In this document: positions 1-39,291 of the stretch, piece by piece | Layout: each line of letters begins with the position of its first letter | Numbering within the stretch: position 1 is the stretch's first letter | NCBI GenBank assembly: GCA_017545905.1 | Contig: JAFWXL010000013.1 | Location: forward strand, 1-39,291 | Reading direction: 5' to 3' | Length of the DNA: 39,291 nucleotides | Origin: Clostridia bacterium | GTDB taxonomy: Bacteria > Bacillota > Clostridia > Christensenellales > Aristaeellaceae | Notes under the pieces: generated by a model | What the model was told of the DNA's origin: nothing | The model's input: only the letters and a program-made list of their open reading frames with translations | The model's database searches: none | Position numbers and translations under genes: made by a program

Positions 1-219
1 ATCGACGATCATCATGCACTGACCATCGGCAACGGCAACCACGGAGCCCTGAGAAATCACGTTTTCATCCTCGACCTTGAAGCCAAAGGCGCTCTTCTTT
101 TTCTTCATCGCCTTGGTCGCCAGCACGCTCTCCGGCATCGCGTCGCAGTAGAAATACTCTTTCCACTGGCTTTCAAGCGTTCCGGTTACAGCATTGATCG
201 CAGCAGTAATCAGTCCCAT
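1..219 (-). CDS. SPFH-domain protein, YdjI-like (3' end outside window)
   Basis: Only the first 73 codons are present; the gene runs off the left edge. The visible N-terminus starts MGLITAAINAVTG and continues with QWKEYFYCD, the usual opening of Firmicute SPFH proteins often labelled 'virion core protein' (B. subtilis YdjI type). Such proteins form membrane-associated scaffolds; in Bacillus, YdjI helps link PspA to the membrane. The ATG at 217-219 is preceded by AGGAGG, so the start is well supported. It is the last visible gene of a minus-strand unit with a zinc-ribbon protein and a TMEM43-like protein, which fits a membrane-stress role. The 'virion' label does not indicate phage origin. 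The family call rests on the N-terminus alone. Confidence 0.75.
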   Translation of the reverse strand, partial: MGLITAAINAVTGTLESQWKEYFYCDAMPESVLATKAMKKKKSAFGFKVEDENVISQGSVVAVADGQCMMIVD

Positions 220-243
220 CTTTGTGTCCTCCTGTGTTGTTTA

Positions 244-804
244 TCAATAATTCGTAAAGTCGATCACGCAGCCGCCCTGCGCATCCGTGTTCACTTCGCC
301 TCTATTGAAATGGACATACGGATTCCAGATCAGCACATTATCCATGCTGTCCACAATGAAGACACGGCAATCGAAAGGCTCGCTGACCTCCTCAAAGTCG
401 GAAAGATACGGATCCTCTTCCCACGGCGATGGAGCTGCGTTGCAGCGCAGCAGGAACGGCTCGCCCGTTTCGCTGTGATAGATCAGGTTTTCTTCGTCAT
501 CGGACAGATGCACAACAGAAACCGTCGCATCTGCGTCCATGGGGAGGATCAGATACAGTTCCTGTCCGCCGCGGATATCCACCACCCGCTCGTCCGGCAA
601 GTCCATGGCGATATCGCGCCACTCATCTTCCAGAGGGTAAAGCACGGCGTCCAGATGCCTGCGCTCTTCAAGGATCGACCAGTCGCCGCCCATGCTGTCC
701 GACACCAGCACAACACCGCAGAGCGGGGGCACTTCCTCCTCCGCAGCTGCGCAGCCCAGGACAAGCAAGATACATGCAAGCAGCAGAACCAGATATCTTT
801 TCAT
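244..804 (-). CDS. Small exported, probable lipoprotein of unknown function
   Basis: A protein of about 186 residues. It begins with a lysine/arginine pair and a hydrophobic stretch ending VLGC at residues 15-18, followed by AAAEEE. This is an imperfect lipobox because leucine sits at -2; cleavage by signal peptidase I after AAA is the alternative. The rest is acidic, rich in aspartate and glutamate, with several aromatic residues and no recognised domain. The ATG at 802-804 is preferred over an upstream GTG (822) because GGAGGGG lies just before it and the signal peptide then starts with MKR. The GTG form would overlap the stop of the zinc-ribbon gene. The tight spacing on both sides argues for one transcript with the SPFH and zinc-ribbon genes. 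Confidence 0.7.
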   Translation of the reverse strand: MKRYLVLLLACILLVLGCAAAEEEVPPLCGVVLVSDSMGGDWSILEERRHLDAVLYPLEDEWRDIAMDLPDERVVDIRGGQELYLILPMDADATVSVVHLSDDEENLIYHSETGEPFLLRCNAAPSPWEEDPYLSDFEEVSEPFDCRVFIVDSMDNVLIWNPYVHFNRGEVNTDAQGGCVIDFTNY

Positions 805-818
805 CAAGTCCCCTCCGA

Positions 819-2108
819 TCACGCCTTGTTTTCCTGCTTCTGCTCAATCTTTCTGCGCGTCTGGGTGGTATGGAGATAGTGATCGCGGCGGGTAAAGAGC
901 TGGAAGGAATCCTTCACTGCATAGTTGCCTGCGCCAAGCACGCTTGCAGCCTGCTTGAGCTGGCCGACCAGACCGCCATAGACCAGCACCGCCGCAAACA
1001 GCGCGACAACCGCCGCGCCCACAAGCGTGCCTGTTTCAAAGCTGCCCATGAAATAGAACGCTGCGCAGACCAGCGCAAACACCAGCGCGAACACGCCGCC
1101 GCCATACAGCCAGCTCTTCTTCGTATCCGCCGGGACGTCGCAGGTAAGCTTGCCAGTCTGGCCGTTGATGGCGAAGGTATAGGTCGTGCCGTCCTTCTCG
1201 GTGGTAATGAGCCAGACAGGCATGAGCACCGGCGTGACCTTGCCTTCCTCGGTGTGGAAGCTCCTGTTGCGCGGGACGACGGAGGTATAGCCGGAGACGG
1301 TACTTCGCAGCGCCTGCTCCATGCTGTTTTCCACGCGCTGACGGGCGCGCTCCTCACAGTCGGTGCTGTCCACATCCGCATGATCCGCCATCGCGCCGGC
1401 GAGCACAGCAGGCACAAACGGCACCGCAGCGCTCAGATCATAGGGCTCCAGGGATTCGGTGATCTTGTTATCCAGCTTCACGCTGCCGTCCACCGGGATG
1501 GCCTCAAAGTCCATCATGCCCGCGCGGGCAACGAAGTAATGCTCGGTATAGGTCACTTCCCACTCGCCCTCACGGCGGGTATACTTCTTCTCCGCGTTAT
1601 ACACAATACTGCCGCCCGCACGGCAGTCAAACAGCCAATACGGCACATAGAGCTTGCGCATCTCGGCAATGCGGTTGCGGGTGTTCAGGAAGACATTGGG
1701 CAGCAGCTTCTTGCCCTTGAAATAGTTTTCAAACTGCGCCTGCGCCTGTTCCTTGGTGACGGTAAAGGGAATCACCAGTTCCGGTTTCACCGCATCGTCA
1801 ATGCGCTCGGGCAGGACGGCCGGGCTGCCGCAATAGGGGCACTCCGTGGCGGTGGTGGTCTCCTCGGTCATCAGCTCCGCGCCGCATCCCTGACAGATAT
1901 AGGCGCGCATCTGCGCCGCTTCGCTTTCGTCGAAGGTCTCGGTGGGCATGTCGAACTGAATGCTGCCCGTCTCCTGCGACTCGTTCATCGCCTCCAGCGC
2001 GTCAAGCTCATAGCTGTTGCCGCAGGCCGCGCATTCCAGCTTGCCGCTTCCTGCGCCATACGCCAGCGGCGCGCCGCAGCAGGGACACTGATACGCAATC
2101 GTACTCAT
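819..2108 (-). CDS. Double zinc-ribbon membrane protein (YdjG-like)
   Basis: A 429-residue protein. Two zinc ribbons are visible at the N-terminus: C8/C11 with C26/C29, and C72/C75 with C90/C93. A long soluble region follows, then two transmembrane segments at about 333-355 and 361-383 and a basic cytosolic tail. Similar proteins are annotated as TFIIB-type or PriA-like zinc ribbon proteins, although nothing here resembles a helicase. In B. subtilis the comparable YdjG sits beside the SPFH protein YdjI and helps anchor PspA at the membrane. Three base pairs separate it from the upstream TMEM43-like gene, and its stop lies just upstream of the lipoprotein start, so co-transcription is likely. 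The envelope-stress role is inferred from family and neighbours. Confidence 0.8.
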   Translation of the reverse strand: MSTIAYQCPCCGAPLAYGAGSGKLECAACGNSYELDALEAMNESQETGSIQFDMPTETFDESEAAQMRAYICQGCGAELMTEETTTATECPYCGSPAVLPERIDDAVKPELVIPFTVTKEQAQAQFENYFKGKKLLPNVFLNTRNRIAEMRKLYVPYWLFDCRAGGSIVYNAEKKYTRREGEWEVTYTEHYFVARAGMMDFEAIPVDGSVKLDNKITESLEPYDLSAAVPFVPAVLAGAMADHADVDSTDCEERARQRVENSMEQALRSTVSGYTSVVPRNRSFHTEEGKVTPVLMPVWLITTEKDGTTYTFAINGQTGKLTCDVPADTKKSWLYGGGVFALVFALVCAAFYFMGSFETGTLVGAAVVALFAAVLVYGGLVGQLKQAASVLGAGNYAVKDSFQLFTRRDHYLHTTQTRRKIEQKQENKA

Positions 2109-2110
2109 AC

Positions 2111-2971
2111 TCAGCCCTTCTTTCGTTTCTGATTTTCTTTTTGCGGAATTACATTTTTAATAGCGGGCAGCATCAGCAATACGCCAAAGAGCATACCCAT
2201 GCCCGATCCCAGCGTCAGGTAGAACTGGTTGGTATCCGCCAGCTTATCCAGCGTCATCACGCCCGCATGCACGCTCATCAGGCCGCCCACGCCGCTCTCC
2301 GTGAGGGTGCTGCCCGTCTGCCTGCCAACAATGGTCAGCGCGTCGTATCGCTCCGCATTGAAATGGCGATAATGATAGGCAACTGTTCCTTCCCTGTCCG
2401 CCGTGACAGCATACGAGCTGGCGCCGATCATGCCGTTATCGCTTCTGCTCAGGGTTTCTTCGTCGTAGTAATAGTCACCCTTTTTCAGCACATAGATGGT
2501 CGGCTGGCTGAGCGTCGGGCGGTCAAGGTTATACATCTGCGCTTCCTGCTGATCAAACTGCGTGTAATCGCTCTCCGTGGGCAAGCCCTTGAGCACCGTC
2601 TCATCCAGTGAGAATTCGCCCAGCTTCGCCTCGCCAAAGAGGGTTTCCATGCCCTTGGACGTCCATTCCCATGTGGTCTTTCCCTCCTCGGTGCCAGTGC
2701 GTTCATAGCTTTCCTTGCAGCGCAGGGCCTTGATGGTATCAAGCGTAAGCCCCAGTTCTTCATCATAGGCGGGTGCGGTCATCTCCGGCATGCCATAGAG
2801 GACGACCAGCTTCCCCTCATTTTCCTCAAGAACAACCGGAGATTCCAGAACAACCGCCTCTTCAAGCGCCGTCCCGATGTCGTCCACGCCCATAAGCGCC
2901 TTGCCGGCCAGCATGCAGCTTCCCAAGCCGAGCAGGAGTAATACTATTCTTACGATTTTCATGCTTATCAT
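2111..2971 (-). CDS. TMEM43-like membrane protein
   Basis: A membrane protein of about 286 residues with one N-terminal hydrophobic helix and one near the C-terminus, followed by a lysine-rich tail. Shortly after the first helix comes LEENEGKLVVLYG, which closely resembles the opening of the TMEM43/LUMA family, whose members have a large extracytoplasmic domain between flanking membrane helices. It is the first gene of the SPFH/zinc-ribbon unit. The start is uncertain: a GTG at 2983, an ATG at 2971 with a GGGTG sequence about nine bases upstream, and an ATG at 2962 are all possible; the middle one is used here. The family call rests on the NEGKLV motif and topology, not on alignment. No catalytic residues were identified. 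Confidence 0.65.
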   Translation of the reverse strand: MISMKIVRIVLLLLGLGSCMLAGKALMGVDDIGTALEEAVVLESPVVLEENEGKLVVLYGMPEMTAPAYDEELGLTLDTIKALRCKESYERTGTEEGKTTWEWTSKGMETLFGEAKLGEFSLDETVLKGLPTESDYTQFDQQEAQMYNLDRPTLSQPTIYVLKKGDYYYDEETLSRSDNGMIGASSYAVTADREGTVAYHYRHFNAERYDALTIVGRQTGSTLTESGVGGLMSVHAGVMTLDKLADTNQFYLTLGSGMGMLFGVLLMLPAIKNVIPQKENQKRKKG

Positions 2972-2993
2972 CTTAGTATACACCCATATGCGT

Positions 2994-3021
2994 CTGGCGC
3001 ATGACCAACGCCATGCGCCAG
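2994..3021 (-). terminator. Hairpin downstream of the SH3b surface-protein gene
   Basis: A perfect 10-bp stem, CTGGCGCATG paired with CATGCGCCAG around an 8-base loop, lies between the stop at 3035 and the TMEM43-like gene. No T-run follows on the minus strand, so it may be a weak terminator or an mRNA-stabilising hairpin. Confidence 0.45.
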
Positions 3022-3034
3022 CGCATCAATTCAA

Positions 3035-4432
3035 TTACTCGGTATAAGCCGTCCAGCTGATGGACTCGACGCACTTATTGTCATCGAGCGAAACTTCGAT
3101 ATAGGAATCAAAGCCCTCGTCGCACACGCACATGGAGTACGGCTGGATCGGACGGCGATACACATACACGCTGCCGCCCTTGGAAGAACAATACAGGCCG
3201 TTTTTCTTCATGGCGTTTTCCACGGTCTTGAGCTTATCGCCCACCTCGATGCCATACAGCGCATAACCCTTGCCGAAGATTTCAATACTCTCGACAAAAT
3301 CGCCTCTGCCGCTCAGGCTGAGCTCATTGTTAGAAGCCTCGCCACCCATATCCAGATCCAGGCCATAGTGATCCGCCGCCTCGGAGATATAGGAGAAGCA
3401 GATATCGGACAGATCCACACTATCCACGCCGACATGGCGGTCATCCGAGTTGGTCACATCCCCGATCACGGCACGGGCATAGTCCGAAGTGATCCAGACG
3501 TTCCTATTCTTATAATGCACCTTGAACCAGACGGTTCCGGTGCTATCCACCTGCGCCTCGATCATCGCGCCGAGGTTCGTGTTCTTCTTAGCAACCTGAG
3601 CGGCGGTGCCGTTCTTCCTGCCGGGGCCGGTACGCAGGTTGACCTTGCCGGCAGTCGTATAGACTTCAATCATGCCATCCTGCGCGGTATAATCATAGCT
3701 CTCGTAGCTGGTTGTCTTCTTGCTGGAAGAAGACGTCTTTTCCTTGGGCGTAGCAGTCGCCTTGATTTCCGTCTTGTCTGCAGGCTTCGGCGTTGCAGTC
3801 ACCTTGCCCACAATTTGAGGCTTCGGCGTAGGTGTTACTTTAGACTCCTCATGTCCCATATAAGGTCTGGGCGTAGGCGTCTGCTTTACAGCCACCGCAC
3901 CAGACGGAAGACTGCCATTGGGATTCGCCTTGGTTTCCGTCTTGCCGCAGCGGGAGCACTTGCGCTCCAACTTCGACCGGGAAACTTCCTTCCACGCCGA
4001 AAAGCTGTGACCAGTGGCCGAAAGTTCCTCCGTTTTCAGCTTGCCGCAAACGCTGCATTTTTGCGTACGTTGACCTTTGTCCGTACAGGTGGGCGCAGTC
4101 ACTGTATATGGCTTCCAGTCATGATTTCCGGTAGCTGAAAGTTCCTCCGTTTTCAGCTTGCCGCAAACGCTGCATTTTTGCGTACGTTGACCCTTTTTCG
4201 CACAGGTGGGCTCAGTCACTGAATATGGCTTCCAGTTATGGCCCATCGCCTTACAAATCGATGCAGGATCACGCGCAGGCGCAGGCGTCGGCGTGACCCT
4301 GATCAGATCAGCGCCAGACGGCAGTCTGAGCGTCACATCTCCCTTCTGAAGCGATCTTGCCGCAATGGCAGTTGTCGCCATCAGGCACGCCATAACCATT
4401 GCAAGCAGCACACATACTCTGAACTTCTTCAT
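3035..4432 (-). CDS. Secreted protein with zinc-ribbon-like repeats and an SH3b domain
   Basis: A 465-residue exported protein. Residues 1-25 form a signal peptide ending AIAA. Two near-identical 39-residue repeats follow at about 64-141, each with a PTC...C-x-x-CGK cysteine pattern, plus a diverged third copy ending CSRCGK near 163. Residues 184-240 are a low-complexity linker rich in TPTPKP and serine/lysine. A bacterial SH3 domain occupies about 254-324, recognisable from VNLRTGPG and VWITSDYA. The C-terminal 130 residues are unassigned. SH3b domains usually bind peptidoglycan, so wall association is likely, with the repeats displayed outside. The start is supported by GGGGGAAGAAGAAC before the ATG. 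It belongs to a run of exported-protein genes but has its own ribosome site and flanking hairpins. Confidence 0.8.
   Translation of the reverse strand: MKKFRVCVLLAMVMACLMATTAIAARSLQKGDVTLRLPSGADLIRVTPTPAPARDPASICKAMGHNWKPYSVTEPTCAKKGQRTQKCSVCGKLKTEELSATGNHDWKPYTVTAPTCTDKGQRTQKCSVCGKLKTEELSATGHSFSAWKEVSRSKLERKCSRCGKTETKANPNGSLPSGAVAVKQTPTPRPYMGHEESKVTPTPKPQIVGKVTATPKPADKTEIKATATPKEKTSSSSKKTTSYESYDYTAQDGMIEVYTTAGKVNLRTGPGRKNGTAAQVAKKNTNLGAMIEAQVDSTGTVWFKVHYKNRNVWITSDYARAVIGDVTNSDDRHVGVDSVDLSDICFSYISEAADHYGLDLDMGGEASNNELSLSGRGDFVESIEIFGKGYALYGIEVGDKLKTVENAMKKNGLYCSSKGGSVYVYRRPIQPYSMCVCDEGFDSYIEVSLDDNKCVESISWTAYTE
4021..4236 (-). repeat. 117-bp tandem repeat inside the SH3b gene
   Basis: The segments at 4021-4119 and 4138-4236 are nearly identical at DNA level, with a period of 117 bases (39 codons). 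They encode the two zinc-ribbon-like repeats. The low divergence suggests a recent duplication or ongoing homogenisation, and copy number could vary between strains. Confidence 0.85.
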
Positions 4433-4489
4433 GTTCTTCTTCCCCCATTATTCCTTACCGCTTCCCTGCGATGATTGCTAAGAGGTTTA

Positions 4490-4511
4490 CCTGCCGGAGC
4501 AATCCGGCAGG
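4490..4511 (-). terminator. Hairpin downstream of the leucine-rich repeat gene
   Basis: CCTGCCGG and CCGGCAGG form an 8-bp stem with a 6-base loop just after the stop at 4524. No clear T-run follows on the minus strand, so termination is only probable. Confidence 0.4.
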
Positions 4512-4523
4512 CATATTTATTTC

Positions 4524-7500
4524 TTACTCGGCGAGGACGAAATGCAGCGTCATCGTGCCGTAGTAGTCCATGTCAAAGCCGTTATCGGTGAGCGCAGCGT
4601 TGAACATGGTGCCGTAGTAATTGATGGAGAACGCATCCACCGTGGAAAGACCGACCGGAACCTTCTGCAGGCCCCACGGCAGGCTCTGAATCGTCGTACC
4701 GGCAAGGGTGAAGTCCGCAAGGCCGTTTTCATGGAAGACGACCGCGTACTCCGCGCCGAGCATAGAAGCGTCCATCGTCTGGCCGAAGGACGTGTAGGAC
4801 TTGGCGACAAACTTCTTTTCCAGCCTGTCCTCCATCTTCGCAAAGCCGGCGCTCTGCGCGCCTGCAGTCGCGCCCGGGATATTGGAGACGCCCGGCGCAA
4901 GGGTCATCGCCTGACCGGCGGTCGGCTCCCACGTCGCGTTTGCATCCTTGCTGAAGACGAAGTAACCGCCCAGCTGGCTGCCGTACTGCAGGCAGCCGTC
5001 GGAGAGCAGCGTCAGCGGCATGCCCTCTTCGCCGAAGTAGACGTTGCCGTCCTCCTCGTACCACTCGCCGCTCTTGTCGATCGGGAAACCGACAGAGGCC
5101 GTGCCGTCTTCGTTTACCGTGAACTTGGAATCAAGACCGAGCACCTGCTTGGGATGGCCGCTCATGCCGCCGAAGTTCATGTAAACCATGTACCACTCGC
5201 CGACATAGCCCTGCAGATGCTCCGGCAAACCGGATTCTTCACCTTCCATCGCCGCAAGCGCAGCAAGGAGTGCCAGCAGCTGTTCATCTTCACTCATCTC
5301 TTCGCCGGCATCGCCGCCTTCGCTCCTGACGAAGACCATACCCTGGGATTCCAGGATCAGCCGGCCCTGCTCGTCAATATAGAGCTCGTCGCCCATGACA
5401 TTTGCCTTGCCGTCAATCACAGACCAGACGCCCGGCTCAGCTTCGCCGAACATCTCCATCGCGCAGGTGCCGTCCTGATTCAGAATCAGGTTCATCGCCA
5501 TACCGCCCATGTCCATCGTCCAGGTGCCGATGAACGGTGCGCCCGCCTCGCCAACCGGAACGGCCAGCGCAGCGATTTCCGCCGCATCGCCATCGTCGTC
5601 AGCCTCGTAAGCCTCTTCGCCCGCAGCTTCGGCACGCTCGTATTCCTGATACACGCCCGTGTCATTGCTGATGATCAGCAGACCGTTTTCGATGACGATC
5701 GGGCAATTCTCCCACAGGCCCTCGGTGATGGTGGGCTTTCCGTCAACAATGGCCCATTCCATCTTGCTCACATAGCCGTCGGACTTGTAGGTCAGCTCAA
5801 TTCTGCCGTCCTCATACACGTCCAGCGTCTTGAAGCCGTCGTCCCAGTGACCCAGAATCGCAGACGTATCCACCGGTTCCGGCGTCGGCACCGGAGTGGG
5901 AACCGGAGTCGGCTCGACATAGGGCTTCATGAGGATGGACGCGCCATCCTGCTCCATGACGATGTTGCCGGCGCCGTCGAAGGAGATTTCGGCAGCCGTG
6001 TTCATCGTCTCGCCCACGTAAGCCGTGCCATAATCGGCAGCCCACTGCAGGGTGTAGGGATCCTCGCCCTCTTCGATAGACTGCGCGGTGCCGTCCTCGT
6101 TGAGCACAAGGATCATCGGACCGACCATCGCGGCGTCATAAGTTTCGCCGTCCATGGTATAGGAAACCGCTTCCCACTTGCCGATGAAATACTTCATGTT
6201 GTCGTAGTTCAGCTCCGGCCACGGCTTTTCCGGGATCGCCGGCGTGGTGTACGCCGTGCCTTCCTTTTCAAAGAGGACATACAGACCGCCGAAGTCGATG
6301 ACCAGACGGCCATTTTCATCAAGCGTGTAGGTCGCCGCCTCTTCCAGCGCGGGCGCGCCGCCCTCCTCAAGGATCGGAGCAAAGATGGCCGCGCCATCCT
6401 GCACATACCAGCAGCCCTGCGTGCCGTCGCCATCCATGATCAGAGAACCAGTGCCGTCCGGATTGAGCACGGCATCCATGATCATGCCCAGCAGTTCAGC
6501 AGTGTAGTAATCCGTGCCGTCAAATACGGCGACGGAATGCCAGGTGCCGAAGAACGGCATACCCGCCATCACGTCAAGCGCCGGGAAGCCCATTTCCATG
6601 TTCTCCGGCTCAATGACCGTACAGGTCGGATAGATAATCGCCATCAGATCCACATAGGACTGATAAACGTCCTTGCTGATGCCTTCCGGGAGGGTAAGGG
6701 TCGCTTCCGTATCCGTCTTGGAGAAAGCGTCGCCCGCAATTTCGACCTTGTTCTTATTCAGAATGACGATTTCCGTCATGTTGTTGGAGAAGGAAAACGC
6801 CTCGCTGCCGATGGTCTGCACATTCTCGCCGATGACCACGCGCTCAGCCTTGTGGGAGCTGAACGCCCTCGCACCGATCTCCGTCACCGTGCTGGGAATC
6901 ACGATCTCGCCGGGCTTATTGAGGCCAAAGGCCGTATGGAAGGCGCTCTCGCCAATGATTTCAAGGCCTTCCGGAAGCACCAGACGATCCAGCTTCGCTC
7001 CATTGAAAGCGCCCTTGCCGATGGTCTTGAGCGTGGACGGGAAGTTCACGCGGGACAGCATCGGCGGCGCAGCAAAGGCGGACTGCTCAATGCTCTCAAC
7101 GCCTTCCGGAATGGTGACCACTGTGATAAAGGGGTTCTTAAAGAACGCACTCTTACCGATGGCCTTGACTGGCGTGCCGCCAATCTTCGCCGGGATCGTG
7201 AAGCAGCCGACCTTGCCGGTATAGCCGGTGATCGTGCCAGTCTCCTTATCAAAGGCAAAATCCTTCTCGGTCACCTTGCGGGTGGAGGCGACCACCTTCT
7301 TACCGGAGGACTTAATGCTTATACCCTCAGGGAGCGCCGCCGTGTAAGCGTCAATCTGGCTGGACGGGACATAAACAACCAGATCCGCAGACGCATTCTT
7401 GAACACGTTGTTGCCGAACACCGGACAGACACCCTTGAAGGTGACCTTCGTCAGCGCCTTGCAGGAGCTGAAGCAATCCGAACCGACATACGCCACGTTC

Positions 7501-7883
7501 CCCGGAACGGTGACTTCCGTCAGCACGTCCATCTGATAGAAGTTGCGGCGGCCGATCACTTCCAGCGTATCCGGCAGGCTGACCTTCGTGAGATCCTTGC
7601 CGCTCATCACGTTCTGGTCGCCGATATGCGTGACGCCCTTGCTGATGGTCAGCGTCGTCACGCCCTTCAGGCCGTTCATGCCCAGCGAATCCGCATACAG
7701 AACCGGCGTGCCTTCGCCGTTCAGCTTCTCAGGAATCACGACTTCCGCCGCGCCGCTGTTTGTATACTTGCCCACGGCAAAGTAATCCGGCATGTGCTTA
7801 AAATCGCTGTCCGCCGCCATCGCGCCTACACTCAGCACAAGCACAAGCAGCATGCTCAGGATAATCGTCAACGTTTTTTTCAT
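4524..7883 (-). CDS. BspA-type leucine-rich repeat surface protein with six C-terminal beta modules
   Basis: A 1119-residue exported protein. A signal peptide (about 1-23, ending AMAA) is followed by BspA/LRR_5-type repeats over about 35-425, with recurrent phrases such as VTIPEGVESIEQSAF and IVIPSTVTEIGARAF. The second half holds about six modules of 75-100 residues, near 443-541, 565-655, 676-750, 783-853, 892-980 and 1016-1119. Most open with a G-x-W signature and contain an N-x-DGT turn. A PTPVPTPVPTPEP linker lies near 658-670. There is no LPxTG motif or lipobox, so how it is retained is unknown. The ATG follows a GGGGGAAAGAAAC ribosome site. BspA-type proteins often bind host or extracellular ligands; the ligand here is unknown. 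The protein at 10180-10857 carries the same module type. Confidence 0.82.
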   Translation of the reverse strand: MKKTLTIILSMLLVLVLSVGAMAADSDFKHMPDYFAVGKYTNSGAAEVVIPEKLNGEGTPVLYADSLGMNGLKGVTTLTISKGVTHIGDQNVMSGKDLTKVSLPDTLEVIGRRNFYQMDVLTEVTVPGNVAYVGSDCFSSCKALTKVTFKGVCPVFGNNVFKNASADLVVYVPSSQIDAYTAALPEGISIKSSGKKVVASTRKVTEKDFAFDKETGTITGYTGKVGCFTIPAKIGGTPVKAIGKSAFFKNPFITVVTIPEGVESIEQSAFAAPPMLSRVNFPSTLKTIGKGAFNGAKLDRLVLPEGLEIIGESAFHTAFGLNKPGEIVIPSTVTEIGARAFSSHKAERVVIGENVQTIGSEAFSFSNNMTEIVILNKNKVEIAGDAFSKTDTEATLTLPEGISKDVYQSYVDLMAIIYPTCTVIEPENMEMGFPALDVMAGMPFFGTWHSVAVFDGTDYYTAELLGMIMDAVLNPDGTGSLIMDGDGTQGCWYVQDGAAIFAPILEEGGAPALEEAATYTLDENGRLVIDFGGLYVLFEKEGTAYTTPAIPEKPWPELNYDNMKYFIGKWEAVSYTMDGETYDAAMVGPMILVLNEDGTAQSIEEGEDPYTLQWAADYGTAYVGETMNTAAEISFDGAGNIVMEQDGASILMKPYVEPTPVPTPVPTPEPVDTSAILGHWDDGFKTLDVYEDGRIELTYKSDGYVSKMEWAIVDGKPTITEGLWENCPIVIENGLLIISNDTGVYQEYERAEAAGEEAYEADDDGDAAEIAALAVPVGEAGAPFIGTWTMDMGGMAMNLILNQDGTCAMEMFGEAEPGVWSVIDGKANVMGDELYIDEQGRLILESQGMVFVRSEGGDAGEEMSEDEQLLALLAALAAMEGEESGLPEHLQGYVGEWYMVYMNFGGMSGHPKQVLGLDSKFTVNEDGTASVGFPIDKSGEWYEEDGNVYFGEEGMPLTLLSDGCLQYGSQLGGYFVFSKDANATWEPTAGQAMTLAPGVSNIPGATAGAQSAGFAKMEDRLEKKFVAKSYTSFGQTMDASMLGAEYAVVFHENGLADFTLAGTTIQSLPWGLQKVPVGLSTVDAFSINYYGTMFNAALTDNGFDMDYYGTMTLHFVLAE

Positions 7884-7901
7884 GTTTCTTTCCCCCGTTC
7901 C

Positions 7902-8375
7902 TTATTGTTCAGGCTCCCGAAGGAACCGATCAAGCAAGCCCTGGATTTCCCGCACGGCGGCAGACAGCCCTTCGGGATAGCTGTTTGTTCCCCGCGCGGA
8001 AAGGGTTGTTTCATCGTCAAAGGCGATGAAAAGGGTAAACGATGTGCCATCCAGCATATGAGGATCGGATTGGGCGAATCCGTCCCACGAAAGCGCGCGA
8101 TGCGTGCGCAGAATATCGGTCACCTGCCCGCCGACCGCTTGTTCAACATACGCGCTGCGGACGGTTCGCCCGCCGCCGGAGCTTTGTGTAACGGTGAAGC
8201 CGTCACCCTCCCGGACAATGGAAAGCTTCGTTTCGCTGCCCATCGCCGTACCAATGGTTTCATAGGAAAAGGATTCAACCAGAACGTCTTCCTTTAGTCG
8301 CTTCCTCTGGCAGCCGCCGAGCAGTGCGGCAGCCAGAAAAAGCAGAAAGCAGAGCAGTATCTGTTTGCGCATCAT
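7902..8375 (-). CDS. Small lipoprotein of unknown function
   Basis: A 157-residue protein. It begins MMRKQ, followed by a leucine-rich helix and LGGC at residues 19-22, a good lipobox, then the basic stretch QRKRLK. It should be lipid-anchored on the outer face of the membrane. The mature part is about 135 residues of mixed alpha/beta character with no recognised domain. The ATG at 8375 is chosen because GGGGGAAGG lies immediately upstream; the adjacent ATG at 8372 is equally possible. It lies 18 bases upstream of the leucine-rich repeat gene on the same strand, so the two are probably co-transcribed. A strong hairpin just upstream separates it from the LPxTG gene. Confidence 0.72.
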   Translation of the reverse strand: MMRKQILLCFLLFLAAALLGGCQRKRLKEDVLVESFSYETIGTAMGSETKLSIVREGDGFTVTQSSGGGRTVRSAYVEQAVGGQVTDILRTHRALSWDGFAQSDPHMLDGTSFTLFIAFDDETTLSARGTNSYPEGLSAAVREIQGLLDRFLREPEQ

Positions 8376-8396
8376 CCTTCCCCCTTTCGAAAAGCA

Positions 8397-8433
8397 CACA
8401 GGGCGGCGGCGGTAGTTTTGTCGCCGCCCTGTG
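8397..8433 (-). terminator. Terminator after the LPxTG gene at 8453
   Basis: A 12-bp perfect stem, CACAGGGCGGCG with CGCCGCCCTGTG around a 13-base loop, is followed on the minus strand by TGCTTTTCG. It probably ends the LPxTG gene transcript. It overlaps the region just upstream of the lipoprotein start. Confidence 0.65.
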
Positions 8434-8452
8434 CATGACGCCTGATCTTTAT

Positions 8453-10081
8453 TTATGCTTCATTCGCCTTTTTGCGAAAAAGCAGCGCGCCGACAGCACC
8501 GCTGATGAGCAGCAAAGCTGTCCACAGCAGAATGCTGCTGTGATCGCCGGTTTGCGGCAGGTTCGGCTTCACATTCTCACCCCAGGACAGTTCGAACGGG
8601 CTGAGCGAATTCACAACGATCACCAGACCGCAATCCTCACGCTTGATGCTGCCATCGGCAGTGGAGAAATGCTCCTCGTTTGCCGTGCCCTTATTGTGGA
8701 TGATGGTATAGTTGATGTGCGTATCCGCCTTGGTATAGCCTGCCGGATACGGGAAGATCATCTTGGACGGTTCCTTGAGGCCGATCTTCTCACCGTCGAA
8801 GGTGTAGAGTCCGGCCTCGTAGGTGATGAAGCATTCCGTGCCGCTGACGTTCTCGCCGATCTTCTCCACATGCAGCTCGACGCCCTCTTCACCATACGAT
8901 TCCACATTCAGCATGACCGCAGGCATATCGACCGGGACAGACGGCAGGCCGTCTTCCTCGTAAATAACCTCAGCTACCGGCACCATGCTCACACACTGTT
9001 TGGAGGTGCTGTTTTCCGTAAATTCCACCCATGCATCTTCCGCGTAATTCTTGTGATAGGTCTTCACGCCGGAACCGCGCTTGACGGTGCCAACGATGGC
9101 ACACTCCTGTCCTTCGACGATGAAGCCTGTGCTGGTCGCGATCTCGACGGTGCCGGCCGTATCGATACCAATCTTGCCCCCTTCAATTCCTACAGCCGAA
9201 GTATCTGCAACCTTTACGGCAGTGCCGGTCACATCATCATCAACAGCGACACAGCAAACCTCGACACCAGAGGCATACACCAGGCTGTTGCCATTGAGCT
9301 CAACGGCGCCGCCGGTGAGAATCGCATACATCTGTTCGCCCTGCATAATGAGCTCGCTGTCATCCAGCGTGACGCCCTCGCCGGCATACACGCCGCGTCC
9401 CAGCTTTCCATTCGCAGCCGCCGGCCTTGTGCCAATCACAATGCGCGAATCCTCAGCGGTGATCTTGCCGGACACGCCCAAGCCGCCCTGCTCGCTGGCA
9501 TTGGTATGCACCTCCATGTTCAGCTCGCTGTCGACGATTTCCACATTCTTACACTGGATCGCCTGCATCGGCCTGACACGCTGCTCACCCGTGATATTCA
9601 GCAAGATATTGCTGATCTTCAGGTCAGCCGCGCGAATGCCCATCTGCCCGCTGGTCACTTTCAATCCTGTGCTGTTTTTGCCATCACCGGCAATTTCCAG
9701 CTTGCATCCCGCACCGTTCACCCCGGTCTGCGGCGGATCCGGGTAACCAATGGAGAGCACCTCATTCTTGGAACCGGTGAATACCAGCTTGAGAGAATCC
9801 GCATTTTCGTTATCCCCAACGAAGCTGAGCGCGGACATCTGTGTGTTTTCCTTCAAGTACAGCGTGGCAGCGCCGTCCACCACGAGGGAAAGCACCCGAT
9901 CCGCCTCGTTGGAATCCACCAGTTCCGCCTCATACTCACCGTTGCCAAGCCTATATGTTCCGTTTGCGTCGTCATAGGAATACGGATCGCCGCTGATGTT
10001 CTTAACCGTTGCCGCGAGCGCACCCGCCGGCAGCAGCAGCGCCAACACAAGAAGCATGGCAAAGAGTTTGTTCAGTCGCAT
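8453..10081 (-). CDS. LPxTG-anchored surface protein, probable beta-helix
   Basis: A 542-residue surface protein with an N-terminal signal peptide ending ALAA. A long region of short beta-rich repeats contains phrases such as AEDSRIVIG, TLDDSELIM and KNVEIVDSELN, suggesting a right-handed beta-helix over about 60-330. A second beta-rich region spans about 340-500. The C-terminus is a complete sortase signal: LPQTG at 508-512, a hydrophobic helix and the tail RKKANEA. It should therefore be linked to the cell wall by a sortase encoded outside the window. The start is supported by AGGAAGGAAGAA before the ATG. A second LPxTG protein with a similar architecture lies at 11777-12653. The ligand or substrate is unknown; no catalytic motif was seen. 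Confidence 0.8.
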   Translation of the reverse strand: MRLNKLFAMLLVLALLLPAGALAATVKNISGDPYSYDDANGTYRLGNGEYEAELVDSNEADRVLSLVVDGAATLYLKENTQMSALSFVGDNENADSLKLVFTGSKNEVLSIGYPDPPQTGVNGAGCKLEIAGDGKNSTGLKVTSGQMGIRAADLKISNILLNITGEQRVRPMQAIQCKNVEIVDSELNMEVHTNASEQGGLGVSGKITAEDSRIVIGTRPAAANGKLGRGVYAGEGVTLDDSELIMQGEQMYAILTGGAVELNGNSLVYASGVEVCCVAVDDDVTGTAVKVADTSAVGIEGGKIGIDTAGTVEIATSTGFIVEGQECAIVGTVKRGSGVKTYHKNYAEDAWVEFTENSTSKQCVSMVPVAEVIYEEDGLPSVPVDMPAVMLNVESYGEEGVELHVEKIGENVSGTECFITYEAGLYTFDGEKIGLKEPSKMIFPYPAGYTKADTHINYTIIHNKGTANEEHFSTADGSIKREDCGLVIVVNSLSPFELSWGENVKPNLPQTGDHSSILLWTALLLISGAVGALLFRKKANEA

Positions 10082-10179
10082 GGTTATTCTTCCTTCCTTT
10101 GTTTGAAATCAGATTTTTCTGTTCCACACATATCCCCTAATGTCAACAGAGCCATCCTTTTCAAAGGTACGCGTTTGGA

Positions 10180-10857
10180 TCAATCGAGCTTCTGGACCTT
10201 CTCCATATAGAAGGTCGCCGGCTCGGAGAACAGATCCATGGTGACGGCGATGCTGCCATCCTCAAGAGCGTTGGCAGTGAAAACCTGCTCCTCGCTATAC
10301 TCATCCTTCGCCGGGACAGTCAGAGTCAGCACGCCATTTTCCAGCACAGCCTCACCCTCGAAGGTTTCCGTATCGATAAAGGTAACCGTCAGAGAGACAT
10401 TCGCGCCCGCGATGCCCGCGTCCATAAACACACCCGCATCATCGACCGGCAGCACCGCGCCGAAAGCATCCACGCGCTGCGCAGTCCAGACGCCCTCAAA
10501 ATCCGCAAGCGCAGCCTCGGCACGCACAGCGGCCGGAGCCCACGCTTCAATCGCCGTACGGGTGAAGAGCATTTCGCCCGCCATATCCAGCGTCTGCGCA
10601 GCAGCATCGTAGGCAAACACACCCTCGGCTTCGGTGCCCTTGTCCACGATCAGGTTCGTGCCGTCCAGCTCCCAGGTGCCCGGAGCCACATCGCCCGCAG
10701 CTTCCAGCACATAGGTGTTGTCCGCGTTCACAGTCATCTTCATCGCCATACCGTAAACCTCGGCATACCACTCGCCGGTCACATCCTCGGCAGCAGCGCC
10801 GCAGGCAAGCACAGCAAGCATCATCAGGGCTATGATTGCAGTCAGGATCTTTTTCAT
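10180..10857 (-). CDS. Exported two-module beta protein
   Basis: A 225-residue protein with a signal peptide (MKKILTAIIALMMLAVLACG, then AAAEDV). The Cys is preceded by VLA, so lipidation is possible but the lipobox is imperfect. Two modules follow: one starting VTGEWYAEVYGMAMKM with PGTWELDG, the other starting FEGVWTAQ. They match the G-x-W/GMAM/N-x-DGT modules in the large leucine-rich repeat protein at 4524-7883, closest to its fourth module. The two genes therefore probably share ancestry and perhaps a binding partner. The ATG at 10857 is preferred because GGAGGAAGAAAAC precedes it; an upstream in-frame start at 10872 lacks such a site. Function is unknown. Confidence 0.72.
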   Translation of the reverse strand: MKKILTAIIALMMLAVLACGAAAEDVTGEWYAEVYGMAMKMTVNADNTYVLEAAGDVAPGTWELDGTNLIVDKGTEAEGVFAYDAAAQTLDMAGEMLFTRTAIEAWAPAAVRAEAALADFEGVWTAQRVDAFGAVLPVDDAGVFMDAGIAGANVSLTVTFIDTETFEGEAVLENGVLTLTVPAKDEYSEEQVFTANALEDGSIAVTMDLFSEPATFYMEKVQKLD

Positions 10858-10896
10858 GTTTTCTTCCTCCATATTTCTATTTATTGGTTACAAAAT

Positions 10897-11622
10897 CTAT
10901 CTGTTCGGCTCCGCGCCGTACAAATCAAAACACAGATCAACGCCGATGCTTTCCAGCCACTTCATGCGACTCAGCACCGCCTCATTGCTCCCCGGCTCAG
11001 CCGCTTGATTCCACTTCGCCGTGTTCTCCTCCAGCGCTTCGCGGAAGATTTCGTACTGCTCAGAAGCAACGCTCACATTCGCTCCGCCGGGTCTGTCTGC
11101 CCAGTCCGCATACATGGTGCGGATGGAATCCAGCCAGAACTGGCATCTGTTCTCCGCCAACAGATACATCAGCTTCTCAGGCGGGTTTTCATAAGAAAGC
11201 TGAATAGCCAGGGGATATTGCTCGATATGCCGATAACAATACTCCACGGGCCAGTAGTCATCCGGCGTCCAGCTGCAGGAGCGCGGATAGCCTTCGTCGT
11301 CCACCGGTGCGCCCGCTTCCCTCTCCAGCCCCATGGAAAGCGCCCACAGGATTTCCAGATCGTTGATGACACCTTCATCCGCAATGCCCGTCTCCTCGAC
11401 ACCCCAGTAGCGCTGAATGGATTGGACCGCAGCCTGCGTCTTCTTGCCGAAAATGCCGTCCGCCTTATCGTCAAGGAAACCAAGGTCAATGAGCATGCTC
11501 TGAAGCTTTTGCACGTCCTCGCCCTTGCTGCCGCGCGAAAGATCCGCCAGCGCACAGGGCGCGGCAAACAGCAGCAAAAGCAGGCAGACAATCATCCGGA
11601 CAAAAAAGCCTTTCCTATTCAC
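10897..11622 (-). CDS. Exported peptidoglycan-binding-domain protein
   Basis: A 241-residue protein. A signal peptide (NRKGFFVRMIVCLLLLLF, then APCALA) is followed by a PG_binding_1 domain at about 28-90, seen as LSRGSKGEDVQKLQSMLIDL and DGIFGKKTQAAVQ. The remaining 150 residues, rich in Trp and Tyr, are unassigned; no hydrolase motif was found. The domain normally binds peptidoglycan, so the protein should be wall-associated. GTG at 11622 is preferred because GAGGGCGG lies upstream and the signal peptide begins there; the longer frame adds an unlikely leader. The promoter region carries the regulatory box shared with the two-component locus at 14.5 kb, linking this gene to that system. Confidence 0.75.
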   Translation of the reverse strand: MNRKGFFVRMIVCLLLLLFAAPCALADLSRGSKGEDVQKLQSMLIDLGFLDDKADGIFGKKTQAAVQSIQRYWGVEETGIADEGVINDLEILWALSMGLEREAGAPVDDEGYPRSCSWTPDDYWPVEYCYRHIEQYPLAIQLSYENPPEKLMYLLAENRCQFWLDSIRTMYADWADRPGGANVSVASEQYEIFREALEENTAKWNQAAEPGSNEAVLSRMKWLESIGVDLCFDLYGAEPNR

Positions 11623-11669
11623 AGAAGCACCGCCCTCGCTTTCCAAAAGGGTACAACATCCCAGATATA

Positions 11670-11720
11670 ATTTTAACAGTTTATTCCATCGGCGAACACT
11701 ACACGAAAGTACCGTTTTTT
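11670..11720 (-). promoter_or_regulatory. Promoter with shared box upstream of the peptidoglycan-binding gene
   Basis: On the minus strand the box CGGTACTTTCGTGTAGT is followed by exactly 22 bases and then TAAAAT (11670-11675). Box and TAAAAT recur with the same spacing before the response regulator at 14466. The start codon is about 48 bases past TAAAAT. No good -35 hexamer is visible, which suggests activation by a factor bound at the box. Confidence 0.65.
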
Positions 11721-11742
11721 GGGGGCAACGCAAAAGAGAAAA

Positions 11743-11768
11743 CGCCTTCCTAAGAATTCAGGAAGGCG
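11743..11768 (-). terminator. Terminator of the LPKTG gene
   Basis: CGCCTTCC and GGAAGGCG form an 8-bp stem with a 10-base loop, followed on the minus strand by TTTTCTCTTTTG. It lies eight bases past the stop of the LPKTG gene and is a clear intrinsic terminator. Confidence 0.85.
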
Positions 11769-11776
11769 TGATCTGT

Positions 11777-12653
11777 TCACATACTTGTATCTGTATTATA
11801 CTTCTTGCGGGCTATCAGCACAAGCGCCGCCATGCTGGTCATTGCAAGGCTGAGCCAAAGCATGATGTCACTCTCATCGCCGGTCTTGGGAAGTTCATGA
11901 ATACCATTAGGTACTCGCACGATCTTGATATAATCGTATTTTTCCAAATCTGCGCTATCAAACGTTTCCAGCGGCGATCCGCTGCTGCTCTCAGATGCAA
12001 CGATGATCCACTCATCGGGCGTTCCAGCCTTCATCACACCCTTGGCAGCGTGAAGCGCATAACAAGATCTATCCGTTCTCTGATTCGTGCTGCGCAGTAT
12101 AATCGTACCCAGCTTATCAGACTGTTCTATTCTGAGATCTCCCTTTGTAACCTCCGCAGCAATATGTCTGGCAGTAATTTCGACATTACCACCGCTGATT
12201 CGCAGTTGTCTCTTCGCCGAAATGCCGCCTTCACTTGATTCAATGGTAAGCGAATCATTTACCGAACCATCGATGAAGTCCAGATCGCCGAGAATCGCCA
12301 GATGATATTCATCAGGATTGCCCTCGGCGCAGATATAGTTATCACCTTCAAGATGAATAGTAAACTCGCTATCAAATTCAGGGCAGTTGATAACAGCCCT
12401 AGAATCAGTATCATAATACCGACCGTTGCCTGTATAAGAAAAGTTATGAAGCGTCAGGTGAAGATCCCATCCATCCGCCTCAAGATACGCATAACCGCCG
12501 CTCGTCGGCTTAGTCTTCGTCGTAGCAGATGCACCATTGGCAAGATAGTCGCCATCGCGCATTATAATGTCGCCAATGTACAAATATACATCAGCAGCAA
12601 GCGCAACCGTCGGAAGCAGCAATGCCACCAGCAAACCATTTTCTCATGTCCAT
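11777..12653 (-). CDS. LPxTG-anchored surface protein with apparent frameshift in signal peptide
   Basis: The continuous frame runs from 12634 to 11777 and gives about 285 residues: a hydrophobic signal core LLVALLLPTVALAA, a beta-rich region with a probable beta-helix (LRISGGNVEITA, KGDLRIEQSD), then LPKTG at about 248-252, a membrane helix and a basic tail. In that frame the only local start is a TTG with no ribosome site and no basic n-region. The natural start, ATG at 12653 or 12647 after AGAAGGACG, encodes MDMRK in another frame. Losing one A, or gaining two, in the four-A run at 12639-12642 would join the two parts. The gene is thus broken, phase-variable or affected by a sequence error. 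A sortase should anchor the product if it is made. Confidence 0.7.
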
Positions 12654-13060
12654 CGTCCTTCTTTCACTTTTGTTTTGAATCCCATCTGAAACGGCCCCCA
12701 ATCCCTCTTGGCTCGCCAGATCCCTTCGACAACAAAAGCTTTTCAGTTTCCGATCCGGCTCATAGAACCATCTATCGTAATCGGTACAACGCCCGTAGTT
12801 TCCGCAGGAAATACCCGTAACATTTCCCCAGCGCTTTAGCAGCGGTATCCTACACAAGTAAGCTCTTTGGAGCAACGTACTTTCGTGTAAGTTTTGGCGA
12901 TTCAAGCCAAATGTCATGAAATGTTGAGAAAGTCGTATAATTCCGTCTCAATTTATGAACAGCTGCGTCACAAAGCCTCTCACTTTCTTTTTTGGGACGC
13001 GGAGATAATTCGCACCAATTGTAAAATCCCTTTCATTTGTCGTTACATATTCCTCCCACC
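12654..13060. other. AT-richer intergenic region without a recognised gene
   Basis: No open frame here looks like a gene. The stretch is visibly richer in A and T than its neighbours. It holds one copy of the shared regulatory box at 12874-12891 and otherwise nothing recognised: no tRNA-like fold or riboswitch was spotted. Confidence 0.6.
12874..12891 (+). promoter_or_regulatory. Orphan copy of the shared regulatory box
   Basis: AACGTACTTTCGTGTAAG on the plus strand matches the box found upstream of the peptidoglycan-binding gene and the response regulator at 14466. No TAAAAT lies 22 bases downstream, and no gene on the plus strand follows. It could act on the minus-strand LPKTG gene, whose start is about 220 bases away. 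Confidence 0.5.
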
Positions 13061-13103
13061 AAAAAGAAACTGCGCGCCAACCGGTTCTTCCCAGCCGACG
13101 CGC
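13061..13103 (-). terminator. Terminator of the zinc-binding/EF-Tu-like gene
   Basis: On the minus strand GCGCG and CGCGC close a stem extended by CGGCTGG with CCGGTTG (using G-U pairs). It is followed by AGTTTCTTTTTGG. It lies just past the stop at 13122. Confidence 0.65.
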
Positions 13104-13121
13104 TCCATATATCGTGTTAAC

Positions 13122-13808
13122 TCATTTCACAACCCGATTTCCCGGGAACACGCCCAACGGGAGATCCAGCAGCAGCCATCCGGTCTGATCCTCCGACAGC
13201 CTCTGCTTACCCATATGGGCACGGACATGCGTTTCAAATGTGTTTTCGCCGTCATCCTCGTAGGCCTCCAGCACATGAGCATCAAGCAGCTTGCCCTCGT
13301 TATCGATACGCACAGCGTCGCCCTTTGCAAACATGCCCTGCTCCACTCTGCCATAAACAACCATCGTCTTATTGAGCTGCTTAGCCCGAACGACGCCCAC
13401 CTGAATGGCAGTAGGCTCAATTTGGAAGGCTTCCTGCACAATCAGATATGCAGAGGCACTTTCACCATACTGCTCCAGCTCGCCGCGATCCACCTGCTCC
13501 TTCAGCGCAAGCAGCTGCTTCGCCTGCTGAAGGGTCATTGTGCGCCAATTACCCAGCGTATAGCCAGCCAGCGGAGAATTCTCCTGCATGCGCTTGCTCA
13601 TCCAGCGCTTCTTGTCACGAATCAGCGTCTGAATCCTTTCATCGCACGCCTTGCAGAGATTGCCGCCCTCTACGTGCTTCGTATTTGTGCTCCAGAAGCC
13701 CGTTGCAAAGAAGCCCAGCTTTTTGCCGCAGATATCGCATTTCGCGCCCACGGGAACATAAATGCAGTCCGTTCCCCATTCCACAAAACGCTTGAACTTA
13801 TCGCCCAT
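13122..13808 (-). CDS. Zinc-binding protein with EF-Tu domain 2-like C-terminus
   Basis: A 228-residue cytosolic protein. The N-terminus carries a four-cysteine site, C24-x2-C27 and C52-x2-C55, like DUF4428 zinc domains. A basic helical linker covers about 60-125. Residues 130-228 resemble domain 2 of translation factors such as EF-Tu: MVVYGRVEQGMFAKGDAVRI mirrors the V-x-GRVE-x-G-x-x-x-x-GD-x-V element, and the end has the expected small beta-barrel pattern with PLGVFPGNRVV. No GTPase domain is present. The ATG at 13808 is chosen for its GAGGAG site; an upstream extension has none. It lies downstream of the atypical response regulator on the same strand, separated by a hairpin. The role is unknown; binding to RNA, the ribosome or a protein is a guess. 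Confidence 0.68.
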   Translation of the reverse strand: MGDKFKRFVEWGTDCIYVPVGAKCDICGKKLGFFATGFWSTNTKHVEGGNLCKACDERIQTLIRDKKRWMSKRMQENSPLAGYTLGNWRTMTLQQAKQLLALKEQVDRGELEQYGESASAYLIVQEAFQIEPTAIQVGVVRAKQLNKTMVVYGRVEQGMFAKGDAVRIDNEGKLLDAHVLEAYEDDGENTFETHVRAHMGKQRLSEDQTGWLLLDLPLGVFPGNRVVK

Positions 13809-13830
13809 CGCTTTCTCCTCGCTTTCTGAC

Positions 13831-13860
13831 AAAAACGCCGCCCGGTTCTTCGGACGGCGC
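13831..13860 (-). terminator. Terminator between response regulator and zinc-binding gene
   Basis: On the minus strand the stem CGCCGTCCG/CGGGCGGCG (one bulge) is followed by TTTTTGT. It sits between the response regulator stop at 13870 and the next start at 13808, so read-through is probably partial. Confidence 0.7.
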
Positions 13861-13869
13861 AAATATGCA

Positions 13870-14466
13870 TTACTGAACGATCAGCCCGCTTGACCGCGCA
13901 TGCACAGCCAATTCTGTGCGATTCCTGTAACCGCTCTTTTCTCGCAGATTCTGGATATGTCCCTTCACCGTGCGCAGCGAGATGCCGAGCTTATCTGCGA
14001 TCTCCGCATCCGTACTGCCGGAAACCACCTCGCGCAGCACCTGAAGCTCACGGTCGGTGAAGTCCGTGCTGAGCGCCTGACCAAGACGCACGACCATCTG
14101 CTGCGGATAGACAGATTCTCCTGCCATGGTTCTGTCCATGAGACTATTCAGCGCCTTTGCATCCGGCTGCTGATACCAGAAGCTGTCTGCGCCGCTTTCC
14201 CTTGCGCCGGTCATGCAGCTGTGATCCGGCATGCCGGTCATGGCGATGAGCTTCACATTCGGGTATTCCCGCTTAAGCCATGCTATGGTTTCCAGCCCGT
14301 CGGTGTTGATCAGCGCAAGCTGCGCCGGATGCTCCTTAAGCAGTTCCGGCGTAAGATGGTGACAGCAGACAGACGCGGCAACCTGATAGCTTCCGCTTTC
14401 GCTGACAAAAAGCTCAATCAGCGCTCTTGCCATCGGGTCGTTTTCTGCAATCAGCACAGCGATCAT
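13870..14466 (-). CDS. LuxR-type response regulator with degenerate receiver
   Basis: A 198-residue regulator. Residues 1-118 are a receiver domain and about 133-196 a LuxR/NarL-type helix-turn-helix (FTDRELQVLREVVSG, ISLRTVKGHIQNL, NRTELAVHAR). Aligned by eye with its canonical paralogue at 17635-18303, the phosphoacceptor Asp54 is Asn54, the acidic pair is N9-D10 instead of D9-D10, and the switch Lys is Gln99. Phosphorylation of the normal kind therefore looks impossible, and the protein may act constitutively or by forming dimers with the paralogue. The ATG follows GGAAGGAGGATGGCAG. It is divergent from the sensor kinase operon, sharing the 240-bp regulatory region, and its promoter contains the shared box. 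It probably regulates this locus and the peptidoglycan-binding gene. Confidence 0.85.
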   Translation of the reverse strand: MIAVLIAENDPMARALIELFVSESGSYQVAASVCCHHLTPELLKEHPAQLALINTDGLETIAWLKREYPNVKLIAMTGMPDHSCMTGARESGADSFWYQQPDAKALNSLMDRTMAGESVYPQQMVVRLGQALSTDFTDRELQVLREVVSGSTDAEIADKLGISLRTVKGHIQNLREKSGYRNRTELAVHARSSGLIVQ

Positions 14467-14512
14467 CTGCCATCCTCCTTCCGCTTTGTCTTCCGTAAAA
14501 GTGTCCTATGCT

Positions 14513-14557
14513 ATTTTAGCAACTTAAGGAAGTTTGCGGTACTACACGAAAGTACCG
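14513..14557 (-). promoter_or_regulatory. Response regulator promoter with palindromic box
   Basis: CGGTACT and AGTACCG (14537-14557) are perfect inverted arms around ACACGAA. On the minus strand, TACTTTCGTGTAGT within this palindrome is followed by 22 bases and then TAAAAT (14513-14518), exactly as at 11670-11720. The start codon is about 46 bases past TAAAAT. Confidence 0.7.
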
Positions 14558-14582
14558 TTTTTTCTGTTTCAAGCGCGCACGT

Positions 14583-14627
14583 ACCGTACTTTAGTACGGT
14601 GTTAGACAGCCATATAGCTGGTAAAAT
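14583..14627 (+). promoter_or_regulatory. Sensor kinase operon promoter with palindromic box
   Basis: ACCGTACTTTAGTACGGT (14583-14600) has 8-bp inverted arms around TT. Twenty-one bases later comes TAAAAT (14622-14627), preceded by TGG, as in an extended -10 element. The box shares GTACTTT-x-GT with the two minus-strand boxes. The kinase start is about 80 bases further on. Confidence 0.65.
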
Positions 14628-14706
14628 ACCATACAGAACCGGTTGCCGGGACGGATAAAGTACGCTATGATGGAAGTATCCAGAACCACATGAGAGGAAA
14701 ACCCCT

Positions 14707-16359
14707 ATGGCCATTTCAAGAAAACGTTCTATTCTGTATTTATCAGTGATCGGCGTGCTGCTGCTGATTGCCTACAGCATGCGACACATCTTTCATCATA
14801 TGACGGATAACGCACTGCTGGGCATCTCCATGATGACGCTGCGCTGGGTGATTCACATCACGCTGACGGTCTTCTGGTGCCTGTCGCTGCGCAGGCGGAT
14901 TCTGAGCCGGTCTATACGAAGGCTCTTGCTGAGCGTGGGCGGCCTACTTCTCTTCTGGCAGATCGTGCGCATCATCAAGTATGATTATGTCATCGTAACC
15001 GAGGCGATCGGCCGCTATTGCTGGTACAGCTACTATATCCCGATGACGCTGGTTCCGCTGCTGGGTGTGTTCATCATCGCGCACATCGGCAAGCCGGAAG
15101 GATATCACGCTCCTTCCTGGATGAAGCTCCTGTTCATCCCGGCATCTGCGCTGATTGCCGTCGTCATGACCAACGATTTTCATCAGCTCGTCTTTACCTT
15201 TCACAACGGCTTTGAACGCTACAATTCTGATTACGGCTACGGCTTCATGTACATCATCGTCATGGGCTGGTTTGTCGTGACGGGGCTGTATTTCGTCATC
15301 ATGCTTCTGGTTAAGAGCCGCGTACCGGGCAGCAAGAGCTTTCAGAAACTGCCACTGATGATCATGCTCGGCGCCATCGTATTCTGGGCTGGCTACAGCA
15401 TGAAGCTCTACACCGGCGACCTGACCGCGATGGACTGCGTCATCATCATCCTGCTGCTGGAAAGCGCCATTCAGAGCGGACTGATCCCCTCCAACATGCA
15501 CTACAGCGAGCTGTTTAACCAGTCCACCATCGCCGCGCAGATCATCGATCACCATCATACCGTGCACTATAGTTCTTCGGCCGCTAAGCCGCTGGACGAA
15601 ACAACCATCAAAAAAGCGCTCACGCAAACCGTAGCGCTTGGAGATACACTTCTGCACAGCCAGCCCATCGCCGGCGGCCATATTCTCTGGCAGGACGACG
15701 TGAAGGAAATCAACAACCTGACGACGCACCTGCGCGAGGCCAACGAGCTTCTCTACGAGCAGGTTGATCTGATGAAAGCCGAAGTCGAGCTGCGTGAGCG
15801 CAGCCTGCAGGCCGAGGAAAAGAGCCGCCTGTATGACCGAATCGCCACAGAGATTGCGCCGCGTCTTCACAAGGTTGATGAACTGCTGCTTAAGAGCCGC
15901 GAGAATCCCGGTCAGGCCGATGTGCTGATCGCACAGATCTGCGTCATCAGCGCCTACATCAAGCGCCGCGCCAATCTTATTCTGCTGGGCGAAGAGAATC
16001 CAAACGCCTCTTCCCGGGAGCTGGAATCCTGCCTGCGCGAATCGCTGGATAACCTGAAGCTCTGCGGCGTGATGACCTATCTTGAAAGCCACTGTGAAGG
16101 ATCCGCTTCTCTTTCGGATATCGTTGCCGTCTATGATCTGTTTGAGGACGTCGCGGAAGCGCTGCTGCTCAATCTGAGCGCCATGGTGGTCACCGTATCC
16201 TGCAAAAGCGATGCGATTCATCTGCGCATTCAGGCGGGATGCAAGGAAATCATTGAGGCTCTCCCGGCATTCACGCTCTCAGGCGATGCTGTCCGCTGCG
16301 TGATTCAGGATGAAGACGTCATCATCGACGCAACGCTTGCGCGGGGAGGTGCACAGTGA
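14707..16359 (+). CDS. Sensor protein with N-terminal 7TM domain and degenerate kinase region
   Basis: A 550-residue membrane protein. Seven or eight hydrophobic helices fill residues 7-262, like the histidine-kinase N-terminal 7TM sensor domain. A PAS-like segment (IAAQIIDHHHTVHYS) and a coiled coil over about 330-385 follow. The C-terminal part has helices where the dimerisation domain should be (YDRIATEIAPRLHKVDELL) but no His-Asp/Glu phosphorylation box, and I see neither an N-box nor a glycine-rich ATP lid. It therefore looks like a pseudokinase or signal receiver. The ATG at 14707 follows GAGAGGAAAACCCCT. Its stop overlaps the start of the intact kinase downstream, so the two are translationally coupled and probably work as a pair. 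The stimulus is unknown; cell-envelope signals fit the regulon idea. Confidence 0.72.
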   Translation: MAISRKRSILYLSVIGVLLLIAYSMRHIFHHMTDNALLGISMMTLRWVIHITLTVFWCLSLRRRILSRSIRRLLLSVGGLLLFWQIVRIIKYDYVIVTEAIGRYCWYSYYIPMTLVPLLGVFIIAHIGKPEGYHAPSWMKLLFIPASALIAVVMTNDFHQLVFTFHNGFERYNSDYGYGFMYIIVMGWFVVTGLYFVIMLLVKSRVPGSKSFQKLPLMIMLGAIVFWAGYSMKLYTGDLTAMDCVIIILLLESAIQSGLIPSNMHYSELFNQSTIAAQIIDHHHTVHYSSSAAKPLDETTIKKALTQTVALGDTLLHSQPIAGGHILWQDDVKEINNLTTHLREANELLYEQVDLMKAEVELRERSLQAEEKSRLYDRIATEIAPRLHKVDELLLKSRENPGQADVLIAQICVISAYIKRRANLILLGEENPNASSRELESCLRESLDNLKLCGVMTYLESHCEGSASLSDIVAVYDLFEDVAEALLLNLSAMVVTVSCKSDAIHLRIQAGCKEIIEALPAFTLSGDAVRCVIQDEDVIIDATLARGGAQ

Positions 16360-17642
16360 TGCTGAATTATGCAAGTCTGTCCATGCCCTTCAAAACGCTG
16401 CTGGTCACCGCGCTGTTTCTCTCGCTCTGCACGGGCGTATGCACAAGCATCCTCGTCGGCAGAAAGCAGGGAAAGCTGTGTCAGCTGCTTCTGATCCTGA
16501 GCACAGCGGCGCTCGCCGCCATGATGCTGCTTTATACCTCCATCATCCCTGCCGAACGGGCAAAGCCAAATATTCCTTCCATTGCAATTGGGTTTGCTGA
16601 GCTTCCCATTTTGATTTCCGTTCTTCTGTGGCTGCTCATCTTGCTCTACCTCGTTCACGTGATTGCGGCGGAGATCAAGCGCCGCTCCACGGCCATCACG
16701 CTTTCCTCGATCAAAGAAAGCCTTGATCACCTTCAAACCGGCCTGTGCTTCTCTCTGCCAAACGGTCTGATTCTTTTGAGCAATCATCGCATGAACGAAC
16801 TGAGCCACCAGCTCTTTGGCCAGCCGCTTCAGAATGCGAATCTGTTCTGGAAAGCGCTTCAAAGCGGCGAAACCGCCAGCGGCGTTTCCCGTCTCTCCGC
16901 CGGCGATCATCCGGAATTCTCTCTGGCAGACGACTCCATCTGGACGTTCAAGTTTGAAAAACTGGACAGCGTCATCCAGATCACAGCTGCACAAACCACC
17001 AGGCAGCATCAGCTGCTCAGTGAGCTTCAGGTTCGTAATCGTGAGCTTGAAGCCATGAGCGAGCGTATCCGAAGCTACGGCGAAAAGGTTGACGAATACA
17101 TCACCGCGCGTGAACGGCTCGATACCCGTGTCAATCTGCATGGTTTTCTTGGACAATCCCTGCTGATGACCCGCCACTATCTGCAAAGCAAAACCGGAGA
17201 CAGGCAGAGGATTCTGGACATCTGGCAGCACAACGTCGATATCCTGCGCCTTGAAGCCGAACCGCAGCAGGAAGCCGACTCCCTTGCAAGCCTTAAAAGC
17301 GCCGCACAGGCAATCGGCATGCAGGTGCATGTTCATGGCAGCCTGCCTCCCAACCCCAGCCACAGAAGGCTCATCGCTTCTATCGGTGCTGAAGCGCTGA
17401 CCAACGCCGTCCGCCACGCAGGGGCGACGCAGCTGTTTATCGACGCGCAGGAATCAGCAAATACCTATGTTGTCCGCTATACCAACGACGGCGTTCTTCC
17501 TGATCATGCGATCACCGAGGGCGGCGGCCTTGGCAGCGCCCGCAGAAAGATTGAAGCTTCCGGCGGCAACATGCAAATCGAAGCCTCGCCGCACTTTGCC
17601 CTGATACTCTCCTTTGATAAAGAGGTGATGTCTCATGTATAA
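16356..17642 (+). CDS. Histidine kinase (HisKA_3/HATPase type)
   Basis: A 428-residue membrane kinase. Three hydrophobic helices (about 12-34, 40-60 and 80-102) lead into a PAS-like region at about 115-210. A coiled coil follows, then a dimerisation helix with VNLHGFLGQSLL, where His262 fits the phosphorylated His of the LuxR-partner kinases although Gly replaces the usual Asp/Glu. The ATPase domain is intact: an N-box at 344-355 (GAEALTNAVRHA), TNDG at about 376-379 and a glycine-rich lid at 389-404 (GGGLGSARRKIE). Translation starts at GTG 16356 or ATG 16359 after GGGGAGG, overlapping the upstream sensor stop. Its stop overlaps the start of the response regulator at 17635, so all three form one operon. 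It should phosphorylate that regulator. Confidence 0.82.
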   Translation: MMLNYASLSMPFKTLLVTALFLSLCTGVCTSILVGRKQGKLCQLLLILSTAALAAMMLLYTSIIPAERAKPNIPSIAIGFAELPILISVLLWLLILLYLVHVIAAEIKRRSTAITLSSIKESLDHLQTGLCFSLPNGLILLSNHRMNELSHQLFGQPLQNANLFWKALQSGETASGVSRLSAGDHPEFSLADDSIWTFKFEKLDSVIQITAAQTTRQHQLLSELQVRNRELEAMSERIRSYGEKVDEYITARERLDTRVNLHGFLGQSLLMTRHYLQSKTGDRQRILDIWQHNVDILRLEAEPQQEADSLASLKSAAQAIGMQVHVHGSLPPNPSHRRLIASIGAEALTNAVRHAGATQLFIDAQESANTYVVRYTNDGVLPDHAITEGGGLGSARRKIEASGGNMQIEASPHFALILSFDKEVMSHV

Positions 17643-18303
17643 TGTACTGATCGTCGAAGATGATCCTATGGCCAGAAAGCTCATGGAGATTTTTGTCTGT
17701 TCCAGTGAAGGATATCAGCTGGTTCCATCTCTGGACAGCGCTGCCATGGCCGAGCTTTACTGCATGACCAATCCCGTGGATCTGATCCTGATGGACGTCT
17801 GCACGGCCATGGACGCCAACGGCCTCGAAGTTGCCGGGAAGCTCAAAAAGCGATTTCCGCATATCAGGATCATCATCATCACCAGTCAGCCGGAATACAG
17901 CTACATCGACCATGCGCGGCAGATCGGTGTAGAGAGCTTCTGGTACAAAGAGCCTGCCTCCGAGGCGCTGCTTGATGTAATGAACAGAACGATGGCCGGG
18001 GAATCCGTCTATCCGGATTCAGCGCCTGTTATTCGCCTTGGCGCTGCGCTGAGCAGCGATTTTACCGATCGTGAGCTGGAAGTCCTCCATGAGCTGGTGA
18101 GCGGCAAAACAGACGCTGCGATTGCTGAGACGCTGTACATGTCCGTCACACGCGTCAAGCAGCACATTTTGAAAATTCGTGAAAAGACACAGTTTTCCAA
18201 CAGAACCGAGCTTGCTGTTCGTGCCAGAGAAAGCGGAATCGTGATTGGCGATCGGAAAGCTAATGATCATTCTATTCTCAAAACCATCGAGATCCTCAAC
18301 TAG
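17635..18303 (+). CDS. LuxR-type response regulator, canonical
   Basis: A 222-residue NarL/LuxR-family regulator. The receiver holds the expected residues: E8-D9-D10 acidic pocket, phosphoacceptor Asp54 (LILMD), Thr83 and switch Lys105 (FWYKEP). The output domain at about 143-200 has the LuxR helix-turn-helix (FTDRELEVLHELVSG, MSVTRVKQHILKI, NRTELAVRA). The sequence is clearly related to the degenerate regulator at 13870-14466, so a local duplication is likely. It overlaps the kinase stop by 8 bases, giving the operon order sensor, kinase, regulator. It probably binds the palindromic boxes in the divergent promoter region and upstream of the peptidoglycan-binding gene; which of the two paralogues binds them cannot be told from sequence. 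Confidence 0.88.
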   Translation: MYNVLIVEDDPMARKLMEIFVCSSEGYQLVPSLDSAAMAELYCMTNPVDLILMDVCTAMDANGLEVAGKLKKRFPHIRIIIITSQPEYSYIDHARQIGVESFWYKEPASEALLDVMNRTMAGESVYPDSAPVIRLGAALSSDFTDRELEVLHELVSGKTDAAIAETLYMSVTRVKQHILKIREKTQFSNRTELAVRARESGIVIGDRKANDHSILKTIEILN

Positions 18304-18374
18304 TATTGTGTTCAGGTGTTATGGGCAAGCAATGTACACCCACAGTACACATGCCCAGCTTGTTGAGGATCTCC
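18289..18374. repeat. Nested inverted repeat at the end of the regulator operon
   Basis: GAGATCCTCAAC (18289-18300), the last codons of the regulator, pairs perfectly with GTTGAGGATCTC (18363-18374). Inside lie GGGCA/TGCCC (18323-18356) and TGTAC/GTACA (18333-18349). No T-run follows; a C-rich tract does. It may serve as a transcript end or mark an old insertion boundary. Confidence 0.6.
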
Positions 18375-18526
18375 CCCCCAATCCCCCAATGAACGCACGA
18401 TTTCATCATGCAGCTGCGCGTTTTTCAAACGCTTCAATCCAAGATGTCGATCATCTTCCCTATTATTGTTTTACCAAGTTTTCTGTCTGACATTCAAATT
18501 ACTGTCTAACAACCCGCATGTTGCCA
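18375..18526. other. Intergenic stretch without a recognised gene
   Basis: Together with the repeats on either side this makes a gap of about 320 bases between the regulator stop and the relaxase remnant. It begins with a run of C (CCCCCCCAATCCCCC) and then becomes AT-rich. No gene, tRNA or promoter stands out. Confidence 0.5.
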
Positions 18527-18613
18527 TTCGGAACAATACCAACCTTTTATTCCGAATAAAGCTGTGTATTGTTCGGAATAATGCATGGTATTATTCCGAT
18601 CTATTGTTCCGAA
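18527..18613. repeat. 87-bp MITE-like element with 12-bp terminal inverted repeats
   Basis: TTCGGAACAATA (18527-18538) and TATTGTTCCGAA (18602-18613) are perfect inverted ends. Inside are the 13-base palindrome TTATTCCGAATAA (18547-18559) and the hairpin TCGGAATAAT/ATTATTCCGA (18573-18599). The element is AT-rich and codes for nothing. No convincing target duplication was seen. It sits beside a relaxase remnant. Confidence 0.55.
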
Positions 18614-18622
18614 AAGCCCTCT

Positions 18623-19144
18623 TTATTCCAGATTCTGCACATTTCGTTCCTTGTGCTTTTCAAAGCCCATGATCTTCTCCACATTCGCTTTCACCGTCAA
18701 TAACTCCCTCATCTCATCCCGCGCTTTCCGGTATTCCGGGAGCGCCTTTTTCTTTTCTTCAAGCAGCTTTGCGTATTCATCCTGCAGCCTTTTGATCGTC
18801 GGCAGCTTCTTCAGCCCCAGCTCATCAAACGCTTTCTTCACAGCTTTGTGACGAAGGATGTCACTTTCATGCTCCGCGTAAAACTTTTTGGAATAGTCCG
18901 CCTTGCAATATGCCGCATACACATCCCGCGTCTTGATGTACGTCAGAATATGGCCACGAAGCGCCGACATCTCATCCATTCGCTCCTCAATCGTTCTGAT
19001 TTGCTTTGCCAGTTCATGATATCTCTCGACAGCTTCATCTGACTTCTGTACAAGCGCATCCATCTCCATGAGCCCATGCTCCTGCAGATCGTTCATGCTC
19101 TGCGCCATCTGTTTGAGGTTGAACACCTTCGCCCAGCGCTCATA
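18623..19144 (-). pseudogene. Relaxase/mobilisation nuclease, C-terminal remnant
   Basis: About 173 residues remain. The sequence matches from memory the helical C-terminal end of relaxases in Firmicute integrative elements: YERWAKVFNLKQMAQ at the start, then TYIKTRDVYAAYCKADYSKK, FYAEHESDILRHKAVKKAF, LPTIKRLQDEYAKLLEEKKK and ARDEMRELLTVKANVEKIMG. The whole N-terminal nuclease domain, including the catalytic Tyr and the His triad, is missing; an in-frame TAA lies just upstream of the homologous part. A GTG at 19126 could start a short product, but nothing suggests it is functional. The fragment shows that an integrative or mobilisable element once sat here. Confidence 0.72.
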
Positions 19145-19293
19145 CTGCCTCCTTTATCTGCCTGTACTTTTCTGCTTATCCGCCTCCTTATCAATCATTA
19201 TATAATAAAACAGCTTCAGGAATCAGATCGAAACCAAAAAGCTGCTTTCATTGATCATTTTCTGTCTAGCCGATTTCAGGTATACTGCCTTTG

Positions 19294-19482
19294 CTACGCA
19301 TACTTCTTCCTCTGCTCAATCACCCCGGCAAGCAGCGTAATCAGCATTTCGGCGCTTTGCTCATTTTCCAACACTGTCAGCTGCGGGTCGCCCTCCCGGA
19401 TGCGCAGCGTCCTTCGGATTTCCTTGGGAATCACCACGCGCCCCAGCTCGTCGATCCTTCGCACAATACCCGTTGCTCGCAC
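19294..19482 (-). CDS. AbrB/SpoVT-type transition-state regulator, short
   Basis: A 62-residue protein. The first 33 residues, ATGIVRRIDELGRVVIPKEI followed by RRTLRIREGDP, are the highly conserved swapped-hairpin DNA-binding domain of AbrB/SpoVT proteins. After GDP the sequence departs from the usual LEIF...ILKKYSP continuation and ends in a short helix (SAEMLITLLAGVIEQRKKYA). It could be a genuine short member or one with a replaced tail. GTG at 19482 is chosen because GGAGG lies 10 bases upstream and the family motif starts there; the long upstream open frame is not credible. The domain normally binds DNA as a dimer or tetramer. Its position beside a relaxase remnant suggests it may belong to the same decayed element. 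Confidence 0.65.
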   Translation of the reverse strand: MRATGIVRRIDELGRVVIPKEIRRTLRIREGDPQLTVLENEQSAEMLITLLAGVIEQRKKYA

Positions 19483-19671
19483 GAAAATGCTGCCTCCTTC
19501 ATTGCTTTTCCGTTCCTTGCGCAGCCCCGGCCTCGTCTGCACGGCTCGGCTCTTTTCAGGCTTTCTCTGGAATCGGGTCCGGCGGCTCGCCGGTTTGCTA
19601 AGCGAGCTTAGTATGCAGCGCAGGCATTTGATTATGCACGGGCAGAATGTGGCAATGGATGGCATGGCAGC

Positions 19672-19715
19672 AAGCAAAAGCAGCGCCGCCGTCTGAGCAA
19701 AACCGGCGGCGCTGC
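19672..19715 (-). terminator. Terminator of the LD-carboxypeptidase gene
   Basis: GCAGCGCCGCCG (19680-19691) and CGGCGGCGCTGC (19704-19715) form a perfect 12-bp stem with a 12-base loop, followed on the minus strand by TTTTGCTTG. It lies 14 bases past the stop at 19730. Confidence 0.82.
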
Positions 19716-19729
19716 GCTGTAATATGCCG

Positions 19730-20668
19730 TTAATCCCTGACCGCAGCCTCCAGCACCTCAAGCGTGCAGCTGCCGGCGTCCATGCGGCAGCGCGCGCCAA
19801 AGGGCAGCGTCAGCTTGGGCACACAGTGACCGCTCTGAAGGCCCATGAAGATCGGCTTTCCACTGGGCACAACCACGTCGCGGATGATCTCCTCAATCGT
19901 GAATGCATAATCCTTGAACTCGATTTCGCAGTGATTGAAATCGCCGAAGACCACGCCGGCGCAGTCGTCAAATTTTCCAGCAAGACGCAGCTGCGTAAGC
20001 ATGCGGTCAATACAATAGGTATGCTCGTCAATCTCTTCAATGAAGAGGATGCGTCCTTTCGTATCCAGCTCATACGGCGTGCCCAGAGAACTGGTAATCA
20101 GCATCAGATTGCCGCCCACCAGCATGCCCTCGGCCTTGCCGGGCTGAATGCACTTGCGCGCGGGATAATCCGGATGATTCATCAGTTCGCCCGCAGGCGC
20201 AGCGCAGCCCGCCACTTTCATCAGCCATTCATAGGTAAACGGATGCATATCCTCCAGCCAGTCCGACATGGGCATGGGCCCCTGGAACGTACACAGGCCC
20301 GCCTTTTCCTGCATGGCGATATGCATGGCCGTGATATCGCTCAGGCCGATAAAAATCTTCGGATGCGCTGCGATCGCCTCGTAATCCAGCCGGTCCAGCA
20401 TGCGCGTGGTACCATAGCCGCCGCGCAGGCACATGATCGCGTCCACTTCGTCATCCATGAACATGGCATTCACATCGCGCGCACGCAGTTCATCCGTGCC
20501 GGAGAGATAGCCGTATTTCTTGCCGCAGCTTTCGCCCAGCTTCACGCGGAAACCCGCGCGCTGTATGGTTTCCACCGCACGTTCAATCGCGCCCTCTGTG
20601 CGCACGGCGCCGGACGGCCCAATCAGGCCGATGGTGTCACCAATTTTCAGCTTTTTTCCGTAAAGCAT
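19730..20668 (-). CDS. LD-carboxypeptidase (peptidase S66 family)
   Basis: A 312-residue cytosolic enzyme of the S66 family (LdcA/MccF). The nucleophile Ser110 lies in FIGLSDITA, with catalytic Glu211 or Glu212 in FIEEIDEHTYCIDRM and His281 in GLQSGHCVPK; LRGGYGTTR is another family element. LdcA removes the terminal D-Ala from murein tetrapeptides, whereas MccF relatives cleave peptide antibiotics; the sequence alone does not separate the two. The ATG at 20668 follows AGAGG at seven bases and is preferred over a TTG two codons upstream. The gene lies downstream of the M20 amidohydrolase, alanine racemase and oligopeptide transporter genes on the same strand, which favours a role in recycling cell-wall peptides. 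No signal peptide is present. Confidence 0.85.
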   Translation of the reverse strand: MLYGKKLKIGDTIGLIGPSGAVRTEGAIERAVETIQRAGFRVKLGESCGKKYGYLSGTDELRARDVNAMFMDDEVDAIMCLRGGYGTTRMLDRLDYEAIAAHPKIFIGLSDITAMHIAMQEKAGLCTFQGPMPMSDWLEDMHPFTYEWLMKVAGCAAPAGELMNHPDYPARKCIQPGKAEGMLVGGNLMLITSSLGTPYELDTKGRILFIEEIDEHTYCIDRMLTQLRLAGKFDDCAGVVFGDFNHCEIEFKDYAFTIEEIIRDVVVPSGKPIFMGLQSGHCVPKLTLPFGARCRMDAGSCTLEVLEAAVRD

Positions 20669-20691
20669 AGTCAAACCTCTTTTCTATGCGC

Positions 20692-20850
20692 AGGGGAACG
20701 TTGGGGCTATCGCCCCAAACCCCATCCGGGGACATCGTCCCCAGACCCTTTCTTCGCTTCGCGCACTCTATCGATAGCCTAAATCACTCCATGATGGGAG
20801 TGCAGAGGGCCAATGGCCCTTTGCCCGCCGGAGGCCGTAACCCCCTGTTC
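20692..20850. repeat. Interspersed intergenic repeat, longer copy
   Basis: The gap between the M20 and LD-carboxypeptidase genes is filled by GC-rich hairpins: TTGGGGCTATCGCCCCAA (20701-20718), then GGGGACATCGTCCCC, and further on GGGCCAATGGCCC. The segment around 20696-20730 recurs in inverted orientation at 22083-22125. It looks like a dispersed REP-like family and may end the M20 transcript. Confidence 0.6.
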
Positions 20851-20851
20851 C

Positions 20852-22024
20852 TCAGCCCTTGTCCAGCACAAGCGCAACGTGCATCAGCGCGCCGATGGCC
20901 ATGCAGCGTTCATCAGGCGCAAAGTCCCTGCTGTGCAGCGGCGGCGCAGGCATCTTTTCCTTCGGCGAGCATCCGACATGGAAAAACGCGCCCGGCGCAC
21001 AGTCGCTGAAAAAGGAGAAATCCTCGCCGCCCATGCTCGGTTCAGGCTTTTCCACGGCGTTCTCGCGGCCGAAAAGCCTGCCCGCCACGCGGCGGATGCG
21101 CATTGCTTCCTGATCGTTATTCACCAGCGCGGCATAGCCGGGAATGATGTTCACATCTGCCGTGCAGCCCATCGCCAGCGCCACGCCAGTGGTCACTTCC
21201 TCAATGCGGCGCTTCATCATCGTGCGGATCTCGCTGTTCGCCGTGCGCAGTGTGCCGCGGATGGACACGCTGTCGCAGATGATATTGGGCGCCGTGCCGC
21301 CGCTGATCTGGCCCAGACTGAGAACCGCGCTGGAAATCGGCGAAAGATTGCGCGATACCAGCGTCTGCAGCGTGGTAATCACCTGCGCCGCACAGACGAT
21401 GGCGTCTGCGCTGCGCTCGGGATACGCGCCGTGGCCCGCACGGCCGTTGATCCTGATGCGCACGCTGTCGGTGGAGGCATTGAGCGTGCCTGCGCGCGTC
21501 TCAATCGTGCCCAGCGGCAGATTCGGCATCACATGCAGGCCGTATACGCGGTCCACATGCGGATTTTCCATCGCGCCGGCAGCCACCATCGGCTCCGCGC
21601 CGCCCTCGGTTTCCTCCGCCGGCTGGAAGAGCAGCTTCACCTTGCCCGGCAGCTGATCGCGGATGCTCATGAGCACCTTTGCCGCACCCAGCAGGATCGC
21701 CGCATGCATATCATGACCGCAGGCATACATCATGCCCGGATGCTCTGATCGGAATGCACAGCCCTCCGGCTCCTCGATAGGCAGCGCATCGATATCCGCA
21801 CGCAGGCCGATTACGCCGCCCGGCAGAGTACCCTCAATCAGGGCGATCACCCACGTGCGCTCCGTCGTGTACGGAATGCCCAGCTCATCGAGCGTATCGC
21901 AGATCACCTTCTGCGTCTTGAATTCCGCAAAGCCCTTCTCGGGAATCCTGTGCAGCTGACGGCGCTTTGCAATCATCCAATCCGCCTGCGCCTCAACAAG
22001 CGCTTTCAATTCCCTGTCTTTCAT
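20852..22024 (-). CDS. M20 family metal-dependent amidohydrolase
   Basis: A 390-residue cytosolic enzyme of the M20D amidohydrolase group (N-acyl amino acid, hippurate or IAA-conjugate hydrolases). Metal-binding and family motifs are in order: GLRADIDALPIEE, ACGHDMHAAILLG, QPAEETEGGAEPM, the dimerisation-domain motif GRAGHGAYPERSADAI, and GGEDFSFF near the end. These enzymes hydrolyse amide bonds of N-acylated amino acids or dipeptides using two divalent metals. The start is supported by GGGAGGAACTGAGA before the ATG. It lies between alanine racemase and LD-carboxypeptidase genes, so an N-acyl amino acid or peptide released during wall turnover is a sensible substrate, but this is inference; the annotation cannot be more specific than the family. 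Confidence 0.85.
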   Translation of the reverse strand: MKDRELKALVEAQADWMIAKRRQLHRIPEKGFAEFKTQKVICDTLDELGIPYTTERTWVIALIEGTLPGGVIGLRADIDALPIEEPEGCAFRSEHPGMMYACGHDMHAAILLGAAKVLMSIRDQLPGKVKLLFQPAEETEGGAEPMVAAGAMENPHVDRVYGLHVMPNLPLGTIETRAGTLNASTDSVRIRINGRAGHGAYPERSADAIVCAAQVITTLQTLVSRNLSPISSAVLSLGQISGGTAPNIICDSVSIRGTLRTANSEIRTMMKRRIEEVTTGVALAMGCTADVNIIPGYAALVNNDQEAMRIRRVAGRLFGRENAVEKPEPSMGGEDFSFFSDCAPGAFFHVGCSPKEKMPAPPLHSRDFAPDERCMAIGALMHVALVLDKG

Positions 22025-22039
22025 TCTCAGTTCCTCCCA

Positions 22040-22126
22040 GTTTCGTCAAACCGCCGCAAAGCGCAGCAGGGAGCCTGAAGGACCAGTCCCTCAGATGGGG
22101 TTTGGGGCGATAGTCCCAATGTCCCC
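22040..22126. repeat. Interspersed intergenic repeat, partial inverted copy
   Basis: Read on the minus strand, AGGGGACATTGGGACTATCG (from 22125 downward) and the following CCCCAAACCCCATC repeat the core of the element at 20692-20850 with few differences. It lies directly after the alanine racemase stop and may help end its transcript. Confidence 0.55.
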
Positions 22127-23272
22127 TCACTCCATCGCTTCCGTCACTTCGACGACCTCACCGTTTTCGATGTAAACTCTCGGCACGCGCTTTCCCGTAC
22201 GCGCAAGGGACTCGTTTCTGTTGAGACTGCCCCATCCGGCATACTCGTCCACGCCGATGGAGCCGCCCAGCAGGATCACCTCGTCGCCCTCATTGGCGTC
22301 CGGGATGTCCGTCACGTCGACCATCATCTGATCCATACACACCAGACCGACCACCGGAGCGCGCCTGCCTCGGATCTCAACCTCGCCGCAGCTGTTCAGC
22401 CGCGGATAGCCGTCGATATAACCGCACGAAAGCGTCGCCACGATGCTGTCACGCGAAACGGGATGCGTCTCGTCATAGCCCAGACACTCGCCCGCCGCCA
22501 CACGATGCAGCTGTGCGATACGCGCCTTGACCGTGATTGCCAGTCGGCTTTCCTCCGGATGCGCATAGCCGCGCGGATACACGCCATAGAGCCATGCGCC
22601 TGTGCGCACGGCGTCCATGTGATCCTGCGGATAGCGCACCATGCCGATGCTGTCCAGCGCATGCACCATCGCAGCGCAAATGCCGCGCGCCGCAAGCGCA
22701 TCGCGCACGCCGGTAAGCCGGTCGATCTGCCGCCTGTCGCTTTCTTTGTCGCGCAGCGCCAGATGCGTGAACAATCCTTCCATGCTGATCACACCGCTTT
22801 CCTGCATGCGCGCGATCACGTCCGGCGCATTCTCCGGAAGCAGACCGATGCGGTTGAGTCCGGTTTCGATCTTCGCATGCACGCGGGCCTGCCTGCCGGC
22901 GGCCTGCGCCGCCTCCATGACGGTCTTTGCATATTGCTCAGAAAAGACCGTCAAAAGCATGTCCGCAGCAATTGCCTTTTCCAGCTGCGCCCGGCTGCAC
23001 AGTCCCAGAATCAGCACCTCGCTTAGCGGCAGCACGCAGCGGATCTGCGCCGCCTCGTTATAGGAGGCCACAGCGAATATCCTCTGTCCCTCCTGCCACA
23101 GCTTTTGGGCGACCATCTTTGCACCCAGGCCGTAGGCGTCCGCCTTGAGCACGCAGATCAGCTGCGTATTCCCCGAAAGATGCGCAAGCGCATTGCGGTA
23201 GTTCGTCACCAGCCGTGTCAGGTCCACCTCAGCCCAGCAGCGGGAGACAGCTTCTTCACAGGAGATTTTCAT
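22127..23272 (-). CDS. alr: Alanine racemase
   Basis: A 381-residue PLP enzyme that interconverts L- and D-alanine, supplying or recovering D-Ala for peptidoglycan. The PLP-binding lysine is Lys43 in VLKADAYGLGA. Other family features are AEVDLTRLVTNYRNA, KIETGLNRIG, the C-terminal barrel with GECLGYDETH and SCGYIDGYPR, and VGLVCMDQMMVDVTD. Length is typical. The ATG at 23272 follows GAGGAGGGG and matches family starts; the upstream extension of the open frame has no family similarity and runs through the terminator of the transporter operon. Many bacteria have one housekeeping and one catabolic racemase. Its position between a peptide transporter and murein-peptide-type hydrolases suggests a recycling role. 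Confidence 0.93.
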   Translation of the reverse strand: MKISCEEAVSRCWAEVDLTRLVTNYRNALAHLSGNTQLICVLKADAYGLGAKMVAQKLWQEGQRIFAVASYNEAAQIRCVLPLSEVLILGLCSRAQLEKAIAADMLLTVFSEQYAKTVMEAAQAAGRQARVHAKIETGLNRIGLLPENAPDVIARMQESGVISMEGLFTHLALRDKESDRRQIDRLTGVRDALAARGICAAMVHALDSIGMVRYPQDHMDAVRTGAWLYGVYPRGYAHPEESRLAITVKARIAQLHRVAAGECLGYDETHPVSRDSIVATLSCGYIDGYPRLNSCGEVEIRGRRAPVVGLVCMDQMMVDVTDIPDANEGDEVILLGGSIGVDEYAGWGSLNRNESLARTGKRVPRVYIENGEVVEVTEAME

Positions 23273-23303
23273 TCTGATTTTCCCCTCCTCAGAAAACGAT
23301 AAA

Positions 23304-23334
23304 GGGAGCTGCCGCTGTCTGATCGGCAGCTCCC
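23304..23334 (-). terminator. Terminator of the oligopeptide transporter operon
   Basis: GGGAGCTGCCG and CGGCAGCTCCC form an 11-bp perfect stem with a 9-base loop, followed on the minus strand by TTTATCGTTTT. It lies between the oppF-type stop and the alanine racemase start. Confidence 0.82.
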
Positions 23335-23339
23335 CGACA

Positions 23340-24305
23340 TTATGCCTTGAGCATTTCGCGATACTTTGCCAGTTCCTTCTCGTTGCCCCAGACCATGTGT
23401 CCTTTCTCGATCTCCACCCACTTGGGCTGATCGAAGGAATAATCATGCTGCGTCGGATCGTAAACCTCGAGCACCTTGTTCTTCTCCCTTGCCGGATCCG
23501 GAAGCGGAATGGCAGAGAGCAGCGCGCGGGTATACGGATGCAGCGGATGGGCAAAGAGCTTCTCTGTCTCAGCCAGCTCCACCAGCACGCCCTTGTGAAT
23601 GACGGCGATGCGGTCGCAGATAAAGCGCATGACCGACAGGTCATGAGAGATGAACAGATAGGTCAGGCCGCGCTCCTTCTGCAGAACGGAAAGCAGATTG
23701 AGCACCTGCGCGCGGATGGATACATCCAGCGCGGAGATCGGCTCGTCCGCGATGATGAAATCCGGCTGCATGATCAGCGCGCGGGCCACGCCGATGCGCT
23801 GGCGCTGTCCGCCGGAAAACTCGTGCGGGAAGCGGCTGGCAAATTCCGGCAGCAGACCAACCTCGGAGAGCGCCTTCTCCACGCGGTCCCTGCGCACCTT
23901 TTCAGAGATCTTCTCGCCGTTGAGCAGGCCCTCGGAGACGATGTAGTCAACCTTGGCGCGCTCGTTGAGCGAGGCCATCGGATCCTGGAAGATCATCTGG
24001 ATCTCGCGGGTCACCTTGCGGTCGAGCTCTCTGGAGATCTTGCCGTTGATCTTCTGGCCCTTGAAGATGACGTCGCCGGACGTCGTCGGATTGATGCGGA
24101 TGATGGCGCGGCCGATGGTCGTCTTGCCCGAGCCGGACTCGCCGACCAGACCGAAGGTCTCGCCCTTGAAGATGTCAAAGCTCACGTTCTTGACAGCCTT
24201 GAACAGGTTCTTTCCCTTTCCAAAGCAGATGGACATATTCCTGACGGACAGGAGCACTTCTTTATTCTCAGGCATAGCCAGGAGCAATTCTTTATTCTCA
24301 GGCAT
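23340..24305 (-). CDS. oppF: Oligopeptide ABC transporter ATP-binding protein, OppF type
   Basis: A 321-residue ABC ATPase. Walker A is in [14 protein letters not shown], the signature is [15 protein letters not shown], and Walker B is [14 protein letters not shown]. It ends with the C-terminal extension typical of OppD/OppF proteins. It pairs with the OppD-type ATPase encoded just upstream to drive peptide import. The N-terminus is duplicated: residues 1-10 ([10 protein letters not shown]) and 11-20 ([10 protein letters not shown]) come from a 30-bp tandem repeat that also doubles the start codon. The ATG at 24305 lies inside the end of the upstream gene, with GAAGGG just before it. Initiation at 24275 is also possible and would give the usual family length. 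Confidence 0.9.
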
Positions 24306-24309
24306 AACC
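24250..24309 (-). repeat. 30-bp tandem duplication over the oppF start
   Basis: Bases 24250-24279 and 24280-24309 are copies of one 30-bp unit that differ at two positions. Each carries a CAT (ATG on the minus strand) and a GGAGCA segment. The result is two in-frame start sites and a repeated ten-residue N-terminus. Confidence 0.9.
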
Positions 24310-25338
24310 CTTCACTCCTTCCGTGGCAAGCTTGCGGACCGCCTCCGGCGGCTCGATCTTCGGCGCGCGCGGGTCGAGCAGCCATGTGCGCGCCTTGTGC
24401 GTCGGGCTGACCTCAAAATACGGCGGACGCTTGACGAAATCGATCTTGAGCGCCTGCGGATTGCGCGGGGCAAACGCATCGCCCTTCACCTCGTTAAAGA
24501 GGTTCGGCGGCGTGCCGTGGATGGAATAGAGTGGCTCGCCCTTTACGCCCAGCTGCGGCAGGGACGAGAGCAGCGCCCACGTGTACGGATGCCTGGAGTC
24601 GTAGAAGACCTCCTCGCACAGGCCGATCTCCACGATATCGCCGGCATACATGACCGCGATGCGGTCCGCCACATTGGCAACAACGCCCAGATCGTGCGTG
24701 ATATAGATGGTGGTCAGGTTGTACTTCTGCTTGAGCTGGCGGATCAGGCTGAGAATCTGCGCCTGAATGGTCACGTCCAGTGCGGTTGTCGGCTCGTCGC
24801 AGATGAGAATCTGCGGACGGCAGGCCACAGCAATGGCAATGACCACGCGCTGGCGCATACCGCCTGAGAACTCGTGCGGATACTGCTTTGCGCGGCGCTC
24901 CGGCTCGGTGATGCCCACGTCTGTGAGCACGGAGAGCATTTCCTCGCGCGCCTCCTCGCCGTGCAGACCCTGATGGAGCTCAATCGCCTCCATGATCTGC
25001 GCGCCGATGGTCTTGAGCGGATTGAGGCTGGTCATCGGATCCTGCAGCACCATGGCGATCTGCTTGCCGCGAACGCCCAGCCACTGCTTCTCCTTCTTAT
25101 ACCCGGTCAGGTCCTCGCCGTTGTAGAGGATCTCGCCGCTGTCCACCCAGCCGTTGGCGTCCAGCAGACCCATGAAGCTCTTGACAAAGACCGACTTGCC
25201 CGAGCCGGACTCGCCCACGATCGCAAGGCTCTCGCCCTTGTACAGGTCAAGCGACACATCGCGCAGCGCATGCAGCGTGCGGCCGCGCAGGTTGAACTTG
25301 ATGTTCAGATTGCGAACCGAAAGAATGGGTTTTTCCAT
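24298..25338 (-). CDS. oppD: Oligopeptide ABC transporter ATP-binding protein, OppD type
   Basis: A 346-residue ABC ATPase of the peptide/nickel group. Walker A is [13 protein letters not shown], the signature is [14 protein letters not shown] and Walker B is [14 protein letters not shown]; the switch His is in YITHDLGV. The C-terminal part carries the conserved oligopeptide-transporter extension ([12 protein letters not shown], followed by GTPPNL). With the OppF-type protein it forms the ATPase pair below the two permeases. The ATG follows AGGAGGTTAAGCGAAG. The gene overlaps oppF by 8 bases and lies 16 bases after the oppC-type gene, so the operon is tightly coupled. Substrate range cannot be read from the ATPase. 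Confidence 0.92.
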
Positions 25339-25354
25339 CTTCGCTTAACCTCCT

Positions 25355-26776
25355 TTAGACGTGATTCTTGGGATCGGCAGCGTCCGCAAAGGCATTGCCG
25401 ATAATATAGAAGGAAATGGTCACAACAGAGAGCACGATCGCCGGGAAGATCAGCTGATAGCGCAGCGTTTCAGAGGTGACGAGCTTGCGGCCTTCGTTGA
25501 TCAGGTTACCCAGAGACGGCATATCCACCGGCAGGCCCAGACCGATATAGGTGATGAACACCTCGTTGCCGATGGCAGAGGGAATGGACAGCGCCAGACG
25601 CAGCATGATGACCGACACCAGATACGGCAGCAGGTTCTTCACGATGATCTTCGCGGTACCGGTGCCCAGGCAGCGGGAGGCGAGATTGTAATCACGGTCG
25701 CGGATGATGACGATCTGATTGCGGATGAAGCGCGCCATGCCCAGCCAGCAGGTCAGGCACATCGCAAACACCAGCGTGCCGAAGCCCGGACGCAGGATAT
25801 AGGAAATCAGAATGAGGATGATCGTATTGGGGATGTTGTCCAGCACGTTGTAGACTTCAGTGAGAATGCGGTCGAGCTTGCGCACATAGCCCCAGAGCAC
25901 GCCCACGGTGATGCCGATAATCGCCTCGAAGAACGCGACGATAAAGCCGATGGCGAGGCTCGTGCGGGTGCCGCTCCATACGCGGGCCCAGAGATCCTGA
26001 CCGATATTGTTGGTGCCGAACCAGAACGCATTCTCGCTGGGCAGCACGCGCAGCGGCGCATCGGATGCAGCCGTGGCCGTTCCGTCATCATGGAGGGTCA
26101 GGTAGCTGCCCTCCACATACAGCGAGGTGCCGTTGTTGGTGTAATCCACCGGCTGCATATACATCTCCAGCTTGAAGTTGGAGCGGCTCTCATACGGCAC
26201 GGCAGTCGGATCGTCCGGCAGCTTGAGCTTCGTCTGGAAGTTATTCTTGACGTAGCCGGTCTTGCCCTTGTATTCGATTCTGCACCACTGCTCGCCGTAT
26301 TCGATCACGTCGAACTTGGTGCGCGCCTTGAGGCTCTCGATCACGTTGTCCGCCGCATACCAGCCCTCGGCGTTCTTCACCGGGGCGGCATTGAGCTGCG
26401 TGCCCGCAGGCACGGTGACCATGACAGTCGTCAGGCTCGGCGGCACGTTGGAGAGCTGCTTGCCGGTCTGCGGATTATTGTTGATCAGGTTTGCCGGATA
26501 CTGGCCCGGCAGATGCGGCTGGATAAACGTAAAGGCCAGCAGCAGCGCAAGCACGATCAGCAGGGAAACCGCGACCTTGTTCTTGAGGAACACCTGCAGC
26601 GTGGAGCGCCAGTAGGAATAATTGGAATAGCCGGTCTTTTCGCCCGCAGCCTCGTCATACTCAGCGAGCACAAAGAGCTCGTCCTCGTTTTCAATCTGCC
26701 CGTCCAGATCCTTTTTCAGCTGCTCGGCGAGCGCCGCCTCCAGCTTTCTGCTCTTGTTATCCTTGATGCTCAGCAT
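25355..26776 (-). CDS. oppC: Oligopeptide ABC transporter permease, OppC type, with inserted SH3-like domain
   Basis: A 473-residue permease, much longer than the usual 300 or so for OppC. The N-terminal 55 residues are a charged cytosolic extension. The first membrane helix (about 72-91, counted from a GTG four codons upstream) is followed by some 160 extracytoplasmic residues. Within them, about 120-185, the pattern GTQLNAAP, GWYAAD, EYGEQWCRIEYKGKTGYVKN looks like a bacterial SH3 domain. The remainder is an ordinary BPD_transp_1 permease from FGTNNIGQDLWARVWSG onward with the EAA-type loop (NLASRCLGTGTAKI). The ATG at 26776 overlaps the oppB end and is preferred over the GTG at 26788, which has no spacing from its AAGGAAG site. 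The domain may hold peptidoglycan or its peptides near the transporter entrance; this is inference. Confidence 0.85.
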   Translation of the reverse strand: MLSIKDNKSRKLEAALAEQLKKDLDGQIENEDELFVLAEYDEAAGEKTGYSNYSYWRSTLQVFLKNKVAVSLLIVLALLLAFTFIQPHLPGQYPANLINNNPQTGKQLSNVPPSLTTVMVTVPAGTQLNAAPVKNAEGWYAADNVIESLKARTKFDVIEYGEQWCRIEYKGKTGYVKNNFQTKLKLPDDPTAVPYESRSNFKLEMYMQPVDYTNNGTSLYVEGSYLTLHDDGTATAASDAPLRVLPSENAFWFGTNNIGQDLWARVWSGTRTSLAIGFIVAFFEAIIGITVGVLWGYVRKLDRILTEVYNVLDNIPNTIILILISYILRPGFGTLVFAMCLTCWLGMARFIRNQIVIIRDRDYNLASRCLGTGTAKIIVKNLLPYLVSVIMLRLALSIPSAIGNEVFITYIGLGLPVDMPSLGNLINEGRKLVTSETLRYQLIFPAIVLSVVTISFYIIGNAFADAADPKNHV

Positions 26777-26777
26777 A

Positions 26778-27719
26778 TCAGCGCGCACCTTCCTTCTTCA
26801 CAAAGCTGATGCGCGGATCGATGACGCCCATGAGCAGATCGCCCAGAAGCAGGCCCACGATACCGATACAGCTGTAGATCATGACGATGGCCTGAACCAT
26901 CGGATTGTCCTGACGGCCGATAACGTCCACCAGCAGGCCGCCCATGCCCGGAATGGAATAAAGCGACTCGATGTAGATGGAACCGCACACGGTATAAAGC
27001 AGCGAGGTCGGGATGTACTGAATCATCGGCACGAACGCATTGCGAAGCACGTGCTTCATCATGATATTCGGTCCGGAGACGCCCTTGGCGCGCGCCAGAC
27101 GGACGTAATCCTTGTTCATCTCATCGACCATGTAGCGGCGCAGCCACATGGCATAATACGCCGTATTGCCCAGCGCCATGGAGAATACAGGCAGAATCCA
27201 TGTGATCAGGTTGTTCTCGTCAAAGAGCATCGGAATGCCCAGGAAGCTGGTGCCGTAAAGCTGGATGAAGATGTGATACACGGCGGCAGGCACCGCATTG
27301 ATGAACACAATGTAGATCGTGCCGAACTTATCCCAGAAACCGCCCTTTTTGCGCGCCATTGCGGCGCCCAGCGGGATGCCCATCAGCAGCGCGAGCCCCA
27401 TGGAGAGCACGCCCAGCTTCATAGACAGCGGCGCCTTCTTGGCAATCAGGCCTGAGATCGGCGCGCCCACGCTGTATCGGGCGGAGGTTCCCAGATCGCC
27501 GTGCACAAGATCCTTGAGGAAATTCCACAGCTGTACGGGAATAGGATCGTTGAGGCCGAGCTGATTGAGCTTGGCCTGGATCATTGCAGCATCCGCCTTT
27601 TCAAAATTATCGAAATAGCCCTCAATCGGCATCTGGCGCAGCAGAACAAAGACCACCGAAATGATGATCAGCAGCGTCAGCAGCGAAGAGGACAGTCTCT
27701 TGAGGGAATACTTAAGCAT
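26778..27719 (-). CDS. oppB: Oligopeptide ABC transporter permease, OppB type
   Basis: A 313-residue inner-membrane permease of the DppB/OppB family with about six membrane helices. It opens with MLKYSLKRLSSSLLTLLIIISVVFVLLR, the usual N-terminal helix. The cytosolic coupling loop DYVRLARAKGVSG and the end segment with VIDPRISF are characteristic. It forms the translocation channel with the OppC-type protein. The start follows a weak AAAGAAG ribosome site, and the gene sits about 180 bases downstream of the binding-protein gene, a gap that holds two large hairpins. Its stop lies beside the oppC start, so the permeases are probably made together. Confidence 0.9.
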   Translation of the reverse strand: MLKYSLKRLSSSLLTLLIIISVVFVLLRQMPIEGYFDNFEKADAAMIQAKLNQLGLNDPIPVQLWNFLKDLVHGDLGTSARYSVGAPISGLIAKKAPLSMKLGVLSMGLALLMGIPLGAAMARKKGGFWDKFGTIYIVFINAVPAAVYHIFIQLYGTSFLGIPMLFDENNLITWILPVFSMALGNTAYYAMWLRRYMVDEMNKDYVRLARAKGVSGPNIMMKHVLRNAFVPMIQYIPTSLLYTVCGSIYIESLYSIPGMGGLLVDVIGRQDNPMVQAIVMIYSCIGIVGLLLGDLLMGVIDPRISFVKKEGAR

Positions 27720-27766
27720 CTTCTTTCACAACCTTTTTCATATGTCACATGCGGGTACGTCTGCGG

Positions 27767-27821
27767 CGCAATCGCCTTTTCTTCACTGAAAAGAAGCCGC
27801 GCTGAAGAAAAGGCCATTGCG
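27767..27821 (-). repeat. Imperfect inverted repeat between oppA and oppB
   Basis: CGCAAT, then CCTTTTCTTC (27767-27784) pair with GAAGAAAAGG, then ATTGCG (27804-27821); two bases mismatch between the blocks. The stem would form in the transcript ahead of oppB and may protect or control the downstream message. Confidence 0.6.
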
Positions 27822-27838
27822 TCCTTTTTGCAATGATA

Positions 27839-27868
27839 GCCCGGACGGCGCGCTGGCGCCGTCCGGGC
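27839..27868 (-). terminator. Perfect 13-bp hairpin after oppA
   Basis: GCCCGGACGGCGC and GCGCCGTCCGGGC form a perfect 13-bp stem with a 4-base loop shortly after the oppA-type stop. No T-run follows on the minus strand. It is better viewed as a 3' stabiliser or partial terminator that allows more binding protein than permease. Confidence 0.65.
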
Positions 27869-27902
27869 GGATAAACGAAACTATTCAGCTGACAGCCGCT
27901 GA

Positions 27903-29762
27903 TTACTCACCGGCCAGCGCAGCGCGCTCCTCTTCCCACTTGTCGTAAGCCTCGAAATACTCGTCGGTATTCATCGGCTTCTCCAGCAGGGTCTGGCCCT
28001 TATAGCGCTCGTTGGAAATGCCGAACGGAGCGAACTGGCTCTCGAACGGATTCAGGCGGGAAGCGGTGTAGCCGCCGTTGCCATAGCCGAACGGAATGAT
28101 GAACGCCTTCTCGATCAGGAACGCCTCGGCCTCGGCATACGCCTCGTAACGGGCGGTCAGATCGTTGGTGATGGAGCGGGCAGCATCAACCAGGTTGTAG
28201 TACTGGCTGCGGCCGTTCTCATCGTTGTAGCCGGTCGCCTTCTCCGGCCAGTTGTAGGTGCCGTCATAGAAGGGATCGGTATAGGTGTTCGGGTCAGCGT
28301 AGTCCGGGCCCCAGTTGCACTTGAGCAGGGCGTACTTGCCGCTGCGGCGGACTTCCTTGAGGAAGCCGGAGGACGGGCCGGCCTCGATGATGATATCGAT
28401 GTAGTCGGCGCCCAGCAGGCCCTCGAGCTGCTGCTCGACAACCACGCACTCCTCGGCCCAGCCGGTGGTGTTCGGGTTGTAGCTCATCAGGATCTTGACC
28501 GGCAGGGTCGCGCCGGCAGCCTTGAGCTCCTCAACGGCAGCAGCCTTGAACGCCAGAGCCTGCTCCTCGTTGAAGGTATCCACGCCCAGCTCGGTGATCG
28601 GGGCAAGCGCGCCCATCTCAGTGTAATCCACACCGTCGATGGAGACGAACTCCGGCGGGGTCACGGTGTTGAACATGATAGCCTCGGGATTATCCGGATC
28701 GGTGATGAGCATCGCCTTCACACGGTCAAGGCCGGCGTAGATGGACTTGCGGAAGTTCTCGTTGTTCACGGCGATCTTCCAGTTCTCCGGCTCATAGGCA
28801 GCGTCGAACTGCGGATCGAAGTTGAACGCATAGAAGTAGGTATAGAAGCCGCTCTGACGGATCGGGTGGATCAGGTCAGCGGTCGCCTCGTCGGAGAGCC
28901 ACTCGGCAGCGATGGTGGAGTCGATAGACGCATCATCGATGTCGCCGCGCTTGTACAGCTCCGGAGAGATGGTGGCAGATTCCTTGTTGTAGGTCTGCTC
29001 AATGGTCTCGATGAGCACGTTGTCCGCATCCCAGTTGGCAGTATTCTTGGTGTAAACACGCTTCTGCTGCGGCTCGAAGGTGGAGAGCACGTAGGCGCCG
29101 TTGTAGAGCAGGTTCTCGTTGCTGGTGGCCACGCCGAAGTCAGCGCCCTTTTCCGCGAGGAAGTCGGCATTGACCGGCATGAAGCAGACGTAGGTAACCA
29201 TGGACAGGAAGTACGGAACCGGCTCCATCAGCGTGTACTGCAGGGTGTAGTCGTCCAGCGCCTTCACGCCGACGGTCTCCCAATCCATCACCGGATAGGG
29301 CTCCTGGCCCTCTTCCGGGGTGCTGGTGCCCAGGTAGTACGCCTCGGCGCCCTCAATAACGGAATAGAAGATATTGGCGGTGGAGGAGGCGTTGGCAGCG
29401 TCCAGAATGTACTTCGCGGCAGCCACGAAGTCATGGGCGGTCACCTTGGCATACTCGGTGCCGTCGGCCTTCACCCAGGTCGCATCCTGACGGAGCTTGA
29501 AGGTGTAGGTCAGGTTCGCCTCGTCATACTCCCAGCTCTCGGCCAGAGACGGCTGAACCTGGCCGTACTTGTCGTACTCCACCAGGGTGTCGATGACGTT
29601 GGCTGCCATCGCAAACTCATTGGTGGTCGCGGTGGTCAGGTAGTTGAGCGAAGTGAATTCACCGGAATACAGCGTGCGGTACGCATTGTCCGCAGCAGCA
29701 GGCATGATGGCCATGCTCATGGCGATCGCCAGGCACAGCACAAGCGCCATCATTTTCTTCAT
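27903..29762 (-). CDS. oppA: Oligopeptide-binding protein, OppA type
   Basis: A 619-residue substrate-binding protein of the SBP_bac_5 family. A signal peptide of about 24 residues ends MPAAADNAY. Family features include EFAMAANVIDTLVEYD, QPSLAESWEYDE, TYTFKLRQDATW, and the late NWGPDYADPNTYTDPF. It captures peptides outside the membrane and passes them to the permeases. No lipobox is visible: the only early Cys is in LVLCL, which does not fit. That is odd for a single-membrane bacterium, where such proteins are normally lipid-anchored. The ATG follows AAGGGGGAAATCAC and a good promoter lies upstream. It is the first gene of the operon. Peptide specificity is not readable from the sequence. 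Confidence 0.9.
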   Translation of the reverse strand: MKKMMALVLCLAIAMSMAIMPAAADNAYRTLYSGEFTSLNYLTTATTNEFAMAANVIDTLVEYDKYGQVQPSLAESWEYDEANLTYTFKLRQDATWVKADGTEYAKVTAHDFVAAAKYILDAANASSTANIFYSVIEGAEAYYLGTSTPEEGQEPYPVMDWETVGVKALDDYTLQYTLMEPVPYFLSMVTYVCFMPVNADFLAEKGADFGVATSNENLLYNGAYVLSTFEPQQKRVYTKNTANWDADNVLIETIEQTYNKESATISPELYKRGDIDDASIDSTIAAEWLSDEATADLIHPIRQSGFYTYFYAFNFDPQFDAAYEPENWKIAVNNENFRKSIYAGLDRVKAMLITDPDNPEAIMFNTVTPPEFVSIDGVDYTEMGALAPITELGVDTFNEEQALAFKAAAVEELKAAGATLPVKILMSYNPNTTGWAEECVVVEQQLEGLLGADYIDIIIEAGPSSGFLKEVRRSGKYALLKCNWGPDYADPNTYTDPFYDGTYNWPEKATGYNDENGRSQYYNLVDAARSITNDLTARYEAYAEAEAFLIEKAFIIPFGYGNGGYTASRLNPFESQFAPFGISNERYKGQTLLEKPMNTDEYFEAYDKWEEERAALAGE

Positions 29763-29813
29763 GTGATTTCCCCCTTAACAAATTCTCCAGCATAAAAAAG
29801 CTGGTGTTTTGCT

Positions 29814-29842
29814 ACAATAACATACTTTGGAGAAAAATGCAA
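29814..29842 (-). promoter_or_regulatory. Promoter of the oligopeptide transporter operon
   Basis: On the minus strand TTGCAT (29837-29842) and TATTGT (29814-29819) are separated by 17 bases, a good vegetative sigma-factor arrangement. The leader then contains the small hairpin CCAGC/GCTGG before the ribosome site. Confidence 0.65.
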
Positions 29843-29949
29843 TCTCTGCCTTGTGGAAATTTCATTTTTCACAATCTCTTTTTTGTAAAAAGCTGCGTTC
29901 TCCGTTATTCGTATAAACCAGATGCATCGGGGGAAGCGAAACATGCAGT

Positions 29950-31326
29950 TTACAGGTTTTCCACTGCAACCAGCTCCGCGTCGCCGCCCAGCTGGCGCAT
30001 GGTGAAGGGCAGCGGCGCGCCCATGCGCTCCAGCTCGCCCGACTGATTGTCAAACGGATCGACGCGAAGCGCCGTCTTTTTCGGCTCCAGCTCCGCCTGA
30101 TAGACACGGTTGGCCGCCATGCGCATGGGATCGAGGTTGCCGAAGTAGAACTCGTGGCGAACCCTGCTGCCTGCGCGGTACGCGCTGCCGCCGTAGCTCG
30201 GATCTGCAAAGAGCCAGCCCCAGCCTTCCAGATAAAACTGCGCCCAGTCGTGGCTGCCGACGTAATCCTCGTCGATGGACATGCCGCTCTGCCAGCGCGC
30301 CGGAATGCCCGCGATGCGGCACAAGGTGATCAGCAGCAGCGCCTGCAGGCCGCAGTCGCCTTTGAGATTCACAGCACAGTACTCGCCATGATTATCAAAC
30401 TGGAAATAATCGCGCATGAAGGAGTAATTGACCTTCGTGGTCACGAATTCATAGATGCGCCATGCCTTCATCACATCCGTGGTTTCGCCGCCGGTCAGCT
30501 CATGGGCAAGCCAGCACAGATACGGCGTGAAGCGCAGATATGCGCCGCGTTCGGCAAGATCCTCTTCGCAGGGCGCTGCGCAGGCGGGATACAGCGGTTT
30601 TTCCGGCGCCGCCCTGTGCAGCGGATCAGCATAGCGGATATGGCTGACATAGCTGTACGTCGCCTCAAAATCGCGCCACTGCGAAAGCCTGCGCCTCCAC
30701 CATGCCGTGCGGCCCGGCGCATGCGGATCGCCAATACCGTCCGGATCGCCGGCGACAAGCTGCACATCGCTCTGCTGCGCATCCTCAATCGGGAAGGGCA
30801 GATGCGCCAGATACTCGCCGGGCACAAAGTCCGCCTCGTCCACATTGACGCTCGCCCTGAGCGTGATGCGGCGCTTCATTTCGCCCTTTTCCCTGATCTC
30901 GCTGATCATGGCGTCCAGATACGGGCGCGCGGGCTCCGGCTTCTCGCCGGTGAGATGGGCGAGCTTGCCGTTTTTGAGCATGCTGCGGTGAAAGCGGACG
31001 AAGTAGCGCTTCTCGCCGTTCAGATAAATAAAATCCATCCAGCCGGACAGCTCCAGGCGGTCGAATTCTTCCTCTGACACATTCACATGGATCAGCTCGC
31101 GCAGCTTTTCAAGCGCCTGCGCCCTGTTCCATGGATACTGCGTGGGCAGGCGGCGGATGCGCTCCTTTTCGCACACAAGGCGCATGCGCAGCATTTCGGG
31201 CATCTCGTCCTCAAGGCGCATGTCGATCGCCTTCATGGCGCCCTCCAGATCGCCGGCCCACTTGCGCTTCATAATATCCTCAGGCAGGGGCATATTCAGG
31301 GTGTTCACGCACGTTTCGATGTTCAT
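29950..31326 (-). CDS. Transglutaminase-like cysteine protein, cytosolic
   Basis: A 458-residue protein with no signal peptide. The second half holds a transglutaminase-like domain with a full catalytic set: Cys325 in LKGDCGLQALLL, His359 in VGSHDWAQFYLEG and Asp375 in WLFADPSYGG. The N-terminal 280 residues are helical and mixed, without a recognised family. Such bacterial domains mostly act as cysteine proteases or amidases rather than cross-linking enzymes. The ATG at 31326 follows CCGGAGGTGCGGCA; the upstream extension of the frame crosses the promoter and is not real. It lies between the peptide transporter operon (same strand) and the divergent sugar transporter. A role in breaking down imported peptides would fit but is not shown. 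Confidence 0.82.
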   Translation of the reverse strand: MNIETCVNTLNMPLPEDIMKRKWAGDLEGAMKAIDMRLEDEMPEMLRMRLVCEKERIRRLPTQYPWNRAQALEKLRELIHVNVSEEEFDRLELSGWMDFIYLNGEKRYFVRFHRSMLKNGKLAHLTGEKPEPARPYLDAMISEIREKGEMKRRITLRASVNVDEADFVPGEYLAHLPFPIEDAQQSDVQLVAGDPDGIGDPHAPGRTAWWRRRLSQWRDFEATYSYVSHIRYADPLHRAAPEKPLYPACAAPCEEDLAERGAYLRFTPYLCWLAHELTGGETTDVMKAWRIYEFVTTKVNYSFMRDYFQFDNHGEYCAVNLKGDCGLQALLLITLCRIAGIPARWQSGMSIDEDYVGSHDWAQFYLEGWGWLFADPSYGGSAYRAGSRVRHEFYFGNLDPMRMAANRVYQAELEPKKTALRVDPFDNQSGELERMGAPLPFTMRQLGGDAELVAVENL

Positions 31327-31360
31327 TGCCGCACCTCCGGAATGTATATCAATGGCAGGT

Positions 31361-31369
31361 ATTATACCA
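31361..31369 (-). promoter_or_regulatory. -10 element of the transglutaminase-like gene
   Basis: On the minus strand TGG is followed by TATAAT (31361-31366), a consensus extended -10 element, about 35 bases before the start codon. No clear -35 hexamer is present, as is common with extended -10 promoters. Confidence 0.6.
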
Positions 31370-31527
31370 CAGATGCGCTTCATGCGGTAGCTTCCTTTTA
31401 TAATATAATGCCTGAACAATGCCGCCGCCTGACGCAAATGCATCAAACATAACCGGCTGTTTGTATCATCTTCACAATATACACCTTCAATCAGCATCAT
31501 TTTCGACAATTTCGTAGATTTATCCCC

Positions 31528-31556
31528 TTGTCAATTTGTCAAATATATGGTATTCT
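31528..31556 (+). promoter_or_regulatory. Promoter of the sugar transporter operon
   Basis: TTGTCA (31528-31533) and TATTCT (31551-31556) are separated by 17 bases, with TGG just before the -10. TTGTCAA occurs twice in direct orientation in this stretch, so a repressor site overlapping the promoter is possible. Confidence 0.7.
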
Positions 31557-31615
31557 TTCAGTTAAGAAGCAGACATGGCGAAATGTTCTGCAAAAAAATA
31601 ATAGGAGGCACATCT

Positions 31616-32593
31616 ATGAAGAAGTTCCTTACTCTCGCTCTGGCCCTCGTGCTCGTGATCGGCTGCGTCGCTAACGCGTCCGCGCTGACCATCGGCTTCT
31701 CTCAGGTTGGTCAGGAGTCTGACTGGCGTACCGCCAACACCGATTCCCTGCGCGGCATGGCCGAAGCCGAAGGCTGGGAAATGATCTATGACGATGCGCA
31801 GCAGAAGCAGGAGAACCAGGTTAAGGCTCTGCGCAACTTCATCACCCAGGGCGTCGACTACATCCTCTTCACCGGCGTTGTGACCACCGGCTGGGACGAG
31901 GTCCTCAAGGAAGTCAACGAGGCTGAGATCCCGCTGATCCTGGTCGACCGTATGCCCGACTGCATGGAAGAGATCGAGTACGCCGGCGCGTTCGGTGGCG
32001 ACTTCATTGAGGAAGGCCGCCGCATGGCCCGCTGGACCGTCAACTACATGAACACCACTGAAGACGTGAACGTCGTGATCCTGGAAGGCACCACCGGCGC
32101 CGCTGCTGCGACCGACCGTACCGCCGGCATCAACGAGGTTCTGGCTCAGTATCCGAACTACAAGGTTATCGCTTCCCAGACCGGCAACTTCACCCGTGCT
32201 GAAGGCCAGGCCGTCATGGAGAGCTTCCTGAAGGCTCACGAAGACATCGACGTCCTCCTCGCTGAGAACGACGACATGGCCCTGGGCGCCATCGACGCCA
32301 TCAAGGCCGCCGGCAAGGTTCCGGGCAAGGACATCGTTATCGTTGGCTGCGACTCCGTTAAGGCTGCGTTCGACGCGATCGTTGCTGGCGAAATGAACGC
32401 CACCATCGAGTGCAACCCGCTGTACGCTGACGCTGTTTCCGCTCTGATCAAGAAGCTGGAAGCTGGCGAGGCCGGCACCCGCGAACTGCTGCATCCGGAA
32501 GAGGGCTGCTTCTGCATCGACGGCGGCATCGAGTACGCCGAGGGCAAGGTTTCTGTGAAGGCTGCTGACGTCATCGCTGACCGTAAGTACTAA
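31616..32593 (+). CDS. ytfQ: Sugar ABC transporter substrate-binding protein, YtfQ type
   Basis: A 325-residue periplasmic-binding-protein family member. Its signal peptide contains VIGC at residues 14-17, a plausible lipobox, so the mature protein may be lipid-anchored. The mature part closely follows YtfQ, the galactofuranose-binding protein: LTIGFSQVGQESDWR, DAQQKQENQVKALRNFI, and DFIEEGRRMARW at the ligand cleft. YtfQ relatives bind furanose sugars, including arabinofuranose in some bacteria. The ATG at 31616 follows AGGAGG at seven bases. It starts the cluster containing the ATPase, two permeases, an FGGY kinase and L-arabinose isomerase, so L-arabinose is the likely substrate. A strong hairpin after the gene should make this product more abundant than the transporter. 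Confidence 0.88.
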   Translation: MKKFLTLALALVLVIGCVANASALTIGFSQVGQESDWRTANTDSLRGMAEAEGWEMIYDDAQQKQENQVKALRNFITQGVDYILFTGVVTTGWDEVLKEVNEAEIPLILVDRMPDCMEEIEYAGAFGGDFIEEGRRMARWTVNYMNTTEDVNVVILEGTTGAAAATDRTAGINEVLAQYPNYKVIASQTGNFTRAEGQAVMESFLKAHEDIDVLLAENDDMALGAIDAIKAAGKVPGKDIVIVGCDSVKAAFDAIVAGEMNATIECNPLYADAVSALIKKLEAGEAGTRELLHPEEGCFCIDGGIEYAEGKVSVKAADVIADRKY

Positions 32594-32645
32594 GATACCC
32601 CACATAATCCGTTGACCGTTGACGGATTGATCAATTAAACCCTTC

Positions 32646-32674
32646 AGCGGATGGGAGCATGTCTCCCATCCGCT
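32646..32674 (+). terminator. Hairpin after the sugar-binding protein gene
   Basis: AGCGGATGGGAG and CTCCCATCCGCT form a perfect 12-bp stem with a 5-base loop, followed by TCTTTAGTCTCTTT. It is probably a leaky terminator that lowers expression of the ATPase and permeases relative to the binding protein. Confidence 0.75.
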
Positions 32675-32798
32675 TCTTTAGTCTCTTTATCCTCTTTGCG
32701 TCGGGCGGTGCGCCTTGGCGCGTCGCCTCTCCCCTTGCCGCTTCAGGCTGCCGATGGGCGAAACTTTCTACTAATTCTAACCGAAGGGATGATGAACT

Positions 32799-34313
32799 TT
32801 GGATCGAGACGTTATCCTCACCATGAGAGGCATTGAAATCCAGTTCCCGGGCGTCAAGGCGCTCGACGGCGTGGATTTCACCCTCCGCCGCGGCGAAGTT
32901 CATGCGCTGCTGGGAGAAAATGGTGCGGGCAAGTCCACCCTGATCAAGTGCCTGACCGGCGTCAACAAGATGGACGCGGGCAAGATCGAGCTTGAGGGCA
33001 AGGAAATCCGCCCCACCGACCCCAAGAATGCTATGGATCTGGGTATCTCCACCGTATTCCAGGAGATTAACCTGTGCGACAACCTCTCTGTCGCTGAAAA
33101 CATCTTTATCGGCCGCCAGCCTATGAAGCGCGGCCAGATTGATTGGAAAGAAATCAACAGGCGCTCCCGTGAGCTGCTTGAAAGATTCCATATTGACATC
33201 GACGTTACACGTCCGCTGTCACAGTATTCCACCGCCATCCAGCAGATGGTTTCCATCGCGCGCGCCGTCGACGTCGACGCGAAGGTGCTGATTCTGGACG
33301 AGCCGACCTCCTCGCTGGATAATGAAGAAGTCAAAAAGCTCTTTGACGTCATGCGCAGCCTCAAAGCACAGGGCATGGGCATCATCTTCATCACCCACTT
33401 CCTGGATCAGGTGTTTGAGATGAGCGACCGCATGACCGTCCTTCGTAACGGCCACCTCATCGGCGTATACAACGCCGGCGACATCACCAAGCTTGAGCTG
33501 GTTTCCAGCATGATCGGTAAGGATCTGGATCAGATCTTCGACCTCAGACGCGCCACGCAGAAGGAAGGCGCGGGCGTCCAGCTGCAGGCCAATCACATCG
33601 GCGTGCCCGGCAAGGTGGAGGATATCTCCTTCAGCCAGAAGAAGGGCGAGCTGCTGGGCTTTGCCGGTCTGCTCGGCTCCGGCCGCACGGAAACCGCCGA
33701 AATGATCTTCGGCGTGACCAAGACGCAAAGCGGTACTCTGGTCATCGACGGCAGGACCGTCAAGATTAACGAGCCGATGGACGCTATCAATCAGAAAATT
33801 GCCTTCTGTCCGGAAGACCGCAAGCGCGACGGCATCATCGGCGATCTGACCATCCGCGAAAACATCGCCCTCGCCCTGCAGGCGCGCCGCGGTATGATGA
33901 AGCCGATGAGCCGCAAGGAGCAGGACGAACTGGCGGACAAGTACATCAAGATGCTCGCCATCGCCACGCCGGACGCCGAAAAGAAGATCAAGGAGCTCTC
34001 CGGCGGCAACCAGCAGAAAGTCATTCTGGCGCGCTGGATGGCAACCGATCCGGACCTGCTGATCCTTGACGAGCCGACCCGAGGCATCGACGTTGGCGCA
34101 AAGGCCGAGATTCAGCGCCTGATGCTGCAGATGTGCGAGGAGGGCATGTCGATCATCTTCATCAGCTCCGAGCTTGATGAGATTATCCGCTGCTCCAACC
34201 GCATCATCGTCATGCGCGACGGCAAGAAGGCCGGCGAGCTGAATGGCGAAGGCTGCACGCAGGCCGATATCATGCGTATTATTGCTGGCGAAAAGGTAGG
34301 TGAGACCGCATGA
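32799..34313 (+). CDS. ytfR: Sugar ABC transporter ATP-binding protein, YtfR type, with TTG start
   Basis: A 504-residue double ATPase of the sugar CUT2 family (RbsA, AraG, YtfR). The N-terminal domain has Walker A GENGAGKSTLIK and Walker B VLILDEPTSSLD. The C-terminal domain has a degenerate P-loop (GLLGSGRTETAEM), signature LSGGNQQKVILARW and Walker B LLILDEPTRGIDVG. Both are usual in this family. The start is probably TTG at 32799, nine bases after AAGGGA; the first in-frame ATG (32823) has no ribosome site and would cut into the conserved N-terminus. The weak start may lower its yield. The gene overlaps the next permease by four bases. It powers uptake with the two permeases and the YtfQ-type binding protein. 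Confidence 0.9.
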   Translation: MDRDVILTMRGIEIQFPGVKALDGVDFTLRRGEVHALLGENGAGKSTLIKCLTGVNKMDAGKIELEGKEIRPTDPKNAMDLGISTVFQEINLCDNLSVAENIFIGRQPMKRGQIDWKEINRRSRELLERFHIDIDVTRPLSQYSTAIQQMVSIARAVDVDAKVLILDEPTSSLDNEEVKKLFDVMRSLKAQGMGIIFITHFLDQVFEMSDRMTVLRNGHLIGVYNAGDITKLELVSSMIGKDLDQIFDLRRATQKEGAGVQLQANHIGVPGKVEDISFSQKKGELLGFAGLLGSGRTETAEMIFGVTKTQSGTLVIDGRTVKINEPMDAINQKIAFCPEDRKRDGIIGDLTIRENIALALQARRGMMKPMSRKEQDELADKYIKMLAIATPDAEKKIKELSGGNQQKVILARWMATDPDLLILDEPTRGIDVGAKAEIQRLMLQMCEEGMSIIFISSELDEIIRCSNRIIVMRDGKKAGELNGEGCTQADIMRIIAGEKVGETA

Positions 34314-35368
34314 AGAGCAAAGAATCCATCTTCAAAAACAAGCTGACATGGGCGGTCATCGCCGAGCTGCTGATCCTTGCCGTGGCCGGCATTCTGGAGC
34401 CTAGCTTCTTCAGCATCGAATACAATCAGACCACCGGCATGCTTTACGGTTCCCTGGTGGACATTGTCAACCGCAGCGCCGAGATCACCATCATCGCCAT
34501 GGGCATGACGATGGTCATCGCTCTGGGCGGAACCGACATCTCCGTCGGCGCCTTGGTCGCCGTGGCCGGCGCCTTTGCGCTCAAGTTCCTGCGCTGGGAC
34601 GTGACCCTCTACCCCACGCCGGGCGACTACACGGTCTATCCGTTCATTCTGGTCATCGTTGTTCCGCTGGTGATCTGTACGCTGATGGGTCTGTTCAACG
34701 GCGTGCTCATCGGCAAGTTCAAGCTCCAGCCGATCATCGCTACCCTGATCCTGATGGTGGCAGGCCGCGGCATCGCCCAGATTGCCACCAACGGCAAGCA
34801 GTTCACCACCGGCTATACGCCGTACCGCTTCATCGGTCAGGGCTCCATGTTCGCGCTGCCCTTCCCGATCATCATCACCATCGTCGTGTGTGCCTGCGTG
34901 ATGATCTTCGTGCGCAAGACGGCATTCGGCACGTTCGTTGAGTCCGTCGGCGTGAACCCGAACGCCTCCCGCGTCACGGGCCTCAAGTCCGACCGCATCA
35001 TCATGATCGTCTACACGCTCACCGGCTTCCTCTCCGGCATCGCGGGCCTGATCTATTCCAGCCGCATCTCCTCCTGCGACTCCAACAACGCAGGCGTGAA
35101 CTACGAGATGGACGCCATTCTCGCCGTCGTTCTGGGCGGCACGAGCATGACGGGCGGCAAGTTCTCCCTCACCGGCACAATCATCGGCTCTCTGATCATC
35201 CGCACGATCACGACGCTGGTGTATTACTTCGGCATCACGTCCGAATCCATCATGGCGTTCAAGGCCGCGATCATTCTCGTCGTCATCGTGATCCAGTCCG
35301 AGCCGTTCGGCAAGTGGCTGGCCACGCGCAACGCGCGCAAGCAGAAGGCAGGTGAGCTCCGTGGATAA
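34310..35368 (+). CDS. ytfT: Sugar ABC transporter permease, YtfT type
   Basis: A 352-residue membrane protein of the CUT2 permease family (BPD_transp_2) with about nine or ten hydrophobic helices. Family elements include MGMTMVIALGGTDISVGALVAVAGA, the substrate-pathway motif, and AVVLGGTSMTGGKFSLTGTIIG near the end. Loop residues RVTGLKSDR fit the usual cytosolic contact with the ATPase. The start overlaps the ATPase stop by four bases, and the end overlaps the second permease by 17 bases. Two different permeases in tandem are the normal arrangement of ytfQRT-yjfF loci and distinguish this transporter from single-permease ribose or xylose systems. Confidence 0.9.
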   Translation: MKSKESIFKNKLTWAVIAELLILAVAGILEPSFFSIEYNQTTGMLYGSLVDIVNRSAEITIIAMGMTMVIALGGTDISVGALVAVAGAFALKFLRWDVTLYPTPGDYTVYPFILVIVVPLVICTLMGLFNGVLIGKFKLQPIIATLILMVAGRGIAQIATNGKQFTTGYTPYRFIGQGSMFALPFPIIITIVVCACVMIFVRKTAFGTFVESVGVNPNASRVTGLKSDRIIMIVYTLTGFLSGIAGLIYSSRISSCDSNNAGVNYEMDAILAVVLGGTSMTGGKFSLTGTIIGSLIIRTITTLVYYFGITSESIMAFKAAIILVVIVIQSEPFGKWLATRNARKQKAGELRG

Positions 35369-36428
35369 GAAGAGAAGCAACAAGCTGGTGAACTTTGTCA
35401 CCAATCCCAAGTACATCATGGTGCTTGCCACCATCGGCATTTTCCTCGCCATTTATCTCTTTGGCGCAATCATCTACGGCGATAAGGGCTTCACCAAGCT
35501 GCGCACCTTTGCCATGCTGTTCGTGGATAATGCCTATATCGGCATCTCCGCAGTCGGCATGACGATGGTGCTCATCACCGGCGGCATCGATCTGTCCGTC
35601 GCTGCCGTCGCCTCGCTGACCGGCATGTTCATCGCCTACGGCACCACCGTGCTGGGCATCGACCCCATCGTCTGCATGGTGTTCTCCATCGTGGTGGGCG
35701 TAGCGCTGGGCCTGGGCATGGGCGCGCTGGTTACCTACCTCAAAATCCCGCCGTTCGTCGCCACGCTGACGGGCATGTTCCTCGCGCGCGGCGTGTGCTC
35801 GCTCATCAGCCGCGACTCCATCTCGATCGATAACGAGCTCATCGACAAGATGGCCGGCTGGAAGATGTACTTCATGACGCTTAAAGACGGCGAGTGGGTC
35901 AAAATCAAGCCCGTCGCCTACGTCAACCTCAGCGTCCTGATGTTCATCGTCATGATCATCATCGGCACCTACATCCTGCAGAAGACCCGCTTTGGCCGCA
36001 ATGTGTACGCCATCGGCGGCAACGAGCAATCTGCCCGCCTGATGGGCCTGCCGGTTGACAGGACCAAGATGATGGTTTACGGCTTCAACGGTTTCTGCTC
36101 TGCGCTGGCCGGCATCGCCTACGCGCTGTACGTCAAATCCGGCTGGAACCTGGCGCTGCAGGGCGGCGAGCTGGACGTCATCTCCGCTGCGGTTATCGGC
36201 GGCGTGCTCCTCTCCGGCGGCGTCGGCTATATGATCGGCACGTTCTTCGGCGTGCTGCTCAAGGCCGTCATCCCCTGCCTGATCACATTCAACGGCACCC
36301 TGTCCTCCTGGTGGGGCAAGATCATCACCGGCGCGCTGGTGCTGCTCTTTGTGGCGCTGCAGCAGATCGTCATGCACGGCAACCTCTTCAAGAAGAAGAA
36401 GGGGAATCCGGCAGTCAAGAAGGAATAA
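35352..36428 (+). CDS. yjfF: Sugar ABC transporter permease, YjfF type
   Basis: A 358-residue CUT2-family permease, the second one of the transporter. Characteristic segments are VGMTMVLITGGIDLSVAAV, LKIPPFVATLTGMFLARG, GGNEQSARLMGLPVDRTK (the ATPase-contacting loop), and VISAAVIGGVLLSGGVGYMIG. Length and order match YjfF. The start is either GTG 35352 or GTG 35361; the second has AGGTGAG at a better distance, but both overlap the upstream permease gene. A terminator lies just after the stop, so the transporter genes end here and the kinase is transcribed, at least partly, from its own promoter. Confidence 0.9.
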   Translation: MSSVDKKRSNKLVNFVTNPKYIMVLATIGIFLAIYLFGAIIYGDKGFTKLRTFAMLFVDNAYIGISAVGMTMVLITGGIDLSVAAVASLTGMFIAYGTTVLGIDPIVCMVFSIVVGVALGLGMGALVTYLKIPPFVATLTGMFLARGVCSLISRDSISIDNELIDKMAGWKMYFMTLKDGEWVKIKPVAYVNLSVLMFIVMIIIGTYILQKTRFGRNVYAIGGNEQSARLMGLPVDRTKMMVYGFNGFCSALAGIAYALYVKSGWNLALQGGELDVISAAVIGGVLLSGGVGYMIGTFFGVLLKAVIPCLITFNGTLSSWWGKIITGALVLLFVALQQIVMHGNLFKKKKGNPAVKKE

Positions 36429-36458
36429 CTCTCTCCTCGTTTCTCTGTCACCATTGCG

Positions 36459-36498
36459 GCGGGAAGCAGCGGCCATACGCCGTTACTTCCCGCTTTTT
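36459..36498 (+). terminator. Terminator of the sugar transporter operon
   Basis: GCGGGAAG (36459-36466) pairs with CTTCCCGC (36486-36493), followed by TTTTT; a smaller GGC/GCC stem lies in the loop. It is a clear intrinsic terminator 30 bases after the permease stop. Confidence 0.8.
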
Positions 36499-36533
36499 AT
36501 GTTGAAAAAGGACTGTACGCCCTTGCGGTTTTA

Positions 36534-36542
36534 TGGTACAAT
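36534..36542 (+). promoter_or_regulatory. Candidate promoter of the kinase/isomerase genes
   Basis: TGG followed by TACAAT (36537-36542) makes an extended -10 element some 64 bases before the kinase start. No -35 hexamer stands out at the right distance. No operator of a known arabinose repressor was recognised. Confidence 0.45.
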
Positions 36543-36605
36543 AACGTTAATGGAAACTGTTGCTATTTTTGCATTTACATTCAGATCGACAGAAAGGAAA
36601 CCAAC

Positions 36606-38186
36606 ATGAAGCAGTATATTCAGCAGGGACAGGCCGTGCTGGGCATCGAGCTGGGTTCCACCCGCATCAAGGCCGTGCTCATCGGCGAGGATCACGCGCC
36701 GATCGCCTCCGGCGATCACACATGGGAAAACCGCCTCGAGAATGGCGTTTGGACCTATCACATGGAAGACGTCTGGGCCGGCATTCAGGATGCCTATGCC
36801 AATCTGGTGAAGGATGTGGAAAGCAAATACGGCGTCAGGCTCACGAAGCTCAAGGCGCTGGGCATCTCCGCGATGATGCACGGCTATCTGCCCTTTGACA
36901 AAGATGACAACCAGATCTGCGAATTCCGCACCTGGCGCAATACCATGACCGGTCCGGCTGCCGACGAGCTGACCGCTCTTCTGGGCTTCAATGTTCCGCA
37001 GCGCTGGTCTATCGCGCATCTGTATCAGGCGATCCTCAATAAGGAAGAACATCTGCCCAGGCTTGCCCGCCTGACCACCCTCGCCGGTCATGTGCACTAT
37101 GCGCTCACCGGCAAGCACGTCATGGGCGTAGGCGAAGCCTCCGGCATGTTCCCCATCGACAGCGAAGCGGGCACCTACGACGCGAAGATGGTTGAGCTCT
37201 TTGACGCGAAGGTCGCCGAAAAGGGCTATAGCTTCAAGCTCCTGGATGTTCTGCCCAAGGTTCTCAATGCTGGTGAGGACGCCGGCGTGCTGACCGAAGA
37301 CGGCGCAAAGCTGCTCGACCCGACCGGCTGCCTTGAGGCCGGCGCGCTGGTCGCGCCCTGCGAAGGCGACGCCGGCACCGGCATGGTCGCCACCAATGCC
37401 GTCGCCGTGCGCACGGGCAATGTCTCCGCGGGCACGTCCGTGTTCGCGATGATCGTACTGGAGAAGGCGCTCAGCAAGGTCTATCCGGAGATCGACATGG
37501 TCACCACCCCGACCGGCAAGCCTGTCGCGATGGTTCACTGCAACAACTGTACCAGCGACATCAACGCCTGGGCCGGCATGCTCAAGGGCTTCTGTGAGGC
37601 CGCGGGCCTGCAGGTCTCCATGGGCGATATCTACACCGCCATCTTCACCTCCGCGCTCAAGGGCGACAAGGACTGCGGCGGCGTGATCAATATGCCGCTG
37701 TTCTCCGGCGAGCCGGTGGTCGGCCTGAACGAGGGCCGTCCGATGATGATCCGCACGCCGGACGCCGCGATGAACTTTGCCAACTTCTCCCGCAGCCTCG
37801 TAGCCGGCGCGATGACCTCCCTCAAGCTGGGCATGGACATCCTCGCTGCCGAGAATGTGAAGATCGATTCCCTGCTCGGTCACGGCGGCTATTTCAAGAC
37901 CCCGGTTGCCGGCCAGACGATCCTTGCCGCCAGCCTGAACACCCCCATCTCCGTCATGGAGACCGCCGGCGAGGGCGGTCCGTGGGGCATGGCGCTGCTG
38001 GCTGCCTATCGCGCAAACAAGGCGGACGGCCAGCCGCTGGAAGCCTATCTGAATGAGAAGGTCTTCGCCAGCGCCAAGAGCGTATCCGTCGCGCCGGACG
38101 CCGCCGACGTGGACGGCCTGAACGCCTATACCAAGCAGTTCGCCGCGTGCCTTGACGCACAAAAGGCCGCGATTGCCAACCTGTAA
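36606..38186 (+). CDS. FGGY-family carbohydrate kinase (probable ribulokinase role)
   Basis: A 526-residue sugar kinase of the FGGY family. The N-terminal phosphate-binding loop is at 13-22 (GIELGSTRIK), with MHGYLPFDKDDNQICEFRTWRN as the sugar-domain region. The C-terminal domain has the adenosine-binding part LLGHGGYFKTPVAGQ and ETAGEGGPWGMALLAAY. The substrate is not fixed by sequence: the protein is not a classical AraB by eye and resembles a branch often annotated only as FGGY kinase. Directly downstream is L-arabinose isomerase, so phosphorylation of L-ribulose is the likely job. The ATG follows AGAAAGGAAACCAAC. Only 34 bases separate it from the isomerase gene, which supports co-transcription. 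Confidence 0.87.
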   Translation: MKQYIQQGQAVLGIELGSTRIKAVLIGEDHAPIASGDHTWENRLENGVWTYHMEDVWAGIQDAYANLVKDVESKYGVRLTKLKALGISAMMHGYLPFDKDDNQICEFRTWRNTMTGPAADELTALLGFNVPQRWSIAHLYQAILNKEEHLPRLARLTTLAGHVHYALTGKHVMGVGEASGMFPIDSEAGTYDAKMVELFDAKVAEKGYSFKLLDVLPKVLNAGEDAGVLTEDGAKLLDPTGCLEAGALVAPCEGDAGTGMVATNAVAVRTGNVSAGTSVFAMIVLEKALSKVYPEIDMVTTPTGKPVAMVHCNNCTSDINAWAGMLKGFCEAAGLQVSMGDIYTAIFTSALKGDKDCGGVINMPLFSGEPVVGLNEGRPMMIRTPDAAMNFANFSRSLVAGAMTSLKLGMDILAAENVKIDSLLGHGGYFKTPVAGQTILAASLNTPISVMETAGEGGPWGMALLAAYRANKADGQPLEAYLNEKVFASAKSVSVAPDAADVDGLNAYTKQFAACLDAQKAAIANL

Positions 38187-38220
38187 TCCCCAACGACCAT
38201 AGTTTAAGGAGAGATTCACC

Positions 38221-39291
38221 ATGAGTATGAAGCAGTATGAATTCTGGTTTGTCGTGGGCAGCCAGGACCTGTACGGACAGGAAGTTCTGGACACTGTCGC
38301 AAAGCGTGCCGCGGAGATGGCGGACGCCCTCAACGCCTCCGGCAATCTGCCCTGCAAGCTGGTCTACAAGGTCACCGCGATGAGCAACGCGCAGATCCGT
38401 GATATCGTCAACGAGGCGAACTACGACAAGAAATGCGCCGGCATCATCACCTGGTGCCACACCTTCTCCCCGTCCAAGATGTGGATCAACGGCTTTGTGA
38501 ACCTGCAGAAGCCGTACTGCCATCTGGCGACCCAGTACAATCTGGAGATCCCCAACGACGAGATCGACATGGACTTCATGAACCTGAATCAGGCCGCGCA
38601 CGGCGACCGCGAGCACGGCTTCATCGCCGCGCGCCTGCGTATGCCGCGCAAGATCATCGCCGGTTACTGGAAGAATGAGGACGTGCAGAAGCGCATCGGT
38701 TCCTGGATGCGCAGCGCCGTGGGCGTGGCCTTCTCCAAGGAGCTGAAGGTTATGCGCTTTGGCGACAACATGCGCGAAGTGGCCGTCACCGAAGGCGACA
38801 AGGTTGAAGTGCAGGCCAAGCTCGGCTGGCAGGTGAACACCTGGGCCGTGGGCGATCTGGTCAAGGTGATGAACGCCGTGACTGAGGAAGAAATCGATGC
38901 GAAGATGGCCGAATACCAGAGCAAGTACGTGATCGCAACCGAGAACGTCGCAGCCATCCGCTATCAGGCGCGCGAGGAAATCGCGATGCTCAAGATGCTC
39001 GAGGCCGAGGGCTGCATGGCCTTTGCCAATACCTTCCAGGATCTCTACGGCATGGAGCAGCTGCCGGGTCTCGCCTCCCAGAACCTGATGGCCAAGGGCT
39101 ACGGCTACGGCGGCGAGGGCGACTGGAAGGTTTCCGCGATGACCGCAATCATGAAGGCGATGGCTGAGGGCATGACCGGCGGCACCACCTTCATGGAGGA
39201 CTACACCTATCACCTCGTCGAGGGCAATCAGCTGTCCCTGGGCGCGCACATGCTGGAGGTCTGCCCGAGCGTGGCAGAGGGTGAAATCCGC
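38221..39291 (+). CDS. araA: L-arabinose isomerase (3' end outside window)
   Basis: The first 357 codons are present, out of about 500 in the family; the gene runs past the window end. The enzyme converts L-arabinose to L-ribulose using manganese. Typical segments are FWFVVGSQDLYGQEVLD at the start, ITWCHTFSPSKMWI, HLATQYN, IAARLRMPRKIIAGYW, and GYGYGGEGDWKVSAM with the catalytic and metal-binding glutamates nearby (GEGDWK, TTFMEDYTY). The ATG follows AAGGAGAGATTCACC. It lies directly after the FGGY kinase gene. An L-ribulose-5-phosphate epimerase would be expected further downstream, outside the window. Confidence 0.94.
   Translation, partial: MSMKQYEFWFVVGSQDLYGQEVLDTVAKRAAEMADALNASGNLPCKLVYKVTAMSNAQIRDIVNEANYDKKCAGIITWCHTFSPSKMWINGFVNLQKPYCHLATQYNLEIPNDEIDMDFMNLNQAAHGDREHGFIAARLRMPRKIIAGYWKNEDVQKRIGSWMRSAVGVAFSKELKVMRFGDNMREVAVTEGDKVEVQAKLGWQVNTWAVGDLVKVMNAVTEEEIDAKMAEYQSKYVIATENVAAIRYQAREEIAMLKMLEAEGCMAFANTFQDLYGMEQLPGLASQNLMAKGYGYGGEGDWKVSAMTAIMKAMAEGMTGGTTFMEDYTYHLVEGNQLSLGAHMLEVCPSVAEGEIR

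Follow-up and report, generated by a model that had tools for sequence, protein, structure and literature searches.

A candidate operator shared by the promoters of a 7TM pseudokinase, kinase and LuxR-type regulator locus in a Clostridia bacterium

The DNA analysed here (the window) is a stretch of 39,291 nucleotides from a Clostridia bacterium (contig JAFWXL010000013.1). It carries a sensor operon encoding a 7TM sensor (HK1), a histidine kinase (HK2) and a response regulator with a LuxR-type helix-turn-helix (RR1), together with oppositely oriented genes for a second response regulator (RR2), a DUF4428 protein, an exported peptidoglycan-binding protein (PGB) and six further products (Table 1). 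In an alignment of 83 HK1 proteins (some genomes being represented twice) the kinase half has no conserved histidine at the H-box, the only column with histidine in at least half of the proteins being residue 159 in the N-terminal region, and HK1, as read from its sequence, is a pseudokinase. The H-box and N-box residues of HK2 are invariant in all 95 aligned HK2 proteins; HK2 has no Pfam match and its NCBIfam matches to UhpB and NarX are weak and below cut-off, whilst a relative of HK2 at locus L055 matches HATPase_c at 0.0038.

Table 1. Genes and promoter elements of the locus, by position in the window.
Feature	Position	Strand	Details
Six co-directional genes	2111-10872	-	lipocalin-like, LPXTG, lipoprotein, BspA-type LRR, 465 aa, TMEM43-like
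PGB, exported peptidoglycan-binding protein	10897-11622	-	PF01471, 1e-13; first gene after the 11698 box
PGB promoter -10, TAAAAT	11670-11675	-	TG at 11677-11678, extended -10
PGB promoter box, TACTTTCGTGTAGT	11698-11711	-	22 bases, then TAAAAT
A-run upstream of PGB box	11715-11720	-	
Extra box-like copy, GTACTTTCGTGTA-AG from 12877; TACTTTCGTGTAAG(T)	12878-12891	+	no -10
DUF4428 protein (open frame as listed)	13122-13862	-	downstream of RR2
RR2, aspartate-less response regulator, LuxR-type HTH	13870-14466	-	D->N, 6-residue gap, K->Q
RR2 promoter -10, TAAAAT	14513-14518	-	22 bases after box; TG at 14520-14521
RR2 promoter box, TACTTTCGTGTAGT	14541-14554	-	inside CGGTACT-N7-AGTACCG
A-run upstream of RR2 box	14558-14563	-	
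Sensor-operon operator, ACCGTACTTTAGTACGGT	14583-14600	+	contains box TACTTTAGTACGGT, 14587-14600
Sensor-operon -10, TAAAAT	14622-14627	+	21 bases after box; TG at 14619-14620
HK1, HisKA_7TM sensor	14707-16359	+	PF16927, 2.8e-08
HK2, histidine kinase	16356-17642	+	H-box His 262; N-box Asn 350 / His 354
RR1, receiver and LuxR-type HTH response regulator	17635-18303	+	PF00072, PF00196; helix RVKQHI

Three promoters of the locus have a box in common. An earlier note on this DNA had placed the box exactly 22 bases before TAAAAT at the PGB and RR2 promoters and the related TACTTTAGTACGGT 21 bases before TAAAAT at the sensor-operon promoter, and had described two of the copies as palindromic; re-reading of the coordinates bore out each distance as well as both palindromes, CGGTACT-N7-AGTACCG at RR2 and ACCGTACT-TT-AGTACGGT at the sensor operon. 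In all three promoters TG stands one base ahead of the hexamer, giving an extended -10, and the A-run AAAAAACGG abuts both TACTTTCGTGTAGT copies on their upstream side, the sensor-operon copy being without one. That none of the promoters has a clear -35 held in so far as a consensus scan left all three TAAAAT hexamers without a paired -35, but the same scan (13 sites overall vs 11.2 in shuffles) lists TAGACA at 14603 with TACCAT at 14627-14632 (9/12), which overlaps the sensor-operon promoter and uses a different -10. The extra box-like copy on the plus strand has one additional base ahead of the final AGT and a PWM score of 15.3, the best score in the window beyond the four copies being about 5.1. 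It was rejected as a fourth promoter, the best -10 within 19-25 bases having only 4/6 matches; nothing in the loci of a related genome, G011, matches this stretch at the DNA level, and the copy is probably a relic.

The start of PGB resembles a signal peptide and the products of the six-gene run appear to be exported or membrane proteins, both judged by eye. Gaps within the run reach about 100 bases and contain no minus-strand terminator-like site, several of its products are related to proteins encoded beside box promoters elsewhere, and the run is probably the remainder of the PGB operon. PGB is the wall-protein target that the earlier note had in view; it apparently heads a longer series of genes for exported proteins that extends to about 2111.

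The box is rare beyond the locus. GGTACTTTCGTGTAGT, allowing up to three mismatches, has 3 matches in the window vs 0.09 expected in shuffles. Throughout the source assembly (2.53 Mb, 77.8% complete) GTACTTTCGTGTA with at most one mismatch occurs at 3 places, all exact and all inside the window (reversed control, 6 places), and CCGTACTTTAGTACGG with up to three mismatches is exact at 14584 only, where the opposite strand has two mismatches, six other places having three (reversed control, 42 places). Across 300 family genomes TACTTTYGTRTAGT matches exactly at 31 places in 17 genomes; 30 of these places are promoters of this locus and one, in G122, is a stray, and the reversed pattern gives 36 scattered matches by our count. 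A genome-wide regulon was rejected on the same counts, with no match outside the window in the 77.8% complete source assembly and one stray among the 31 in the 300 incomplete family assemblies. No Rfam family matched the window at the gathering threshold.

We gathered 33 box promoters from 16 family genomes, in 14 of which no RR2 was found; they precede the sensor operon, divergent exported-protein genes, RR2 or a peptidoglycan-binding gene. Most box columns are fixed by the search expression with which the sites were gathered, so that their invariance is partly built in, and the -10 of each site was taken as the best hexamer within 19-25 bases of the box. TANAAT follows the box in 33/33 promoters (at 22 bases in 30 and at 21 in three), TANAAT at box-like spacing being found at 0.5% of 20,000 random positions. 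The TG extension (TGN) is present in 31/33, and the whole arrangement including TG occurs at 0.075% of the 20,000 random positions and at 0/15,807 nearby positions. Half sites of the form ACT-N7-AGT are found in 31/33 sites; the remaining two, the sensor-operon copies of the window and of G011, carry a 7-2-7 palindrome, no ACT-N7-AGT, no A-run and the 21-base spacing. Inverted-repeat half sites separated in this way, by about one helical turn, are those of a LuxR/NarL-type operator, and the position beside LuxR-type response-regulator genes, at a fixed distance from the -10 and in place of a -35, is that of a class II operator.

A-runs stand ahead of most of the 33 boxes, and the consensus scan lists 14536-14558(+) as terminator-like, so that the box might, instead of being an operator, contribute one half of an intrinsic terminator read from the opposite strand (GGTACTACACGAAAGTACC, then a T-run). 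This we regard as very improbable and rejected, given that an unbroken stem of at least five pairs in this register is present in only 5/33 sites whilst the -10 distance is 21-22 bases in all. Even less credit can be given to a recent DNA duplication, by which the 23 bases that the PGB and RR2 copies have in common (AAAAAACGGTACTTTCGTGTAGT) would be one promoter present twice, with no protein binding to it, the exported-protein promoter having perhaps been copied as RR2 became interposed between that promoter and the sensor operon. The two copies have unrelated spacers, and G011 and 14 more genomes retain the box beside diverged spacers, a conservation that refutes duplication as a sufficient explanation. 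Promoters of PGB relatives in G011 (L018) and G012 (L185) keep the box, the 22-base spacing and TAAAAT, the spacer in G011 having diverged; the RR2 promoter box is identical in G011, with TAGAAT as the -10, and the sensor-operon palindrome is identical there despite differing bases on either side.

The presence of the box follows the type of RR1. Among the 80 HK1 upstream regions compared, 66 of which (G025 and G027 among them) are without an RR1 of helix RVKQHI, the box lies in 13/14 regions with such an RR1 (10/11 genomes, three of them counted twice), the exception, G013, having apparently lost the promoter region, since the counterpart of 2126-14737 is absent from its assembly. It lies in 0/65 regions with another RR1 (three of these regions being shorter than 200 bases) and in 0/1 without an RR1 in the locus. 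The helix RVKQHI is carried by 25/107 response-regulator sequences, which form the box-carrying clade: every one of the 25 RR1 sequences with at least 77.7% identity has it, against 0/82 others. Box and RR1 type have common ancestry, and their co-occurrence counts as a single evolutionary event and not as many independent ones. That the box is read by an alternative sigma factor or by an unrelated global regulator seems distinctly improbable, since the box is nearly confined to one locus per genome and is found only alongside one RR1 type (G012 has the box, no HK1 having been found in its 83% complete assembly), and since the -10 is of the TATAAT type with TG. The likely binder is RR1, and the pairing of helix RVKQHI with box TACTTTNGTRYRGT would be a specificity rule open to testing.

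The earlier note had offered both LuxR-type regulators as binders, and its choice of RR1 is the part that we retain. RR2 lacks the phosphorylated aspartate (LILMD of RR1 is LALIN in RR2, and YKEP is YQQP), and so falls under the definition of an aspartate-less receiver (ALR) response regulator (PMC12632262). It had been called degenerate; its dN/dS of 0.046 against G011 indicates strong purifying selection, and we regard it as aspartate-less instead of decaying. Binding of the box by RR2, whether by itself or within an obligate heterodimer that includes RR1, is unlikely, although its gene adjoins two boxes, its LuxR-type helix-turn-helix is intact and under that same selection, and it resembles RR1 closely in helix 1 (identity 0.64 vs a median of 0.43; 11/77 homologues reach 0.64) and in the linker (0.71, reached by 3/77). 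RR2 is found in only 2/300 family genomes, leaving 14/16 box-promoter genomes that are others, its helix LRTVKGHI is of the type occurring in genomes without the box, and its helix 5 shows no such excess of identity to RR1 (0.50, reached by 68/77). A heterodimer was not accepted on interface conservation, which is thus mixed. Recent duplication of RR1 was likewise not accepted as the origin of RR2, which the tree places outside the box-carrying clade plus L082 (98/78), on a long branch (1.36) that makes its position uncertain. RR2 is probably a target of regulation through the box and not its binder. A terminator-like hairpin (13860-13835) separates RR2 from the DUF4428 gene, and their joint transcription is therefore uncertain; relatives of the DUF4428 protein directly follow RR1 at L055 and L059.

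We consider it probable that the box is the operator of RR1 and that RR1, depending on phosphorylation, activates from the -35 position (class II). HK1, as pseudokinase, and HK2, as active kinase, would respond to a signal and HK2 would phosphorylate RR1, a dimer of which would bind the box through the core ACT-N7-AGT or, at the sensor-operon copy, the 7-2-7 palindrome. This copy differs from the others, both in the window and in G011, so that a single protein would have to recognise two forms of site. Judged from the -10, transcription should start about 41-43 bases after the box centre, so that RR1 would occupy the would-be -35 and recruit RNA polymerase to a promoter of the extended -10 type (TGN-TANAAT). 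In the window RR1 would act on the operon that encodes it (autoregulation), on RR2 and possibly DUF4428, and on PGB with the exported-protein genes that follow; in relatives its targets would be the sensor operon and divergent exported-protein genes. The data show directly the sequences, their spacing and conservation, and the co-occurrence with the RR1 helix type; we infer phosphorylation, binding, the sign of regulation, the signal and operon extents. An extended -10 promoter can function without a -35, and as these promoters could do so and the box touches the -35 region, RR1 might instead repress, its dimer blocking polymerase until released by phosphorylation, or acting in negative autoregulation. 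This we hold to be a rather unlikely option, as no TAAAAT was paired with a -35 in the consensus scan and the 21-22 base distance is kept in 33/33 promoters, a fixed distance being needed by an activator that contacts polymerase and not by a repressor. The earlier proposal, in which the adjoining two-component system acts through an activator site on its own genes and on a wall-protein gene, thus finds support in the 33/33 promoters, the near-confinement to the locus and the pairing with the RR1 helix.

LiaFSR-type sensor operons encode LiaF and a LiaS-type kinase. No LiaF-type match was found among the ten window proteins profile-searched, the sensor operon included, and the operon here (HisKA_7TM pseudokinase, kinase, RR1) is not of the LiaFSR/VraSR/CesSR kind. 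In class II activation by LuxR the lux box lies at about -42, and that system likewise has a LuxR-type helix-turn-helix, an operator replacing the -35 and a fixed distance to the -10, but LuxR is an acyl-homoserine-lactone receptor whereas the window has a response regulator and an extended -10. There are partial resemblances to LiaR and CesR, LuxR/NarL-type response regulators of cell-envelope stress in Firmicutes. The CesR operator is a 16-bp inverted repeat beside an A4 stretch, with consensus TCAGHCTnnAGDCTGA (PMC4447274), and the sensor-operon site of the window has the same 7-2-7 layout with core ACT-nn-AGT; only this one of the three window sites does so, without an A-run, the other two having the A-run without the layout, and 31/33 sites of the present set are ACT-N7-AGT. 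In vivo, LiaR of B. subtilis acts on a single relevant promoter, a situation that resembles the local regulon found here, but binding at PliaI is spoken of as far up as -89 to -76 (PMC7191749), whereas the box is at the -35 position, and the sensor of the window is a 7TM pseudokinase with a separate kinase. BldM-WhiI of Streptomyces likewise combines two response regulators, at least one of them atypical, in one circuit; its two members were shown to form a functional heterodimer (PMC4125116), whilst the RR2-RR1 interface gives mixed signs. Searches of the open-licence literature yielded no description of the box or of a 7TM pseudokinase, kinase and LuxR-type cassette. The regulon itself appears new, though of a familiar kind, and for it we infer binding and activation.

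The circuit may, tentatively, be closed and act in cis only, the regulon of RR1 being its own locus and RR2, unphosphorylatable and of other DNA specificity, having been wired in through a copy of the exported-protein promoter. If so, RR2 would relay the signal to other genes in a cascade, or would pair with RR1 and modulate it as a heterodimer, and the local switch would become two-step in the source lineage alone. For the Clostridia sensor cassette of 7TM pseudokinase, kinase and LuxR-type regulator the results provide a candidate operator, a probable regulator and a set of predicted targets, and would offer a natural example of an aspartate-less regulator under the control of an ordinary one. 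They also predict which surface proteins an external signal may switch in uncultured, largely ruminant-gut bacteria.

The box, a putative operator, precedes TAAAAT at three promoters of the window, those of the PGB gene (for an exported peptidoglycan-binding protein), of the regulator gene RR2 and of the sensor operon, and the sequences read exactly as the earlier note had stated, both TACTTTCGTGTAGT copies lying 22 bases before TAAAAT and the TACTTTAGTACGGT copy 21. A search of the whole 2.53-Mb assembly (77.8% complete) for the 13-mer GTACTTTCGTGTA with up to one mismatch returned three places, all exact, all inside the window and within 2.9 kb, the third of which, 12877(+), is additional to the two noted earlier; a 16-mer with up to three mismatches gave three matches in the window against 0.09 expected. 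The box-like copy at 12877-12891 (+) has one extra base, lacks a -10 and lies where the loci of the relative G011 show no DNA match; it is probably what remains of an additional promoter copy.

Genes of the sensor locus and its surroundings in the window
Gene	Position	Strand	Remarks
HK1	14707-16359	+	HisKA_7TM; sensor operon
HK2	16356-17642	+	sensor operon
RR1	17635-18303	+	receiver and LuxR HTH; sensor operon
RR2	13870-14466	-	
DUF4428 protein	13122-13862	-	
PGB gene	ends at 10897	-	PF01471

Across 300 family genomes, exact TACTTTYGTRTAGT occurred 31 times in 17 genomes, and 30 of these matches are such promoters at this locus, among them those of the PGB genes in the window, G011 and G012; the remaining match, in G122, has no -10. 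The exact motif is nearly confined to promoters at one locus, in line with the promoter association proposed earlier. The reversed TACTTTYGTRTAGT control gave 36 scattered matches in the same 300 genomes (counted from the table). With one mismatch, in 24 genomes picked from the relatives, TACTTTYGTRTAGT matched 40 times, 26 at this locus and 14 elsewhere, and its reverse 93 times (counted from the table). In G012 the box lies ahead of PGB, yet HK1 was not found in that assembly.

Box promoters gathered with the expression TACTTT-N-GT-[GA]-[TC]-[AG]-GT numbered 33, from 16 genomes; since the expression sets the box columns, the search itself accounts for part of their invariance. It left free the distance from box to -10 (22 bases in 30 promoters, 21 in three, the -10 being chosen as the best within 19-25 bases of the box), the -10 type (TAAAAT 17, TATAAT 13, TACAAT 2, TAGAAT 1), a TG one base ahead of the -10 in 31/33, and an A-run three bases from the box, whose four columns each hold A in 27 to 32 of the 33 promoters. 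Elsewhere the spacer carries little information. A -10 of at least 5/6 at 21-22 bases was seen at 0.5% of 20,000 positions drawn at random from these loci (0.075% with TG) and at 0.6% of 15,807 nearby positions (none with TG). ACT-N7-AGT is present in 31 of the 33 sites, its centre 29 bases ahead of the first base of the -10, or about -41, with the 22-base spacer, and from this box position we infer the sign of regulation. The two sites that lack it precede the sensor operon in the window and in G011, and both form the palindrome ACCGTACT-TT-AGTACGGT, described earlier for the window; they share a 7-2-7 layout with the CesR consensus TCAGHCTnnAGDCTGA (PMC4447274).

The box was present in 13 of 14 HK1 upstream regions accompanied by an RR1 with RVKQHI in its recognition helix (three genomes appear twice among the positives) and in 0 of the other 66 of the 80 regions, 65 with another RR1 (three of them under 200 bases) and one locus without RR1. 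RVKQHI-type relatives have two back-to-back boxes upstream of HK1, for the sensor operon and a divergent gene. The one region of the 14 without a box is that of G013, where the equivalent of window 2126-14737 is missing and HK1 starts at the break, either through a real deletion or through an assembly join. In its locus L017 (break at about 11187) the exported-protein block, RR2 and the promoters are all absent. The G013 RR1 differs from other RR1s after REKTQF, and a 149-base stretch that lies apart from the RR1 gene (L017 7535-7683) and matches window 17757-17905, within RR1, at 94% identity is perhaps a partial RR1 copy. Outside the 80-region count are 11 RVKQHI-type loci in which a contig end cuts HK1, from the genomes G004, G011, G233, G236, G238, G245 and G253; of these seven, G004, G233, G236, G238 and G245 add nothing to the comparison. 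The promoters lie on a separate contig in G011 (L018), G253 (L165) and G084 (L152), the HK1 beside them standing at 67% in L165 and 66% in L152. As box and RR1 type are of common ancestry, their co-occurrence counts as one event.

Every one of the 25 RR1 sequences with at least 77.7% identity carries RVKQHI, which is absent from the remaining 82 aligned response-regulator sequences, RR2 included. The RR2 recognition helix is LRTVKGHI, a type seen in box-free genomes, and in a tree of 97 rows RR2 sits on a long branch outside the box-carrying clade. From this pairing, helix and tree position, we propose that RR1 binds the box and that RR2 would be a target.

In 83 aligned HK1s the H-box columns never reach His in half of the rows, and His 262, Asn 350 and His 354 of HK2 are present in 95/95 aligned sequences (some genomes appear twice in both sets), so HK2 is likely the phosphate donor. 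HK1, without a conserved H-box His, adjoins an intact kinase as a conserved kinase-pseudokinase pair. RR2 has neither the Asp that is phosphorylated nor the conserved Lys; its dN/dS between the window and G011, 0.046, is the lowest of seven segments (others 0.062 to 0.248). Synonymous divergence in the same comparison is 0.11-0.22 in RR2, HK1, HK2 and RR1 and ~0.5 in the DUF4428 and PGB genes, a contrast which hints that the regulatory core (13870-18303) may have been exchanged. A terminator-like hairpin at 13860-13835 (10 pairs and a T-run) separates the RR2 and DUF4428 genes and stands against a simple operon of the two. The LPXTG surface-protein gene at 11777-12667 (-) has an open frame without a good start ahead of a signal-peptide-like stretch, and looks frame-broken near its 5' end.

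HK1 is present in 5/29 genomes of the genus. Of 300 family genomes searched with RR2, 64 encode relatives; RR2 itself occurs in the window and G011 only (98% identical), the others among the matches listed reaching at most 52%. The scan of named genomes kept 80 of 312 relative-encoding loci, most of which retain the order HK1-HK2-RR1 and whose record titles are for the most part gut and rumen Clostridia MAGs.

In 13 relatives read by eye, the divergent gene has a lipoprotein or signal-peptide-like start (putative export), its product being a 160-181 aa lipoprotein in ten and, in the remaining three, proteins of 231, 678 and 699 aa. The window genes between 11622 and 2111 all lie on the minus strand, no more than about 100 bases apart, and belong to the same set: the 10180-10872 protein has 65% identity to the G150 target, lipoprotein targets share 25-36% identity with the 7902-8399 lipoprotein, and the 4524-7883 LRR protein has relatives encoded at the equivalent position in other genomes. 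The three window promoters may thus represent the ancestral divergent pair and an additional copy; RR2 and the DUF4428 gene now separate the sensor operon from the exported-protein genes. Since a DUF4428 gene directly follows RR1 in the relatives' loci L055 and L059, RR2 together with DUF4428 looks like the tail of an operon of this kind.
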